64,000 bases of DNA. It comes from Gemmatimonadaceae bacterium. GTDB lineage: Bacteria; Gemmatimonadota; Gemmatimonadetes; Gemmatimonadales; Gemmatimonadaceae. The notes under the pieces were generated by a model. That model made no database searches and was not told the DNA's origin. It saw nothing but the letters and a program-made list of their open reading frames with translations. The position numbers and the translations under genes are program-made. Below, piece after piece: positions 1 through 64,000 of the stretch; the first letter of the stretch is position 1, and each line of letters starts with the position of its first letter. The stretch spans positions 1 through 64,000 of the forward strand of contig DASUHB010000005.1 in assembly GCA_036273715.1 (NCBI GenBank), read 5' to 3'.

Positions 1-690
1 GGTCTCTTCCCACTGCTTGGTACAGCGCTTAGACCAGCGGCAGGTTTCGCAATGGGCGCATGGTTCCGGCGCCGTGCTGCGGCCGCTCGCGCCAACGAAC
101 GTTAGGAATCGCTCGCACGCCACATCGCAGTAGTGGACATAATCGTTTAGGCGAAAGCTGAAGGTGCTGCCGTCGCCGAGTATCACATGCGCTCGGGACG
201 GCATCAGCTCCTGGGTGAGCGCGACGAGTCGGGAGTACAGGCAGAGCTGAACGACGTGCTTTGGTTTGGCCCTTCGTGCGAGTTTTGTGTCCGCGACTTC
301 GTAGGAGTAGTTGCCGAGCGCCGAGGGCGTATCGACGCGGAATAGAAAGTCGGAGTAGCCGTGCCACGGGTGACTAACGAGGGCGCCCTGATAGATGACG
401 TCGACACCCTGTCGCATGGCTTCCGCCGTAGCGGCCGCCATCGCATCGATCGAATCGAGTCGCGGGACTTCGCACAGTGATCGGCCCTCGGCGCGACGCT
501 GCTCGAGAAACGAGCGTTCGTGATCGATGCCTTTGTTCTTGAGGAGGTCGAGGTAGGCATCGGCCTCATCGGGAGGTGGTGCCACGTCGCCCTGTAGCAC
601 GAGAAGGTCCAAGGCGGTGGAGTGCTGGCAGCCGAGGAAATTGAGGAGGTCTTTCGCTGAATAGAGGGGCGACGATTGGTAGATTTGCAC
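1..690 (-). CDS. TM0106-family RecB-like nuclease, N-terminal part (cut by window edge)
   Basis: There is an open minus-strand frame from a GTG at 690 to the left edge, 230 codons visible, closed upstream by an in-frame stop near 705. There is no early ATG, so the GTG is the best start. The protein opens with the family-like YSAKDLLNFLGCQH segment. It carries the nuclease motifs DFLFRVD and YEVADTKLAR (PD-(D/E)XK of the RecB type), then LCLYS and HVILGDGS. Near the edge is a cysteine cluster CAHCETCRWSKRC, probably metal- or Fe-S-binding. Members of this family are putative DNA/RNA nucleases, often fused to an RNase H-like or helicase part that would lie outside this window. The family call is from motif recognition; substrate and role are unknown. 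It sits next to the DUF488 pair at the edge of a defence-type island. Confidence 0.75.
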   Translation of the reverse strand, partial: MQIYQSSPLYSAKDLLNFLGCQHSTALDLLVLQGDVAPPPDEADAYLDLLKNKGIDHERSFLEQRRAEGRSLCEVPRLDSIDAMAAATAEAMRQGVDVIYQGALVSHPWHGYSDFLFRVDTPSALGNYSYEVADTKLARRAKPKHVVQLCLYSRLVALTQELMPSRAHVILGDGSTFSFRLNDYVHYCDVACERFLTFVGASGRSTAPEPCAHCETCRWSKRCTKQWEET

Positions 691-916
691 GGCGCGAACC
701 GAAGGCTATCCGCCTACGAAAGTCGCATGGGGATATGACAATAAGCGAGCACGCGCTTCGGGGGCTTGGCTCGCGAATGCGACCGGCCGAAGCGGCACGC
801 CAGCGGATTGCGCGACTGTGCTGCGCGAGCGTTAGGCATATCCGTGGTGTCGCACTACTCCGTCAGCGTGTCTGGCGATCTCAAGCGCGCAGCGGCGGCC
901 GATTGTAACGTGCGAG

Positions 917-1738
917 TCAAAGCAGCGCGAGCTGTCCCTCGTGCGGCACGGGAAACACGCCGATGATGACCCATGGATTCGGTGCGACAAAGTGAAACTG
1001 CTGTGTCGTTCCGAGAAAGAAGTGGAGATCCTTCGTTAAGAACTCTTCGAAGTACTTCTGCCGCACCTTGGCGAGAGCCCGCGGCTCATCGCCATCGACG
1101 GATCGCAGGCAGTTCCAGTAGAGCGCTCCAGCTTCCCAATCCAAGATTTGCAACTCACTTCGCCTTCCATCGGCGTCCTCAAACCTGTAGGAAAAGCTGT
1201 ACGGCAGCTTGGCGATCACCTTGAACGTCTCTCGCCACGTGCTTTCATCGAAGAGGTCAACCTGCCGCGTTGCTTCGCGCATCTCCCGCAGCTTCGCCTC
1301 GTTCCACTCGCGATCTTCGGCTTCCCAGATGAAATCCAGTATGCGCGTGGGTTTGAATACGGCCAGCGAGATCTCGTTGGCTTTCGCACCGGCGATCAAA
1401 TCTTCAAGGCGGGTGTACACACGCGCGGTCTCGAGCAAGATGCGGCGTCGCTCGCGCCAGTTGTCAGCCGTATCGATGTGACCAACGGGCTGCAACTCGG
1501 TTTGATCGACCGGTCGGAACGTCTCGGGACGCGGGTCCGACGGATTTCGCTTGAGCCGACACTCGACCCAATCGAACTTGCGGTACTGTTCTTCTTCGTT
1601 TAGGCGTCTAAACGGCACAGGGTAGATGCGAACCCAAGTACCGTCCTGGCGTACGCCCGCTGTGCAAACGGTCTCGCCGTACTTCCGTGAGAGCGTCGGA
1701 TACGTCTTGACGGTTATGAGGATTCGCTGCTTCTCCAC
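917..1738 (-). CDS. Conserved protein of unknown function, partner of DUF488 gene
   Basis: A 273-residue protein with a GTG start at 1738, six bases after the upstream DUF488 stop, so the two are almost certainly one transcript. It begins with a hydrophobic beta-strand (RILITVKTYPTLS) followed by GVRQDGTWVRIYPVPFR. The middle is rich in acidic and aromatic residues. The C-terminus (FHFVAPNPWVIIGVFPVP) is hydrophobic but too short and polar to be a membrane span. No catalytic motif is evident. I remember similar proteins lying beside DUF488 genes, which suggests a functional pair, but I cannot name the activity. Confidence 0.7.
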   Translation of the reverse strand: MEKQRILITVKTYPTLSRKYGETVCTAGVRQDGTWVRIYPVPFRRLNEEEQYRKFDWVECRLKRNPSDPRPETFRPVDQTELQPVGHIDTADNWRERRRILLETARVYTRLEDLIAGAKANEISLAVFKPTRILDFIWEAEDREWNEAKLREMREATRQVDLFDESTWRETFKVIAKLPYSFSYRFEDADGRRSELQILDWEAGALYWNCLRSVDGDEPRALAKVRQKYFEEFLTKDLHFFLGTTQQFHFVAPNPWVIIGVFPVPHEGQLALL

Positions 1739-1744
1739 GCAGCC

Positions 1745-2686
1745 TCACGCACTGAGGTGACTGGCAGCCATACCAGCTCCAATTTCCTTCTCGACAGCCT
1801 CACCGACGCAGTGGCGATGGCATTGCTCCGGTAGGCGCTCGTAGCATGTAAGCGCCACTCGTTGGCCTTCCGAAATCCACGATGCGATTCGTTTGACCGC
1901 AGCGAGCTGGCTCGGCAGATAGTCTCGCTCGTACTCAGTAAACAGCGCGTCGTAGTCAGCCTGCGTTGCGAGGTTTCGTCGCTGCTCGGATGCGATACCG
2001 AGCTCGGGAAGATGCTCGTAACGAACGGCTACGCCTTCGCAGGCATTCGCGAGCGTGCGCTTCGCGAAGCCATACTTTCGACTGATCGGATTGCGACGAA
2101 CGTCGCACAGGAGTGTCACGCCTGCGCCGATAAGCGCGTTCAGGTAACTCTCGATGGTTAGGCCTTCATAGCCGATAGTCGAGAGAGTGCCGGACTTCGG
2201 CAAAGCGGGACGGGCCGCCGCTATCCGTGCGAGTGCCTTCCTTTCCCCGTGGAGCACGCGATCCGCGATCTCGCTGCGAATGGCGTAGTATGGGAAGCGC
2301 CGATAAGTCTCGGCCACAAGCGCATCGCCACGCAGATGGCGATGCCGATCTGCAAACGTCGCCATCATCATATCTTGTGTCCCGCCGATTGTGCGCCTAC
2401 CCTGGGGCGTGAGCTGCCACTGCTCGTCATCGGCTGCGAGCAAACCACGTTCGATCAGCTTGCGACGATCGGCGTACGATGTGAACGAGAACGCACCGAA
2501 CCGGTAGGGGACGAATTGATACGTCCCCGCACCGTAGGGTTCCTGACAGTAGAGAAAGAGGAGCTTCTGAAAATCGAGGCGGCCGGCGGAGCCACCAAGC
2601 GCGTCAAGAAGCTCGAGCAGGCGGCGTTGCCGATCGAGCAGGTCCGGCGTGGCCATTCGAGCAGACTTCGGGTACGAGACGCTCAT
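1745..2686 (-). CDS. DUF488 domain protein with N-terminal winged-helix/SocA-like region
   Basis: A 313-residue protein. I chose ATG 2686 because AGGGGAG lies about seven bases upstream; a TTG at 2716 is the other option. Residues about 20-90 (FQKLLFLYCQEP, FVPYRFGAFSF, LIERGLL) resemble the DUF4065/Panacea fold of antitoxin-like proteins. The C-terminal half is a DUF488 domain: TIGYEGLTIESYLNALIGAGV, then LLCDVRRNPISRKYGFAKRTLA, and finally LTCYERLPEQCHRHCVGE with its conserved Cys and His residues. DUF488 has no settled biochemical function. The fusion, and the coupling to the downstream 273-residue protein beside a RecB-like nuclease, suggest a defence or toxin-antitoxin role; this is inference. 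Confidence 0.8.
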   Translation of the reverse strand: MSVSYPKSARMATPDLLDRQRRLLELLDALGGSAGRLDFQKLLFLYCQEPYGAGTYQFVPYRFGAFSFTSYADRRKLIERGLLAADDEQWQLTPQGRRTIGGTQDMMMATFADRHRHLRGDALVAETYRRFPYYAIRSEIADRVLHGERKALARIAAARPALPKSGTLSTIGYEGLTIESYLNALIGAGVTLLCDVRRNPISRKYGFAKRTLANACEGVAVRYEHLPELGIASEQRRNLATQADYDALFTEYERDYLPSQLAAVKRIASWISEGQRVALTCYERLPEQCHRHCVGEAVEKEIGAGMAASHLSA

Positions 2687-2944
2687 GAGTCGGCTCCCCT
2701 GCTGCGCGGTCGTCAATCAACCCTACTCGCCCTGGTGGAAATGACGGCTGACCAGGTTATCAGCAACCCCCTCTGACCCGAAGAAGTTTAAAACGTGGCG
2801 CCAAGAATGGAAGCGTCGATGTTGCGATCGTCAGGGCTAAGCGGCTACGTTAGGCGGTGCCAGTAAGGTGCTCCTAAGCAAAGGCTTTCGCCCAGGAGAT
2901 CCCGGTGAGAGGCTCTGACCAGGGCGCCGGGAGGAAACGCAACT

Positions 2945-3460
2945 ATGTCCGTCCCTGCCAGCGGCTCCGCGCACGTTAGGCGAAGTATTCGACTCACAAG
3001 AATCCTGCTGTTGGCGGCAGCGCCGTTGGTAGGCGCGGCGCTCACTTTCGCGTATGAAGCGGGGTTCATCGGTTGGTTCGGCGTGCCTTACACGTTCGTT
3101 CGAATCGACGCCACGACAAAATTGGTCGCGGCCACTGCGGCCGGTGCCCTTCTCGCCTCGGCCTTGAGCTACGCTAGGCTCATACCGATAATGACATGGC
3201 GACCAGTTTTCGCTGCGGTGTACTTGATTGTGCTGCCAGTGGTTCTCTTGCTGGGGGCCTTCGCTTCCGTAGCCACAGCCACCAACGCTAACAATTCACT
3301 GTCCAGAGCAACTTATGAGTCTCGATCGCCTTCAGAACGTTGTGCGCGGTTTGCCCTACAACCTCCGGGACCAGGTGATCGGCTACGCTCGGTCGGTCGA
3401 TGCTGCGGCGCCGGACATTGCACGCGAAGCCGACATAGAGCTGTCACGCGACCTTCGTGA
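2945..3460 (+). CDS. Small membrane protein, possibly frameshifted at its 3' end
   Basis: The ATG at 2945 follows a good ribosome site (GGGAGGAAA, about ten bases upstream). Three hydrophobic segments are visible, near residues 17-38, 55-75 and 82-108. After residue about 115 the sequence turns into Arg/Ser/Cys/Pro-rich text typical of an out-of-frame reading. From 3315 another frame carries a sensible soluble protein. Either the two genes overlap by 146 bases or a single-base change split one membrane-plus-cytosolic protein of roughly 260 residues. No family was recognised. It is the first gene of a plus-strand series leading to the large STAND NTPase. Confidence 0.55.
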   Translation: MSVPASGSAHVRRSIRLTRILLLAAAPLVGAALTFAYEAGFIGWFGVPYTFVRIDATTKLVAATAAGALLASALSYARLIPIMTWRPVFAAVYLIVLPVVLLLGAFASVATATNANNSLSRATYESRSPSERCARFALQPPGPGDRLRSVGRCCGAGHCTRSRHRAVTRPS

Positions 3461-3731
3461 TCGCCTCGTGTTCCTCGCGGGCGTTAGGAAATTCTACGCC
3501 ATTTGCGCTTCGACTTACTGGGCCGTCGACAACGCCACCGCCTTCCTTGGGAGGCAGGACATCAGTTCAGTTCGCGTTGGGCGGACCGACTACTCGCGCG
3601 GTGGCGAAATACACGCCGGACTACGTGCTCTCTATAGAGACTTCGAGGCAATAGTAAGTCAGTACGATATGCAAGTAGCTGTAGACGGGTCCTTTTCTGA
3701 CCTCCTCATTCTACTTGCGCATGAACGTTGA
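3315..3731 (+). CDS. Unknown soluble protein upstream of nuclease-like gene
   Basis: A 138-residue, mostly helical-looking protein (RLQNVVRGLPYNLRDQVIGY, LRDRLVFLAGVRKFYAICA). The upstream ribosome site is weak, and the 5' part overlaps the membrane ORF in another frame, so it may be the displaced C-terminal half of that protein. Its stop overlaps the next gene's likely ATG (3721) by eleven bases, which implies translational coupling. No family was recognised. Confidence 0.5.
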   Translation: MSLDRLQNVVRGLPYNLRDQVIGYARSVDAAAPDIAREADIELSRDLRDRLVFLAGVRKFYAICASTYWAVDNATAFLGRQDISSVRVGRTDYSRGGEIHAGLRALYRDFEAIVSQYDMQVAVDGSFSDLLILLAHER

Positions 3732-4446
3732 TGCGATCGAGGCAACGCTGGCGTCTTTCGTCGCGCGCCATCGAACCACATTTGCGAGAATCGGAACGCG
3801 ACAAAGCCAGATTCTAGAATTGGCGGCAATCATCGGGGTGAGCCAGCACTACGTCGCAACGGGTTTTGGCGTGCAGGTCGTCAATCCAAAAGGCAGCTCG
3901 AGCTTCATTGTTAAGTCAGCAACTCGAGGCCACCCAGCAGATTACTCGCGCATCGCATGCTCAAAGGGCGGCGATGCGATCGAACTGCATACCAACTTGA
4001 TGGTGCAAGGAGCGCATGATGACGGTATCTATTGCGTCGATGTCGGCATCGCAGCTCCCGGGCGTGTTCCCGATCGCAAAGGCAAGGAGAAATGGGTTTC
4101 TTTAGCCAATAGCGATCTCCGATCCTTCGCGGAGGTGAAGAAGCTCGTTGTTTTTCCAATGCTGCTTGCGCAGTTTGTCGGAATCGTGCACGAGATTCGA
4201 CCGGAGTTTCTCGTGCCGCCAACCCCGGCAAACTTTGGCGCCGGCAAACACCTTCCACCCACACTAATTTCACTCGGCCACTTTTCCGGGAACTCTAGGC
4301 ACATTGTCGACAGCTTCCGACGAAGGGGATTTGGATTCCTCGTACGGCCCAACTTCGACATGCAGCTGGCCTGGTGCCGAAAAGACGACAATCGTTCACC
4401 GTTTTTCGGCTTGCCTGACGAATGGGATCCAGAGACGGCGAGCTAA
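3721..4446 (+). CDS. Unknown protein, possible PD-(D/E)XK-type nuclease
   Basis: 241 residues from ATG 3721; a TTG two codons upstream is possible. The middle contains DDGIYCVDVGIAAPG and, about 40 residues further on, SFAEVKKLVVFPMLLAQFVG. This is an acidic strand followed by E-V-K, the spacing expected of a restriction-endonuclease-like core. The C-terminal part (ISLGHFSGNSRHIVDSFRRRG, FGFLVRPNFDMQLAW) looks globular. The gene ends about 100 bases before the large NTPase start on the same strand and probably belongs to the same system. The nuclease reading is inference from a short motif. Confidence 0.55.
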   Translation: MNVDAIEATLASFVARHRTTFARIGTRQSQILELAAIIGVSQHYVATGFGVQVVNPKGSSSFIVKSATRGHPADYSRIACSKGGDAIELHTNLMVQGAHDDGIYCVDVGIAAPGRVPDRKGKEKWVSLANSDLRSFAEVKKLVVFPMLLAQFVGIVHEIRPEFLVPPTPANFGAGKHLPPTLISLGHFSGNSRHIVDSFRRRGFGFLVRPNFDMQLAWCRKDDNRSPFFGLPDEWDPETAS

Positions 4447-4551
4447 CGCAGCGAAAACGATATAGCCGAGAATGCCAGCATTGAGACTTCATTGAATACT
4501 CATAGCGATGAGGGCCAGGGACCGGTCCGCCCGGCGTCAACGGTTGATGGC

Positions 4552-7500
4552 ATGAATGCGCGCGTGTCGTCGCCCGCGTCGACCGGTGGGGCCGGCACGA
4601 CCTTCGAGCAACACGTCGGCGCCTACTGGCTAGCACAGCTTTTGGTCGGCGCTATCCCACCGATCTTGATCGATGCAACAGTCGCCGAGGTGTGTTTTCA
4701 GACGGCCCGGCTGGGCTGGCACACTGACGACTTTCTGGTTGTCTGTACGACCGGTGGCGCAGTGCGAAATCTCGTCGGACAGGTGAAGCGCGCACTAACA
4801 GTCAGCGCATCAGACGAGAGCTGCAGCCAGGTGGTGGTCAACTTTTGGAATGACTTTAAGGGCCCGCGTTTCTCGAAGGAATGCGACCGCCTAACGCTCG
4901 TCGTACTTCGCGGAACGAACACGCTGCTCGAACACTTCGCGGGCCTGCTCGATTGCGCGCGCGCCGCGCGTGATGGAGCGGAGTTCGAGCAACGACTCAA
5001 CACAGCAGGATTCATCTCCGCCACAGCTGTACGCTACAGCGGCGAGCTGCAACAGATTGTCGGCGCCATCGAAAGAAAATCCTTCTCGGCGGCCGACATA
5101 TGGCCCTTCCTGCGCGTCTTGCACGTGCTGAGCCTCGACCTTCACAGCTCAACGCGACAGACAGAAGCGCACATCAAGAGCATGCTCGCACTCGCAGCGA
5201 ATGATGGCGACCCCCTCGCGAGCGCGGCCGTCTCTTGGAATGAGCTGGTCGGAGAGGCGAGCGTGGCTATGGCCACCGGCAGCAGCTTGCGCCGCGATGA
5301 TCTGCCGGCGGCGATCCGTGAGCGGCATAGCGTTATCAATGCTGGCGAACGACGCGTGCTCCGCGCGCTCTCTGACCACACCGCACCCGTCCTGCGCGCT
5401 ATTCGCTCCACGCTTGGTCCCGATTTGCATCTGGCGCGCGCAGCCCTTGTGCAGAAGGTACTCGACGCGCTCGAGAATGCTCAAGTCGTACTTGTAGCGG
5501 GGCCCGCGGGCAGCGGCAAATCCGCCGTCGGTAAGGATGCCGTTGGCGTGCTCGCCTTGAATCATTTCGTGTTTGGATTCCGCGTCGAGGAATTCGCGCA
5601 ACCGCACGTGGACGCGACCCTCGCCGCCGCGCAGGTGCCCGCGAACTGGGAAAAACTTCGTGCTATTCTCGGTGCGCAGACTCGCAAAGTTGTTCTAGTC
5701 GAAAGCGTCGAGCGCCTTCTCGAGAAGACAACACGAGATGCGTTCACCGATCTTCTGACACTTGCTGCGGACGACGATGCATTGCGCATCGTGCTAACGT
5801 GCCGTGACTACTCGGTCGAGCAAGTGCGCGCGAGCTTCCTGCAGCCGCATCGCATCAAGCACATGGCTATTCAGGTGCCGCCGCTGCAGGACGACGAACT
5901 CAGCGAGGTGCAGGAAGCGTATCCGGTGCTCGCCACTCCTCTTACGCACCCGGCACTTCGGGACATTCTGCGCAACCCTTTTGTCCTCGACAAGGCACTC
6001 GGAATACCCTGGTCCTCCGAACAATCCCTTCCGCAAAATGAGCGTGAATTCCGAGCGCTCTTCTGGCGTGAGATTGTGCGTGGCGGCCAGCGTGTTGCGC
6101 CTGCCCTGGGACGGCAACGCGAGGGGGCGCTCGAGATCATTGCGGTGCGGCGCGCACGAGCGCTCTCCGCTCACATTCCCGTGAGCGACCTCGATGCCGT
6201 CGTAGTTGAGTCGCTGCGCGGAGACTCGCTCATCGTTTCACCAGACGACAACCCCTTGGTCGTGGCGACGGCCCACGATGTACTCGAAGACTGGGCGATC
6301 CTGCAGTGGCTAGACGAAAAGCATCTTTCCCAAGCGGCATTCAAGACGTTGTCCGACGCTATCGGAATGCATCCGGCCGTGAGGCGATCGTATCGCAAGT
6401 GGGTGGCCGAACTTGTGGAGCGCGATTCGGCGGCTGCGGATCGGCTGTTTCGGGCTGGCCTCTCGGAATCCGAAATCAGCGCGCAATTCCGTGACGACAC
6501 GCTAGTATCGTTGCTCAAGGCGCCCTCATCTCCCGATTTCCTTGCGCGGCACGAGGGCCAACTGCTCGCGAACGACCGAGTGCTGTTGAAGCGAGTTGTT
6601 CAGCTCTTGCGCGTCGCGTGCATGAAGAGCCGCGAGTGGCTAACGGGCCTGATCGAAGGGGGATCGATTGTCAATGTGCCAGACGGCTCCGCATGGCCAG
6701 CGGTACTGCGGATCGTTCATCGGAATCTCGCGGCCTTTACGGATAACGAACGAGCACTGCTGCTCGGGCTTGAGGAGGACGCAGTACGCGGCGTGAGTTG
6801 GTGGGCGCCAGACCTCGAGGGCGCCGAAGATGTCGCTGGAATCGCGCACTGGCTCCTCGACGCTCTACGCGACTACGGCGGCCAGGAACCGCGCGAGCGC
6901 GTCCTTAGCGTCATTGCAAAAATCCCCTACGCAGACGGCGCGCGCTTCGAGGCCGAGTTGCGGGGGCATCCCGAAGCAAGAGGACGCGTCGATATGGTCG
7001 CTAGAGACTTCCAAGACCTGATATATGGCGGCACCGACGGCATGCCTGCAGCACGTGATCTGCCCGACGTCATCGTCTCCATCGGCAGAGAATACCTTCT
7101 CGCATCGAAGGAAGATATCGACGATGTGCGACGGTACGCGGGCATGTCTCCGGATGTGGACTTGTATTTTGGGATCAAAGAGGAAAGACACGACTCATTC
7201 CCACCTAGTGGAATCCGCGGACCATGGCTCCCCTTGTTGCGGTTTCACAGCGAGAAGGCACTCCAGTTCTACATTCAAGTTTTCAGCCATAGTGCCGATT
7301 GGTACGCGCACCCACGCCTGCACGACAGGCTCGAAATGGCATGGGAAGTCGAACTCGCCTTCGCCGATGGCGCCACGCAAATGCAGTGGACCAATGCTCG
7401 ACTCTGGGGCCTTTATCGCGGAATGACAGTCGGACCCTATGTACTCCAGTCGATGCTGATGGCGCTCGAGACGTGGCTGCTCGAGATTGGAAAGCAACAG

Positions 7501-9606
7501 CCCGCGAGGTTAGACGGGATTCTAATTGGCATCCTTCGCCACAGCGACAACGCCGCGCTGACCGCCGTGGTTTCAAGCGTGGCAATAGCGTACCCGCACG
7601 CCGCCGGCGAGACGTTGCTAGTTCTACTCAGCGTCCGCGACTACATCGATCTCGATCGCAATCGCATGGCGAGAGAACGTCACACGTCAGCCCTGTCGTA
7701 TTTGCCAACTCTGCAGACAGACCATCTAGCCTACGACATAGAGCGGAAGCAGGCGAACGACTTGCCCCACCGCCAGCACGACCTAGAAGTCGCTATAGTT
7801 AGCCTTCAGTTGGGATCTTTCGCTCCGCGTGTCCAAGCCCTGCTCGACGAGCATCTTGCGGCGTTGCCGCCGAAGGAAGAGCAGGACGAACACGATCGTG
7901 TGTGGCGCCTGGCACTCCATCGCATGGATTTGCGACAATACACACTTTTGGACACGCCTGTACTTCCTCAAGGCGATTTCAAACCTGTCGCTCAGCCACG
8001 ACGCTACGTTAGCCTCGATCCAAAGCCGCCCGAACGAGACCTCCAAGCAATAATCGATGAAAGGGCCGAGCAGTCGGCGAACATGAACGCGCGGCTTGGC
8101 GTGCTAATGTGGGGTATTAAAGCATTTGACCGCGAGGCAGGAGAATACGATCCAGCATCGTGGTCGTCGAAGCTTGCCGCAGCACAGACGATGGACCGCG
8201 AAGGCGGTGAGGAAGACGGTAGCCGTGACGCTCCGGGCTTTGTTGCAGCAGTCTGCATTCGAGATCGATGGGACGAGATGACGACTCCACAGCGAGACTG
8301 GTGCGTCGATACCGCGTGTGCGGAAATCATGTATGACGCCGACGGCACTGCTCGCATGACGCGCATCCAGAGCGACCTTTTCGCGGCCAACCGGGCCTGC
8401 GCTAACGTGCTGGCAGCGTTGCTTCACAAGGTGCTCGATCCAATACGCACTGAACAGGTAAGAACAGCATTTGTCGTTGCACTAACGCATCCCGTGGAGC
8501 AAGTGCAGCTGTCGGCGACACACAGCATCGATGACACCGTTTGGTCGTCCGACCGCGGCCTCGCACTGCGGTGTGTCAATGCGCTTGCGGCCGAAGCCAA
8601 CATCGTCGTCAAGGCTCAAGAGGCAGAACAAGAGCATCCGTATGACGAGCGACGCAATCGGGACGAAATCATGGCGGAAGCAACGGCGGAAATCCGCGCG
8701 CGGTTTTGGAAGGGCACTGGTATTGCTAATGATGCACATGTCACGCTCAACATCTACGACGGGTTCGGTGCGTATGCGCTGAATCGTATGCTGATGATCC
8801 TTGGGCGCGTGCCGCTAGATCCGCTCGCGATTGAAGCGTTTGCGCGCGCGAGCAATACGCTTGCAAGCTGGTGGACAGCCGACGATACTCGTCATAGCCA
8901 AGGCAACAGGAATTTCCGTATAGAGGGGAACGTGTCTCGACGCGTTCAGGAATTCTTGCTGCGCACATCACCGGAAGCAGCAAGGAAAGTACTCGCGCCT
9001 CTGCTTACGACCGTCGAGCGCCATTCGCACGAGCTGCAGTCCCTGCTGCAGGGATTGACCGCAATCCAAGACACCAACCCGAACACGGCACAGTATTGGT
9101 TCGTGTGGGAGACGATTGCGGACGCAGTCAAGCGCTCTAGTTGGGTTTCTCGTTTGCGGACGGATAGGAACCCACACGAGACCGAGTTGCTGTCGGCCGT
9201 TTTTCTAAACCTGGATTGGAAAGACAACGTCCGTCATTGGCGTTTTCTCGACGGCTACGCGCACCTTGTGCACGCGCTTTTCTCGTGCCTGTCGCCATCG
9301 TCCGCCGTTCTCGATGTCTATGCGCGATTTCTCTATCACATCGGAGACCGGTCGCTGCCCGACGCTTTAATTCACGTCGCCGATGCCCTACGGCTCGGAA
9401 GCACTGCAGAGATGCTCGCTAAGCCTAACACTGTCTTTCTTCTGGAGGTGTTGCTGCAACGCTACGTCTACGGGCGGCCGCTCGAACTCAAGCGCAACGA
9501 ACGCCTCCGTGACTCCGTTCTGTTTATCCTCGACTGTCTTGTCGAATCCGGATCGTCGGCCGCGTTTCGCATGCGTGACGATTTTGTCACACCGATGTCC
9601 GCTTGA
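4552..9606 (+). CDS. Very large STAND-type NTPase with N-terminal nuclease-like domain (Avs-like)
   Basis: About 1,684 residues from ATG 4552; a TTG at 4492 would add 20, and neither has a clear ribosome site. Residues about 10-85 (TTFEQHVGAYWLAQLL, AEVCFQT, WHTDDFLVV, VGQVKRA) match the Cap4-like nuclease pattern: D59/D60 and Q77-V-K79. A P-loop GPAGSGKS lies at 317-324, Walker B-like VVLVES at 380-385 and the sensor strand VLTCRDY at about 414-419, as in STAND ATPases. The remaining 1,100 residues are helical repeat-like with no known motif, the usual place for a sensor of phage proteins. The architecture resembles Avs antiphage receptors, but the C-terminal sensor belongs to no type I recognise. 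It overlaps the convergent DUF2357 gene by 20 bases. Confidence 0.75.
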   Translation: MNARVSSPASTGGAGTTFEQHVGAYWLAQLLVGAIPPILIDATVAEVCFQTARLGWHTDDFLVVCTTGGAVRNLVGQVKRALTVSASDESCSQVVVNFWNDFKGPRFSKECDRLTLVVLRGTNTLLEHFAGLLDCARAARDGAEFEQRLNTAGFISATAVRYSGELQQIVGAIERKSFSAADIWPFLRVLHVLSLDLHSSTRQTEAHIKSMLALAANDGDPLASAAVSWNELVGEASVAMATGSSLRRDDLPAAIRERHSVINAGERRVLRALSDHTAPVLRAIRSTLGPDLHLARAALVQKVLDALENAQVVLVAGPAGSGKSAVGKDAVGVLALNHFVFGFRVEEFAQPHVDATLAAAQVPANWEKLRAILGAQTRKVVLVESVERLLEKTTRDAFTDLLTLAADDDALRIVLTCRDYSVEQVRASFLQPHRIKHMAIQVPPLQDDELSEVQEAYPVLATPLTHPALRDILRNPFVLDKALGIPWSSEQSLPQNEREFRALFWREIVRGGQRVAPALGRQREGALEIIAVRRARALSAHIPVSDLDAVVVESLRGDSLIVSPDDNPLVVATAHDVLEDWAILQWLDEKHLSQAAFKTLSDAIGMHPAVRRSYRKWVAELVERDSAAADRLFRAGLSESEISAQFRDDTLVSLLKAPSSPDFLARHEGQLLANDRVLLKRVVQLLRVACMKSREWLTGLIEGGSIVNVPDGSAWPAVLRIVHRNLAAFTDNERALLLGLEEDAVRGVSWWAPDLEGAEDVAGIAHWLLDALRDYGGQEPRERVLSVIAKIPYADGARFEAELRGHPEARGRVDMVARDFQDLIYGGTDGMPAARDLPDVIVSIGREYLLASKEDIDDVRRYAGMSPDVDLYFGIKEERHDSFPPSGIRGPWLPLLRFHSEKALQFYIQVFSHSADWYAHPRLHDRLEMAWEVELAFADGATQMQWTNARLWGLYRGMTVGPYVLQSMLMALETWLLEIGKQQPARLDGILIGILRHSDNAALTAVVSSVAIAYPHAAGETLLVLLSVRDYIDLDRNRMARERHTSALSYLPTLQTDHLAYDIERKQANDLPHRQHDLEVAIVSLQLGSFAPRVQALLDEHLAALPPKEEQDEHDRVWRLALHRMDLRQYTLLDTPVLPQGDFKPVAQPRRYVSLDPKPPERDLQAIIDERAEQSANMNARLGVLMWGIKAFDREAGEYDPASWSSKLAAAQTMDREGGEEDGSRDAPGFVAAVCIRDRWDEMTTPQRDWCVDTACAEIMYDADGTARMTRIQSDLFAANRACANVLAALLHKVLDPIRTEQVRTAFVVALTHPVEQVQLSATHSIDDTVWSSDRGLALRCVNALAAEANIVVKAQEAEQEHPYDERRNRDEIMAEATAEIRARFWKGTGIANDAHVTLNIYDGFGAYALNRMLMILGRVPLDPLAIEAFARASNTLASWWTADDTRHSQGNRNFRIEGNVSRRVQEFLLRTSPEAARKVLAPLLTTVERHSHELQSLLQGLTAIQDTNPNTAQYWFVWETIADAVKRSSWVSRLRTDRNPHETELLSAVFLNLDWKDNVRHWRFLDGYAHLVHALFSCLSPSSAVLDVYARFLYHIGDRSLPDALIHVADALRLGSTAEMLAKPNTVFLLEVLLQRYVYGRPLELKRNERLRDSVLFILDCLVESGSSAAFRMRDDFVTPMSA

Positions 9607-11923
9607 CTGCAAGGGACGTAGTAGCTAGGTAGTCGACAAGTTCCTGCCAAGTGACGACACCCGGAGCCCCGAAAAACGCATCCGTGCCCAGTATTCGTTC
9701 CGCATCACTCGAAGAAAAGCGCCGAAAGAGAGGATAGTCGAGACGCGCTGGCTTCTCTTCAAGCTCCAAGCAGTAGTAGAGCGATCCGCCAGTGCTTGGG
9801 TAGGACAACGCCTGCAATTGTTCTGCAGAAAATAATCGCGGGATGCCCTTTATCTGACAGAGCGTCGCTTCACCGACCGATTGTCCGTAGAGTATCAGCA
9901 ACTCGGCGGAAAGCTCTCGCGACGTGAGACCAACCGCACCGCGTCGCGAATCCGCGCGCAGGTTGTACAGACGGTGTTCCTCAATCCACCGCAAGTGAGC
10001 TCGGCTCTTCACGTACCCCAGCAACACCAGGGCGTCAGCGGGCGGTTGCTTAAGAAAGGTGGCAGCTGGAACCGATGCCGCTGCCAAAGAATCTATTCCG
10101 AAGGACTTCTCATTCCAAAAACGCGAACGTTCGTATTGCGTGGTTTGAGAAGCCACGTGAGCTATAGTGTTGTTCAGAAATGCTTCGATGGCGCTGATTC
10201 CCGCGGCAGGTCCTTCTTCAGTTGGCTCCAGCCCGAAGGCGCCGAGCCCTGGCAACAATTCGTGGTACTCCAAGCACTTCTCGCTGTCGCTCCCCGGATA
10301 GAGAACGTACGCGCCCGCTGATCGACGGATCGCATCGCGGTATGCATGCATCTTCATCAGATCGTCGCGCTTCGCGCCCACCTCAAGTGCGGCACGCGAT
10401 GCGTCACGAAGCTCATCGTCGGCGTTCGTTGCTTCAGGCCCAAGTATTTCGAACAGGCTTTCAACGCGATACTTCGCGTCGAAATGCAACCAAACCTCGG
10501 GCATATCGACGTAGACACCACTGGTCGGCGTTAGGCGCACAGAACAGTCTGGGCGCATCGGCCGCGCCCATGAGGTACCAGGATGGCGACCAGTAGAAAA
10601 TGTGCGATTGAACCACAGTTCGACCTCAACAAGTCGGCCGAGGCGATCAACCTTGCCCTTTAACACGCACTGCATTCCTCGCATGAGGCCGATGCTCAAG
10701 CCCGATTCGTCTTTGCGGAGCAAGTCAGTGAAGTCAAAGGACTGGCCGCAGATACGTGCTAGCGCAGTCGCAAGCTGAAGGAAGGTCCAATATTCAAAAA
10801 GAGTGGCGACGTTTCTCTGACCCGCGCCGAAAACCGCTTCCCCGCCTGGCCAGCTCAGTTTTGCCGCGAACTCCGAAGACAAGTACGCACAATAAATGTC
10901 GCGATATCCTTGTCGCTGCTGAAGAATTGTGCTAGCGGCGGGAAATTGATCTAACTCTCCGATCTCGCGAAACACGTCGTGCGCCAAAAGCTCGTCGAGC
11001 TCGGATAGCATTGCGGTTACTTGAACGTCGCCCCGCGAGACCGGATTGCTCGGCGGCAAACGGTGCAATGCGCTTTCGACTCGGACAACCTGCGCACGCC
11101 AGTTCTCAAGCGCAAACTTGACGAAGCGATTCGGCTGATTGTCGAGCGATTCATGCGCGACTGAAACTGGGATCCGCGTGGGCGAAGACCGCGTTGCATC
11201 CCTTACTACGCCAAGCCCATTTGCATCTGTGCCTCTCCAACCTGCAGCGACTAACCGACGAACGAGCTTAGAGCTTCCTTTGATTCCTCTCGCAGGATTA
11301 CGCCATTCCTCTTGCTCATCCCATTGCGTATACGGGCGAGTTAGCACGAGACGAACGGCAGCACGAAATGCTTCGTCAGCGAGTAGGCTTTTGAGAAAGC
11401 AGAACTTCTGGTAGAGCGTGCGCGCATCCGCTTCCTCCTCCACCTGGAAGTGATGCTCTGACGGCGCGAATCGCTCCATAACAACTTCGGACATCTGCGC
11501 TGCGATATCGCGCATCATCCATTGGTATTGCCGCAGGTAGTCAAGCTTCCTCGAGCGAACTTCGAGGCTAAGGTGCCCAGCGACTCGCGCCTCGCGAAAA
11601 ACAGTTATTGGAAGTAGTCCGGTGGCCAAACCGCTCCGTATTCGGCCGGTTCTTCCGGATCGGTCATCTGGCAGGAAGATCTCGGGGCGATCGGTAGTGT
11701 AGTGTCCAGAATCGCTGGGTGTGATCGAGAACCGGTATTCTGTGCTCTCGAGGAGCTGAATCGGCGCCAGGGTAGTATCTCTATCAACCTGCCGCCGCAA
11801 ATCGAGCAGCGCGAACGCCTCGTTCGGTGTGTTGGGTAGAAGTTCAATCGTCAGGCTAATGCCGGTTTCCCTCCCGTCTTCGACAAGGGACAGAGTTGCC
11901 TCAGCGACTGCCCCGTCGATCAT
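9587..11923 (-). CDS. DUF2357/PD-(D/E)XK nuclease, McrC-like partner of the downstream-strand McrB
   Basis: 778 residues. The N-terminal half (residues about 60-330) matches the DUF2357 layout, including EARVAGHLSLEVRSRKLDY. The nuclease core reads RPDCSVRL (P458-D459) followed by WLHFDAKYRVE (D482-A-K484), then MKMHAYRDAIR and AYVLYPG, as in McrC/DUF524-type nucleases. Its start overlaps the stop of the McrB-like gene by four bases, so the two are co-translated. The predicted role is the cleavage subunit recruited by the GTPase. The C-terminal 150 residues look like a separate small domain of unknown role. Confidence 0.8.
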   Translation of the reverse strand: MIDGAVAEATLSLVEDGRETGISLTIELLPNTPNEAFALLDLRRQVDRDTTLAPIQLLESTEYRFSITPSDSGHYTTDRPEIFLPDDRSGRTGRIRSGLATGLLPITVFREARVAGHLSLEVRSRKLDYLRQYQWMMRDIAAQMSEVVMERFAPSEHHFQVEEEADARTLYQKFCFLKSLLADEAFRAAVRLVLTRPYTQWDEQEEWRNPARGIKGSSKLVRRLVAAGWRGTDANGLGVVRDATRSSPTRIPVSVAHESLDNQPNRFVKFALENWRAQVVRVESALHRLPPSNPVSRGDVQVTAMLSELDELLAHDVFREIGELDQFPAASTILQQRQGYRDIYCAYLSSEFAAKLSWPGGEAVFGAGQRNVATLFEYWTFLQLATALARICGQSFDFTDLLRKDESGLSIGLMRGMQCVLKGKVDRLGRLVEVELWFNRTFSTGRHPGTSWARPMRPDCSVRLTPTSGVYVDMPEVWLHFDAKYRVESLFEILGPEATNADDELRDASRAALEVGAKRDDLMKMHAYRDAIRRSAGAYVLYPGSDSEKCLEYHELLPGLGAFGLEPTEEGPAAGISAIEAFLNNTIAHVASQTTQYERSRFWNEKSFGIDSLAAASVPAATFLKQPPADALVLLGYVKSRAHLRWIEEHRLYNLRADSRRGAVGLTSRELSAELLILYGQSVGEATLCQIKGIPRLFSAEQLQALSYPSTGGSLYYCLELEEKPARLDYPLFRRFSSSDAERILGTDAFFGAPGVVTWQELVDYLATTSLAVKRTSV

Positions 11924-14166
11924 TCCGAAAAACTCGCGAATTGATTGGCTCGCAGGTTTCGGATCATACGCCGGACCTTGTCGAACGACACGGGCAAAGC
12001 GACGGATAGAGGAAGCGAGCCAAGCGGGTCAAAAGTATCACTCGCAGACTGCGTGTTAGGCAAGAAGTCTTCTGGTGCCACACAATACCGAGCTAGGGCC
12101 GTGAGAGTAGGTTCCAGCCGTCTCCTAGAACCATGGAGTTTAGGCATAATCTTTTGCATCACCACCAAGTCAAGCGCAGTTCTCCAATTCGGTTCACCGG
12201 CGCTCGCCAACATGGCTGCGAAGCGCACTATTTCCTGAACAACGCGATGGCCGAACTCGAAGCCACCTTCGACAAGCAGTTCGTGCAGGGAGCGTAAACA
12301 GCGGACGAACTCTTCGCGATTGGGCGATTGGTGCTCTGACTGCCAGTCGCTGTCACGAGCTACTTGTAGAAAGCCTCTGACGAGTGCGTCGTCACCGGCT
12401 TCTCCTGCCAGTGGTCTATGCGCATCGAAACGAAGCGCTGACGTCGGCACTCTGAATTCGATTGTATTCGCACGGTCGAGGACCTTTGGCGAGAACATGT
12501 ACGTCGTCTCATCGACGTTCACAGTGCCGACAACGAAAAGGTTGTCCGGAAACCGAATCCTGTTGGGCTCATCCTCAATCAGGCGCCACAGGCCGCTTTC
12601 CAGCTCAAGATTTGGTAAGCACGGTTCGCCTGATTCCATTCCAGATAGCACATCCGCGAAGTATCGCTCGACGTGTGCAAGGTTCATCTCATCCAGAATC
12701 AAAACGTACGGGTTCGTCGGATCGCCAGCAGCCGTCAGCATGAACTCGAGCGCTTCCGGAACGCACCATGCGCGCCGTCCCTCCACAACTGGGAGAAGAG
12801 CGTCTTCATAGCCGAGAAGGGCCTCTGGGCCTGTCCAATCTGGGCGCACTGGGACTACGCGATACCGATCGTCACCGCACCATTGCCCAAAGTGAAGTGC
12901 GATCTGCGTCTTTCCGGACCCCGAAAGGCCCGTCAGAATGAGGAGCCGCTTGGCGGCCAAGCTCACGACAAATGCGCGCGTGAATTGAACATGCTGCGGG
13001 CTGAAATCGACGTGGCTCCTGGTTAGGCACGCAGCGAACGCGCTGACGACAGCGGAAAGATCCGCGACAGGTGAAGAGCTGGCGCCTGTTCGCTCTTGGT
13101 CGGCAATCAGGTCATCGATCGCTTCTGCCTGTAATTGTGTGAGTAGGAAGTTCGTGCCCTGCGGTGCGCGAAGGATCGTCAGCTCAAGAAGCGACGGTAC
13201 ATTCGCCAGTTCTCGTTTCAGCAATGGATGTGAGAGTCGGCTCACGACCCGGAGCGGCGCCAGTAGCTGTGGCTCTGTTAGGCCAAGCCCTTCTTTCACG
13301 AATCTCGCGGTGGGCCCATCAAGTGTTCCAATCGCAGGCCTGCCCTCGACCGCCGCGACGCCGACAATTCCGGCTTCCGGCCCAGACTGCCAAAGGTAAA
13401 CCTTGTCGCCTTCGGCGATTTCATCAGCGTGTTGTCGAACCGTGAAGCCGAAAGAGGAAAGTTCAGCCAGGGCACTCTGCACATCCCACTTGTCCGGATT
13501 GCTTTGAAAGATCCAACTACGGATTGTTGGTGAAGGAGTACGGCCGCGCTCGGGTCGTTCGAGATAGTCATCATAGGCGACGAGGACCGCCTCAAGGTCG
13601 GCGACGAGCGTGTCATCACTCGGCACATGCGCGGCTTCGTAGTACTTGTATGCGATCGTTGATACTTCGTAGTCCGCGCCGACACCGCTCGCAGCGGCCA
13701 GATCGATTCTGTCGTCAAGGCGAAAGCCCGAGTTGCCGAGCGATTCGCACCTGCTTCTTATGTCAGCGATGGTCGCCTTCAGCAACTTTCGCCCTTCTGT
13801 TTTTCCAAGGCGCTTAAACGGACGCGTTACCCCCTGGTTGAAGGTGAGGTAGAATCCGGACATGTCCTGGCGAAACAGGTACACCGGGTAAACTCCATGC
13901 TGCGTTGTATCAGTCTCTCTCCGATCCAATAGGGCTATCCAGGGAACGTTAGTCCAATTCCCTTGGCCGACGGACCATTTGACGGTCAGTGTTGGGCGAC
14001 GTTTAATCGAACCTGTCGCCTTCAAGTCATCCTGAATACGGCGGAATAGCTCTGTGATCGGATGGCTGCCCGAAAACGCATCTGCGGTCCGAGCACTACG
14101 ATACCCTGCCAGAATCGCTTCGAAAGAGGTTTGCAGTCCCGTGGTGACTCCGAAGTCTGAAGTCAT
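11920..14166 (-). CDS. McrB-like AAA+ GTPase with MrcB_N (DUF3578) and EVE domains
   Basis: 748 residues from ATG 14166; the frame stays open to 14250 but the extension looks unreal. Residues 1-190 are DUF3578-like (FRQDMSGFYLTFNQGVTRPF). Residues 216-300 form an EVE/PUA-like domain (WIFQSNPDKWD, EGDKVYLWQSGPEAGIVGVA), a fold known to read modified bases. The AAA+ core has P-loop GLSGSGKT (413-420), Walker B VLILDEMNLAHVERYFADVL from 488 and the McrB-type GTVNVDETTYMFSPKVLDR segment from about 547. McrB proteins couple nucleotide hydrolysis to translocation and to cleavage by McrC. With EVE as reader, a type IV restriction system against modified phage DNA is the natural call. Confidence 0.9.
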   Translation of the reverse strand: MTSDFGVTTGLQTSFEAILAGYRSARTADAFSGSHPITELFRRIQDDLKATGSIKRRPTLTVKWSVGQGNWTNVPWIALLDRRETDTTQHGVYPVYLFRQDMSGFYLTFNQGVTRPFKRLGKTEGRKLLKATIADIRSRCESLGNSGFRLDDRIDLAAASGVGADYEVSTIAYKYYEAAHVPSDDTLVADLEAVLVAYDDYLERPERGRTPSPTIRSWIFQSNPDKWDVQSALAELSSFGFTVRQHADEIAEGDKVYLWQSGPEAGIVGVAAVEGRPAIGTLDGPTARFVKEGLGLTEPQLLAPLRVVSRLSHPLLKRELANVPSLLELTILRAPQGTNFLLTQLQAEAIDDLIADQERTGASSSPVADLSAVVSAFAACLTRSHVDFSPQHVQFTRAFVVSLAAKRLLILTGLSGSGKTQIALHFGQWCGDDRYRVVPVRPDWTGPEALLGYEDALLPVVEGRRAWCVPEALEFMLTAAGDPTNPYVLILDEMNLAHVERYFADVLSGMESGEPCLPNLELESGLWRLIEDEPNRIRFPDNLFVVGTVNVDETTYMFSPKVLDRANTIEFRVPTSALRFDAHRPLAGEAGDDALVRGFLQVARDSDWQSEHQSPNREEFVRCLRSLHELLVEGGFEFGHRVVQEIVRFAAMLASAGEPNWRTALDLVVMQKIMPKLHGSRRRLEPTLTALARYCVAPEDFLPNTQSASDTFDPLGSLPLSVALPVSFDKVRRMIRNLRANQFASFSE

Positions 14167-14421
14167 ATGATCCGTTAGGCCAGTACAAGGGAGAACGAAG
14201 AGTAAGGTCTCCAAACGACATGCTCTGAGGCGGCACGAGAGAGCAGCCAACTATGAGTTCGCCGTTGTTGGAACATAAAGCGTCGCCTCAAACTCAGATC
14301 GCATCGCCAATATGTCGTTAGGACTTCCGTGCGAAAAGGGCCGCGCCGAGTTTCTTCGCGAACTTGCCAGGAATCCGCACGGCGAGTTGTACGTACAGGC
14401 GGTGTGTCGGAGGGTAATCTC

Positions 14422-14646
14422 TTAGCTTCTCTCGATTTCGGCGGCAAGGGTCTTGAGGTACGCGCTCTTCTCCCTCGCCAGCTTCGCCAATACAGCCTGC
14501 CAGCCGAGCGGCGGCGATCGATAACTGGGATTGGTTGGATCGAGGCGCGCCTGACGCACCAGCTGAACGGATACACGAGCCGCGCGCGCAATCTCTGCGT
14601 GGTTTGCGCAACCGGCTAGGCGGTCAGTCGCTTGCTTGAACGTCAT
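14422..14646 (-). CDS. Small helix-turn-helix DNA-binding protein
   Basis: 74 residues. The segment HAEIARAARVSVQLVRQARLD is a clear helix-turn-helix. The C-terminal half (WQAVLAKLAREKSAYLKTLAAEIE) is a helical, probably dimerising arm. A TACAAT -10 box on the minus strand at 14655-14660 would put the transcript start almost at the ATG, so the mRNA may be leaderless. It is transcribed away from the small ORF at 14771 across a shared control region that contains a perfect inverted repeat. The likely role is autorepressor of the divergent pair. Confidence 0.7.
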   Translation of the reverse strand: MTFKQATDRLAGCANHAEIARAARVSVQLVRQARLDPTNPSYRSPPLGWQAVLAKLAREKSAYLKTLAAEIERS

Positions 14647-14654
14647 CGCAATGT

Positions 14655-14703
14655 ATTGTATATGCCTGCATTGACATCATCGGATGTCTATTATAATATA
14701 TAC
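14655..14703 (+). promoter_or_regulatory. Divergent control region: consensus promoter overlapping an inverted-repeat operator
   Basis: TTGACA (14671-14676) and TATAAT (14692-14697) are 15 bp apart, an almost perfect sigma70 promoter that stands out in this GC-rich DNA. The perfect inverted repeat GACATC-ATCG-GATGTC (14673-14688) overlaps the -35 box and spacer, so a bound repressor would block polymerase. The obvious candidate repressor is the adjacent helix-turn-helix protein. The minus-strand TACAAT box at 14655-14660 serves the HTH gene itself. Confidence 0.7.
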
Positions 14704-14770
14704 ACGGCCTGCCGAGACGAATGGTGCTCAGTTTAACAATCAGCGCGTAACGATTTTACAAGGAGGCTCC

Positions 14771-14971
14771 GTGGCTTTCACATACACTCAGGTACGCATT
14801 CGGCGCAGCTCGCCCGACGATTTCGCGCCCTTCGAAGTACGCCGATACGGTCGCCACTGGGAGGTGCGAGATCCGGCCGGAGAGGTCGTCTGCCTAACGG
14901 TTTATCGCCGCGGCGCGGCGGAAGTAATAAGGCGCCTAAAACTTAGCACTGGTGATCAGCGCCCGCAGTAG
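14771..14971 (+). CDS. Small conserved-looking protein driven by a consensus promoter
   Basis: 66 residues from GTG 14771, which is preceded by AGGAGG at 14761-14766. An in-frame ATG at 14684 lies between the -35 and -10 boxes, upstream of any transcript start, so it cannot be used. The protein has a beta-rich FEVRRYGRHWEVRDPAGEVVCLTVYR core and a basic helical tail (GAAEVIRRLKL). No family is known to me. Promoter strength and repressor context suggest a product normally kept off, such as a toxin, an anti-defence regulator or a cassette activator; this is speculation. Confidence 0.65.
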   Translation: MAFTYTQVRIRRSSPDDFAPFEVRRYGRHWEVRDPAGEVVCLTVYRRGAAEVIRRLKLSTGDQRPQ

Positions 14972-15147
14972 GAATCAAGTAGGAATCAGCGCCGCTCGAA
15001 GAGCGATCGTTGATTAATGTCACCACGCCGCCCTCCGGCACGCGAACTCTAGCCGGTTCGATCGCTCGGCCTGTCCCAGTGCTCGACGGCCCTAAACGTC
15101 GGGCCTAACGTTGTTGAGACTGAGGAGGCGTCCTCAACATCCAATCT
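14972..15147. other. Intergenic, short direct repeat
   Basis: Just after the small ORF the nonamer TAGGAATCA occurs twice with an AG spacer (about 14969-14988). The rest of the gap to the GNAT-ASCH stop shows no gene or clear terminator. This is also where base composition drops into the lower-GC cassette to the right. Confidence 0.4.
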
Positions 15148-16203
15148 CTAGTTCGATTCGAGCGAGTGCCTAATAGTGCTGCGAGGAAAGGCAGAAAAAT
15201 TGGAGTGGAGGAGTGCCGCAACTGACAATGCTCGTCCCCAAACATCGGTCAGTGAATGTGCGCTATAGGACTGTGGCGGTCTTAAGTCTTGGCCTAACAG
15301 ATGAGAGAGTTGCGACAGTGAAACTGGAGCTTCATACGGTACAGGGTCCCGTAATCTCAGGGCGAAGACATGGGATCGGTTACCAGCATAACGGTCAAAG
15401 TCTTGCCGGGAGCAACACAACTCGCTCTCAAACGCGCGCCAAATCTTGTCTGGTGATCCTTGCACTACGTCAGCAATCTTCACGGTTCCAAGTAAGCATC
15501 CGGAGCCACCAGCTGCGTAGACGCTCGCGCTTCGCCCAATCCATCGGCTTGTGAATCGTCGGCGCACTTCAACTGTCTTGTGCCCTTTCATTATCGACTC
15601 GGCATGATTTCGATGCACGGAGAGTACTATGCCGTCGTTGATCTGAAAGCCAGCAATAGCGGCGCCTGTTAAGAGCATTGGGAGCCGATCGACTATTCGA
15701 CTCCACATTTTGGGAAAGCTCACGGAACAACGAAGTTCTTGGTCGAACAGTCGATACTGAATAGATGATATCTCTACCGACTCAAACCCAAATGAGCGGA
15801 AGAAACCCTTTTCTCGCTCCCAAAGACTCTCTGGAAGTGTGAAATGAACTTCCTTTGAAAGATGTCGAACCTCCGCGGCCATCAGGCAGAACATTAGCTG
15901 GCCAAGCTTGTTTCCTTGGAATCCTTCACTAATGCTCAAATGGCAGAACTTTGATTTCTCTCCTTGTTTCAGCACAGCAGCAAGTACAGGAGCCTCTCCC
16001 TGAAATCCGAGGTATCCAATGCGCCGGCCTGTTTTAAGATCAGGCACTACCTTGTCATTGAACCAGCGTCTTATGGATGGATAGTATGACTCATGATTAT
16101 CGAGCCAATTTGAGAGCGTCATCAACGCATCGCTACCGCGATGAGCATCGCTTGAACCAATGCGCTTGATGTGCACGGACGATGTCGGAAATAGATCCAG
16201 CAT
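15148..16203 (-). CDS. GNAT acetyltransferase - ASCH domain fusion
   Basis: 351 residues. The N-terminal half is a GNAT fold: IGYLGFQGEAPVLAAVLKQ, then CHLSISEGFQGNKLGQLMF (acetyl-CoA loop) and GFFRSFGFE. The C-terminal half from about residue 190 is an ASCH/PUA-like domain (GIVLSVHRNHAESIMKGHKTVEVRRRF, broken here only by reading, then LLGTVKIADVV). Some ASCH proteins bind RNA or hydrolyse N4-acetylcytidine, so one chain may carry both acetyl-transfer and acetyl-base recognition. The gene follows the dCTP-deaminase-family gene on the same strand with a short gap. Coding GC is visibly lower than in the genes right of 18.6 kb, suggesting recent transfer. The substrate is unknown. Confidence 0.75.
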   Translation of the reverse strand: MLDLFPTSSVHIKRIGSSDAHRGSDALMTLSNWLDNHESYYPSIRRWFNDKVVPDLKTGRRIGYLGFQGEAPVLAAVLKQGEKSKFCHLSISEGFQGNKLGQLMFCLMAAEVRHLSKEVHFTLPESLWEREKGFFRSFGFESVEISSIQYRLFDQELRCSVSFPKMWSRIVDRLPMLLTGAAIAGFQINDGIVLSVHRNHAESIMKGHKTVEVRRRFTSRWIGRSASVYAAGGSGCLLGTVKIADVVQGSPDKIWRAFESELCCSRQDFDRYAGNRSHVFALRLRDPVPYEAPVSLSQLSHLLGQDLRPPQSYSAHSLTDVWGRALSVAALLHSNFSAFPRSTIRHSLESN

Positions 16204-16230
16204 ATTCTCTTCCCGAATGCGTTCGCCTAA

Positions 16231-17415
16231 TTACTTGCCCTGTTGGACAAGTTTTGGTCTGGACTTCCATTTCGCAAAGAACTTGGACAACTGCAGATCT
16301 TGATCGTTGTATGGATCCTTCTTCTTTGATACGGACCGCGCGGGATTTTTCCTCTCTTTCTTCGCTTCCTCAGACATTCGAAAGAACTGAAGGCGCGCTA
16401 AGATTTCCCCGTCTCTCAAATTCACATCTACATCATGACCACGCACTTCAAACACCAGCGGAGTTCCAAGCTGACCGTCCTCTCTGTCTTGCCCAAAGAA
16501 TGGATGAGCGAATCCAGCGTAATGAATTCTCATTTCGCCGATCTCTTCATCGATCGCCCTCGCGTATACAGCAATTCCAGCCGGGAGACGAAGCCTCTCT
16601 TTTGATCGAAGTATATAAAAACTGCCCTTCTGAATTTTCAGTCTTCGTTGTTGGTTAGCGCCGACAAGTTCCCACCACTTACCCGGGTTGAGCTCACCGT
16701 TCCCTCCCGACCACAATCGGATTGGCGCACCAAACCTATTCGGAGACGTCGCTCGAAAGCCGCAGCCGGGAACGCCGACTATGTCGACTGGGGCCAAGTT
16801 AACACTCAGATGGTGGTCCTTGGCTAACTGTGTCAAACACGTTCGAGAAATCTCGTGACCTTTTAACTCACAATCGGCAGGATCTCCATAAAAAAGCCTC
16901 AACTGATTTAATGCTATGCCGGCCTTAACTACGACCGGGAAGGTAATGGGCGTTACCTCCACAAACATGCTCGTAGACCCTTCCCCAAGTTCCTCTGGAT
17001 CAAAGCCTTCGTATCGCCTAGTTCCATCAACTATGAGGCGAACCAAAACATCAAGCCTTCCGATTGAGCTCTTAGCCGTCGCCCGACCCCAAATAGACTT
17101 TGTGCATTTCGCTTCGATGGATTCTTTGAGTCGAAACAGATAGGTTCTCCGCGGACGCAATAAGAAATGGCCGTTTTGGTCAGCGACTAGTGGGTTCAGT
17201 AGTCGATCGCTAGTAATCTGCCCGAAATAGTCACTTCCGAAGGGCTTGACGGAGCCGCCCTTCAGCTCAAAGGCATCGCTCGACAAGTGTAAATCCAGTG
17301 CCGAATGATCAAATCCGCCGCTACTAGCATGTTTGATGAATCCGGCTTTATGGACTGCCTTAAGTTGCCGTTTTGAGAGAACGCCAGGTACCCAGGAATC
17401 CCAAACCTCAGGCAC
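16231..17415 (-). CDS. dCTP deaminase / dUTPase superfamily protein (long DCD form)
   Basis: 394 residues. GTG 17415 is preceded by AGAGGAGGG. The signatures of the long, two-domain DCD proteins are present: FDHSALDLHLS near residue 36, FLLRPRRTYLFRLKE, the active-site segment KSSIGRLDVLVRLIVDG, and FVEVTPITFPVVVKAGIALNQLRL with the expected glutamate. A second DCD-like half follows (LRLPAGIAVYARAIDEE, VFEVRGHDVDVNLRDGEI). The family removes the amino group of dCTP, or binds or hydrolyses pyrimidine deoxynucleotides. A basic, lysine-rich linker comes before the C-terminus. Its placement beside GNAT-ASCH and a P-loop kinase in a defence island suggests nucleotide manipulation during infection. 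Confidence 0.8.
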   Translation of the reverse strand: MPEVWDSWVPGVLSKRQLKAVHKAGFIKHASSGGFDHSALDLHLSSDAFELKGGSVKPFGSDYFGQITSDRLLNPLVADQNGHFLLRPRRTYLFRLKESIEAKCTKSIWGRATAKSSIGRLDVLVRLIVDGTRRYEGFDPEELGEGSTSMFVEVTPITFPVVVKAGIALNQLRLFYGDPADCELKGHEISRTCLTQLAKDHHLSVNLAPVDIVGVPGCGFRATSPNRFGAPIRLWSGGNGELNPGKWWELVGANQQRRLKIQKGSFYILRSKERLRLPAGIAVYARAIDEEIGEMRIHYAGFAHPFFGQDREDGQLGTPLVFEVRGHDVDVNLRDGEILARLQFFRMSEEAKKERKNPARSVSKKKDPYNDQDLQLSKFFAKWKSRPKLVQQGK

Positions 17416-17592
17416 TCAACCCTCCTCTGTTTCGGTCGCTAAAGGACCTAGAGAAATTCGGGCAGGTGCGAGGTTTACGCCTTGCCCGAACATAAGCCGA
17501 AGTGCTGCTGTTTTCAACTCCCATGAGCGTGCTCATGTTTTGTAGTTCGAATCGAACGTGATTCCGAGAACAGAAATTCATCGAATTCACTG

Positions 17593-18129
17593 ATGAGCTT
17601 GTTCTTTTTTGGCGGGATTCATGGCGCGGGAAAATCCACCCTTTGCGAAGCGCTAAAGGGTCCGCTAGACGCCGTTCATCTGAGGGCAAGCGACCTGATA
17701 GGCTATGTCGCGGAGCCAGGTGACCTCATGCGTAAAGCCGTCGTGGATGTCGGCGCGAACCAAGAACTAGCGCTGTCTGCGCTGACGCCGTACTTGACTT
17801 CCTCGCTGACGATTTTGCTTGACGGCCACTATTGTCTAGTTCGCAGAGATGCGAGCATCGTCAATGTACCACTGGACGTGTTCACAAGTATACGGCCATT
17901 GGGACTAGTGTTGGTGGAGGCGCCAACCTTCCTAGTTAAGCAACGTCTCGAGCGGCGAGAAGGTAGCTCTGAATACCAAATTGAGTTTCTCACACGTCTT
18001 ACCCAGGTGGAGCGACAGCAGGCTGAATTCGTAAGCTCGTCTCTAAATGTGCCGCTCAAGATTTGGCGACATGGAATGCGAAAAAGCAGCGTCCTGACGT
18101 TCGCTCGACGTCTATTGGTAAATGCGTGA
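17593..18129 (+). CDS. Small P-loop kinase-like ATPase
   Basis: 178 residues opening with FFFGGIHGAGKSTLCEAL, a Walker A typical of nucleoside/nucleotide and zeta-toxin-like kinases. TILLDGHYCLVRR is the central strand with an acidic residue, and VKQRLERREG matches the arginine-rich lid. It is transcribed divergently from the DCD gene across a 177-bp gap. It could phosphorylate a nucleoside or a small molecule, or inactivate a metabolite as zeta toxins do. The sequence fixes only the fold. Confidence 0.7.
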   Translation: MSLFFFGGIHGAGKSTLCEALKGPLDAVHLRASDLIGYVAEPGDLMRKAVVDVGANQELALSALTPYLTSSLTILLDGHYCLVRRDASIVNVPLDVFTSIRPLGLVLVEAPTFLVKQRLERREGSSEYQIEFLTRLTQVERQQAEFVSSSLNVPLKIWRHGMRKSSVLTFARRLLVNA

Positions 18130-18375
18130 CGCTCGCTCGACGTCCACTAGCCTTTGGCGCGAGTTCAAACTGGCTCCTTGAGCGCAGCGTCACGTTGATT
18201 CTTGCGCTTCGCTAATACTGCCAAATTTCCGCTGCCTGTTAGCAAGCAACGGAGACTCTCGATCGCACTCCCGCACTGAGCCAACGAGCGCTAGCTGGCA
18301 CACCCGCGCCTAGCAAGTGAGGCCATGCGTTTGGTCCGGCGTCGTTCTTAGGCGCGCCGTACGACAAGGCTCGAA
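18130..18375. other. Intergenic stretch at the island boundary
   Basis: There is no convincing gene. A duplicated phrase (GCTCGCTCGACGTC near 18131, and GTTCGCTCGACGTC near 18101) repeats the end of the kinase gene, and GCCTGTTAGCAAGCAACG occurs near 18234. No tRNA and no integrase-type att repeat was seen. Confidence 0.4.
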
Positions 18376-18582
18376 TTACGAGAGTGCCGCCTGCATACCG
18401 ATTAAAACAGCTCCGCATGTCGGGCATTCAACCTTCTCGTACAACCTAATCGCCTCCAGAATCGCGCCGCATCCTTTGCAACGAGGATTGCGAACTCGAT
18501 ACTGAGCAACGGCTATTCCAACGATAAGCGCGAGTAAAGGCCCGAGCGGAAACTCGCCACCTGCTCCACGTTTGCGCGACAT
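18376..18582 (-). CDS. Small membrane-anchored zinc-ribbon protein
   Basis: 68 residues. The ATG is preceded by GGAGG eight bases upstream, which supports a real gene although it is short. One N-terminal hydrophobic helix (PLGPLLALIVGIAVAQY) is followed by a four-cysteine ribbon, CKGCG...CPTCG, about 20 residues apart. It is probably an inner-membrane protein with a cytosolic zinc knuckle. Function is unknown. Confidence 0.65.
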   Translation of the reverse strand: MSRKRGAGGEFPLGPLLALIVGIAVAQYRVRNPRCKGCGAILEAIRLYEKVECPTCGAVLIGMQAALS

Positions 18583-18662
18583 TAGTCGCCTCCATTTCTT
18601 GTTGGCACGACAAAGCTACGCGAACATGCCCCTTCATTTTGGACTTATTCCAGAATACACAG

Positions 18663-21600
18663 TTACCCGCACTCACTAAACCCGCACACATGACACTTCA
18701 CACACCCCTCCGCATACTCCAACTGCGACCCGCAGTCCGGACACGTTCCCATAAACCCGCCATTGTCCGTCACCGCGTCGAAGCCCAGCTGCCCCTGCGC
18801 CCCGCCTAACGTCGCATCCCCGCTCGCCGCCGGCGCCACTCGTACCGACGAGCCTGTGATCTGCTCCCTCGCCGGCACCCCGCCCTGCTTCGCCCCGCCC
18901 TCGCCCAACAGCTCCTGCTGAACCCCCTGCTTCTCCCGCCACCACTGCTCGATCGCAATACCAATCGCGTCGGGAACAGAGAGCACCTTGTTAGGCCCGA
19001 GCCCGATCGGCCGGTCCGATGCGATGCCCCGGAGCTGCTTGTGCACTTCCATGAGCGGAATCCCGCTCCGTAAGGCCAAACTCAGCAACCGCCCCATCGC
19101 CTCTACGTCCGCCATCGCCGCGCCGCCGGCCTTGCCCAACGTGATGAACACCTCGAACGGCTGCCCGCGATCGTCCTCCGTGATCGTCACGTACATCGTG
19201 CCCAACGGAGTCTCCATCCGCCGCGTCGTCCCCCTCAACGTATCGGGCCGAGCGCGCTTGGCCCGCCGTTGGGCATTCTCGGCTTCGCTCTCGTAGAGCA
19301 TCTTCTTGAGCCGCCCGATCTCCGCCTCCGACTCGGCGAGCCGACCGGCGAGCTCGGCCACCTCGCGCTTGGTGTCCGGTTGGGCGGTGACGCCCGGCAC
19401 CGACGCGACTGCCCCGCTCTCCCGCGCGGCCTTGGCCCCATCGGTGGCGCCGGTGCTCAGCACCTGGTTGTCGCGCGACCCGTCGCGATACACGGTCACA
19501 CCCTTGCACTTGAGCTCGTACGCGAGCTCGTAAATCGTCCTCACGTCGTCCTGCGTAGCGGTGTGCGCGAAATTTGTTGTCTTCGAGATTGCCGAGTCGC
19601 AGTGCTCCTGGAAGGCGGCCTGCATGCGGATGTGCATGTCGGCCGCGATCTGGTTGGCGGTCACGAACACGCGCTGCCACTTCTCCGGCACCTCGGGGAA
19701 CTTGATGTGGCCTTCCTTGGCGATCCGCTCCATGAGCGCGTCGCTGTACCAGCCCTCGCGCTTGGCGATCGCGACGAAGTCGTCGTTCACGTCGGGCATC
19801 ATGACGCCGGCCTGATTGCGCATGAACGCCACGGCGAAGAGCGGCTCGAGCCCGCTCGAGCAGCCGGCGATGATCGAGATGGTGCCGGTGGGCGCGATGG
19901 TGGTGACGTTGCAATTGCGCAAAAGCTGCATGGGCCTAATGCGCTTGCCGCTCGCGTCGCGCGCGCACGTCTCCTCGGGACCCCAGATGCTCTTGGCCCA
20001 CTCGGGGAACGCGCCGCGCTCGTTGGCCAGCCGCTCGCTCTCGCGCTTGGCCTCCACGTCCAGGAACCGCATCACCTTGCGGCCCATCTCCACGCCGTCG
20101 GGCGAGTCGTACGGAATGCCTAACCTAACGAGCATGTCGGCGAAGCCCATGATGCCAAGGCCGATCCGGCGGATGCGCTTGGACAGGGCGTCGATCTCGG
20201 GCAGCGGATACTTGTTGACGTCGATGATGTTGTCGAGGAAGTGCGTGGCGAGCTGGATGTCGCGGCGGAACGCGTCCCAATCGACGCCGCTCCCCTTCAC
20301 ATAGTAGCCGACGTTGATGCTGCCGAGGTTGCACACGTCGTACGCGAGCAGGGGCTGCTCGCCGCAGTTCGCCGTGACGAGGCCGTTCACCACAATCGAA
20401 TGGGTCTGGTGCTCGGTGGTGCAGTACACGTCGGCGGTGCCGGCAGGCTCGATGGACACAATGCGCGTGACGAACCGCTCCCGATTGGACCGGCGCTCCT
20501 TGCCCGCGAGCCATCGCTCGGCTTTCTGCTGCTTGGCCACGGACAGGAAGCCGATGGTGCGGACGAACCGGTCGCGGTTCTCCTTGTCGAGCACGAGGTC
20601 GTACTGCGGCGCGCAGGCGTAGCGGGTCTGGCCGCCTTTGCCGTTGGGCATGAGCTTGTCCTGGGCTTCGCGGCGCAGGTACAGCTTGGAGACGATCCCG
20701 AAGTTGAGCAGCAGGCGCTGCACGTCTTCCAAGAGCGGCTTGTTGCTGGCGGCGAGGCGAACGGAGCACGTTTTCCGGGCCACCGAGATGTTCACGGTGC
20801 CGTCGGCGGTGAACAGGCCCTGCAGGAAACCGATCACGGCTTCGCGCGGAGCGCGCCAGATTGTTTCGGGCACGCGCTTCACTTGGCCCGGCACGGCCAG
20901 GCCGAGCGAGCTGCGGGTGTACGGCAGCTCGTCGCAGGGCCAGCCGTCGGTCATCGCGAAGCCGATCATCTGGCCGAGCTCGCGGGACCAGGTGGACGGC
21001 AGGTGGGCTTCGCCGCGTTCGACGCGGGCGCGGAACTTGTCCGTGGGCTCGAACGCGGGCAGCGCGTAGTTGGTGCTCCAGGCGCCCTCGCCGGACTGCA
21101 AGAGGATGTCGTCGCCCGGCTTCAGATCCTTGAGCTCCGCCAGTCCGTTAGGCGTGAAGAACTTGTGGTTGTCGGTCGCGGTTACGGTGTAGCCGTGCGC
21201 GGTGACGAGCGCGAATACGGGCGCGTTCTGGCGCGTGCGGAAAACGGGCACCGCGTGGCGGAGCGTGGTGCCGCGGCGGGTTTGCACGGCGACGCCGCCC
21301 TCGAGCGCCGAGCGGATGGCCGGCACACGGTCGTCGGTGACCACGCGGATCTCGGTGAGCTCGCGCTCGAGCTCCTCCATGGTGAGGAGGCCGCGGTCGG
21401 TGGCGAGGCGGGTCGATCCGACCACGCACGGATTGGTCGCCTCGTACTGGCCTAACGACGGGACGGGGTTGTAGCGGTTGGCCTCGTCGATGAAGAACAC
21501 GCCGGGCTCGCCGGTGCGCCAGGCGCCCTCGATCATCTTGTTCCACACCATGCGCGCGTCGAGCCGCTCCACGGACTTGCCGGTGCCGGGGTCGATGAGA

Positions 21601-23669
21601 TCGTACTTGGACCCGGTCTGCACGGCGCGCATGAACTGCGTGGTGACGGCCACCGAAATGTTGAAGTTGACCACCTGCGTGAGGTCTTCCTTGCAGGTGA
21701 TGAACTCCATGATGTCGGGATGGTCGACGCGCAGAATGCCCATGTTGGCGCCGCGGCGGGTGCCGCCCTGCTTCACGGCGTCGGTGCTGGCGTCGTAGAG
21801 CTTCATGAAGCTCACGGGGCCGGACGCGACGCCGGTGGTGGAGCGCACCATGGAGCCCTTGGGACGGAGGCGCGAGAAGCCGAATCCGGTGTTGTGGATC
21901 ATCACCATGCCGTCGCGGCCGGCGGCATAGGTGTTCCACTCGTCGACGCTCAGGTCATAGTACGGCTTGGGCGTGTCGGCCCGGGTCACCTCGGTCACTT
22001 CCTGTCCGCCGCGCGCGGCGCGCTTGAGCATCGCGGCGAGGGGCGCGTCGTGCGACTGGAGGACCTGCGCGATGTGCGCGAGATCCCGTCGATTCACGCG
22101 GCCGCCTACGTTGCAGCTCCACCGATTGAATTGGTCGGCACAGGGTCCGGCGCCCTTGTGACCGCGCTCATTCACGAGTCCATACGAGCGCAATGCGTCG
22201 CGCCATGAATCGATGTCGAGCGCGAGCGAGGTCTGCTTAGTGGCGTCAGAGTGCAGCCGCTCTTTCCGCTGCACGTTCGCCAAGTATGGCGCGAGATCCG
22301 CGGCCAGCTCGTCCACCTGCGGCAACGGGCACAGGAGCACGGTGTAGGTGGGCAGCTTGCCACGGCCGTGCGGCTCCTTCCGCCTAACCGTGGGCTGGTA
22401 GCCGAGGAGGCTCATCAGAGCCGCGAGGTCCTGGGCCATTTCTTCGCTGGCCGTGGTGTACGACGGACTGCCGTCGGGGTCCACACAGCCGTCGCTGTCC
22501 AACAAACCGGCGACGAACGCGCGCACCACCGGCAGCGGCGCCTTTCCAATGTGCTCGGGCACGCGGATGATCGCGTCCTTGGGTCCGCGACGCGTGAGCG
22601 CACAGGCCTGCTGCATGGCGTGCACGAAGTCTTGCGTCAGCGTCGCCAGCACGAGGCCGTTTCCGCGCGGGTCGCGCTGGATGGAGATCCGGATGCCGTG
22701 CTTCGCCACAATAGACTGCACGCGCTCGAGCACGTCGGTGGTGCCGGAGAACCAGCGCAGGCGGTGCTGCCTGAGCGCGGGCACGTAGCCGAACGACCCA
22801 TCGCCTAACGTGAAGCCGGTGAGCCACGCGATGTCCGGATCGATCGTGAGGCCGCCGACGGTGCGCTCCTCCTGCCACGGCCAGAACGTCTCGGGCCGCT
22901 CGGGACCCAGGATCACGTCGCCGGCCTCGAGCGCGTCGGCGCGGACTTCCACGAGCTGCGTGCCGCGCAGCACCATGAACGGGTGCCAGTCGCTGGTCTG
23001 CACCTCGGCGCCCTCGCGCGTCCTAACGACAATCTGACTCTCGGCGGGCACGTCGAACTTCCACACGTGCGTCACGGGACGAAGGCCGGTCTTGCCCGTG
23101 CCCGGATCCATGGACAGCGTCCGGATTCCGAGGTCGCGCACGTCATACGCAACGCCACTGCCCTGCCGCTCGCCGGCGCGCCCGTCCACGGTGGCGCGAT
23201 TGAACAGCACCTCGATCGGCTCGACGCCGCAGAACGTGGTCCACACGCGCGCGTCGCCGGCGATGCATCCGCCGCCCGACTGATGAATGAGGGCCATGGA
23301 CCGCAGCGTGTCGTAGATCCCGTCGTGTCCGTTAGACAGCGCGTCCTCGATGGGCAGCACGAAGCACGCCGACAGTTGGCCTAACGGACGGCCGGCGTTC
23401 ATGAGCGTCGGCGAGTTAGGCACGAACCGACGCTCGGTCATGAGCCGGTAGAACTCCTCGGCCACCGTGTCCACCGCGCCGTCGCTGGCGCCGTACCGCC
23501 GATCGGCCTCCGCCACCACCGTGGCCACGCGCCAGAACAAATCCTCGGGTCGCTCCGTGGGCTTCCCCGTCTCGTCCTTCACGAGGTAGCGCTTCTCGAG
23601 CACGATCCGGGCGTTCTTGCTGAGCGACACCGGGGTCGCTGGCGGCGAGGCCTTGGATGGCAGGGCCAT
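18663..23669 (-). CDS. nrdJ: Adenosylcobalamin-dependent ribonucleotide reductase with two inteins
   Basis: 1,668 codons; ATG 23669 has AGGAGA nine bases upstream. Removing two inteins leaves an 855-residue class II reductase that makes dNTPs from NTPs/NDPs without needing oxygen. Extein landmarks are [20 protein letters not shown] joined to [17 protein letters not shown] joined to [18 protein letters not shown], and [22 protein letters not shown]. The C-terminal four-cysteine ribbon (CPDCG...[10 protein letters not shown]) recycles the active site in this family. Both inteins interrupt the catalytic centre, so the enzyme is inactive until both splice. No cobalamin riboswitch or NrdR box could be seen upstream. 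It marks the start of core chromosome. Confidence 0.95.
20367..21428 (-). other. Intein 2 of NrdJ (354 residues, LAGLIDADG type)
   Basis: It spans residues 748-1101, from C748 ([13 protein letters not shown]) to N1101 ([10 protein letters not shown]), with C1102 as +1. That cysteine belongs to the NPCGEQ active-site motif. Block B is [15 protein letters not shown]. The first endonuclease helix is degenerate ([13 protein letters not shown]) and the second is canonical ([12 protein letters not shown]). The penultimate residue is Ala instead of His, which is tolerated in several known inteins. Confidence 0.9.
21891..23267 (-). other. Intein 1 of NrdJ (459 residues, with homing endonuclease)
   Basis: It spans residues 135-593 of the precursor, from C135 ([10 protein letters not shown]) to N593 (MVMIHN), with T594 as the +1 residue. 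Splicing blocks A and B are visible (B near [11 protein letters not shown]). Two LAGLIDADG-type helices, [12 protein letters not shown] (about 283) and [12 protein letters not shown] (about 386), mark an intact-looking endonuclease. The +1 residue is Thr, a standard nucleophile. It carries at least three copies of the GCCTAAC word, so it is not a newcomer by that measure. Confidence 0.9.
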
Positions 23670-24275
23670 GGGGATGCGTCTCCTAACTGAGGGCCAAACC
23701 GAAGTTGTGGTGGACTTGACCTACGGGTTCCGCGAGGTGGGATGAGCCAGACGCGGGAGGTGACGATATTCTGACATGTGATTCCGCGCAAGTCTCTTCA
23801 CAACTTCAACCGTAGCAACGAGTTCCAACAATGCACATCACAATTCCGGGTTTGGCCGCGTTTTCCACCGACTATCCACGCGGAGGCGCCTCGGAATGTG
23901 CAAAGGTCCGGAATCGTGATGCAAAGCCCACGCCTCGTGGGCGTCGAAGCGTGGGATAACATGAAATGTAGCCGCTTCTTAGCTCGAAGGAAGCCGGACT
24001 GCCGGAGCCGCTCGGCGCCAGGCGAGCGAAACGAGCTCGACATTGCGGGACGTCAGCGCCGAGGAGTGGGTTTGTTCGGATACACGACACTAACAAGCGG
24101 ACAACCCGGACAACGCCGGATTTGACGGACGGCTCGGCTGCTCGAAGCGAGTGCGAGACGAAGTGGCGGGCCGTGTCGGCAGAGAGAGAGTCGTTGGCTT
24201 GACAGTATCCCGGATCCCGGTAGCGTGTGGCGTGGCTGTCTGACAATCGCTCCCTTCCCGAACGCCGAGGATCTC
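23670..24275. other. 600-bp intergenic region between nrdJ and lipoprotein gene
   Basis: It holds the divergent promoters of nrdJ and the lipoprotein gene. No convincing ORF, B12 box or palindromic NrdR site was seen. Near 24092-24122 is a single unit of the GGCGGACAA...CGGACAACGCCGGA repeat that becomes a tandem array after 24778. An AG-rich run lies at 24181-24190, just before the lipoprotein promoter. Confidence 0.5.
24199..24226 (+). promoter_or_regulatory. Probable sigma70 promoter for the lipoprotein gene
   Basis: TTGACA (24199-24204) and TAGCGT (24221-24226) are 16 bp apart, about 50 bases before the ATG at 24276. The -35 box is perfect and the -10 partial. Confidence 0.45.
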
Positions 24276-24779
24276 ATGCGCATCATCTCGCAGCTCGCGG
24301 TCGTTGGTTGCGCTGGCTTGTTGGTCGTGGGTTGCAAGAAAGGCGGAGGGGCGGCGAACGGAGACAGCACCGCGGCGCCCGCTGACTCCACAGCCGCGGC
24401 TGCGGCGCCGGCGCCTGCGCCGGCTCCAGCGTTCTCGCTCGCCGACGTCGCCGGAAAATGGCAGATGACGGCGACGCCTAACGCAGGCAAGGACACGACA
24501 CCCACCAAGTATGTCCTCACCGCCACCGCCGACACGACCGGGTGGTTCATGACCTTCCCGTCGGGACTCAAAGTGCCGCTGATGGTCAGCGTGTCGGGCG
24601 ACAGCCTGATCGAGCGCACAGGCACGTTCTCGAGCCAGCGGCGGAAAGGCGTCAAGGTGATGACCGAAGGGTCCTACCGGCTGCAAGACGGGAAGCTGGT
24701 CGGGACGACCACCGCGCACTATTCGAAGGGCGCGGATTCCGTGCTCGTGCTGCACGACGAAGGGACAAAAATGCCGTAA
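24276..24779 (+). CDS. Small secreted lipoprotein of unknown function
   Basis: 167 residues; ATG 24276 has GAGGAT upstream. The signal peptide ends in the lipobox LVVGC, followed by a Gly/Ala/Pro-rich linker (residues about 20-55). A beta-rich domain follows: VAGKWQMTATPNAG, YVLTATADTTGWFM, VSGDSLIERTGTFSS, GSYRLQDGKLVGTTTAHY. This lipocalin-like pattern of short strands is common in extracytoplasmic proteins of this phylum. The function is unknown. The gene is followed directly by the tandem repeat block. Confidence 0.8.
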   Translation: MRIISQLAVVGCAGLLVVGCKKGGGAANGDSTAAPADSTAAAAAPAPAPAPAFSLADVAGKWQMTATPNAGKDTTPTKYVLTATADTTGWFMTFPSGLKVPLMVSVSGDSLIERTGTFSSQRRKGVKVMTEGSYRLQDGKLVGTTTAHYSKGADSVLVLHDEGTKMP

Positions 24780-24987
24780 GGCGGGCACACCGGGACAGCG
24801 CCGGATCTAAAGGCGGACACACCGGGACACGGCCGGATCTAAAGGCGGACACACCGGACAGGACGGGATCTAACGGACTGTCTAAGGCGGACACACCGGA
24901 CAGGACGGGATCTAACGGACTGTCTAAGGCGGACACACCGGACACGGCCGCCTCTAAAGGCGGACACATCGGACACGGCCGGATCTA
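24778..24987. repeat. Tandem intergenic repeat, about six units of 31-43 bp
   Basis: The unit is AAGGCGGACACACCGGACAC followed by GGCCGGATCT. Units start at about 24778, 24809, 24841, 24884, 24925 and 24956. Units 3 and 4 carry the extra tail AACGGACTGTCT. The internal GGACAC/CCGGA steps also repeat at about 8-10 bp. The units are not spaced like CRISPR and encode nothing. Confidence 0.85.
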
Positions 24988-25002
24988 ACAGACTCAATGC
25001 AC

Positions 25003-25058
25003 GAGGCGGACAAATCTAGACACTGACGGATCCGTCAGTGTCCGGACTTGTCCGCCTT
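25003..25058. terminator. Long hairpin: 24-bp perfect palindrome inside repeat-derived arms
   Basis: The central palindrome GACACTGACGGATCCGTCAG plus TGTC (25019-25042) is perfect. Outer arms GAGGCGGACAA (25003-25013) and TTGTCCGCCTT (25048-25058) also pair. A CCTTTA follows but there is no long T-run, so it may be a terminator for the lipoprotein gene, an insulator or a protein site. The arms are half-units of the neighbouring tandem repeat. Confidence 0.7.
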
Positions 25059-25061
25059 TAG

Positions 25062-25125
25062 TCAAGCATACTTGACATGCGCCGCCGAATCGCGTATCCT
25101 GGGAGAGACAAGCAAGCTTGACATG
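25062..25125 (+). promoter_or_regulatory. XRE gene promoter with duplicated operator
   Basis: TTGACA (25072-25077) and TATCCT (25095-25100) have the ideal 17-bp spacer. Two related 18-bp sites, TCAAGCATACTTGACATG (25062-25079) and ACAAGCAAGCTTGACATG (25108-25125), agree at 14 positions. One covers the -35 box; the other covers the start codon. This arrangement fits autorepression by the encoded regulator. Confidence 0.65.
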
Positions 25126-25347
25126 GACTCAGAGATCAGAAATCGAGTCAAAGAGCTGCGCGGCGAGCGCGGGTGGACCCAGGAGGATCTGGCCAAGGCG
25201 GTCGGCGTCTCCCGGCAGAGCATCAATTCCATCGAGCGCGGGCGTTATGTGCCGAGCCTGGAGCTGGCGCTTACGTTCGCGAAGGTCTTTCGCTGCGCGA
25301 CGGACGACATTTTCACTCTCGTGAAACCCCATGCGCATTCTCGGTAG
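25123..25347 (+). CDS. XRE-family transcriptional regulator, short single-domain type
   Basis: 74 residues from ATG 25123; upstream in-frame codons precede the transcript start. A classic helix-turn-helix is present: VKELRGERGWTQEDLAKAVG, then SRQSINSIERGRYVPSLELA. There is no effector domain. Its stop overlaps the start of the next small membrane protein gene by 17 bases. Such short XRE genes paired with small two-helix membrane proteins are common and probably form a self-regulated unit. Confidence 0.9.
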   Translation: MDSEIRNRVKELRGERGWTQEDLAKAVGVSRQSINSIERGRYVPSLELALTFAKVFRCATDDIFTLVKPHAHSR

Positions 25348-25546
25348 AGCGATCGACGAGCGGTTTCTCACCCATCGCCTCAAATCCAGCAGCTCCGCCG
25401 GCATCGTCGCGACGCTCGTGGCCATCGGGCTCTTCATGTACCGCGACTACGCGGACGGCGTGTGGAGCTGGGACCTGCTCGCCGTGGCACTGACCTTCGT
25501 CGGCATCAAGATGGGACTCATGGCGTGGTACCTGTTCACCGACTAA
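25331..25546 (+). CDS. Small two-helix membrane protein, XRE partner
   Basis: 71 residues with two hydrophobic helices (GIVATLVAIGLFMY and LLAVALTFVGIKMGLMAWYLF) joined by a charged loop RDYADGVWSWD. It overlaps the XRE gene, so the two are co-translated. Function unknown; it may sense membrane state or sequester the regulator. Confidence 0.75.
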   Translation: MRILGRAIDERFLTHRLKSSSSAGIVATLVAIGLFMYRDYADGVWSWDLLAVALTFVGIKMGLMAWYLFTD

Positions 25547-25568
25547 CCGTTAGGCAGGAGCGACTGCA

Positions 25569-25775
25569 ATGTTGATGGGATCCATCCCGAAGGCGGCCAA
25601 GGCGCGGCGATGCACGGCGTGGAGCGCGGCGCTGCTGGCGTTAGGCCTGTGCTTCTTCCTCTTCTTGCATCCGGCGTCGCAGCACGGCCTCGACGCACTG
25701 CACGCCGTCGTCGGCCTGTGCCTCGGCATGTCCGGCGCCCTCGGTGCCATGGCCGTGATGCTGCGGGTCCGGTGA
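25569..25775 (+). CDS. Small two-helix membrane protein
   Basis: 68 residues; the ATG has GCAGGAG upstream. Two hydrophobic helices (WSAALLALGLCFFLFLH, and VVGLCLGMSGALGAMAVML) with a basic N-terminus. It is the third gene of the XRE unit and ends where the next repeat block begins. No family recognised. Confidence 0.65.
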   Translation: MLMGSIPKAAKARRCTAWSAALLALGLCFFLFLHPASQHGLDALHAVVGLCLGMSGALGAMAVMLRVR

Positions 25776-25899
25776 AGGCGGACAACTCGGACAGCGCCGG
25801 ACTGAAGGCGGACAACGCCGGACACTACGGACACGACCGGACACTGCCCAAGCCGCGCTCGATCCGGTCGTGTCCGGCTGTGTCGGACGTGTCCGCCTT
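25775..25899. repeat. Repeat-derived imperfect inverted repeat between convergent genes
   Basis: Two AAGGCGGACAAC units (25775, 25805) begin a left arm (25805-25840) that pairs imperfectly over about 36 bp with a right arm ending GTGTCCGCCTT (25864-25899). The arms use the same GGACAC/CCGGA words as the array at 24.8 kb. It probably acts as a bidirectional terminator. The right arm overlaps the methyltransferase stop codon. Confidence 0.7.
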
Positions 25900-26368
25900 A
25901 AAGCCAGCGGCGGACGCGGGCGCGATACGCTTCATACGGCTCGCCGAATGTTCGCGCGAGGTAGCGTTCTTCGCGCCTGATCACGCCCCATTCGAGCAGC
26001 GCGATGAGCGGGACTAACAGAACGAACGGCCACAGCGCGTCGACCACCAGCGTCGTGCCGACGTAGATGATCAGGATCGCGAGATAGAGCGGGTTGCGCG
26101 ACCAGCGGAATGGGCCGGTGGTCACCAGCGCGAGCGCGGGCTGCGACGGGTCGATGTTCGTGCCCGCGGCGCGCATGGTGCGGGCGCCCCAGGCGATGAT
26201 CGCGGCGCCGACGAGCACGAACACAATCCCCACGATGCGCGACGGGACCGGCGGGAACGGCTGCCGCGGGACGAACCAGTGCCACACCAGGCCTAACACG
26301 AGCGCGCCGACCACGAGGAGCGGGGGGAACGCGATGACGCCGGCGGTGTCGGTCTTTCGATCGGCCAT
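25898..26368 (-). CDS. Isoprenylcysteine carboxylmethyltransferase-family membrane protein
   Basis: 156 residues from ATG 26368, with GGAGAC upstream. It has four to five membrane helices. The family signature is present: LVTTGPFRWSRNPLYLAILI and the C-terminal RREERYLARTFGEPYEAYRARVRRWL region, whose E-RxL-G-YxxY pattern binds S-adenosylmethionine. Bacterial members methylate lipids or small molecules; the substrate cannot be read. It lies downstream of the PLP decarboxylase on the same strand. Confidence 0.85.
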   Translation of the reverse strand: MADRKTDTAGVIAFPPLLVVGALVLGLVWHWFVPRQPFPPVPSRIVGIVFVLVGAAIIAWGARTMRAAGTNIDPSQPALALVTTGPFRWSRNPLYLAILIIYVGTTLVVDALWPFVLLVPLIALLEWGVIRREERYLARTFGEPYEAYRARVRRWL

Positions 26369-26402
26369 TGAGGTCTCCGGACGGCGCGGGTTGGACGGTG
26401 TG

Positions 26403-27761
26403 TTAGGCGGCGCGGGCGGCGCGGACGATCGCGTCGATGCTGCGCTCGACATCGTCATCCGTGGTCGCCCACGAGGATACACTGATGCGCATCGCGGGCC
26501 GGCCGTGCCAGACGGTGCCGCCGCACCAGCACGTGCCGTCCGCCTGGATCGCGGCGATCACCCGCGCGGTGCGCTCGGCGTCGCCGAAGCCGACGAGCAC
26601 CTGGTTGAGCACGACGTCGGCGAGAATCTCGAAGCCGGCCTCCTCGAGCGCGGCGGCGAACCGCCACGCGTGCCGGCAGGTCCGGTCGACGAGGTCGGCG
26701 ACGCCGCTCTTGCCTAACGCGCGCAGCGCGGCCCAGACTTCGACGCCGCGGCCGCGGCGCGAGAAGTCCGGGGTGTACTGGTACGGCTCGCGGTGGGCGC
26801 CCTCCACCAGATAGGCGGCGCTCGACGTCATCGCGCCGCGCAAGGCAGCGGCGTCGCGGCAGAACACCACGCCGCTGTCGTACGGGACGTTGAGCCACTT
26901 GTGCGCGTCGGTGGCCCACGAGTCGGCGTCGCCGATGCCGGCGACTAACTGACGCAGCGTCGGCGACGCGGCGGCCCACATTCCGAACGCGGCGTCCACG
27001 TGCACCCAGGCGCCGGCGGCGCGCGCGGCCGCGCACACCTCGGCGATGGGGTCGATCGCACCGGTGTTCACGTTGCCCACCTGCAGACACACGAGGCTGT
27101 TGCTCGTGAGCTCGGGCAGCAGCTCGGCGCGCATGCGGCCCTGCGCATCGGTGGGCACGCGCGTCACTCGGTCGCGGCCGAGTCCGCTCATGCCTAACGC
27201 TTTGAGCATGGAGGCGTGGACCTCGTCGCCCACGATCACGTCGATGGGCGGCGCGCCGAACAAGCCTTGCGACTCGACGTCCCAACCGCGGCGCGCACAG
27301 AGCGCGCGACGCGCGGCGCAGAGCGCGCTGAAGTTGGCGGCGGTCGCCGAGGTGACGAAGCCCGTGCCGCATCCCTCGGGCAGTCCGAACAACTCGGCCA
27401 TCCATTTCGCGGCGACGTCCTCGAGCTTGGCGACGATCGGCGCGATGACCACGAGTCCCGAGTTCTGGTCCCATGCGCCGGCGAGCCAGTTGGCCGCGAG
27501 CGCGACCGGCAGCGAACCGCCGATCACGAATCCGAAAAAGCGGCCGCCGGCGGACGCGATCGTGGCGGGCGATCCGATTTCGTCGAGCTGCCGGATCACG
27601 TCTTCGGGCGGCGTCGGCGCATCGTTCAGCGGTCGATCGAGCTCGGCGAGCCGCGCGAGTGCGCCGGACGAGGGCGCGACACTGCGTTGGTCGAGTCCCT
27701 CGAGATACGCGATGCCGTATTGCGCCGCCGCGCGAAGCACGGTGCAGGATTCGTCGTTCAT
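26403..27761 (-). CDS. PLP-dependent group II decarboxylase / aminotransferase-like enzyme
   Basis: 452 residues from ATG 27761. Group II decarboxylase landmarks: FFGFVIGGSLPVALAANWL, GTGFVTSATAANFSALCAAR, VHVDAAFGMWA with the PLP aspartate, and WATDAHKWLNVPYDSG with the Schiff-base lysine. The family includes aromatic amino acid, glutamate and diaminobutyrate decarboxylases. The sequence does not settle the substrate. The downstream methyltransferase may act in the same pathway. Confidence 0.9.
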   Translation of the reverse strand: MNDESCTVLRAAAQYGIAYLEGLDQRSVAPSSGALARLAELDRPLNDAPTPPEDVIRQLDEIGSPATIASAGGRFFGFVIGGSLPVALAANWLAGAWDQNSGLVVIAPIVAKLEDVAAKWMAELFGLPEGCGTGFVTSATAANFSALCAARRALCARRGWDVESQGLFGAPPIDVIVGDEVHASMLKALGMSGLGRDRVTRVPTDAQGRMRAELLPELTSNSLVCLQVGNVNTGAIDPIAEVCAAARAAGAWVHVDAAFGMWAAASPTLRQLVAGIGDADSWATDAHKWLNVPYDSGVVFCRDAAALRGAMTSSAAYLVEGAHREPYQYTPDFSRRGRGVEVWAALRALGKSGVADLVDRTCRHAWRFAAALEEAGFEILADVVLNQVLVGFGDAERTARVIAAIQADGTCWCGGTVWHGRPAMRISVSSWATTDDDVERSIDAIVRAARAA

Positions 27762-27855
27762 GACTCGTCTCGGACGTGGACGGGGGTGCCGATGAGCAGT
27801 CAACAAGATAACGCCGACGGGCCGCAGCGTGTGCCCGACGGCCGGCCGGAATCCG

Positions 27856-28356
27856 TCAGGGTGCGGTCGGCCACTGCCCTCGACGGTGCTGCTCCTGGAG
27901 CTCGAGATAGGCGTCCACGGTGGCGGCGATCCGCGCTTGCATCTGCGGCGTGACCTGTTTGACGACGCGCGCGGGCACGCCTAACACAAGCGATCCCGGC
28001 GGGATCTGCATGCCTTCGGTGACCACGGCGCCGGCGCCGATGATCGACCCGGCGCCGACGCGCGCGCCGTTGAGCACCACCGATCCCATCCCGATGAGAC
28101 ATCCATCCTCGACCACGGCGCCGTGCACGATCGCGCGGTGGCCGATCGCGACGCGCGCGCCGACGAGCGCGGGGAGACCGTGATCAGCGTGGAGCACCGA
28201 GCCGTCCTGCACGTTGGTCTCGGCGCCGACGACGATGCGGTCGCTGTCGCCGCGGAGCACGGCGGTGGGCCACACCGACGCACGGGCGCCTAACGTAACG
28301 TCGCCGAGCACGATGGCCAGGGGGTGGACGAATGCGGTTGGGTGTATGGTGGGCAT
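27856..28356 (-). CDS. Gamma-class carbonic anhydrase-like hexapeptide protein
   Basis: 166 residues, the usual family length. It is a left-handed beta-helix: HPTAFVHPLAIVLGDVTLG, SVWPTAVLRGD, GAETNVQDGSVLHAD, VAIGHRAIVHGAVVEDGCLIGMG. The expected metal histidines (HAD, IGH, VHG) are present. These cytosolic trimers hydrate CO2 or act as acyltransferase-like proteins. It lies downstream of the secreted metalloprotease gene with about a 100-bp gap. Confidence 0.9.
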   Translation of the reverse strand: MPTIHPTAFVHPLAIVLGDVTLGARASVWPTAVLRGDSDRIVVGAETNVQDGSVLHADHGLPALVGARVAIGHRAIVHGAVVEDGCLIGMGSVVLNGARVGAGSIIGAGAVVTEGMQIPPGSLVLGVPARVVKQVTPQMQARIAATVDAYLELQEQHRRGQWPTAP

Positions 28357-28453
28357 TGTTGCGGGGTCGTGGCGAGATCGAATCAATGATGTCGTGAGGT
28401 ATGGCGCGTCACATGCGAATTGTGCGCCATCTCGGGGCAATGTGGAGCAGAGC

Positions 28454-31336
28454 TCAGAACGCGAAACCGATCTCGAAGTACACGCTCGCCGGCGACACCT
28501 TGACCGGCGAGTTGTTGATGTACGGGAACGCGATACCGGCGCGCGCCACGTACGGCGCGTCGTACTGCAGCCCCAGGTTCGCGACCACTTCGGCGCCGGC
28601 CGACGCGATGGGGTTGCCGTTGAAGAACCGGCCGCCTTCGACCCACGACGTGCCGGCGTCGCTGAAAAAGTTGATCGACGTGCGATCCAGAAACGCGGGC
28701 CAGAAGCCGAGCCCGCGGTGCGGCGCGATGAACGGGACGCGATACTCGACCGATCCGGCAAGGACGCGGTCGCCGGAGCGAACGCCGGACGGGAATCCGC
28801 GCACGGCGAAGGTGTGGCGCGAGCCTAACGTGAAACCGGGGAACACCGACACAGGCGTGCCGTTCGACCCGCCGATGTCGTACACGCCGGGATCGGCGCC
28901 CGAGGCGACGCCGCCCGCCACCCGCGCGGCGATCACGCTGTGCGCGAAGCCGCCGAAATCGACGGACTTGTAGGCGTCGAACACGGCGCTCACGCTGCGC
29001 GACTGAATGGGCCCCGTTCCCTCGAGCCATTTGAGCTGGCCGGTGGCGGCAAACGAAATGCCGTCCTCGAACGAGATGGCGCGCACCGGATATTGTGTGT
29101 TGGCCCAACCAACCGACGAGACGATGGACCAGTAGCGCGGATTGGAGGCGAAGAACGGATCGAGACGACCGAGGAGCGGCGCCGGGTCGGTGGTGTAGTG
29201 GCGCTGCTCGAGCTCGCCCTCGATCGTGAAGAACGCGTTGCTCCGGATGCGCGGGCGCTCGAGCGTCATGCCTAACGTGTACGTCTGCGTCCGCCGGATC
29301 ACGCGGCCGGCGACGGTGCCGTTCGTGTCGAGCACGAACTGTTCGTCGTAGTCCTGGAATCCCTCGGCGTTCATGACGGGTTGGCCGAGTCCGGCGTACG
29401 AGTAGCGGACGTCCCAGGTGTTCTCCTCGCCGCGCGGATCGAGGAGCACCTGGGCGAAATACGAGTGGCGGCCGACGACGTCGTTGCCGGCCGTGAATGC
29501 GCCTAACGAATAGTTGCCGTGCGCGGTCTGGCCGGCCAGCGGCAGCCAGAAGCGGGGCAGCACCGAGCGCCAGGCGGAGTATGGGTGCGCGCGCGCGGTA
29601 TCGAGCGCCGGCGGCGTCAGCGACTCGGGAGCGAACGCCGAGGAGAGCGGCGCCGGTTTGGCACCGGTGGTATCGAACGGCGCGATGCCGATATACCAGC
29701 CTCTGTCCGCGTAGCGAGCGGCGGCGATTTCCTTTCCATCGGGCGATACGGACGGATAGTAGACGCCGACGGGCGAGCTCGTGAAGCGGCGCGGGATGGT
29801 GTCGCCGTCCAGGTCGGCCACATAGAGCTGGGTGACGCCGGTGCGGTCCGACGTGAACACCACCGCGCGGCCGTCGGGCGTCCATGACGGCGTGCCGTCG
29901 ATGGCACGGTCGTGCGTGAAGGCGCGGACCACGCTGCCTAACGTGTCCAAGACGACCACGTCGGCGTAGCCGCCGCGCGTCCAGCGCGTGGCGGCAATGT
30001 GCGCGCCGTCGGGGGACCAGCGGGGCTCGGCCCACTCGGTGTCGAGCGAGGCACGGGTGATCGGGACGACGGTGCAGCCGTCGGGACTCACCTGCACGAG
30101 TTGCGTGGTGGCGGGCAGAAACCGGACGGCGACGATGAGCCCGTCGTGGCGCACGTCGGGTTGGGCGAGCCGCGCGTCGTGGGTGAGGCGGATCTGGCGG
30201 CCGCCGATCTGGCGGTACAGATCGCTCCGGATGTGGTAGGGATCGGTGTATTCGAGCTGCGAGAAGACGATCGATCCATCTGGCGCCGGGCTGTTGGCGT
30301 CGTTGCCGTTGCGTCTGCCTAACCGGCGGTTGGCGCCGGCGGTGTCGGCGAGGCCGGCAGCGGGCGATGAGCGCCAGTCGGCGCGCGAATACACCACCGC
30401 CGTATCGCCCACCCAGCGCGGATAGAGCGCCTCGGCGCCGGCGTGGGTGAGGTCGCGCCAGTTAGGCATCGGGTTCGATGGCGCGGGCGCGCGCGCGGCG
30501 AGGGAGTCGTGCCAGAGGCGCCAGGCGTCGGAAAACGAAATGCCGAAGGCGTCGTGCGCGGCGCTGTTCCACTGCCACGGAAACCACTTGCCGCTCGCCG
30601 ACTCGACGTAGGCGCGCATGCCGGCCGGTCCGCGCGCGTGCGAGAGGTCCTCGAACAGGAGCGCGCCGTAGCCGTACGGAAGATCGCCGCCGGGGAACCG
30701 CGTGGTGGCGAGATTCCATCGGTCGAACATCGCGGGGCCGCCATCCATCGCGCCGGCCGTCAAGAGCATTCGCTCGTAGGTGCCGTCGACGCGGCCGGAT
30801 CCGGTGATGTCGCTCTCGTAAAACACGGCGAGCCCCTCGGTGATCCAGGCGGGCTCGTATTGATTCGGAAACAGGAATGGCGCGCGTCCAAACACATGTT
30901 GAGCGAGGCTCCACCAGCCCCGCGTGCGGTCCAGGTGGAACACGTGCGTCAGCTCGTGCGTGATAACCAACTGTAGCCAATCATCATAGTAGCGCAGCGA
31001 CACGACATCGAGGCCGGGGCGCGCGTACACGAGGATGCGGTTGGTCGGATACGGCGTGGTCGAGCCGTTGGAGAAGTCGACGTTGTCGGCGACGATGAGG
31101 TCGATCGGTCCGCGCGGCGGGTGCAGGCGTTGGGCGAGCGCGGCATAGGCCTGCTCGGCGTCCACGGCGGCGCGGCGCGCCGCCGTTTCTTCGGCGGGCG
31201 TGAAGTGGACGTGGAAGTGCGTGGTCTCGAGCGTGCGCCAGTGTGCGTTGGGCGCGAGCTGCGCGCGGGCCGCGGGCGCCCACGCGGCGAGCGCCGCGCC
31301 GGCGAGCAAGCCTAACGCAAGACGGCGGCCCGTCAC
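28454..31336 (-). CDS. Secreted metalloprotease with TolB-like propeller and C-terminal beta-barrel
   Basis: 960 residues. GTG 31336 overlaps the amidase stop (GTGA) and gives a clean signal peptide (LALGLLAGAALAAWAPAARAQ). HELTH (127-131) plus ITEGLAVFYE (E167) form a gluzincin zinc site of the peptidase MA type. Next come WD40/TolB-like repeats (WSPDGAHIAATRW, WTPDGRAVVFTSD, VSPDGKEIAAARY). The C-terminal 350 residues are barrel-like with alternating strands and a terminal Phe (EIGFAF), as in Omp85/surface-antigen proteins. It is likely an outer-membrane protease exposed to the periplasm or surface. Confidence 0.85.
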   Translation of the reverse strand: MTGRRLALGLLAGAALAAWAPAARAQLAPNAHWRTLETTHFHVHFTPAEETAARRAAVDAEQAYAALAQRLHPPRGPIDLIVADNVDFSNGSTTPYPTNRILVYARPGLDVVSLRYYDDWLQLVITHELTHVFHLDRTRGWWSLAQHVFGRAPFLFPNQYEPAWITEGLAVFYESDITGSGRVDGTYERMLLTAGAMDGGPAMFDRWNLATTRFPGGDLPYGYGALLFEDLSHARGPAGMRAYVESASGKWFPWQWNSAAHDAFGISFSDAWRLWHDSLAARAPAPSNPMPNWRDLTHAGAEALYPRWVGDTAVVYSRADWRSSPAAGLADTAGANRRLGRRNGNDANSPAPDGSIVFSQLEYTDPYHIRSDLYRQIGGRQIRLTHDARLAQPDVRHDGLIVAVRFLPATTQLVQVSPDGCTVVPITRASLDTEWAEPRWSPDGAHIAATRWTRGGYADVVVLDTLGSVVRAFTHDRAIDGTPSWTPDGRAVVFTSDRTGVTQLYVADLDGDTIPRRFTSSPVGVYYPSVSPDGKEIAAARYADRGWYIGIAPFDTTGAKPAPLSSAFAPESLTPPALDTARAHPYSAWRSVLPRFWLPLAGQTAHGNYSLGAFTAGNDVVGRHSYFAQVLLDPRGEENTWDVRYSYAGLGQPVMNAEGFQDYDEQFVLDTNGTVAGRVIRRTQTYTLGMTLERPRIRSNAFFTIEGELEQRHYTTDPAPLLGRLDPFFASNPRYWSIVSSVGWANTQYPVRAISFEDGISFAATGQLKWLEGTGPIQSRSVSAVFDAYKSVDFGGFAHSVIAARVAGGVASGADPGVYDIGGSNGTPVSVFPGFTLGSRHTFAVRGFPSGVRSGDRVLAGSVEYRVPFIAPHRGLGFWPAFLDRTSINFFSDAGTSWVEGGRFFNGNPIASAGAEVVANLGLQYDAPYVARAGIAFPYINNSPVKVSPASVYFEIGFAF

Positions 31337-33231
31337 TTGCTCGAGGCGAGTGATCGGAAGTACGACTCCAGGCCGTCGGCAATGCCGCGCGCGTAGGCCT
31401 GCTGAAACTGCGGGGTGCGGAGCGCGGCTTCCTGCTCCGGCATCATGATGAACGCGCCCTCGCAGAGCACCGCCGGCATCCAGGTGGGCCGCGCCAGCGC
31501 GAGGTTGTCGTAGTGGATGCCGAGCTCCGGCAGGCCGAGGCGCCTCACGAGCGACGTCTCGAGCGCGCGCGCCATGGGCTCGGATTGCGGATGGAAGAAG
31601 TACGTCCCGGTGCCGTGCGAGATGAACGGGTCGACTCCATCGGGCAAAGCGTTGAGGTGAATCGAGACCAGCGCCTGCGCATCGGCACGGCGCGCCATGA
31701 TCGGCCGGTCGCCTAACGCAACCGGCGCCGCCGTCGTGCGCGTCATGACCACTTTCGCGCCGCGCGCCTGGAGCATGTCGCGCAGCTTTTCCCCCACCGC
31801 CAGCGTCGGCACCGGCTCGTACAATCCGGTGGGGCCCGTCGCGCCGATGGGCGGGTGGCCCGGGTCGACGGCGATCGTGAGGCCGGCCAGCGGATGGTCC
31901 GGATTGATGCGCGGCGGACGGCGGACGCGGAGCACGAATCGGCCGTTGTCCCAGAACGCGAGATAGCCGAACGGCTGCGCGGCGAGACGCAGCGTGTACC
32001 GCACGCGCTCGGTGCCCACCGGTTTCCATCGGACTACGCGGACGAGCGAATCGTCACCCGTGTAGGTGATGATGTCGGTGTTGCCGGTGACGCCGTACAA
32101 CGTGAGCTTGAGCTCGTGGTCGCCTTCTTCCACCAGAAACGGTGGGCGGCTGCTCATGGGGATCTCGAGGTCGACCCACTCCGCCGCTGGGCGGAGCTGC
32201 GCGTTTCCGGCGACGCGGGCCGGCGGCTGCCATCCGTTAGGCATGAGCGCGATGTCGCGGGCCAGCACCCAGATCTCGAGCGCGCCGTCGAGCCGGATGC
32301 GCACGAAGTCCCCGTCGATGCCGGTGACGGGGACGGCCGTGCCGGCCATGAGCAGCCACTTGTACGTTCCGTTAGGCACCGGGCGGCCGATGATCACCCG
32401 GTCGGTGTCGCCGACGCTGCTCGTGTCGGCGCCGAGCACGCCCCACGTGGGGACCGGCGGCGCCGGGGCGATGGCGGGCACGTCGAGCCGGACCGTATCG
32501 GCGCCCCGCGCCACCACGATGGTGCTCGGGGCCCGCATCCGGCGCGCGACCACACCCACCGACCACTGTGTGGAGTCGGCGGCATCGCGCGCGGTCACAG
32601 CGCCCGGTGGGATCGTGGCGTTGAACGCGGTGCGGAGCGGCAGCGACGCGCCGTTGAGCAGCGGCACTACGGCCGAGGAATCGCCGCGCCATGCAACCGA
32701 CGCGTTGGCGGGAGCGCGGACTGCGACGCGCACGATCTCGTCGTCGCGCAGCGCGAGGCGGCCGAACGGCGCGACGCTGCTCGAGTCGACCACCAGGGCA
32801 CCCGTATCGCCGAGCGCTGGAATGGGCGGTAGCAGGCGAATGGGCTGCGTTGCGCGCGCCGTGTCGGCGCCGAGCGTAGCCATCAGATCATATGATGTAT
32901 GATCACGTGTTGGCAGCGGCAGGAACGCGATGAAGCTGCCGTTGGGATAGACCTGCACCGGCGCCCCGTTGATGGTCAGCAGCGCGTGTCCGTTCCCCAC
33001 CGAGCCGAAAATGAAATTCGAGTCGCGCGACTGAATCAGCTGATTCGGGCTCGGATACACGACACGGATCTGCAACGGACCGGTCGCGAGCGGGATCGGC
33101 GGAAGATTGACGGCGGCGGCAGACGGTCGGCTTGCTGCGGGTGTCGAAGGAGTTGGAGCGCCGGCGACCGCGGTGCTCTTGTGCGCGCAGGCCGAGAGCA
33201 CGAGCAGCGCCGCGAGACGGCAGGGTTTCAT
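31333..33231 (-). CDS. N-acetylmuramoyl-L-alanine amidase (Amidase_3) with long N-terminal region
   Basis: 632 residues from ATG 33231. The lipoprotein-type signal is LAALLVLSAC. The first 420 residues are beta-rich, repeat-like and SH3-like (residues about 260-330), probably for wall binding. The C-terminal catalytic domain has the Amidase_3 pattern: TIAVDPGHPP, LYEPVPTLAVGEKL, MTRT, VSIHLNALPDG and AVLCEGAFIM, giving the His-Glu-His zinc ligands and the catalytic Glu. It cuts the amide bond between MurNAc and the stem peptide in the periplasm. It is co-translated with the downstream metalloprotease. Confidence 0.9.
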   Translation of the reverse strand: MKPCRLAALLVLSACAHKSTAVAGAPTPSTPAASRPSAAAVNLPPIPLATGPLQIRVVYPSPNQLIQSRDSNFIFGSVGNGHALLTINGAPVQVYPNGSFIAFLPLPTRDHTSYDLMATLGADTARATQPIRLLPPIPALGDTGALVVDSSSVAPFGRLALRDDEIVRVAVRAPANASVAWRGDSSAVVPLLNGASLPLRTAFNATIPPGAVTARDAADSTQWSVGVVARRMRAPSTIVVARGADTVRLDVPAIAPAPPVPTWGVLGADTSSVGDTDRVIIGRPVPNGTYKWLLMAGTAVPVTGIDGDFVRIRLDGALEIWVLARDIALMPNGWQPPARVAGNAQLRPAAEWVDLEIPMSSRPPFLVEEGDHELKLTLYGVTGNTDIITYTGDDSLVRVVRWKPVGTERVRYTLRLAAQPFGYLAFWDNGRFVLRVRRPPRINPDHPLAGLTIAVDPGHPPIGATGPTGLYEPVPTLAVGEKLRDMLQARGAKVVMTRTTAAPVALGDRPIMARRADAQALVSIHLNALPDGVDPFISHGTGTYFFHPQSEPMARALETSLVRRLGLPELGIHYDNLALARPTWMPAVLCEGAFIMMPEQEAALRTPQFQQAYARGIADGLESYFRSLASSK

Positions 33232-33402
33232 GGCAGTAGAAGGTAACGGCGGGCGCCAGGGACAAAAGAGTAGGAGGCCATTCGCCAACCGATCGGTTTC
33301 CCTCTCGCCACTATTTCCTAAGTTCTTGTTGACTCTTATGTTCTATTGACCTTAAGGCCGAGTGGGGCGTCTTACGGGGGGACAGCCCGGAGGATATTAC
33401 GC

Positions 33403-34536
33403 GTGATTTCTTGCGCCTTCTGCGGGCGGCCGAACACCGACGACTCCCGCTTCTGCATCGATTGCGGTAAGCCGGTCGGTCCGACGGCAGCCGCCCAAGT
33501 GCCCCCGACAACCGCATCCGCCAAACCGAAATCGCCGAGCGGCAAGACGAAACGCCGGCGGTCCTCTCCCAGCAGCGCGCGCAGCTCTGGCGCCGAGGCC
33601 GCCATCGCCATCGTGCCGCCGACGCGCGTGAACATGTCGGGCGCGACGCGCACGGCCTCGTGCGGATGGTGTGGGAATCCGGTCAATCCGTCGCTGCCGT
33701 ATTGCGCTCACTGCGGCCGGCGTTCCGATTCAGTGCTCTCGGCGGCGAAGTCGTGCACGTCGTGCGGCGCGGCGGTGCTCGAGGCGGACACGTTCTGCAG
33801 CGCGTGCGGGACGCCGCTCGTCGCGCCGCCGGCCGGCGAGGAGCCGGAGTCGCGGACCCTGCTCTTCTCGGCCAAGCGTCGCGACGTCGTGGGGCCGAGG
33901 CTGTCCGTGTTGGATGCACGCGGCGAGGTGAAGCAGACGGTGCCGATCACACGAACGGAGGTGTCCGTTGGGCGAGGGTCGTGCGACATCACGTTCGCCG
34001 ACGATCTGTTTCTGTCGCCGCTCCATGCGCAGTTCACGGTGCGCGACGGCGCGCTCATCGTGCGCGACCTGGGCTCGACCAACCGGACCTGGGCGTTCAT
34101 CGAGACGCCGTGCACGTTAGGCGACGACGAAACGCTCCTCATCGGCTCTCAGATTTTCCGCGTGCGGCGGGTGGGGTCGCCGCCGGCGGCGGCGTCGCGC
34201 GAGCCGGACGGCACCTGCCACATGGCCTCGCTCACGCCCGAACCCGATGTGGCGTTGGTCGCCCAGCTGCGTGGGGACCGGAGCGTCCGCGACATTCATT
34301 ACTTGGCGGCGGGCCGGAAGATGGTGCTGGGCCGTGACACCGGCGACTGGACCTTTCCGTACGACCAGACCATGAGTGGGAGACACGCGGAGCTCGAGGA
34401 CCAGGACGGTGCGCTGGTGATTCGCGACCTGGGGAGCCGGAACGGCATCGCGGTCGCGGTGCGCGGCGAGCGGCGGCTCGAGGCCGGCCAGCGCCTGCTG
34501 GTCGGCGATCAGGTGCTGCGCGTGGAGAGCCTGTGA
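33403..34536 (+). CDS. Zinc-ribbon protein with two FHA domains
   Basis: 377 residues from GTG 33403, with GGAGGA about nine bases upstream. Three zinc ribbons (CAFCG...CIDCG, CGWCG...CAHCG, CTSCG...CSACG) are linked by basic, low-complexity stretches. Two FHA phosphothreonine-binding domains follow: one around EVSVGRGSCDITF...RDLGSTNRTW, another around LGRDTGDWTF...RDLGSRNGIAV. It is probably the adaptor of the kinase encoded next, with which it overlaps by four bases. Confidence 0.9.
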   Translation: MISCAFCGRPNTDDSRFCIDCGKPVGPTAAAQVPPTTASAKPKSPSGKTKRRRSSPSSARSSGAEAAIAIVPPTRVNMSGATRTASCGWCGNPVNPSLPYCAHCGRRSDSVLSAAKSCTSCGAAVLEADTFCSACGTPLVAPPAGEEPESRTLLFSAKRRDVVGPRLSVLDARGEVKQTVPITRTEVSVGRGSCDITFADDLFLSPLHAQFTVRDGALIVRDLGSTNRTWAFIETPCTLGDDETLLIGSQIFRVRRVGSPPAAASREPDGTCHMASLTPEPDVALVAQLRGDRSVRDIHYLAAGRKMVLGRDTGDWTFPYDQTMSGRHAELEDQDGALVIRDLGSRNGIAVAVRGERRLEAGQRLLVGDQVLRVESL

Positions 34537-36497
34537 GCGCTCAGAAACTCTGCCCGCAGTGTGGGTCGGAATACGAGCTGGACGTGATGTTCTGTCCGCG
34601 CGACGGGAGCACGCTGCGCGTGCCGGCCGGAGGCGGTCTCGAGGGGTCGGTCATCGCGGACCGCTATCACGTTCTGCGCAAGTTAGGCGAAGGCGGCATG
34701 GGCCAGGTCTATCTGGCGGAGCACATCAAGATGGGGCGCAAGAGCGCCATCAAGGTGATGAATCCTTCCATGTCGCAGGACCCGGATGCGATCGGCCGGT
34801 TCAATCGCGAGGCGGCGAACGCGAGCCGCATCACGAACACCAACGTGGCGGCGATCTACGACTTCGGCGAGACGCCGGACGGGTTGATCTATCTCGCCAT
34901 GGAGTACGTCGAGGGCGAGTCGCTGACGAAGGTGATGGAGAAGACGGGCGCGCTGCCGGCGGACCGCGCGGCGAACATCACGCGGCAGGTGGCCGAGGGG
35001 CTGGATGCGGCGCACGAGATCGGCATCGTGCACCGTGACCTCAAGCCCGACAACATCATGATCGCGAAGCAGCGCGACGGCTCGGATTTGGTGAAGGTCG
35101 TGGACTTCGGCATCGCGAAAGCGGCCGGCGGCGACGGGCAGAAGGTGACGAAGACAGGTTTGGTGGTCGGGACGCCGGAGTACATGTCGCCGGAGCAGCT
35201 CTCGGGCGACCCGTTGGACGCGCGGAGCGACATCTACACGCTGGCGCTCGTCACCTTCCACATGTTGACGGGGACGCTGCCCTTCCCGAGCTCGACGCTG
35301 CAAGAGTCGATGATCATGCGCCTAACGGACCGCCCGCGGACGCTGGCCGAGATGCGGCCCGATGCGTCGTGGCCGGCGCCGATCCAGGCGGTGCTGGATC
35401 GCGCGCTGCAGCGAAAGGCGGATGACCGGTACCAGCACGCGACCGATTTCTCATCGGATCTGACGCGCGCGGTGAGCGCGATGCCGGCCGGGGCGACGCT
35501 GGCCGCCCGGGCGCCCGTGGCGGCGACGGCGGGCGGCGCGATGCCATCGACGGCCGTGCGGAACGCGGCGGGCACGGGGGCGCGGGCGCCGTCGATGCCT
35601 AACACGACGCCGACGGCGGCGCCGGCGCTGGCCGCTTCGGCGGCGGGGCCGCAGGCGGCGGCGAGCGGGTCGCGGCGCGGCATGGTGCTCGCGGCAGCCG
35701 GGCTGCTCGTCGTGGCGCTGGCCGGCGGGGCCTACGTCTATTTCGGCCGTGCGAAGGCCGCCGACAAGGCGCCCGCGGTGGCGATCCGCGACTCGACGCC
35801 GGCTGCCGGCACGAATCCGGCGCCGCGCGACAGCGCGTCCAAGCCGGCCGACCGCACCGTCGCCCTTGCGCCTAACGCAAGCGCCGCCGATTCGGCGAAG
35901 GCGCCGGCCGTGCAGGAGTTCGCGAAGCCGGGCGCCTCGGCGCCGGCCGCCGAGCCGCCGGCGCAGAAGACATCGCACGCGGCCAAGGAGCGTCACGTCA
36001 CCAGGACGGCGGCGTCGTCGACGGTGACGCCGCCGCCGGTACAGCCGCCCTCGGTTGAGCGGCCGTCGCCGGGGGCGAATGCCCCGCCGGCGGGATCCAA
36101 CCCGCCGTCGTCCGGCTCGAGTGCGCCGGCGGTGTCGTCGCCTAACGCAACGTCCTCCGGGCCGTCGGCGGCGCCGGCCGCCGACAGCGATTTCGCCGGC
36201 TCGCTCAACGCCGCCCGCGCCAAGGCCGCCGTGAACCGCGCGGCAGATCTGATCAAGAGCAAGGAGCCCGATCGCGCGCTCGTCATCCTGTCGCGCGCCC
36301 TCAAGGCCCTGCCGACCGGCAACGACAGCGTGACCGCGTTCTACCACGTCAGCGAGGCCCTGCTCGAGCGCGCCGACATGACCAACACCACCGAGCCCCG
36401 GCAGCGCGCGTGTGCGATATTGGGCAGCTTGCGCAACGCGCGCGGCACGACCTACGCCGAAAGTATTACCTTCATGTTCAATCAATACTGCAAGTGA
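34533..36497 (+). CDS. Membrane-anchored Ser/Thr protein kinase
   Basis: 654 residues from a GTG overlapping the previous stop. There is a short partial zinc ribbon (CPQCG...CPRDG), then a Hanks-type kinase domain at about 44-305: LGEGGMGQVYLAE, AIKVM with K74, HRDLKPDN (167-174), DFGIAKA (190), GTPEYMSPE. A disordered Ala/Pro-rich linker leads to one membrane helix (about 383-403). The extracytoplasmic part is a long Pro/Ser/Ala-rich stalk with a small C-terminal helical domain containing a TPR-like ALVILSRALKALPTG. Orientation: kinase inside, stalk outside. Confidence 0.95.
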   Translation: MSAQKLCPQCGSEYELDVMFCPRDGSTLRVPAGGGLEGSVIADRYHVLRKLGEGGMGQVYLAEHIKMGRKSAIKVMNPSMSQDPDAIGRFNREAANASRITNTNVAAIYDFGETPDGLIYLAMEYVEGESLTKVMEKTGALPADRAANITRQVAEGLDAAHEIGIVHRDLKPDNIMIAKQRDGSDLVKVVDFGIAKAAGGDGQKVTKTGLVVGTPEYMSPEQLSGDPLDARSDIYTLALVTFHMLTGTLPFPSSTLQESMIMRLTDRPRTLAEMRPDASWPAPIQAVLDRALQRKADDRYQHATDFSSDLTRAVSAMPAGATLAARAPVAATAGGAMPSTAVRNAAGTGARAPSMPNTTPTAAPALAASAAGPQAAASGSRRGMVLAAAGLLVVALAGGAYVYFGRAKAADKAPAVAIRDSTPAAGTNPAPRDSASKPADRTVALAPNASAADSAKAPAVQEFAKPGASAPAAEPPAQKTSHAAKERHVTRTAASSTVTPPPVQPPSVERPSPGANAPPAGSNPPSSGSSAPAVSSPNATSSGPSAAPAADSDFAGSLNAARAKAAVNRAADLIKSKEPDRALVILSRALKALPTGNDSVTAFYHVSEALLERADMTNTTEPRQRACAILGSLRNARGTTYAESITFMFNQYCK

Positions 36498-36525
36498 CCC
36501 TGCTCCGAGACCCGCACCGCGCCTC

Positions 36526-37698
36526 GTGACGATTCCCGTCCCTTCCCAGCCAGACGCCGCCCGCGGCGACGTCGTTGTCCACGTGTTCGGCCGCACCGAC
36601 GTCGGCCGCACGCGCGAGCACAACGAGGACGCCTTCATCGTGGTCGACCTGTCGGCCGACAACGCGTCGCTGCAGGCGGAGGTGCGCACGCACGTCGTGG
36701 GGCCTCGCGGCACGCTGTTCATGGTGGCCGATGGGTTAGGTGGTGCGGCGGCCGGTGAGATCGCGAGCGAGATGGCGATCACCACGGTGTACGAGGAGAT
36801 CCGCGCGCGCTGGGTGAATGGCCCGCGCACCGACGCCGAGGCGTTCGCGACGGCCATCAAGGCGTCGGCGGAGACGGCGAACAACCGCATCTTCGCCTAC
36901 GCGCTCGAGCACCCGGAGAATCGCGGGTTGGGCACGACGGCGACGGTGGCCGGCCTGTTGGGCGACACGCTGTTTCTGGCGCAGGTGGGCGACAGCCGGG
37001 CGTATCTCATTCGCGACGGCGTGGCGCGGCAGATCACGAAGGACCAGTCGCTGATGCAGCGGCTGATCGAAGCGGGCGAGTTGACGCCCGACGAAGCCGA
37101 GCGCAGCGAGCGGCGGAACATCATTCTGCAGGCGTTAGGCCCGGAGCCGACGGTCAAGATCGACCTGACGTACCAGAAGCTGCGGCGCGGCGACACGCTC
37201 ATCCTGTGCACCGATGGTCTCTCCGGCCTCGTGAAGAAGGACGAGATCGCGGAAGTGGTGGCGAGCCAGACGGATCTCGTGGAGGTGTGCCGCGACCTCA
37301 TCGACCGCGCGAACGAGAACGGCGGGCCGGACAACATCACCGTGATCGCGGCGCGCTTCGAGGGCAGCGGGCTGACGGACGCCGAGCCCGACGACAACGT
37401 TGGGCACTCGGTGTTCCTGCTGCCGGGCCAGGAGATTACCGGGCCGACGCCGCGTCCGCGCTACGAGGCGGCAGCGCCCGCGGCGCCCTCGGCGACGCCG
37501 GCATCGAGCGTGCGCCTGGATGGCGAGACGCGCGAGCGGCCCGCGTCGCGCGTGTGGCTGTTCACGGTCGTCGCGCTGATCGTGTTGGGCGCGGTGGTGC
37601 TGGCGGCGCGCGGTATGTTAGGCAAATCCCACGGAAATGGGAGCGGCGGCGCCGCGCCGCGCGACACGGCGTCCGGCGAGATGAAAGCGGCGCCGTGA
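36526..37698 (+). CDS. PP2C-family Ser/Thr protein phosphatase with membrane anchor
   Basis: 390 residues from GTG 36526, 28 bases after the kinase stop. PP2C motifs in order: GRTREHNEDAF, MVADGLGGAAAGEIAS, GTTATVAGLL, AQVGDSRAYLIR, QSLMQRLIEAGELTP, CTDGLSGLV and NGGPDNITVIAARF, so all metal-binding acids are present. A C-terminal membrane helix (VWLFTVVALIVLGAVVLAA) ties it to the membrane near the kinase. It reverses the kinase's phosphorylations and overlaps the FHA-protease gene by GTGA. Confidence 0.95.
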   Translation: MTIPVPSQPDAARGDVVVHVFGRTDVGRTREHNEDAFIVVDLSADNASLQAEVRTHVVGPRGTLFMVADGLGGAAAGEIASEMAITTVYEEIRARWVNGPRTDAEAFATAIKASAETANNRIFAYALEHPENRGLGTTATVAGLLGDTLFLAQVGDSRAYLIRDGVARQITKDQSLMQRLIEAGELTPDEAERSERRNIILQALGPEPTVKIDLTYQKLRRGDTLILCTDGLSGLVKKDEIAEVVASQTDLVEVCRDLIDRANENGGPDNITVIAARFEGSGLTDAEPDDNVGHSVFLLPGQEITGPTPRPRYEAAAPAAPSATPASSVRLDGETRERPASRVWLFTVVALIVLGAVVLAARGMLGKSHGNGSGGAAPRDTASGEMKAAP

Positions 37699-39104
37699 GC
37701 GTCGAGTTTCGCGTCCTGACCGGCTCGCGCGCCGGACAGCGCGAGCGGTTCACGCAATCCGTGGTCGCCATCGGGCGGCACCCGCTCTGCGATTTCCGAT
37801 TCGATCCCAATCACGACCTCGACGTCTCCACGCGGCACGCCGAGCTCCGCGCCGTGGGCGACGGCTACGTGCTCGTCGACATCGGGAGCACCAACGGCAC
37901 GTACGTGAACGGCGCGCGGATCTCTCGCGAGCAGCGGCTCGCATCAGGGGATGAGATCTGGTTCGGCGAGTTCGGGCCGCGCGTCAACGTGGAGATCGCG
38001 CCGCGGGCGGAAAGCGCTGTGCTCCCGGACGCAGCGACAGGCGCCGCCGCAGGAAGCAGTGATCGGCCGTCGAGAGACGCTCCGCCGGCGACGCGAAACA
38101 TTTTCACCGACACGCGGCCCGCGGCGGCCGCGCCGGTAGCCGCCGGCGACGCGCGCCGCACGGCGGTCCTGGCCGCGGCGGCGGCGATCGTGGTGCTGGC
38201 GGCGGGCGGCGCCTACTGGCTGGGCCACCGCACCGCCCGCGCGGCGGATGCGGAGCTCGCTCGCCTAACGCGAGCCAACGACAGCCTGGCGCAGACGTAC
38301 GCGGATCGCATGGCGTCGGTCACGAGTCGCGCCGCCGGTCTCGATTCCTCGCTCGCGGCGGCGGAGCGGGAGCGCGAGCGCATGCGGACGGCGCTGTCGG
38401 GCACGGGGCCGGGTGCGCACGCCGACACGCTGTCGCGGGAACTGCACGCGCTCGAATCGCGCCGGCACGCGATGCTCACCGCGGCACAGGTCGACTACTC
38501 ATCGATCGCCGCGCGCAGCGGGCCCGCGATCGCGATGATCGCCGTGCAATGGCCCGACAGCAGCGCGTTCAGCGGGTCGGGGTTCAATGTGTCCTCGCGC
38601 GGCGAAATCGTGACCAACCGGCATCTGGTGCAGCGCGACGGCGGCGCGACGCCAATGCGAATCGCGGTGATTTTCAGCGACACGAAAGCGTGGCTGCCGG
38701 CGCATGTGGTGCGGGTGAGCGCGGCGGCGGATCTCGCACTGCTGCAGGTGGATGTGCCGGGACGTTTTCCGACGATCGCGTCGCTCGCGCCGCGGGCCGC
38801 CGACACCCCGGTGGGCAAGGCGGTGGCGATCATCGGCTATCCGTTAGGCACCGACACGCCGATGGAGGGCAGCGGCACGCAGATCACCGCGCGATCGACG
38901 CTCGTCGCCGGAACGGTGAGCAAGAATCTGTCCGACGTGCTGCAGATCGATGCCTACGCGGGCCAGGGCTCGAGCGGCAGCCCGGTGTTCAACACGAGCG
39001 GCGACGTGATCGGCGTCGTGTACGGCGGCGCGCGCGAGAGCGCGGGGAGAATCGTGTACGCGGTGCCGGTGGACGACGTGGCAGCGTTAGTCGGCAGGAA
39101 GTAG
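37695..39104 (+). CDS. FHA domain - transmembrane - trypsin-like serine protease
   Basis: 469 residues from GTG 37695, four-base overlap with the phosphatase. The cytosolic FHA domain (about 4-95; IGRHPLCDF, STRHAEL, DIGSTNGTYVNG) is followed by a membrane helix (155-177), a coiled-coil (about 182-262) and an extracytoplasmic chymotrypsin-fold protease with H310 (VTNRHLV), D346 (AAADLALLQVD) and S427 (GQGSSGSPVF). The layout couples phosphothreonine reading inside to proteolysis outside. Confidence 0.9.
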   Translation: MSVEFRVLTGSRAGQRERFTQSVVAIGRHPLCDFRFDPNHDLDVSTRHAELRAVGDGYVLVDIGSTNGTYVNGARISREQRLASGDEIWFGEFGPRVNVEIAPRAESAVLPDAATGAAAGSSDRPSRDAPPATRNIFTDTRPAAAAPVAAGDARRTAVLAAAAAIVVLAAGGAYWLGHRTARAADAELARLTRANDSLAQTYADRMASVTSRAAGLDSSLAAAERERERMRTALSGTGPGAHADTLSRELHALESRRHAMLTAAQVDYSSIAARSGPAIAMIAVQWPDSSAFSGSGFNVSSRGEIVTNRHLVQRDGGATPMRIAVIFSDTKAWLPAHVVRVSAAADLALLQVDVPGRFPTIASLAPRAADTPVGKAVAIIGYPLGTDTPMEGSGTQITARSTLVAGTVSKNLSDVLQIDAYAGQGSSGSPVFNTSGDVIGVVYGGARESAGRIVYAVPVDDVAALVGRK

Positions 39105-39136
39105 GGCGCCGTCATCGCGCGCTCGGCGCACCCGCG

Positions 39137-40579
39137 TCATCCTCGCATCCATCTGGCCGCCGCCACCTGCATCGCGGGGTCGCCGCTCCACGCCGTGACG
39201 ATCGAACGGGCGGACGGCAGCTCTCGAATGAGACGCGGGTGGCCGAACTGCACGAGCAACGCGGTCGGAGCAACGGCACACGTCCGCTCCACGGCCGAAC
39301 GCGCGGCGTCGCTGTAGCCGGCGCGGCCCTTCCACGGTTGGGTTTCGCCGAAGAGCGCGATGACCGTGGTGCGCGCGGGATCGTTCGACGGCTCGGGGAC
39401 GCGTTGGGCGCGGAAGCCGGCGCGCTCGAGCGCGTCGAGGAACGGGGCGCGAGAGGTGGCGGGCGCCGGGCCGCCCAGGTCATCATCGATGACGACCACA
39501 TCCATCGGCGAGGCGAGGGTCGGGCGCGCGCCGCGCACCATCCGCACGACGCGCTCGGCGAGCTGCTCGCCCCAGGCGATGTCGGTGACGGCGGGCTTGC
39601 GATATTCGTTAGGCGGCGACGCCCACTGTGCCCACTTGAGCCGCCGCCTCACGGCGTTGCGCACGTTCTCGGCGCTGAGCTCGTGGGTCTCGAGCGCGCG
39701 ATGCAACCGAGCGACCAGCGTCGCGACGTCGCTCGGGTAGAGCAGGACGTCGCAGCCGGCGTTGAGCGCGGCGATGGCGGCCTGGCCTTCGTCGCGTCCC
39801 GCGAGCGCGCCTTTCATGACCAGCGAATCGCTCACGATCAGGCCGTCGAAGTGGAGCTGTTGGCGGAGGAGCCACTGCAGGATTTCGCGCGAGGTGGTGG
39901 CCGGCGTGCCGGTGGGGTCGAGCGCCGGATAGGCGACGTGCGCGGTCATGATCGAGGAGACGCCGGCCTCGATCGCCGCGCGAAACGGCTGCACGTCGGT
40001 CTCCATGAGGTCGGCGCGTTGGGCATCGACCACCGGGAGCTCGAGGTGCGAGTCGCCGTGGGTGCGGCCGTGTCCGGGAAAGTGTTTGGCGCAGGCGAGC
40101 ACGCCTTCGCCCTGGCAGGCCTTGATCCAGACCGCGGCGAGGGCGCCGACGCGGTGCGCATCGCCGCCGAAGGTGCGGGTGCCCAACACGGGGTTGTCGG
40201 CCACGAGATCGACGTCGCAGACGGGCGCGAAGTCCCAGTTGACGCCTAACGTGCGGGCTTCGCGCGCGGTGAGGCGGGCGGCGCGGCGGACGAGGTCCGG
40301 GTCGTTGAGGGAGGCGATGGCGGCGAGCGGCGGGAGGCCGGTGGCGCCGGCGAACTGCTGGCCGGCGCCGCGCTCCATGTCGGCGGCGATGAGCAGCGGC
40401 ACCGTCGACCGGAGGCGCATCTCCTTGGTGAGCTGCCGCACCGCGTCCTGCTCGCCGCCGAAGAGGATGAAGCCGCCCACACCTAACGCAAGCGCCTGGT
40501 CGATGGCCGGCCGCGCGGCGTCCCACCCGTGCTCCGTGTCCCACCGGATGGCGGGCACCAGCAGGTTGGCGACGCTCAT
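39137..40579 (-). CDS. nagZ: Glycoside hydrolase family 3, NagZ-like beta-N-acetylhexosaminidase
   Basis: 480 residues from ATG 40579. GH3 signatures: IAADMERGAGQQFAG, GVNWDFAPVCDVD, the NagZ loop KHFPGHGRTHGDSHLELP with the acid/base Asp-His pair, and FDGLIVSDSLVMKG with the nucleophile Asp. It is longer than E. coli NagZ, with an extra C-terminal domain as in Bacteroidetes-type enzymes. There is no signal peptide, so it is probably cytosolic. It releases GlcNAc from wall fragments and is the last gene of the MurNAc recycling operon (ATGA overlap with anmK). Confidence 0.85.
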   Translation of the reverse strand: MSVANLLVPAIRWDTEHGWDAARPAIDQALALGVGGFILFGGEQDAVRQLTKEMRLRSTVPLLIAADMERGAGQQFAGATGLPPLAAIASLNDPDLVRRAARLTAREARTLGVNWDFAPVCDVDLVADNPVLGTRTFGGDAHRVGALAAVWIKACQGEGVLACAKHFPGHGRTHGDSHLELPVVDAQRADLMETDVQPFRAAIEAGVSSIMTAHVAYPALDPTGTPATTSREILQWLLRQQLHFDGLIVSDSLVMKGALAGRDEGQAAIAALNAGCDVLLYPSDVATLVARLHRALETHELSAENVRNAVRRRLKWAQWASPPNEYRKPAVTDIAWGEQLAERVVRMVRGARPTLASPMDVVVIDDDLGGPAPATSRAPFLDALERAGFRAQRVPEPSNDPARTTVIALFGETQPWKGRAGYSDAARSAVERTCAVAPTALLVQFGHPRLIRELPSARSIVTAWSGDPAMQVAAARWMRG

Positions 40580-41733
40580 GCCGGGGTGAGCGTGCCTAAC
40601 ACGCGCGGGCCGCGCGCGCCGGTGACGGACACGACGTTGCCGGGGCGCCGCACGAGGTGCAGCCAACCGAGCAGCGCGAAGGCGACGGCTTCCTTGGCGT
40701 CGCCCGGGAAGAACACGTCATCGAAGCGGCGGACGGCGAGCGGCGCGACTTCGGCGGCGATCGCGTCGACGAGCGCGGGGTTGCGCGCGCCGCCGCCGGA
40801 CAGCACCAGGTCGGCGACCGGCTCGCGCACGAAGCGCCGGAGCGCGAGCCCGATGCTGCGCGCGGTGAGCGAGACCGCGGTCGCCACGGTGTCGGCGGTG
40901 GATGCGCCCGCGGCGCGCGCGCGATCGATGACACGCGCGATGTAGGCGCGGCTGAACAGCTCGCGGCCGGTGGCCTTGGGCGGCGGCAGCTCGAAGAACG
41001 GTTCGCCTAACAACTCATCGACGAGCGCGGCCAGCGGCCGGCCCGCGCGCGCGAGCGCGCCGTCCACGTCGTACGGCAGGCCGGGCTCGAGGGCGCGCGC
41101 CACGCCGTCGATCACGGCGCAGCCCGGTCCGGTGTCGAAGCCGCGCAGCGTGCCCTGCGCGCCGAGGGGCGGCACGATGGAGATGTTGCCGATGCCGCCG
41201 AGATTCTGGAGGGCGCGCCAGGCGTCCGGCGCCGAGAACAGTATGCGGTCGGCGATCGAGACCAGGGGCGCGCCCTGGCCGCCGGCGGCGACGTCGCGCA
41301 CGCGGAAGTCGCTCACCACATCGATGCCCGTCCGTTCGGCGATGACGGCGGCTTCGCCTAACTGCCAGGTGGCGTGCGGCGGCTGGTGCCAGATGGTATG
41401 GCCGTGCGACGCGATGGCGCGCACGCGCGCCGGGTCCAGGTGCGCGGCGTCGATGGCCGCGCGCGCGGCGTCGCCTAACCAGGCGCCGAGGTCGAACGCC
41501 AGGCGGCAATACTCGGCGGGCGTGCCCCGTTCCACCGCCGCCAGCAGCCGCTCGCGTTGGGCGCCGTCGTAGCCGCGCGTCACGTGCGCCAGGAGCTCGG
41601 CGGCCACGGCGTCGTTGGCGCCGGGCACGAAGCGCACGGCGGCGGCGGTGATGCCGTCCGCGGAGGTGCCCGACATGAGGCCGACGAGGATCGACGCGTC
41701 GCGGGCGTCGACGAGCGTACCGCGCGCGATCAC
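40576..41733 (-). CDS. anmK: Anhydro-N-acetylmuramic acid kinase
   Basis: 385 residues from GTG 41733, overlapping the murQ stop. Motifs: LVGLMSGTSADGITAAAV, AIASHGHTIWHQPP, WQLGEAAVIAERTG, VSDFRVRDVAAGGQGAPLV, NLGGIGNIS, FDTGPGCAVID and LVLSGGGARNPALV. It hydrolyses the 1,6-anhydro ring and phosphorylates the sugar to MurNAc-6-phosphate, the substrate of the gene before it. The length and all nucleotide-binding motifs are intact. Confidence 0.95.
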   Translation of the reverse strand: MIARGTLVDARDASILVGLMSGTSADGITAAAVRFVPGANDAVAAELLAHVTRGYDGAQRERLLAAVERGTPAEYCRLAFDLGAWLGDAARAAIDAAHLDPARVRAIASHGHTIWHQPPHATWQLGEAAVIAERTGIDVVSDFRVRDVAAGGQGAPLVSIADRILFSAPDAWRALQNLGGIGNISIVPPLGAQGTLRGFDTGPGCAVIDGVARALEPGLPYDVDGALARAGRPLAALVDELLGEPFFELPPPKATGRELFSRAYIARVIDRARAAGASTADTVATAVSLTARSIGLALRRFVREPVADLVLSGGGARNPALVDAIAAEVAPLAVRRFDDVFFPGDAKEAVAFALLGWLHLVRRPGNVVSVTGARGPRVLGTLTPA

Positions 41734-42650
41734 TCGACCGGCGCCGGCGGCGACCCGCGCACGAGCCGTCTGATCACACCGCCGGCTTCGCCTAACTCCC
41801 GCTCCGCCTCCTCTTTCGTTAGGCCGAGGCGTTGCATCACGATGGCGGTCTTGACGCTGCCTCCGGCGGCGGCGATGAGCGCGCGCGCCTCCTCGCGCGG
41901 CACCCCCGTCACCTCGATCAGGATGCGCTCTCCGCGGTCGACCAGCTTCTGACTCATCGCGCGCAGGTCCACCATGAGATTGCCGTAGGTCTTCCCGATC
42001 CGGATCATCGCGCCCGTGGTGATCGTGTTGAGCACGAGCTTGGTTGCCGTGCCGGCCTTGAGGCGGGTCGAGCCGGTCACGACTTCCGGCCCGGTGATCG
42101 GCAGAATCGCGACGTCCGCGCGCGTCACGACATCGGCGGGCGGCGGCGAGCACGATACGATCACCGTGCACGCGTCTCGTTCCTTAGCGCGTTCCAATGC
42201 GCCGCGCACGTACGGCGTCGTGCCGGACGCGGCGATCCCGATGACCACATCGTGCCGCCCAACGCCGCGCGCGTCCATGGCCGCTGCACCATCGGCTGCG
42301 ACATCTTCGGCGCCTTCCTGCGAGCGCACGAGCGCGTCGAGGCCGCCGGCGATGATGCCCTGCACCATCTCGGGGTCCGTGCCAAAGGTGGGCGGACATT
42401 CGCTCGCGTCGAGCACCCCCAACCGTCCGGACGTGCCCGCGCCGACGTAGAACAGGCGTCCCCCTGCTCTGAACGCCTGCTCGACGAGGGAAATCGCGCG
42501 CGCGATGGCCTCCCGCTGGCTCGCAACGGCTTCGGGAACGGTTCTGTCTTCCGCCTGGATGAGGTCCACGATCTCGAGCGGCGACGCGAGGTCGATCGAT
42601 GCTGTGCGCGGATTGCGGCGCTCGGTGAGACGCGGATCGAGGTCTGGCAT
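41730..42650 (-). CDS. murQ: N-acetylmuramic acid 6-phosphate etherase
   Basis: 306 residues from ATG 42650. SIS-domain enzyme with LFYVGAGTSGRLGVLDASEC, PPTFGTDPEMVQGIIAGG, IGIAASGTTPYVRGAL and the C-terminal GGSVKTAIVM helix. It cleaves the lactyl ether of MurNAc-6-phosphate to GlcNAc-6-phosphate. First gene of murQ-anmK-nagZ. It is transcribed divergently from ggt over about 100 bp. Confidence 0.95.
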   Translation of the reverse strand: MPDLDPRLTERRNPRTASIDLASPLEIVDLIQAEDRTVPEAVASQREAIARAISLVEQAFRAGGRLFYVGAGTSGRLGVLDASECPPTFGTDPEMVQGIIAGGLDALVRSQEGAEDVAADGAAAMDARGVGRHDVVIGIAASGTTPYVRGALERAKERDACTVIVSCSPPPADVVTRADVAILPITGPEVVTGSTRLKAGTATKLVLNTITTGAMIRIGKTYGNLMVDLRAMSQKLVDRGERILIEVTGVPREEARALIAAAGGSVKTAIVMQRLGLTKEEAERELGEAGGVIRRLVRGSPPAPVE

Positions 42651-42749
42651 TGACGACACGAGGAGGAAGGAGCGGCGCACGGCCGTCACGGCCGCTAACT
42701 TATCCATCGCCGCGAGGCACTGGCAAGCCATTTCGAACACGAGGTCAGC

Positions 42750-44537
42750 ATGCGTCGCTCCGCGAATCGTAGATCATTGGTCGTCGTCGTGCTGGGCGCG
42801 TTCGCCGCGTCGTGCACGCACACGAATCCGGCGCCGGCGAATGCGCCCGCGCCCGCACCGACCGCTGCGCCGCCGGCGGCGCCGCGGCCAACGCGCGCGG
42901 CATCATTCCCGAGCGGATGGCGATTCGAAGCCGGCGGCCGGGCGACGGAAGCGCAGCACGCGATGATCGCGAGCAACAGTCGTCTGGCGAGTGAAGCCGG
43001 CGTCGAGATTCTCCAGAAGGGCGGCAACGCCGTCGATGCCGCGGTGGCGACGGGCTTTGCGCTCGAGGTGACGTTCCCGGCGGCGGGGAACATCGGCGGC
43101 GGCGGGTTCATGGTGATTCACATGGCCGACGGTCGCTCGGCGGCGCTCGACTACCGGGAAGTGGCGCCGTTGGCGGCGACGCGGACGATGTACGTGGATG
43201 CGAACGGGCACGTGACCGACCAGAGCACCGTTGGTCCGTTAGCCATCGGCGTACCGGGATCGGTGGCCGGGATGGCGGAGGCGCTGCGCCGCTACGGCAC
43301 GATGTCGTTGCACGACGTGATGCAGCCGGCGATTCGATTGGCCTCCGAAGGATTCACGGTGGACAGCGCGCTCGCGCGCTCGCTGGTGGCGGGCAAGGCG
43401 CTCATTTTGGGCCAGGGCGGCGCGGCGCCGTTCTATCCTAACGCAGAGCCGCTGGCGGCAGGCGCGCATCTCGTGCAGCCCGCGCTCGCGCGCACGCTGC
43501 GTCTGATCGCCGAGCACGGGCCGGACGCGTTCTACAAGGGCGAGATCGCGGACACGATCGCCGCCCAGATGGCGCGCGTGCACGGCCTCATCACGAAGGA
43601 AGACCTGGCGCGCTACGTGCCCGAGTGGCGGGATCCGGTCATCGGTTCGTATCGCGGCGATACGATCATCGCCATGCCGCCGTCGTCGAGCGGCGGTGTG
43701 AGCACGATGGAATCGCTCAACATCCTCGAGACGTGGCCGACCTTGCCGCCGTCGGGCAGCGCCATGTACGTGCACGATGTGGCCGAGGCGTTCCGCCGCG
43801 CGTTCATCGACCGCAACACGCTGTTAGGCGACCCGGCGTTCGTGCACGCGCCCATCGACAAATTGACGAGCAAGGCGTACGCGCGCGAAATGCGCGACTC
43901 CATTTTCCCCGACCGTGCCACACCGTCGCCGACCTTCACCGCCGCGCGCGGCGAAGGGATGCACACCACGCATTACTCGGTGGTCGATTCGCGGGGCGAT
44001 GCGGTGTCCACGACGACGACGCTCAATTCGCTCTATGGCTCGGGTGTGTACGTGGCCGGCGCCGGCATGTTCCTGAACAACGAGATGGATGACTTCACGT
44101 CGCAGCCCGGCACGCCTAACCAGTTCGGCCTCGTCCAGGGCGAGGCGAACGCGATCGCGCCGGGCAAGCGCATGCTGAGCGCGATGTCGCCGACGATCGT
44201 GTTGGACAGGAACGGCCACGTGCTGCTCGTGGTCGGCGCCGCCGGCGGCCCAACGATCATTACGGCGACGACCCAGATCATCCTGAACGTGATCGACGGA
44301 CAGATGTCGCTGTCGGACGCGATGAAGGCGCCGCGCATGCACGAACAGGCGTGGCCGGACGGCATCGAATACGAGCGTGGCGGCCTGACGCAGGCCGTGC
44401 TCGACTCGCTCACCGCGATGGGCTACCGGCTGCGCGCCGTGGGCGGGCTGGCGAATGCGAACGCGGTGATGCGTGTGGGCGACGCGTGGCAGGGGATGTC
44501 GGAGCCGCGGTCGACCGGAGCAGCGGTCGGCTACTGA
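42750..44537 (+). CDS. ggt: Gamma-glutamyltransferase (lipoprotein type)
   Basis: 595 residues. Lipobox LGAFAASC (C22) then a Pro/Ala linker. The large subunit starts at GGRATEAQHAMIASN. The self-processing nucleophile is T406 in MHTTHYSVVDSRG, preceded by the linker GEGMH. Substrate residues SAMSPTIV and VVGAAGGPTIITATTQII are present. It transfers or hydrolyses the gamma-glutamyl group of glutathione in the periplasm. The maturation site is intact, so the enzyme is probably active. Confidence 0.95.
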   Translation: MRRSANRRSLVVVVLGAFAASCTHTNPAPANAPAPAPTAAPPAAPRPTRAASFPSGWRFEAGGRATEAQHAMIASNSRLASEAGVEILQKGGNAVDAAVATGFALEVTFPAAGNIGGGGFMVIHMADGRSAALDYREVAPLAATRTMYVDANGHVTDQSTVGPLAIGVPGSVAGMAEALRRYGTMSLHDVMQPAIRLASEGFTVDSALARSLVAGKALILGQGGAAPFYPNAEPLAAGAHLVQPALARTLRLIAEHGPDAFYKGEIADTIAAQMARVHGLITKEDLARYVPEWRDPVIGSYRGDTIIAMPPSSSGGVSTMESLNILETWPTLPPSGSAMYVHDVAEAFRRAFIDRNTLLGDPAFVHAPIDKLTSKAYAREMRDSIFPDRATPSPTFTAARGEGMHTTHYSVVDSRGDAVSTTTTLNSLYGSGVYVAGAGMFLNNEMDDFTSQPGTPNQFGLVQGEANAIAPGKRMLSAMSPTIVLDRNGHVLLVVGAAGGPTIITATTQIILNVIDGQMSLSDAMKAPRMHEQAWPDGIEYERGGLTQAVLDSLTAMGYRLRAVGGLANANAVMRVGDAWQGMSEPRSTGAAVGY

Positions 44538-44595
44538 GAGAAGCGCGTCACAGCACTGGACCGCGTACGAGTTAGGCCAGCACGAGTGGCTGGTC

Positions 44596-44645
44596 TCTAC
44601 GCTCATGAAGACGCGGACACAGCACGGGCACATCGGACACGGCAC
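44596..44645 (+). repeat. Dispersed intergenic repeat, copy 1
   Basis: TCTACGCTCATGAAGACGCG plus GACAC (44596-44620) recurs exactly on the other strand at 54799-54823. The similarity is looser for about 25 bp beyond (GGACACnGCACG...). It continues into CATCGGACACGGCACGGCC, built from the same GGACAC words as the 24.8-kb array. Confidence 0.7.
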
Positions 44646-44700
44646 GGCCGCTGCGATCGAGTGGCGCGCGCGACGTCAGATATGCCCGTACTGTTTTCAA

Positions 44701-45603
44701 TCAGTGCGTTGCCGCGACCTGCGCCGGATCCGTCAGGTGAATCGTGATCTTGCCGCCCTGCGGGACGCAGCCCTCGTACGCAGCCGTACCCATCGCGACA
44801 GCCGTACCGGCGGCCGCACCGGTCGCGGCACCGATCACCGTGCCCTTGGTGTTGTGACCGATCACCTGGCCGATGATGGCGCCGATCACCGCTCCGCCGG
44901 CAACCTTCGCGGCGTCGCTGCCCACCGACGCGTTCCGCTGTTTCTGTACGTCGACGTGGTCGATCTGCGCGCTCAACGGATACGTCGTGCTGCCCACCGT
45001 CACATTGAGCACGCTGAACGTCATCTGAATCGACTTCGTCGCGTTGCCGCTGCGCTGCAGGTCGGCAACCTGCATCGCCACCTTCGAGCCGGCCGGAATG
45101 GTCGCGCCGTTGGAACCGACGACGGCGTCGGTCACCGTGCCGCTGAACTTGTCGCCCGTCTTGTTGGTGTTCGTGCACACCTTGTCATCCGACGTCAAGT
45201 TGATCGACGTGCCGGACGGGATCGTGCCTAACGCGACCTCGCTGCCGGCCGGCGTCACCGCGACGCTGTTGCCGGAGGCCGTGGTGGTGCTCTCCGGAGT
45301 TCCGGCCGACGATGCCGCAGGCGCGGACGACGAGGATGGCGCACGATGCCGCGTGCGCGCGCGCTCCGGCGTCTTCGATTGTGCCGGCGCCGGCGTTGCC
45401 GCGGGTGTGGTCCGGGGCGCAGCGGTATCCGTGAGCTGTGGCTGTGCGGCGCTGTCCTTGTTCGCCAGCGCCAGATCCCGATTGAGCGTCGAATCCTGCC
45501 CGAGCGCTCCCGAGTTGGCCTTGTCCTTGTTGCATGCTCCCGCGCTCAGGGCCACGGCGGCCGCGAGCGTCAATGGAGCGAGAAGTCGAACGGATCGAGT
45601 CAT
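44701..45603 (-). CDS. Lipoprotein with glycine-zipper domain
   Basis: 300 residues from ATG 45603; lipobox ALSAGAC. A low-complexity Ala/Pro/Ser/Thr stretch (residues about 50-105) leads to a beta domain (ALGTIPSGTSINLTSD, VGSNGATIPAGSKVAMQV). A glycine-zipper follows (AKVAGGAVIGAIIGQVIG, KGTVIGAATGAAAGTAVAM) of the kind seen in SlyB/YMGG-type envelope proteins, and it ends in a short beta segment. A role in envelope integrity or pore/assembly is likely; no enzymatic motif. Confidence 0.8.
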   Translation of the reverse strand: MTRSVRLLAPLTLAAAVALSAGACNKDKANSGALGQDSTLNRDLALANKDSAAQPQLTDTAAPRTTPAATPAPAQSKTPERARTRHRAPSSSSAPAASSAGTPESTTTASGNSVAVTPAGSEVALGTIPSGTSINLTSDDKVCTNTNKTGDKFSGTVTDAVVGSNGATIPAGSKVAMQVADLQRSGNATKSIQMTFSVLNVTVGSTTYPLSAQIDHVDVQKQRNASVGSDAAKVAGGAVIGAIIGQVIGHNTKGTVIGAATGAAAGTAVAMGTAAYEGCVPQGGKITIHLTDPAQVAATH

Positions 45604-45872
45604 GACCTGCCTCCGAAAACCGTCGGCTATGCGACGCTGTGAAGAAGGAAGATTTCGTACGCGGCGCTCGGTCGATGCGACCATTGCTCGTGGCAATCCA
45701 CATGCCCGAACCGAGCAGTGCCGTCACGCAGCGTAGCGGAAACCTAATACTGACAGTCACGGCGAGCACCAGGAAATACGCGCGTGTTCAGCGTGATCCA
45801 CGTCACCGTGCTGAAGCGCCCGCTCGCGCCGGCCATTGGCACGGCTTTGCCTGCTATCGTAGACTTAACGAT

Positions 45873-46688
45873 ATGGCGCGCACGTTCACCGATGCCACGT
45901 CGCTCGAGCGACGACTCGCGAGCCTGCGAGAGCAGAACACACGGCTGGCCCGCACCATCGCGGAGCTGCGCAATCAGGACGCCCTCAAGACGCAGTTCCT
46001 CTCCAACATCTCGCACGATCTCCGCACCCCGCTCACCGCCGTCGTCACCCACGCCGAGATGCTGCGCGACGGCATTCTCGGCCCGTTAAGCGAGAAGCAG
46101 GCGGAGAGCGTGGCGGGCATCATCACGGGCAGCCGCAAGCTGCTCGAGATGGTGGACGAGATTCTCACCTACGCGCGGGGTGACGCGAACCAACTCACGA
46201 TCTCGGGTTCCGAGTTCACGGTCGAAGGCGTGATCGAGCAGGTGTGCGCGTGGAGCGAGCCGCTCGTGGCGAAGAAAGGCCACGCGCTGACGGTGGACAT
46301 CGAACCCGGCCTGCCGCCGCTGCACGCCGACCGCGACAAGGTCGCGCACATCCTCGGCAACCTGCTCGGCAACGCGATCGATTTCACGCCGCCGGGCGGA
46401 CGGGTGTGGATCGCGGCGCGCTCGGGCCCCGAGACGCAGCAGGGCGCCTCGGTCGAAATCGAGGTGGGCGATACGGGCATCGGCATCGCGCCCGAGCACC
46501 ACGAGCTCGTGTTCCGCGAATTCGCGCAGGTGGATGCGTCGCCGTCGCGGTCGCACCACGGCACGGGACTCGGGTTGGCGATCGCGCGAAAGTTCGTCGA
46601 GCTGCACGACGGGACGATCTGGATCGACAGCAAGTTAGGCGAGGGGAGCCGGTTCCACTTCACGCTTCCCGTCCGCAGCCCGACCTGA
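45873..46688 (+). CDS. Soluble sensor histidine kinase
   Basis: 271 residues from ATG 45873. There is no membrane helix or PAS domain; the N-terminus is a coiled-coil (SLERRLASLREQNTRLARTIA). HisKA has FLSNISHDLRTPLTAV (H48). The HATPase_c has HILGNLLGNAIDFTPPGG (N-box, with Asp where Lys is common), VGDTGIGIAPEHHELVF (G1) and HHGTGLGLAIARKFVELH (G2). Without a sensor domain, input must come through a partner. Two bases separate it from the response regulator. Confidence 0.9.
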   Translation: MARTFTDATSLERRLASLREQNTRLARTIAELRNQDALKTQFLSNISHDLRTPLTAVVTHAEMLRDGILGPLSEKQAESVAGIITGSRKLLEMVDEILTYARGDANQLTISGSEFTVEGVIEQVCAWSEPLVAKKGHALTVDIEPGLPPLHADRDKVAHILGNLLGNAIDFTPPGGRVWIAARSGPETQQGASVEIEVGDTGIGIAPEHHELVFREFAQVDASPSRSHHGTGLGLAIARKFVELHDGTIWIDSKLGEGSRFHFTLPVRSPT

Positions 46689-46690
46689 CC

Positions 46691-47071
46691 GTGACGCCCC
46701 ACGTGCTCGTCGTCGAGGACAGCGCGCTGGTGATCGGCGCGCTGCGCGTGCTGCTCGAGGAAACGGGCCACCGGGTGAGCGCGGCGACGTCGGTCGCCGA
46801 GGCGGTCGCGTCGGCCCGGGCGGACACACCGGATGTGATTCTGCTCGACATCACCCTCGACCGCGAGGACGGGTTAGGCGTGCTGCATGCACTCGCGATG
46901 TCGGGCGAGCTGCCGCGCGTCGCCGTGGCGGTGACCGGCCACGACGAGCCGTCGGTGCGCGAGCGGTGCCTGAACGCCGGGTGCCGGGCAGTGCTGGTGA
47001 AGCCGATCAACGCGACCAAGCTGCCCGACATGATCAGGCTCTGGCTGTCGGAGTCGGACGTCGCTGGTTAG
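46691..47071 (+). CDS. Single-domain response regulator
   Basis: 126 residues from GTG 46691. A receiver domain with E9-D10, phosphoacceptor D53 (DVILLDITLD), T82 (VAVTGHDE) and K104 (VLVKPIN) all in place. It has no output domain, so it acts by protein contact or as a phosphorelay intermediate. It is the cognate partner of the preceding kinase by position. Confidence 0.9.
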   Translation: MTPHVLVVEDSALVIGALRVLLEETGHRVSAATSVAEAVASARADTPDVILLDITLDREDGLGVLHALAMSGELPRVAVAVTGHDEPSVRERCLNAGCRAVLVKPINATKLPDMIRLWLSESDVAG

Positions 47072-47180
47072 GCACGGCGCGCCGGCACGACGCCCTGCGC
47101 TTCACGTTGATCAGCACGCGCCACGAAGCGATGGACACGCCGAGCCGTTTCGGCGCTGCACGAGGCGACCGATCTTAAAC

Positions 47181-47909
47181 TCAAATGTGCGAGCGCAGCG
47201 CGGGCGGTGTCAGCGCTTGGAGGTAGCTCGCCAGCCACGTGAAGTAGTGCGTCACGAGGAGCAGGCCGATCGCAACGAGGAGGGCGCCGCCGGCGCGGCT
47301 CATCCAGACCATGGCGCGCTGGAACCGCTTGAAGGTGGCGAGGAAGCGATCGATGGCCAGTGCGGCGAGCAGGAACGGGATGGCGAGGCCTAACGAATAC
47401 GCGAACAGGAGCACCAGGCCGCGCTGGAGGTCGGCGACGGTCGAGGTATAGACCAGGATGGAGCCGAGGATCGGGCCGATGCACGGCGTCCATCCGGCGC
47501 CGAAGGCGACGCCCACGAGGACGGTGCCGAGGTAGCCGACCGGTTTGTCGGCGAAATGGATGCGGCGCTCGCGGTCGAGGGTGCGCGAGTCGAAGACGCC
47601 GAGCAGGTAGAGCCCGAACGCGATGATGAGGATGCCGCCGGCGCGCGCGACCCAGTCGCGCGCGGCGAGCAGCACCCGCCCCAGCGCGCTGGCCGTGGCG
47701 CCTAACGCAAGAAAGATGAGCGTGAAGCCGAGGATGAAGAGCAGCGCGTGGACGAGGGCGGTGCGGCGCGACCGCTGGACCTCGTCGACGCTCATCCCGG
47801 TGATGAACGTGACGTAGCTCGGGATGAGGGGCAGGACGCACGGCGACAGGAAGCTCAGCAGGCCGGCGATGAACGCGAGGCCCACGCCGAGCGTCGCCGT
47901 CTGTTCCAC
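47181..47909 (-). CDS. ccdA: Cytochrome c biogenesis / thiol-disulfide transporter CcdA
   Basis: 242 residues, six membrane helices. Redox cysteines sit in LLSFLSPCVLPLIPSYVTFI and FGAGWTPCIGPILGSILVY, the defining CcdA positions. It passes electrons from cytosolic thioredoxin across the inner membrane for cytochrome c maturation or periplasmic disulfide reduction. It is the last gene after priA, the TIGR00300 gene and a small ORF. Confidence 0.95.
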   Translation of the reverse strand: MEQTATLGVGLAFIAGLLSFLSPCVLPLIPSYVTFITGMSVDEVQRSRRTALVHALLFILGFTLIFLALGATASALGRVLLAARDWVARAGGILIIAFGLYLLGVFDSRTLDRERRIHFADKPVGYLGTVLVGVAFGAGWTPCIGPILGSILVYTSTVADLQRGLVLLFAYSLGLAIPFLLAALAIDRFLATFKRFQRAMVWMSRAGGALLVAIGLLLVTHYFTWLASYLQALTPPALRSHI

Positions 47910-47942
47910 GTCAGGCCGCGCGGCGCCCGCGCGGCGATCCGC

Positions 47943-48410
47943 CTAACCGGCGGCCGCCCACGGACGGTCGGAAACGGCGATGCGAAAGGCGTCGCCGCTC
48001 AGACGCTCGGGCTCGTCGTCGCCGCCCGCGCGTTCGTGGACGCCGCGCACCACGACGCCGACGGTGGGCGGCGGCGCATCGGCCTCCTCGATGAGGCCGA
48101 CGTCCCAGGTGCCGCGCTCGGGACCCTTGAGCACCAGCCGGTAATGCGCACGGTACACCGTTAGGCGGTGGCGCTCGGCGTGCCCGGGCTCGACGTGCTC
48201 GGGTCCGGCCGGCTCGGGCTCGGCGGTGTCGGGCGGCGGCGCATCGGCGAGCGGCGCCGCCGGGGCGATCCGCGCCGCGATCACCGCCACCGCGCTCTCG
48301 ATGCCGCCTTGTCTCAGCGGCGGAAAGAGGTGCAGCTCTTCCACCCGCTCGGGACTCAGGCGCTCGGCGATGGCGCGGAGAAATCGCTCGCGCGTGTCGA
48401 CGGTGGTCAT
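47943..48410 (-). CDS. Unknown 155-residue protein
   Basis: ATG 48410 overlaps the TIGR00300 stop by four bases. The N-terminal helical part (TRERFLRAIAERLSPERVEELHLFPPLRQGGIES) and a C-terminal beta part (LTVYRAHYRLVLKGPERGTWDVGLIEEAD) flank an acidic Ala/Pro linker. No family recognised. The tight coupling suggests it works with its upstream neighbour. Confidence 0.75.
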   Translation of the reverse strand: MTTVDTRERFLRAIAERLSPERVEELHLFPPLRQGGIESAVAVIAARIAPAAPLADAPPPDTAEPEPAGPEHVEPGHAERHRLTVYRAHYRLVLKGPERGTWDVGLIEEADAPPPTVGVVVRGVHERAGGDDEPERLSGDAFRIAVSDRPWAAAG

Positions 48411-49534
48411 CGCGCCGCGACTTCCGCCGGACGCGCGCGCTGCATGCCGCGCGCATCCAGCTCGCGCTCCACGTACAGCCGGAGGATGTGCATGAAGTCC
48501 TGTGCGTTCGTCACGACGCCGAACGCCTGGTGCGTGCCGCGATCCTTGAGCTTGCTCACCACGAACTCCGACGAGTCGACGCAGATGGTGGGCAGCTCGC
48601 GCAGCGAGCCATCGGGCTCGGTGACGAACGCCGGCAGCATGTTGCCGGTGGCGATGGCGTGCAGCGCGGTGGCGATGAGGATGGCCATCGTCGCCTTGAT
48701 GGTGTGCACCTTCATCGCGTCCTGGCAGTCGATCGAATCGGCGATCACGCTGGGCAACGGGCCGTCGTCGCGGATGGAACCGCACAGCACGAAGGGCACG
48801 CCGCTGGTCACGCACGCGTGCATGATGCCGTCGGTGATGATCCCCTGCCGAACGGCCGCTTCGATCGATCCGGCCGCGCGCACACGGTTGATGGCGCGCA
48901 TGTGGAGGCCGTGCCCGCCGGTCGTCGCGCGACCGCTGCCGGTCATTCCTAACGTGGTGCCGAAGATCGATGCTTCGATGTCGTGCACCGCGACGGCGTT
49001 GCCGGCCAGGAGGGCGCCGACGAAGCCGTGCTGGATGAACCAGGTCATGTCGGTGCGCGCCCGCGAGTGCACGAGCGCCGGACCGGTGACCCAGACCGGG
49101 TAGCCGCCGCGCTCCCGCTCTTCGACTAACAGACGCGCCATGAGCGCGTAGTCGATCGGCTTCTCCCGCGACACTTCGCTGGTCATGAACTTGAACTCGC
49201 CGCCCTCGGCGGCATCGCCCTGGAAAGCCTCGGTGTACACGAAGATCCCTTCGGAGCCGTCCTCCGCCATCCCGACCGCGACGAGCTCGCCCTTGGCGAT
49301 GCGGCGCATCTCCTTCACCCAGAGCGTGCCGCCGGCGTCGAGCACTAGCGCGCCATCCATGCGCGGCTCGCGCGGCATGCGCCACTCGCGGCCGATGTGG
49401 ACGTAAGTGGGAAGGTTGGTGGTCGAGAAAAACCCTTCGGGCAGGACGCCATCCGCGGGAGCCGCCACGAAGCGGGCCTCGGGCAAGTCGGCGAAGCGCG
49501 CGGCGCTGAAATCGGGATGTTTGAACTCGGGCAC
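48407..49534 (-). CDS. TIGR00300-family protein (ornithine cyclodeaminase-like, LOR/SDH region)
   Basis: 375 residues. The family core is recognisable: TWFIQHGFVGALLAGNAVAVHDIEASIFGT (read in two parts), TGGHGLHMRAINRVR, AGSIEAAVRQGI, VPFVLCGSIRDDGPLPSV and ATALHAIATGNMLPAF. Homologues include an archaeal ornithine cyclodeaminase and the C-terminal domain of AgrE, which convert ornithine to proline with NAD. The reaction here is inferred from family membership. Confidence 0.75.
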   Translation of the reverse strand: MPEFKHPDFSAARFADLPEARFVAAPADGVLPEGFFSTTNLPTYVHIGREWRMPREPRMDGALVLDAGGTLWVKEMRRIAKGELVAVGMAEDGSEGIFVYTEAFQGDAAEGGEFKFMTSEVSREKPIDYALMARLLVEERERGGYPVWVTGPALVHSRARTDMTWFIQHGFVGALLAGNAVAVHDIEASIFGTTLGMTGSGRATTGGHGLHMRAINRVRAAGSIEAAVRQGIITDGIMHACVTSGVPFVLCGSIRDDGPLPSVIADSIDCQDAMKVHTIKATMAILIATALHAIATGNMLPAFVTEPDGSLRELPTICVDSSEFVVSKLKDRGTHQAFGVVTNAQDFMHILRLYVERELDARGMQRARPAEVAAR

Positions 49535-49616
49535 GCAGAAAGATACTAGGACGAGGACATTTCCGGCATATGGACGAGGCCGCCGCTCACCCGCGGCCGG
49601 CGCGCGAGAACCGGGA

Positions 49617-51911
49617 TCAGAGGACGGATACCGGGTCCCTGTCGACCGCGACCCGCAACTGCGCCGCGTGCGGCGCCTCGAACCGACGGACGAAATACCG
49701 CACCACCGACGTGAGCGCCGCGGGCTGGTCGCTCTTGAGCAGCACGTGCCAGCGCCACCGGCGCTTGATCCGGTCGATCGCGCACGGGGCCGGCCCGATC
49801 AGCGTGACCTGATCTCTGGCGCGCGCATCGATCAACCGCGTGAGCCACTTTGCCGCGTCCAACGCCAGCGAGGCCGTGGCAGTCTCCTCGAGTCCGCTGC
49901 ACACGATGTTCACGAGCCGCACGTTTGGCGGATACGGCGGCTTGACGCGCGTGGGCAGCTCGGTGCGCACGAACGCGTGGTAGTCGTGCGTCACGGCGCA
50001 GCGCACGGCGTGGTGCGCCGGGACCCGCGTTTGAATGACGACGTCGCCGCCTTTGGGGCCCCGGCCGGCACGTCCCGCCACCTGGCTCAGCAGCTGGAAG
50101 CTGCGCTCCGATGCACGAAAGTCCGGCATGTTGATGCCGACGTCGGCATCGATGACGCCCACGAGCGTGACGTTCGGAAAGTCGAGTCCTTTGGCGATCA
50201 TCTGGGTGCCGAGCAGGATCTCGATCTCGCCGCGGCCGACGCGGTCGAGGATGTCGGCGTGCGCCCATTTGCCGCTGGTGGTGTCGACGTCCATGCGGGC
50301 GACGCGCGCGTACGGGTAGCGCTCGAGCAACAGCCGCTCGACCTGCTGCGTGCCTAACCCTCGCTGGCGCACCGTTGGGCCGCCGCAATTACGGCACACG
50401 CGCGGCGCGTCTTCTTCGTGCAGGCAATAGTGGCACACGAGCCGCTCGGGGCTCTTGTGGTACGTGAGGCTGATGCTGCAATTCGGGCAGCCGTGCACGT
50501 CGCCGCACGCGTCGCACTGGAGGAACGACGCGTAGCCGCGCCGGTTGAGCAACAGGATGCTCTGCTCGCCGCGCTGCAATCGTTCGCCGATGGCCGCCTC
50601 GAGCGGCTCGCTGAACACGCGGCGAAACGCGGCATGCGCCGCGGCCGCGCCAGTCGCGGCATCGCCGCCGGCAATGGTCCGTGCGTCGCGGGGGCGTCTC
50701 AGGTCGACCACTTCGACCGCGGGCAGGCGCCCGGCGCCGACGCGTTCGGGGAGCGAGAGCAGCCGGTACTTTCCCGACGCGGCGTTCTGCCAGCTCTCGA
50801 GGCTCGGCGTCGCGCTGCCTAACACGGCGATGGCGCCGGCCAGCCGCGCGCGCACCACGGCCACTTCGCGGGCATGGTAGCGCGGCGTTTCCCCATTCTT
50901 GTAGCTGCCTTCGTGCTCCTCGTCCACGATGATGGCGCCGAGGTCGTCGAGCGGCGCGAACACGGCCGAGCGCGCGCCGACGGCGATGCGCTTCTCGCCG
51001 CGTTTGAGCGCCAGCCACGCGTCGTAGCGCTCGCCGTCGCCTAACGCAGAGTGCAGGACGGCCACGCGGTCGCCGAACACGGCGCGAAAGCGATCGACGG
51101 TTTGCGGCGTGAGCGCGATCTCGGGCACGAGCACGATGGCCGATTTGCCGCGGCGATCGACGACCTCGCGGAGGAGCTCGATGTACACGAGCGTTTTGCC
51201 GCTGCCGGTGACGCCGTGGAGCAGCACGGTCTCGCCCGGCTGGGCGGCGACGATGGCGTCGATGGCGGTGCGCTGCGCCTCGCTGGGTGCGTGCCGCGTC
51301 GGCGCGGGCACGCGGCGCGCCGCGAACGGATCCCGCGCCACGACGGTCGACTCGATGGATGCGAGCTCGCGCGACACGAGCGCCTTGACCACGGCGGCCG
51401 AGAAGCCGAGCTGCCCGGTGATGTGCGCCACGGCGGCGTGGCCGCCCAGGCTTTCGAGCACCTCGAAGAGCTCGCGCTGTCGTTTGGCGCGTGCGAACAT
51501 CTCGTGTCGCTCCTGGAGCGTCGGCAGGTCGCGCCGCAGCACGAGGATCCGCTCGGTCCGCTGTGCGGGGCGCGGCGCGGCGGCGCCGGTGAGCAGCGCC
51601 GGCAGCGCGGCCCGCACCACGACGCCTAACGGAACGATGTAGTAGCCGGCGATCCACCGGCACAGCGCGAGCAGCGACGGCGAGAGCGCCGGCTCCGCAT
51701 CGGGCACGTCGAGCACCTCGCGCAGCGACTTGACGCCGGCGCCATCGGTGGGGCCGAGACAGATGCCGACGGCGCGCGAGCCGCGCACGGGCACGACGAC
51801 GCGCGACCCCGGCGCCGGTGTGTCGACGCTGGTCCCAGGAAGCGCGTATGTGAACGTCTGGAACAGCGGCAGCGGCAGCGCGACCTCGATGAGGCGCGTG
51901 GCGGGCGTCAT
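49617..51911 (-). CDS. priA: Primosomal replication protein N' (PriA helicase)
   Basis: 764 residues. Helicase motifs: LLHGVTGSGKTLVYIELL (Walker A), IIVDEEHEGSYKN (DEEH), LLNRRGYASFLQC, GTQQVERLLLERYP, ILLGTQMIAKGLDFPNVTLVG and LLSQVAGRAGRG. The eight zinc-binding cysteines lie between CDACGDVHGCPNC and CRNCGG. It restarts stalled replication forks. The N-terminal DNA-binding region (ALPLPLFQTFTYALP) is intact. Confidence 0.97.
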   Translation of the reverse strand: MTPATRLIEVALPLPLFQTFTYALPGTSVDTPAPGSRVVVPVRGSRAVGICLGPTDGAGVKSLREVLDVPDAEPALSPSLLALCRWIAGYYIVPLGVVVRAALPALLTGAAAPRPAQRTERILVLRRDLPTLQERHEMFARAKRQRELFEVLESLGGHAAVAHITGQLGFSAAVVKALVSRELASIESTVVARDPFAARRVPAPTRHAPSEAQRTAIDAIVAAQPGETVLLHGVTGSGKTLVYIELLREVVDRRGKSAIVLVPEIALTPQTVDRFRAVFGDRVAVLHSALGDGERYDAWLALKRGEKRIAVGARSAVFAPLDDLGAIIVDEEHEGSYKNGETPRYHAREVAVVRARLAGAIAVLGSATPSLESWQNAASGKYRLLSLPERVGAGRLPAVEVVDLRRPRDARTIAGGDAATGAAAAHAAFRRVFSEPLEAAIGERLQRGEQSILLLNRRGYASFLQCDACGDVHGCPNCSISLTYHKSPERLVCHYCLHEEDAPRVCRNCGGPTVRQRGLGTQQVERLLLERYPYARVARMDVDTTSGKWAHADILDRVGRGEIEILLGTQMIAKGLDFPNVTLVGVIDADVGINMPDFRASERSFQLLSQVAGRAGRGPKGGDVVIQTRVPAHHAVRCAVTHDYHAFVRTELPTRVKPPYPPNVRLVNIVCSGLEETATASLALDAAKWLTRLIDARARDQVTLIGPAPCAIDRIKRRWRWHVLLKSDQPAALTSVVRYFVRRFEAPHAAQLRVAVDRDPVSVL

Positions 51912-51932
51912 GGAGCGGACACGGCGGACCGG

Positions 51933-52958
51933 CTACCGCGCCGCCCGCGTCACGCCTAACCCGGGCCCGTCGGGCAATTTGATGACCCCGGCGTCGATCG
52001 TCGCGCCAACATAGGGATCGTCGGACAGGAGCGCGGCGCCATCCAGATCGGCGTAGTCGAGCAGCGGCGCCAGGTGCGCGGCGGCGGTGATCGCAAGGCT
52101 CGACTCGATCATGCAGCCCATCATCACGAGCATGCCGTGCGCGCGTGCCGTCGCGGCCATCTTCATGGCCTCGCGCACTCCGCCGCACTTCGCGAGCTTG
52201 ATGTTGATCCCGTCCACGACGCCGGCCAACCGCGCGACGTCGGCGGCAACGAGGCACGACTCGTCGGCGATGATCGGGAGCGGCGACCGCTCGCGCACGA
52301 ACCGGAGTCCGTCCAGATCGTGCGGCGGCAACGGTTGTTCGACGAACTCCACCCGGTGGGCGACCAGGCACTCCATCATGTGCAACGTGTGCTTGGGCGT
52401 CCACGCGGCATTGGCATCCACGCGTACGGTCGCGTGAGGCGCTTCCTCGCGGATGATCCGCAGGATCTCCTCGTCGTGGTCCGAGCCGAGCTTGATCTTG
52501 AGGATCGGATACGAGGCGGCCTCGCGCACCTTGCGGCGCATTTCGTCGGCGCCGGCGATGGCGATCGTGAAGCTCGAGAGCGGCGCCCGCGCCGGATTGA
52601 GGCCCAGCAGCCGGTACACCGGGATGCCTAACCGCTTGCCCGCCAGATCGTGCAGCGCCGCACTCACCGCCGACTTGGCAGCGGCGTTCCAGCGCACCAC
52701 GCGATTGAGCTCGGCCTCGATGTCCTCCAGCGCCCAGGCGTCCGCGTGCTCGAGCACCGGCGCGAACATCGCCAGCGCCGCCGGGATCGTGTCGGCGGTC
52801 TCGCCGTAGAATTTGCTCGGCGCCGCCTCGCCCCAGCCCTGGGCGCCGTCGGCGTCGGTGAGGCGCACGGTGACCACGCGCACTTCGTGCTCGGTGCCGC
52901 GCGAGATCGTGAACGCGTGCTTCGTGTGCACGCGCAGGACGTCGTGGTCGAGTTTCAT
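51933..52958 (-). CDS. Enolase-superfamily dipeptide epimerase
   Basis: 341 residues from ATG 52958 (ATGA overlap with the kinase). Catalytic acid/base lysines are in YPILKIKLGSD and INIKLAKCGG. Metal ligands are in VRVDANAAW, EFVEQPLPP and IIADESC. The pattern matches L-Ala-D/L-Glu and related dipeptide epimerases, which act on cell-wall peptides. That would fit the MurNAc recycling genes 10 kb away, but other dipeptides are possible. Confidence 0.85.
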   Translation of the reverse strand: MKLDHDVLRVHTKHAFTISRGTEHEVRVVTVRLTDADGAQGWGEAAPSKFYGETADTIPAALAMFAPVLEHADAWALEDIEAELNRVVRWNAAAKSAVSAALHDLAGKRLGIPVYRLLGLNPARAPLSSFTIAIAGADEMRRKVREAASYPILKIKLGSDHDEEILRIIREEAPHATVRVDANAAWTPKHTLHMMECLVAHRVEFVEQPLPPHDLDGLRFVRERSPLPIIADESCLVAADVARLAGVVDGINIKLAKCGGVREAMKMAATARAHGMLVMMGCMIESSLAITAAAHLAPLLDYADLDGAALLSDDPYVGATIDAGVIKLPDGPGLGVTRAAR

Positions 52959-53962
52959 CGGGATGTCGGAGTGATGCCGAGTCGCCGCGCGAGCCATGCG
53001 GTGCGCAGACCGTCCGGGCCGGGCGCTTGTGCGAGATAGCCGATCAGCGCATCGGCCACTTCGTTGCCGCGCTGAAACCGCTCGGCGGGATTCTTGGCGA
53101 GACACTTCATCGTGATCGTGGCCAGCGCCGGCGGCGTACGCGAGTCGACCACTTCGGGCGATGCCGCCGTCTCGTGCACGTGCTTGTAGCCGATGGAATA
53201 CGAGTCGGCGCCGTCGAACGGCGGGAAGCCGACCATCATCTCGTAGAGCAGCACGCCCACCGAGTAGATGTCGCTCCGGCCGTCCACCAGCTTGCCCATG
53301 GCCTGCTCGGGCGACATGTAGTGCGGCGTCCCCATCGCGCGGCCGGTCATCGTGAGGCGGTTGTGAAAACGCGCCGTCGCGATGCCGAAATCGGTGATGA
53401 GCGCGTTGTCATCCTCGTCGAACAGGATGTTGTCGGGCTTCACGTCGCGGTGCACCACGCCGTGGCGGTGCGCATAGTCGAGCCCGACGGCGACCTGTGA
53501 TCCGATCACCGCCGTCTGGTGCGGCCCAACGGTGCTGCCCTTCACGATGCGATCGGCGAGCGAGCCGCCGGCCATGTACGGCATCACGAGGTACACCGTC
53601 GACTCGAGCTGGCCGTAGTCGAGGATCTGGCAGATGTAGGGATGGAGCAGTTGGGCAGCCGCCTCCGCTTCGCGCCGGAACCGCTCGCGCATCTCCTCGT
53701 CGCGCGCCAGGTGTGCGAGCAGCACTTTGATCACCACCGGTCTGCCTAACTGAACGTGCTTGGCCGCGTACACGCTCGCCATGCCGCCCGTGGCCAGACG
53801 GCGGTAGATGCGATAGCGCCCGCCGGTGATCCGGCGCAGCAGGTCGAGCTCTTCGTCGGGCGGTTCGTTGGGCGCGTCCGGCACTTCCGGCAGCTCGGAC
53901 GTACACCGGCTGCAGGTCACGGCCGTGCCGCGATTCCAGGTCCCGCACTCAGGACAGAACAT
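52955..53962 (-). CDS. Soluble Ser/Thr protein kinase with N-terminal zinc ribbon
   Basis: 335 residues. N-terminal CPECG...CSRC ribbon, then a complete Hanks-type kinase: YRIYRRLATGGMASVYAAKH, VVIKVLL, HRDVKPDNILF, DFGIATARF and GTPHYMSPEQAMG. No membrane helix or extracytoplasmic domain. It shares a transcript with the GvpL/GvpF-like gene upstream (three-base gap) and the epimerase downstream. Confidence 0.95.
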   Translation of the reverse strand: MFCPECGTWNRGTAVTCSRCTSELPEVPDAPNEPPDEELDLLRRITGGRYRIYRRLATGGMASVYAAKHVQLGRPVVIKVLLAHLARDEEMRERFRREAEAAAQLLHPYICQILDYGQLESTVYLVMPYMAGGSLADRIVKGSTVGPHQTAVIGSQVAVGLDYAHRHGVVHRDVKPDNILFDEDDNALITDFGIATARFHNRLTMTGRAMGTPHYMSPEQAMGKLVDGRSDIYSVGVLLYEMMVGFPPFDGADSYSIGYKHVHETAASPEVVDSRTPPALATITMKCLAKNPAERFQRGNEVADALIGYLAQAPGPDGLRTAWLARRLGITPTSR

Positions 53963-53965
53963 GAC

Positions 53966-54601
53966 TCATGGCTCGAAATCCAGACGCACGAAGTCGTACG
54001 GCGGCCACGGGCCCGTCTGCCGGAGGATGAGACCCGCGTGGCGGTGCGCCAGCGACCGCACGGTAGTCTCGAACTCTGCCCAGCGTTCGCGGTCGAGGAG
54101 AAATGCGGCGCTGAACAAGGCCGGCTCGGGATCGTGCACCGGCGGCAGCGTCATGGCCGCTGACGAGACACGCCTGAGCGTCCTGAAGCAGTCTGTTACC
54201 ACGGACGGTGTGGCGGGTGTGGACGGCTCGGCTTCCGTGGTTGGGCGACGCGCGATATGGACGCGCGCCTCCGAACGACCGGCGACGAACTGTAAGCCTT
54301 CAGACAGCGCGAGATAGTTCTGTTCCATCCAACGTCGCAGTTGCTCCGCATTACGAAACACGGTGCCGCAGGGCGCCGGCAGCACGCCGCCGCGCTCGAA
54401 CGCCGACTCGACGACGCGTTGATGGAGATCGATGTCCGCTTCGTCCAGATCGCGGCGAGAATCGGGGACTTGCTTGACGAGCGCCGCCAGATCGCGCGTG
54501 CGAACGAGGCTTGCTTCCCCCGGATGCCCGCCATCGCTGTCGCGCGCAACCGACATGACGCCGAACAATCGCACGCCGCTTGCGGCTACGTGGCGAGCCA
54601 C
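53966..54601 (-). CDS. GvpL/GvpF-family protein outside any gas-vesicle cluster
   Basis: 211 residues. The C-terminal signature LRQTGPWPPYDFV is typical of GvpL/GvpF gas-vesicle proteins, as are the middle VESAFERGGVLPAPCGTVF and the WAEFETTVRSLAHRHAGLI region. There is no gvpA or other gvp gene in the window. It sits directly before a kinase gene. The role may be unrelated to flotation. The fold assignment is fairly safe; the function is not. Confidence 0.75.
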   Translation of the reverse strand: MARHVAASGVRLFGVMSVARDSDGGHPGEASLVRTRDLAALVKQVPDSRRDLDEADIDLHQRVVESAFERGGVLPAPCGTVFRNAEQLRRWMEQNYLALSEGLQFVAGRSEARVHIARRPTTEAEPSTPATPSVVTDCFRTLRRVSSAAMTLPPVHDPEPALFSAAFLLDRERWAEFETTVRSLAHRHAGLILRQTGPWPPYDFVRLDFEP

Positions 54602-54639
54602 GGCGTCACGCTCCGACCGGGTGTGCCGACTGAGTCAAC

Positions 54640-54860
54640 GCCATAACATTTGAAGTTATGCGCAACGTGAATGCGGTGGGAGTGCACGTCGCAGCGGGTA
54701 CCGCTTCAGCCTGGGCGCCCGACGCGCACAACGGACAAAGCACCGAGAAAAAATCAAAGCCGTTGTGTTGCTCGGGTCGTGTCTGCTGTGTTCGTGCCGT
54801 GTCCGCGTCTTCATGAGCGTAGATACAAGACATGAGGGAACGGCATCCCCGCCGCGCACC
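54640..54860. repeat. Intergenic region with dispersed repeat copy 2 and a small inverted repeat
   Basis: CATAAC-ATTTGAA-GTTATG (about 54643-54661) is a perfect six-base stem just upstream of the GvpL/F gene. 54799-54823 is the exact reverse complement of 44596-44620, continuing into GGACAC-type words. No gene was found here. Confidence 0.6.
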
Positions 54861-55826
54861 TCAGCGCATCCGCGCCAACTCGGCGAGCATCGTGACGCAC
54901 GCCTCGCCCACGCGGTCGGGCGCATAGCCGCCTTCGAGCGCGCCGACGACTCGCCCGCCACACCACTGTGCGGCGCGATCGGTGAGGTAGCGGGTGAGCG
55001 TCGTGATGTCCTCGAGCTCCAGTGTGAAGCCGCCGAGTGGGTCGCCGCGCAGCGAGTCGAAGCCGGCTGAGACGAGCACCAGATCCGGGGTGAATCCGTC
55101 GGTGGCGCGATCGATGGCCTGCTCGAGGGCGTCGACGTACTGCTGTGCCGGGAGTCCAGCCGGCAGCGGGACGTTCCACACGTTGCCGTTGCCATGATCG
55201 TCGGCGGCGCCGCTGCCGGGATACCAGGGCCACTGGTGCATGGACACGAAATGGATGCCCTGATCGCTCTCGACGAGCGCTTGCGTGCCGTTGCCATGGT
55301 GCACGTCCCAGTCGACAATGAGCACGCGGTCGAGCCCGCGCGTGCGACGCGCATAGTGCGCCGCGACTGCGACGTTGCCGAAGAGGCAGAATCCCATCGC
55401 GCGATCGCGGAGCGCGTGGTGGCCGGGCGGGCGCACCGCGCAGAAGCTGCGGACGGCGCGTCCATCGAGGGCCATGTCGACACCATCGAGGACGCAGCCC
55501 GCGGCCGCGGTGGCTGCCGCCCAGGACCCTTCGCTTGCCACCGTATCGGCATCGAGCGCTCCGCCGCCGGCGCTCGCGATCTCTTCGACTTCGCGGATGT
55601 AGATGGGGTCGTGCGCGAGTGCGAGCTCCTGCGCGGTGGCGTGGCGGCCTTCGACGTGCTCGATGGTTCCGAAGAGGTCGGGCCGTTCGCGGAGCGCGCG
55701 GGTGACGGCGCGGAGGCGGCCGACGTGTTCGGGGTGGCCCCAGCCGGTGTCGTGGCGGCCGCAGTCGGCGTGCGAAATGAAGGCGACGCTCACGGCCCGC
55801 TGGCGCCGGGCGGCGTCGTTAGGCAT
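54861..55826 (-). CDS. Histone deacetylase family zinc hydrolase
   Basis: 321 residues from ATG 55826, whose first codons embed the GCCTAACG word (Met-Pro-Asn). Motifs: HPEHVGRLRAV, VRPPGHHALRDRAMGFCLFGN, VLIVDWDVHHGNGTQAL, SMHQWPWYPGSG, VLVSAGFDSLRGDPLG and ALEGGY, so the zinc Asp/His/Asp and the charge-relay His-His are present. Bacterial members deacetylate polyamines, acetoin-like compounds or proteins. The substrate is unknown here. Confidence 0.93.
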   Translation of the reverse strand: MPNDAARRQRAVSVAFISHADCGRHDTGWGHPEHVGRLRAVTRALRERPDLFGTIEHVEGRHATAQELALAHDPIYIREVEEIASAGGGALDADTVASEGSWAAATAAAGCVLDGVDMALDGRAVRSFCAVRPPGHHALRDRAMGFCLFGNVAVAAHYARRTRGLDRVLIVDWDVHHGNGTQALVESDQGIHFVSMHQWPWYPGSGAADDHGNGNVWNVPLPAGLPAQQYVDALEQAIDRATDGFTPDLVLVSAGFDSLRGDPLGGFTLELEDITTLTRYLTDRAAQWCGGRVVGALEGGYAPDRVGEACVTMLAELARMR

Positions 55827-55839
55827 GAGGCCCGGCGGG

Positions 55840-56169
55840 TCACCGGACGGGTCGGCGGCGGCGGCGGGTGATGAGGAAGATCGACGCGTCGCGCGCGCCG
55901 ACGTCGGACACGCTGCGCTGTTCGTCCAGCACTTCACGCCCGTTGATCTTGACGACGAACTCGCGGACGTCGGCGCGCGGGTCGAGCACGGCCAGGGCGG
56001 CGACCTTCACGGCGAGCACGCGTTCGTTGGGCGGGGCGACGATGCGGACGACGTCCCACTGCTCGGGCAGCTCGACGCGCAGCGTGAATGCCGCACCGTT
56101 AGGCGTGCCCAACCGGATCGTCTCGCGGCGGGCGCGCAGCGTCGTGGCAAAGGGCGGCGGCGCCGTCAT
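55840..56169 (-). CDS. Unknown 109-residue beta-rich protein
   Basis: A short protein with a beta pattern (TIRLGTPNGAAFTLRVELP, VLAVKVAALAVLD, EFVVKINGREVLDEQ) and a basic tail. Its start overlaps the stop of the 93-residue gene by four bases. It recalls small ubiquitin-like folds, but not well enough to assign. Confidence 0.65.
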   Translation of the reverse strand: MTAPPPFATTLRARRETIRLGTPNGAAFTLRVELPEQWDVVRIVAPPNERVLAVKVAALAVLDPRADVREFVVKINGREVLDEQRSVSDVGARDASIFLITRRRRRPVR

Positions 56170-56447
56170 CCGGTGATCTCCTCGACCATCGGATGCGGGT
56201 CGAGCGACGCGAAGAAGCGGGAGATCTGCGCGTCGAAGAGATACGTCGACCCGCGCACCCGCGTGCCGCCCTCGATCGGCATGACGCCGATCACGAGCTC
56301 TTCCCCGCCTTGCCCGCGGAAGGTGACGTACCCCGCGCCTTCCTTCTCGATGAACGCGGCGTACAACGGATTGCGTGACGGGAAATACCGCTTGGCCTCG
56401 GCGAGCACCACGTCGGGGGCAAGGGCGGTCGTGACGTCCTGAATCAT
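56166..56447 (-). CDS. Unknown 93-residue protein
   Basis: It has a helix (PDVVLAEAKRYFP) followed by strands GAGYVTFRGQGGEELVIGVMP and TRVRGSTYLFDAQISRFFASL, like a short SRPBCC-type half. It is co-translated with the 109-residue gene; the two probably work together. No function assigned. Confidence 0.65.
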   Translation of the reverse strand: MIQDVTTALAPDVVLAEAKRYFPSRNPLYAAFIEKEGAGYVTFRGQGGEELVIGVMPIEGGTRVRGSTYLFDAQISRFFASLDPHPMVEEITG

Positions 56448-56534
56448 GTGGCCGGATCCTGGGTGGTCGCTGGACGGCTGTCTCGACTACAAAATGAATC
56501 TATTGTGCCGCGTCGGCCATCGGCAGGGACGCGG

Positions 56535-56906
56535 CTATTCAGGGGAGGCGGCAGCGCGCGCAAGAATCGCCGGCAATTGCGCGGCGAACGCCGATCGCGC
56601 GAGCACGACGCCCGCGCCGGCCTCGCGGCCGGCCTTGATCGCGTCGATATTGGTGTGGCCGGCGTAGGCAAGAATGGGCAGCGATTCGCCATGCGGTGTG
56701 GCGCGCAGCCGGCGGATGGCGGCCGACGCATCGATCGTGTCGGTTTCGAGGTCCACGATCGCCATCGATGGCGTCTCCTTGCCCAAGTGCCGCTCGAGCT
56801 GATCCATCGATTTTGCGACGCGCAGCGGGACGGACGCGTGGCGCGCGGCATCGTCGATGCGCGAGCGAAACAACAGATCGGAAATGACTAACAGAACCGG
56901 GCGCAT
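56535..56906 (-). CDS. Degenerate receiver-domain protein
   Basis: 123 residues with a CheY-like layout: LLVISDLLFRSRI (first strand), MAIVDLETDTID with a candidate Asp, ILAYAGHTNIDAIK and AGAGVVLARSAF. The acidic pair, the switch Thr and the conserved Lys are not in their usual form, so phosphorylation is doubtful. It probably acts as a pseudo-receiver scaffold. Confidence 0.65.
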   Translation of the reverse strand: MRPVLLVISDLLFRSRIDDAARHASVPLRVAKSMDQLERHLGKETPSMAIVDLETDTIDASAAIRRLRATPHGESLPILAYAGHTNIDAIKAGREAGAGVVLARSAFAAQLPAILARAAASPE

Positions 56907-56917
56907 GGGTCGACGGG

Positions 56918-57994
56918 CTACCGGCCGGTGTTGTGCTTGATCTCGCCGAGCAGGTCCGCCAGGTGGCTCTGCCAGATGGCCGCCAGGGTGTGCGTGCCGT
57001 GGCCGCGCGTCTTGTCGCTGGTCGGGATGAGCACGTACTGTCCGTGCGGTACCTTGGGCATGTCTCGTTCCATGACGCCTAACTTGGGCGGATTCACCTG
57101 GTCGTCCTCGGAGTTGACGGCAATGAGCGGCGCCTTGATGTCGCCCAGCTCGGGCTCCGGGTTATAATCGCGCGACGCCTCGAACGCGTAGATGTAGTCG
57201 TTGGCGTCTTCGTGCGCCATCACGCGCTCCATCCACGAGTCGATGTACGCGTCGGCCGATGCGGTGGTCGGGTAGTCCTTCTGTAGTTGGCGCGGCGAGC
57301 TCGTCATCATGAACAGCAGCTGCAGCGCCGCGCGCAGGCCGCGCGGCTGCGTCGTGTAATCGCCGCCGTGGTAGCCGGGATCGTCAGTGATGTCCTCGAC
57401 CATCATGTGCCGCATCATCCGGTTGCGGCCCGACATCGCGGTCGGCAGACTCGCCAGCGGCATGAGCCCGTCCATGAAATCCGGATACATCTCGCCCCAC
57501 ATCCAGGTGTGCATACCGCCCATGGACGTGCCCATGACGATGAGCAGATGGTTCACCTTGAGTCCCTTGGTGAGCATCTCGTATTGGGCGCGGATCATGT
57601 CGGCATAGTCGTATTTCGGAAAGTGCGCGTGCATCCCATCGCTCGGCTTGCTCGATTTGCCGTGGCCGATGCCGTCGGGGAGCACGATGTAGTACTTCGT
57701 GGTGTCGAGCAGCTGGCCCGGGCCGTAGAGCACGCCGGCGAACACGGGCGAGAGAAACTGGCGGCCGCTGCCCGTCGTGCCGTGCATGATGAGGACGGCG
57801 TTGGTGGTGAGGCCCTTCGCGTCGGTGCGGGGCTTGCCTAACGTCATCCAGTGCTGGCGGAGTTGCGGAAGCGTCTCGCCGTCGCTGAAATGGAAGTTCT
57901 CGATGGTGTAGTCGCCCTCCTGCTGCGCGCCCGCAGTGAGCGGCGCAACGGACGCCGCGATCGCGGCGGCGGCAAGCACGGCAATCCAACGCAT
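56918..57994 (-). CDS. Secreted alpha/beta hydrolase, homoserine acetyltransferase-like
   Basis: 358 residues from ATG 57994; signal peptide ends AAAAIAASVAPLTAGAQ. Nucleophile elbow VMGTSMGGMHTW, acid in VNSEDDQVNPP and His in TRGHGTHTL. The overall layout follows MetX, but export rules out the cytosolic methionine reaction, so a secreted esterase or acyltransferase is more likely. Confidence 0.85.
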   Translation of the reverse strand: MRWIAVLAAAAIAASVAPLTAGAQQEGDYTIENFHFSDGETLPQLRQHWMTLGKPRTDAKGLTTNAVLIMHGTTGSGRQFLSPVFAGVLYGPGQLLDTTKYYIVLPDGIGHGKSSKPSDGMHAHFPKYDYADMIRAQYEMLTKGLKVNHLLIVMGTSMGGMHTWMWGEMYPDFMDGLMPLASLPTAMSGRNRMMRHMMVEDITDDPGYHGGDYTTQPRGLRAALQLLFMMTSSPRQLQKDYPTTASADAYIDSWMERVMAHEDANDYIYAFEASRDYNPEPELGDIKAPLIAVNSEDDQVNPPKLGVMERDMPKVPHGQYVLIPTSDKTRGHGTHTLAAIWQSHLADLLGEIKHNTGR

Positions 57995-58086
57995 GACACG
58001 ACACTCCGGCCAAGAGAAACGCGGATCAAACGGACGGGGCGAGCACCGCCCGTTAGGCGGGCACGATCCGCATGCCCGGCGCACCG

Positions 58087-58773
58087 TCACTCGCCGCGCG
58101 CGACGCGCGCCGGCCGCATCTCCACACGCGACACCAGCGCACGATCGGGTTGGGCAATCACGTACCACACCGCCTCGGCCACGTCCGCCGGCGTCAACTT
58201 CCACGACGCGTTCCCCGCCGTGTGTCCGCCGAACTCCGTATCGACCGATCCCGGCATGACCACCGCGACGCGCACCCCCGCGTCGCGCACCTCGAGCATC
58301 AACGACTCCGTGAAGCCGATCACGGCGTGCTTCGTGGCCGCGTAGCAGGCGCCGCCGACGAACGAGTTGCGGCCGGCGAGCGAGCCGATGTTCACGATGG
58401 CGCCGCGCCGCCGCGCGAGCATGCCCGGCAGCACCGCGCGCGTCACATAGAACATGCCGTCGAGGTTCACCGACACCTGCCGCCGCCACTCGTCCACCGT
58501 GAGCTCGGCGATCGGCTTGATGATGCCGATGCCGGCGTTGTTCACCAGCACATCCACCTCGAGGGCGGCGAGCGCCGACGACACCGCCGCGTGGTCGGAC
58601 ACGTCGAGCACGATCGTGCGACACCGTCCCCCACGCGATTCGATGCCGCGCGCCACGTCGCCGAGCGCGTTCGCCGAACGCGCGACGGCGATGACCTCGT
58701 AGCGCTCGGCCAATCGCTCGGCGATCGCGCGGCCGATGCCACGCGACGCGCCGGTCACCAGCGCGACGCTCAC
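58087..58773 (-). CDS. Short-chain dehydrogenase/reductase
   Basis: 228 residues from GTG 58773, overlapping the peptidase stop. SDR pattern: ALVTGASRGIGRAIAE, VLDVSD, VLVNNAGIGI, IVNIGSLAG and the active site S...CYAATKHAV (Tyr-x-x-x-Lys). An NAD(P)-dependent oxidoreductase of unknown substrate. Last gene of the purA operon. Confidence 0.93.
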   Translation of the reverse strand: MSVALVTGASRGIGRAIAERLAERYEVIAVARSANALGDVARGIESRGGRCRTIVLDVSDHAAVSSALAALEVDVLVNNAGIGIIKPIAELTVDEWRRQVSVNLDGMFYVTRAVLPGMLARRRGAIVNIGSLAGRNSFVGGACYAATKHAVIGFTESLMLEVRDAGVRVAVVMPGSVDTEFGGHTAGNASWKLTPADVAEAVWYVIAQPDRALVSRVEMRPARVARGE

Positions 58774-60293
58774 GACGCGCTCACCAGCGCCTCGGTCGCC
58801 CGCACGAGCGGTTCGAACGTGAGCGGGCGGCGGGCGACGCGCTTCGCCAGCTCGTCGGCCAGCTCGCGCTGCCCTTCGGCGAAGAGCTCGGTGGCGATCC
58901 ACGGCCCCGCGCGCGGGTTGCGATACCAGTCGGCGTCGAAGCGGTCGCGGAGCGTTTCCGTTAGGAGCGCCTGGAGCTGCCACGCGCGCAGATAGCGCGC
59001 GGCGTAGAACCGCGGGTCGACATCGACGAACGCGTCGGCCGGATCGTAGCGGAACGACGTGCCGCGGCCGAGGCTCTCGACGTAGAGATCCGGCAGCGCG
59101 TCCCACGGGACCTCGCCGCCGTACAGGGCCACTTCGTACAACAGCTTCGAGCAATATCGGCGCAGGAACTGCAGCTCCTCGAAGCCGGCCGCGCGGAGAA
59201 ACGGGCAGACGTCGGCTTTGCCGAGCTCGGTGTAGCGTCGCAGCCACCCCGGATCGTGCAGCAGGTGGTCGCAGAGCATCGCGTACGACTCGGTCACCGA
59301 GTTGTCGCCTAACCAGCGAAACTCGAACGGGTAGTCGGGCCGCGTGTAGCCGAAATGCAGCGCGTGGCCGAGCTCGTGCAGGAAGGTGCGGTAATCGGAC
59401 TGGCCGCCGTGCGGCCGCAGCACCAGATACACCTCGGCCGGGACGCGCACGGGCGAGCAGAAGGCGCGCGAGCGCTTTCCGTCGCGTTCGGCTGCGTCGA
59501 CGATGATGTGGCCGTGGGCGGTGGCATCGAGGCCCATTTCGGCGATCTGGCGCTTGACGACGTCCTCGAGCGCGGAGGCGGGGAACGCGGCATCGAACTC
59601 GCGCGCGCGCAGGAGCGCGAGGGCGTCGGCGCGCGTGGCCTCGCGCGGGTCGATGCCTAACTTGTCCCGCACGCCTTCGCGGAAGACGTCGTCCCACATG
59701 GCCTGCGTCTCGCGCAGGAAGCCCTCGCATTGCGCCGCCAGCACCGGCAGGTCGATGCCGCTGATCTCGGCGAAGGTGGCGTTGTAGGTGGGGCCGATGC
59801 CTAACGCTTCGACCAGGTCCCGTTCGCGTTGGAACCGTTCCCGCTTGAGCGGCGCGAGCTCGGCCGCCACGAGTCGCGCCCGCGCCTGCTCCAGCGCCAG
59901 CCGGTCGCGGCGGTCGGCCGCGTTGGCGATGTCGATCGCGATCCGTTGGTACGGCACGCGGGTGCCATCGTGCAACGTCGCGACGGCGGTCGTCTCCCAC
60001 GCGATCTCGCGTTCGTCCAACGGGGCGAGCGCGCGAGAGACGCGCGTCTCGGCCACCCAGTCGAGCATCAGGCGCGCGGAGCGGCGGTCTTCGGTGCCCG
60101 GCGTCGTGCCGCGAAACGTCTCGCGGGTGAGATCGAGCGCATCGTCGCTCGTGAGCGCCGCGTGCCGCGCATAGATCGCCTGGAAGTGCGCGCCGGGCTG
60201 GAGGCCCGCCTGCGCGCGATAGTACTCGCGCGACAGCGACTCCATGAACGTCTCGCCCTCGCGGCGCAGCCCGTCGAGTGTGGGAGTGGTCAT
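58770..60293 (-). CDS. M3-like zinc metallopeptidase (oligopeptidase type)
   Basis: 507 residues, cytosolic. FLHELGHALHFGYTRPD gives the HExxH zinc site, with downstream glutamate NSVTESYAMLCDHLL as third ligand. The size matches compact M3/M2-like oligopeptidases. It overlaps glyS by ATGA at its start and the SDR gene by GTGA at its end. Confidence 0.85.
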   Translation of the reverse strand: MTTPTLDGLRREGETFMESLSREYYRAQAGLQPGAHFQAIYARHAALTSDDALDLTRETFRGTTPGTEDRRSARLMLDWVAETRVSRALAPLDEREIAWETTAVATLHDGTRVPYQRIAIDIANAADRRDRLALEQARARLVAAELAPLKRERFQRERDLVEALGIGPTYNATFAEISGIDLPVLAAQCEGFLRETQAMWDDVFREGVRDKLGIDPREATRADALALLRAREFDAAFPASALEDVVKRQIAEMGLDATAHGHIIVDAAERDGKRSRAFCSPVRVPAEVYLVLRPHGGQSDYRTFLHELGHALHFGYTRPDYPFEFRWLGDNSVTESYAMLCDHLLHDPGWLRRYTELGKADVCPFLRAAGFEELQFLRRYCSKLLYEVALYGGEVPWDALPDLYVESLGRGTSFRYDPADAFVDVDPRFYAARYLRAWQLQALLTETLRDRFDADWYRNPRAGPWIATELFAEGQRELADELAKRVARRPLTFEPLVRATEALVSAS

Positions 60294-61645
60294 CGCGCCA
60301 GGCGCTCCTCGAGCACCGAGCGCAGCTGGTCCGCGCTCACGCGATCCTGCGCCAGCGTGTCGCGATCGCGGATGGTGACGGTGTGGTCGCTCGTGGACTG
60401 GCCGTCCACCGTGATGCAGAACGGCGTTCCGACTTCATCCTGGCGACGATAGCGGCGGCCGATGGCGCCCGCTTCATCGTAGAATACCGGAAACCGCGGG
60501 CGCAGATCCGCGGCGATGCGCGAGGCCATCTCGGGCATCCCATCCTTTTTGACTAACGGGAAGATTCCGGCTTTGACCGGTGAGAGCGACGGGTGAATGG
60601 CGAGGACGGTGCGTCCTTCCGATTCGCCGGGCACCGACTCCTCCCGGTAGCCGTTGATGAGTACCGCCAGCGTCGTGCGGTCGGCGCCGACCGACGTTTC
60701 GACCACGTAGGGCGTGTAGCGCCGGTTGTTCGGCTGGTCCACGTACTCGAGCTTCTTGCCCGAATACTCGGCGTGCCGGGTGAGGTCGAAGTCGCCGCGG
60801 TTGTGGACGCCCTCGATCTCCTGGAAGCCCAACGTGCCGCCGAAATCGAACTGGACGTCGAAGGCCGCGCGCGCATAGTGCGCGAGCTCCTCCGCCGTGT
60901 GTTGATGGAACTGGAGCCGCGTCCGGTCGAGGCCTAACGAAAGGTGCCACTGCATGCGCTGCTCCTTCCAGTACTCGAACCACGTCATGTCCGTGCCCGG
61001 CTCGACGAAGAACTGCATCTCCATCTGCTCGAACTCGCGCGTCCGGAAAATGAAATTCCCGGGCGTGATCTCGTTGCGGAACGCCTTGCCGATCTGCGCG
61101 ATGCCGAAGGGGATCTTCTGGCGCGTCGACTGCTGCACGTTGACGAAGTTGACGTAGATGCCCTGCGCGGTTTCGGGCCGCAGGTAGACGATGGATGCCG
61201 TGTCTTCGACCGGCCCCATGAACGTCTTGAACATCAGATTGAACTGGCGCGGCGCGCTCAAGGTGCCCTTCATGCCGCACGACGGGCACTGCGCATCCGG
61301 TGCGCCGGGTTCGCCCTTGATGCGCGGGTCGTCGGCGCGGAAGCGCTTCTTGCAGTTGCGGCAGTCGACGAGCGGGTCGACGAAGCCGGCCACGTGGCCG
61401 CTGGCTTCCCAGACGCGCGGGTGCATGAGGATCGCGGCGTCCAGGCCCTCGATGTCGTCGCGGGCGCGGACCATGGCGTGCCACCAGCGGTCCTTGATGT
61501 TCTTCTTGAGCTCGACGCCTAACGGTCCGTAGTCCCACACCGAGCCGGTGCCGCCGTAGATCTCGGACGACTGGAAGATGAACCCGCGGCGCTTGCACAG
61601 CGACACGAGGCGGTCCATCACGTCGGGATGTTTTTCGTTAGGCAT
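60290..61645 (-). CDS. glyQS: Glycyl-tRNA synthetase (dimeric, eukaryote-like type)
   Basis: 451 residues from ATG 61645; its first codons are Met-Pro-Asn with the GCCTAACG word. Class II motifs: GGTGSVWDYGPLGVELKKN, a zinc finger (CRNCKKRF...CPSCG), VYLRPETAQGIYVNF (motif 2 region), GIAQIGKAFRNEITPGNF and a C-terminal anticodon-binding domain. It charges tRNA-Gly. Alpha-2 type, so no separate alpha and beta subunits are needed. Confidence 0.95.
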   Translation of the reverse strand: MPNEKHPDVMDRLVSLCKRRGFIFQSSEIYGGTGSVWDYGPLGVELKKNIKDRWWHAMVRARDDIEGLDAAILMHPRVWEASGHVAGFVDPLVDCRNCKKRFRADDPRIKGEPGAPDAQCPSCGMKGTLSAPRQFNLMFKTFMGPVEDTASIVYLRPETAQGIYVNFVNVQQSTRQKIPFGIAQIGKAFRNEITPGNFIFRTREFEQMEMQFFVEPGTDMTWFEYWKEQRMQWHLSLGLDRTRLQFHQHTAEELAHYARAAFDVQFDFGGTLGFQEIEGVHNRGDFDLTRHAEYSGKKLEYVDQPNNRRYTPYVVETSVGADRTTLAVLINGYREESVPGESEGRTVLAIHPSLSPVKAGIFPLVKKDGMPEMASRIAADLRPRFPVFYDEAGAIGRRYRRQDEVGTPFCITVDGQSTSDHTVTIRDRDTLAQDRVSADQLRSVLEERLAR

Positions 61646-61671
61646 GAGCGTCGGGACGGGAGCGACTGGAT

Positions 61672-62670
61672 TCACGGCATCTCCGTGAGGCGGCGCGCGA
61701 TCAGATCGCCGTGGAAGCGGCCGTTTTCGATGAACGTCTTGTTGGCGTCGTTGCCCGACGCGATCACCCCGGCGATGAACACGCCGGGCACGCCCGTCTC
61801 CATGGTGGCCGGATCGTGCGCCGGGATGCCCGTCCTGGCGTCGATCGGCACCTCGAGCTGCACCAGCAGCTCGGCGTTGGGCTGATAGCCCACCATGAGA
61901 TACACGTGATCGGCGCGCACGCGGTCGACTCCGTTGGGCGTCTCGAGCTCCACGTGCTCGGGCGTGATCGCGCGCACGCGCGACGAGAACCGCGCGCCGA
62001 TGCTGCCTTCCTTGATGCGGTTGGTGATGTCCGGCAGCACCCACGGCTTGATGTTGTGGTCCAGCTGCGGCAGGAAGTGCACGATCGTCGCGCGCGCGCC
62101 GGAGCGATAGAGGTCGAGCGCCGCTTCCACCGCCGAGTTGCCGCCGCCGACCACGACGACATCCTGACGGAACGCCCAATGCCCCTCGGTGAAGAGGTGC
62201 GTGACGTGCGGCAGATCCTCGCCCGGCACGTCGAGGCGATTGGGGTGGCCGAAGTAGCCGGTCGCGATCACCACGGCGCGGGCGCGTGTCTCCTTGCGCA
62301 CGCCGTGGCGCGTCCGCGACTCGATCGCGAACGCATCATCGCAGCGCCGGATGCGTTCGACGTTCTCGTATTGCCTAACGTCGAGATCGAACATCGTCGT
62401 CACCGCACGATAATACGCGAGCGCGTCGCGGCGCGTCGGTTTCTCGGCGGCGACGATGAACGGCACCCCGCCGATCGACAACCGCTCCGGCGTCGAGAAA
62501 AACGTGATGTACGTCGGATAGCCGGCGACGCCGCTCACGACGCACGAGCGGTCGATGATCACCGCGCGCAGGCCCGCCCGCTTGAACGCGATGCCCGCCG
62601 CGAGTCCGCACGGACCGGCGCCGACGATGACGGCATCGAGCCGCTCTGCCACGCCCGTTGCTCCGCTCAC
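61672..62670 (-). CDS. ypdA: YpdA-type FAD/NADPH bacillithiol-disulfide reductase-like
   Basis: 332 residues from GTG 62670 overlapping the purA stop. FAD site AVIVGAGPCGLAAGIAFKRAG, ITFFSTPERLSIGGVPF, NADPH site VVVVGGGNSAVEAALDLYR and GVFIAGVIASGNDAN. It is thioredoxin-reductase-like but lacks a CxxC pair, as YpdA does. It suggests that the organism uses bacillithiol. Confidence 0.85.
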   Translation of the reverse strand: MSGATGVAERLDAVIVGAGPCGLAAGIAFKRAGLRAVIIDRSCVVSGVAGYPTYITFFSTPERLSIGGVPFIVAAEKPTRRDALAYYRAVTTMFDLDVRQYENVERIRRCDDAFAIESRTRHGVRKETRARAVVIATGYFGHPNRLDVPGEDLPHVTHLFTEGHWAFRQDVVVVGGGNSAVEAALDLYRSGARATIVHFLPQLDHNIKPWVLPDITNRIKEGSIGARFSSRVRAITPEHVELETPNGVDRVRADHVYLMVGYQPNAELLVQLEVPIDARTGIPAHDPATMETGVPGVFIAGVIASGNDANKTFIENGRFHGDLIARRLTEMP

Positions 62671-63977
62671 GCGATGCCGATGATCTGGTCGCGGCGCGTC
62701 CCCACGCTCACGTACGCGATCGGCGTGTCCGCCAGCTCGCGGATGCGGTCCAGATACCGGCGCGCCGCCGCCGGCAAATCCTCGACGCGACGCGCCCCCG
62801 CCGTGCTGCTCTTCCAACCCTCGAACCACTCGTAGCGCGGCGTCACCCGCTCGAGCAGCACGAGGTCCCCGGGGAACTCGTCGTACACATCGCCCCCGTC
62901 TTCATACGCCGTGCAGAGACCGATGCGGTCCAGCGTGTCGAGCACGTCGAGCTTCGTCACCGCCAGCCCCGTGAGACCGTTCACCCGGGCCGCATAGCGC
63001 ACGACGACGGCATCGAACCAGCCGCAGCGCCGCGGACGGCCCGTGGTCGCGCCGAACTCATTGCCTAACTTGCGCACCACCGCGCCCAACGGCTCCTCGA
63101 GCTCCGTCGGCAGCGGCCCGTTGCCGACCCGCGTCGTGTACGCTTTCACGACGCCTAACACAGCGTCGATCGAGGTCGGCGCCAGGCCCGCCCCCGTCGC
63201 CGCGCCGCCCGACGTCGTGCTGCTCGACGTGACGAACGGATACGTCCCGTGATCCACGTCCAGCAGCGACCCCTGCGCGCCCTCGAGCAGCACCGCCGCG
63301 CCCGCACGCCGCGCGCGATGCACCGCCAAGCCAACATCGTCGGCCAACACCAACAGACGCGGCGCCAACCGCTCGAGCAGCGCCACCGTGTCTTCAGCGT
63401 TCGCGCGCTTGTCCGATCCGGATGCCGCCAGTTGGGCATTCGCATGCTCGATACCGCCCTTCACCAGCTCGCGCAGCCGGTCCAGGTGCCGCAGGTCCTG
63501 CACGCGTATGCCGCGGCGCGCCACTTTGTCCTCGTACGCCGGACCGATGCCGCGACCGGTCGTGCCGATCGCACGACTCGCCGCACTCTCGCAGTCGACC
63601 AGTTTGTGGTACGGCAGCACCAGGTGCGCGCGATCGCTCACGTAAAGACGCCCTTCGACATCCACACCGTCGCGCACCAACTCGTCGATCTCCGTGAACA
63701 AGGTGTCGGGATCGAGCACCACGCCGTTGCCGATGGCGCACCGCACGCCCGGGTGCAGAATGCCGCTCGGAATCTGGTGCAGCACGAACTGCCGCCCGCC
63801 CAGGTGCACCGTGTGTCCCGCGTTCGCGCCGCCCTGGTATCGCACGACCCAGTCGGCGCGCTCGGCGATCACGTCGACGAGCTTCCCTTTGCCTTCATCG
63901 CCCCACTGGGCGCCAACGACACACAACGTTCGCACTTCGGAGTCGAACATGACCCAGGGCTCGAGACGACGAGACAT
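62667..63977 (-). CDS. purA: Adenylosuccinate synthetase
   Basis: 436 residues from ATG 63977, or 427 from ATG 63950; neither start has a strong ribosome site. Motifs: VVGAQWGDEGKGKLVDV, QGGANAGHTV, IGTTGRGIGPAYEDKVARRGI, LLEGAQGSLLDVDHGTYPFVT, TRVGNGPLPTEL and VTKLDVLD. It joins IMP and aspartate with GTP hydrolysis, the first step to AMP. First gene of a five-gene minus-strand operon. Confidence 0.97.
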   Translation of the reverse strand: MSRRLEPWVMFDSEVRTLCVVGAQWGDEGKGKLVDVIAERADWVVRYQGGANAGHTVHLGGRQFVLHQIPSGILHPGVRCAIGNGVVLDPDTLFTEIDELVRDGVDVEGRLYVSDRAHLVLPYHKLVDCESAASRAIGTTGRGIGPAYEDKVARRGIRVQDLRHLDRLRELVKGGIEHANAQLAASGSDKRANAEDTVALLERLAPRLLVLADDVGLAVHRARRAGAAVLLEGAQGSLLDVDHGTYPFVTSSSTTSGGAATGAGLAPTSIDAVLGVVKAYTTRVGNGPLPTELEEPLGAVVRKLGNEFGATTGRPRRCGWFDAVVVRYAARVNGLTGLAVTKLDVLDTLDRIGLCTAYEDGGDVYDEFPGDLVLLERVTPRYEWFEGWKSSTAGARRVEDLPAAARRYLDRIRELADTPIAYVSVGTRRDQIIGIA

Positions 63978-64000
63978 TTTCGCTTGACGGACTCGGCAGT

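Follow-up and report, generated by a model that had tools for sequence, protein, structure and literature searches.

A GNAT-ASCH fusion gene, a divergent dCTP-deaminase-family gene and an AAA_17 kinase gene in a defence island of a Gemmatimonadaceae bacterium

Gene arrangement and genomic context

The window, i.e., the whole stretch of 64,000 nt that was analysed, contains three real and intact open reading frames and one shared intergenic region between positions 15148 and 18129:

15148..16203, minus strand, GNAT-ASCH fusion protein, 351 aa (Pfam ASCH, PADLOC PDC-M11B, phrog_3136)
16231..17415, minus strand, double-domain metal-independent dCTP-deaminase-family protein (DCD), 394 aa, GTG start (Pfam DCD_N/DCD_C/DCD)
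17416..17592, no strand, intergenic region common to the divergent DCD and kinase genes, 177 nt
17593..18129, plus strand, small P-loop nucleotide-kinase-like protein, 178 aa (Pfam AAA_17)

An earlier note on this DNA had placed the three genes correctly; only two of them run in one direction. The DCD and GNAT-ASCH genes are co-directional, with the DCD gene upstream as the first gene of an apparent operon and a gap of 27 nt between them, and the kinase gene is divergent from this operon across the 177-nt gap. Both operon genes are preceded by good ribosome-binding sites, in case of the GTG start of the DCD gene by the Shine-Dalgarno sequence GAGGAGGG. A 16-nt palindrome, CATGAGCGTGCTCATG, is situated between the divergent genes at 17522-17537 and is a possible candidate operator. 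Promoter and terminator scans gave matches no better than those in shuffled sequences, including one promoter-like match at chance level in 17416..17592, and a search of positions 9000-24000 for known RNA antitoxin families in Rfam returned 0 matches.

The lower GC content previously attributed to the three adjacent genes is borne out by values of 0.50, 0.50, and 0.53 for GNAT-ASCH, DCD, and kinase, respectively (GC3 0.49, 0.51, and 0.56, similar for the two operon genes), whereas the ribonucleotide reductase gene beside them has 0.67 (GC3 0.90). The three-gene cluster is imported and lies in a low-GC island. To its left, this is a defence island with a McrBC-like pair, a STAND NTPase, and a DUF488 protein. 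The McrBC-like pair (9587-14250) consists of a McrB-like protein with MrcB_N, EVE, and AAA domains, which is matched by PADLOC PDC-M26A, and a McrC-like protein with DUF2357/PDDEXK_7 (PD-(D/E)XK). The STAND NTPase identified by Pfam (4492-9606, 1704 aa) has an N-terminal region (TGGAGTTFEQHVGAYWLA...) that recalls DUF4297/Cap4-type nucleases. At the island edge, a near-perfect 18-nt direct repeat, TGACGYTCGCTCGACGTC, at 18095-18144 spans the stop codon of the kinase gene. The neighbouring ribonucleotide reductase gene (18663-23669) contains two inteins with LAGLIDADG domains.

Relation of the kinase and the GNAT-ASCH protein to PDC-M11 systems

The kinase is matched by Pfam AAA_17 (E 3.6e-12) and by a system-specific family profile (E 6e-53, with the window sequence contained in the profile). 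It forms a long branch; all invariant residues of the family are present (G8, H10, G13, K14, K48, N56, D77-G78-H79, R122, and E140), and the closest solved structures are archaeal-type adenylate kinases. This kinase family is a diagnostic partner of GNAT/ASCH systems and occurs almost exclusively beside genes for a GNAT-EVE and an ASCH protein, namely in 36 out of 36 viral contigs, in 10 out of 10 plasmid matches, and in 78 of the best 80 loci from many phyla in a collection of 84,980 species genomes, where about eight of the kinase loci, either cyanobacterial or with fusions, have a weak EVE half and were assigned by the GNAT half. The two exceptions among the best 80 loci are given by one short contig and one locus whose GNAT-EVE frame is interrupted by a stop codon.

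The association of (PIN)-GNAT-EVE with ASCH, in some cases HTH, and AAA_17 was predicted by Bell et al. 2020 to represent toxin-antitoxin or defence systems (PMC7641849). It equals the PADLOC candidate PDC-M11 (PDC-M11A/B). The pair is labelled GevT toxin and GevA antitoxin in the record of Escherichia phage PhiR47_2 (PV340567), which is the sole source of these names. No experimental paper on GNAT-EVE/ASCH/kinase systems was found in the literature searched, and an anti-phage or toxin-antitoxin role is a prediction for the whole family. Since GNAT, ASCH, and the AAA_17 kinase, the latter being diagnostic, constitute the core of PDC-M11 systems, the opinion of the earlier note that the combination is not a described system has to be abandoned.

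The proposed fusion of a GNAT to an ASCH domain was confirmed. The ASCH domain exceeds the Pfam cut-off at residues 194-246 and extends over about residues 192-314. The GNAT half, about residues 1-170, remains below the Pfam cut-off (16.5 bits versus 23.6); a profile that was built from the standalone GNATs of related loci, without the window sequence, gives it 45.5 bits, and its AlphaFold2 model adopts a GNAT fold (mean pLDDT 75.5). In a fold search of this model against the PDB, acetyltransferases were retrieved at E about 4e-8, all of them generic and without a hint of the substrate. The fusion protein is matched by PADLOC PDC-M11B (67 bits, E 5e-19) and phrog_3136 (E 3e-24). With PDC-M11A, the GNAT-EVE model, it reaches 13.3 bits only. 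Identity with the GNAT of GNAT-EVE proteins was rejected, as GNAT-EVE profiles score the window GNAT at -2.6 and 0.4 bits versus 45.5 bits with the standalone type; by these scores it is assigned to the accessory, standalone, EVE-less type (phrog_13728). Standalone GNAT genes adjoin the ASCH, GNAT-EVE, and kinase genes as an optional extra gene in the sister loci L025, L027, L065, L090, L126, L137, L139, and L156. Members of the standalone GNAT family also occur in jumbo phages (201phi2-1, Kc263, FLC8, FLC9, and Phosso), where they possibly serve counter-defence.

Motif A of the window GNAT reads QGNKLG, compared to the consensus (Q/R)xxGx(G/A) or QxxGxG, with Lys replacing the first Gly, and the conserved Arg of the motif A segment is lost as well; acetyl transfer may therefore be weak or impaired. 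In the ASCH domain, which forms a long branch, the invariant residues K209, E212, R214, Y229, W255, and Y272 are all present, and residue 233 is Gly instead of the Pro of all other aligned relatives. The closest solved ASCH structure is that of ZmASCH, the HTH-ASCH ribonuclease of Zymomonas (PDB 5guq). Of its three ribonuclease-cleft residues, the window ASCH retains Tyr47 and Ser128 (as Y229 and S312) and has lost Lys53 (Gly235). Unlike ZmASCH, the window ASCH lacks an HTH domain and is fused to the GNAT. Scans of viral and genome collections with the single GNAT-ASCH protein yielded no relatives, which by the exact short peptide matching used excludes close relatives alone.

In summary of the likeness to PDC-M11, the window has the ASCH subunit (PDC-M11B), the diagnostic AAA_17 kinase, and a standalone-type GNAT, and the locus is situated in a defence island. 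Unlike in PDC-M11, no GNAT-EVE (PDC-M11A) was detected, the GNAT is fused directly to the ASCH domain, the operon carries an additional dCTP-deaminase-family gene, and the kinase gene is divergent, a layout shared with L065. Because the defining GNAT-EVE protein was looked for and not found, the locus was not filed as a PDC-M11 member; the GNAT-EVE profile search of the source genome, run without a positive control, gave no match.

Among the sister loci, ASCH and kinase are fused in one protein in L113, L114, L118, L135, and L141, which supports a direct functional link between the two. Several GNAT-EVE/ASCH/kinase loci (L024, L065, L071, L072, L082, L093, L095, L111, L115, L137, and L139) also encode a conserved protein of about 310-420 aa that has hydrophobic helices at its C-terminus. 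It adjoins a standalone GNAT in some cases and is a candidate accessory protein or membrane effector. In the cyanobacterial GNAT-EVE proteins of L079, L083, L092, and L084, a T5orf172 (GIY-YIG-type) domain replaces PIN, and an HNH-like gene occurs in L084, L072, and L095.

The dCTP-deaminase-family protein and its association with the module

The DCD protein is matched by Pfam DCD_N (E 2e-22) and DCD_C (E 2e-29), whereas zinc-deaminase models of PADLOC and Pfam matched none of the three proteins. The earlier note was right in setting it apart from the zinc-type enzymes, its family being the metal-independent one, and the KSSIGRLD active-site segment is located at residues 115-122. Like the double-domain 2'-deoxycytidine 5'-triphosphate deaminases (PRK07559, PDB 2r9q), it possesses two DCD halves, aligns over the full length (E 5e-26 with 2r9q), and carries KSSxGRLD and E153. 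The predicted catalytic residues S116, R120, and E153 are invariant in the alignment with three other double DCDs, and correspond to Ser111, Arg115, and Glu138 of E. coli Dcd. From its sequence, the protein is probably an active deaminase. Unlike the PRK07559 proteins, it is strongly diverged, with 30-32% identity to the other three double DCDs versus 50-62% among those three; it scores 168.7 bits with NCBIfam PRK07559, short of the equivalog cut-off of 283, is encoded in a defence island, and coexists with a separate canonical dcd on contig 15 of the same genome (124.8 bits). Due to this canonical dcd, we regard the window DCD as accessory. A role as housekeeping enzyme was rejected, given the canonical dcd and an additional dUTPase-family gene on contig 33. 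Single-sequence AlphaFold modelling of the DCD reached a pLDDT of 29.

AvcD/DcdV systems (dCTPdeaminase in PADLOC and DefenseFinder) use the zinc cytidine-deaminase fold. The window locus resembles them in the proposed conversion of dCTP to dU with arrest of replication, and in the nearby P-loop kinase, but its DCD belongs to the metal-independent dUTPase-like family and has no PADLOC deaminase match. Zinc-type phage deaminases and the metal-independent deaminases of the E. coli type belong to two separate families (PMC12697855).

DCD was also found on plasmids and was not found in phage records. Scans with the window DCD alone yielded no relatives in viral and genome collections, with exact short peptide matching again excluding close relatives alone. 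In case of the other genomes in which the earlier note had envisaged a co-occurrence of the three domain types, kinase, GNAT, and ASCH are found together everywhere, but no DCD accompanies them in the sister loci, about 130 in number (0 matches with the DCD profile; best other match E 1.6), or, the source genome apart, in 395 genomes of the phylum. Due to the absence from the sister loci, the full trio is a singleton. Within the phylum, a double DCD occurs in 5 out of 395 genomes and the kinase family in 2 out of 395, and both occur together, side by side, only in the source genome (1 out of 395). Where the surroundings of the other double DCDs of the phylum were read, the neighbouring genes are unrelated and include neither a GNAT nor an ASCH or kinase gene. 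On this genome-wide count, an adjacency of DCD and kinase by independent coincidence is unlikely; however, as the genes of an island are not independent, the link is at most suggestive. What ties the DCD to GNAT-ASCH and kinase is adjacency and operon structure in the one copy found.

Origin and possible function of the locus

The locus represents a novel relative of a known kind of predicted system that is widespread in bacteria and prophages, and very probably it derives from GNAT/ASCH/kinase systems as a divergent, EVE-less form. The extra enzyme, predicted to destroy a DNA building block, appears to replace the core protein that such systems usually have. Our preferred reading, to which we assign a probability of roughly 0.5, is that of a defence module under the control of ASCH, into which a dCTP deaminase was recruited as effector; we see about even chances that the DCD takes part in the work of the module. 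In such a module, the ASCH half would sense or bind nucleic acid and keep the module silent, as proposed for the annotated antitoxin GevA, and a perturbation by a phage would release the effectors. The DCD would then turn dCTP into dUTP, by which DNA replication would be both starved and poisoned with uracil, the target acetylated by the GNAT would be an RNA or a tRNA, and the kinase, which resembles adenylate kinases, would supply or gate a nucleotide signal, with an abortive stop of phage replication as the net outcome. Nucleotide depletion by the DCD is a possible function suggested by this single operon.

The main rival is a DCD that is a passenger, i.e., a horizontally acquired double DCD of the alphaproteobacterial type that entered the defence island, acts in dUTP/dTTP metabolism, and is unlinked to GNAT-ASCH and kinase. 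We hold this for quite possible, though not for the likeliest case. No second genome has a DCD beside these partners, the canonical double DCDs of the phylum sit among unrelated genes, DCD is known on plasmids as well, and islands gather unrelated genes; yet the 27-nt operonic spacing to GNAT-ASCH, the divergent kinase gene directly upstream, and the matching GC3 are at odds with a mere passenger, as are the strong divergence (30-32% versus 50-62% identity) and a genome already provided with a canonical dcd. It is also conceivable, but rather unlikely, that the functional unit comprises GNAT-ASCH and kinase only and is toxin-antitoxin-like, with the GNAT acetylating aminoacyl-tRNA or RNA, the ASCH restraining or targeting it, and the DCD as a minor modulator. 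GNAT toxins acetylate aminoacyl-tRNAs and the same has been proposed for GNAT-EVE (PMC7641849), the pair of phage PhiR47_2 is named as toxin and antitoxin, and ASCH-type proteins bind nucleic acid (PMC5615036). The window GNAT, however, differs from that of GNAT-EVE and has a degenerate acetyl-CoA motif, and a toxin and an antitoxin fused in one protein would be unusual.

A GNAT-EVE system decayed to a remnant, which lost EVE, whose pieces became fused and which is now functionless, agrees with the lack of a detectable GNAT-EVE in the genome, the degenerate GNAT motif, and the long branches of kinase and ASCH. We consider it improbable, because all three frames are open over their full length, both operon genes have good ribosome-binding sites, and kinase, ASCH, and DCD retain all invariant catalytic or core residues except for P233G of the ASCH. 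By far the least probable case is an ASCH acting as N4-acetylcytidine hydrolase that undoes cytidine acetylation by the GNAT. The ASCH-fold protein YqfB is indeed an ac4C amidohydrolase (PMC6972931), and the earlier note had hinted at N4-acetylcytidine. The YqfB triad Lys21-Thr24-Glu74 does not recur in the window ASCH, where the position of the nucleophile Thr24 (KxxT) is taken by Glu212, which is invariant in every aligned ASCH relative; due to this substitution the hint is weakened and the hydrolase reading is unsupported and was rejected.

Returning to the ASCH-controlled module with a recruited deaminase, it is tempting to speculate, though we regard it as doubtful, that by effector exchange within GNAT/ASCH/kinase systems an ASCH-fused regulator came to control a toxic effector that is a dCTP deaminase of the metal-independent kind with the dUTPase fold. 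If true, a second, unrelated deaminase fold would be used for nucleotide depletion, and dCTP depletion would have evolved twice for defence. Should the deaminase be the effector, sensing and control must fall to ASCH and kinase, the two parts that were retained. A variant without GNAT-EVE but with an enzyme of known chemistry would represent a testable handle on systems for which no published mechanism was found.
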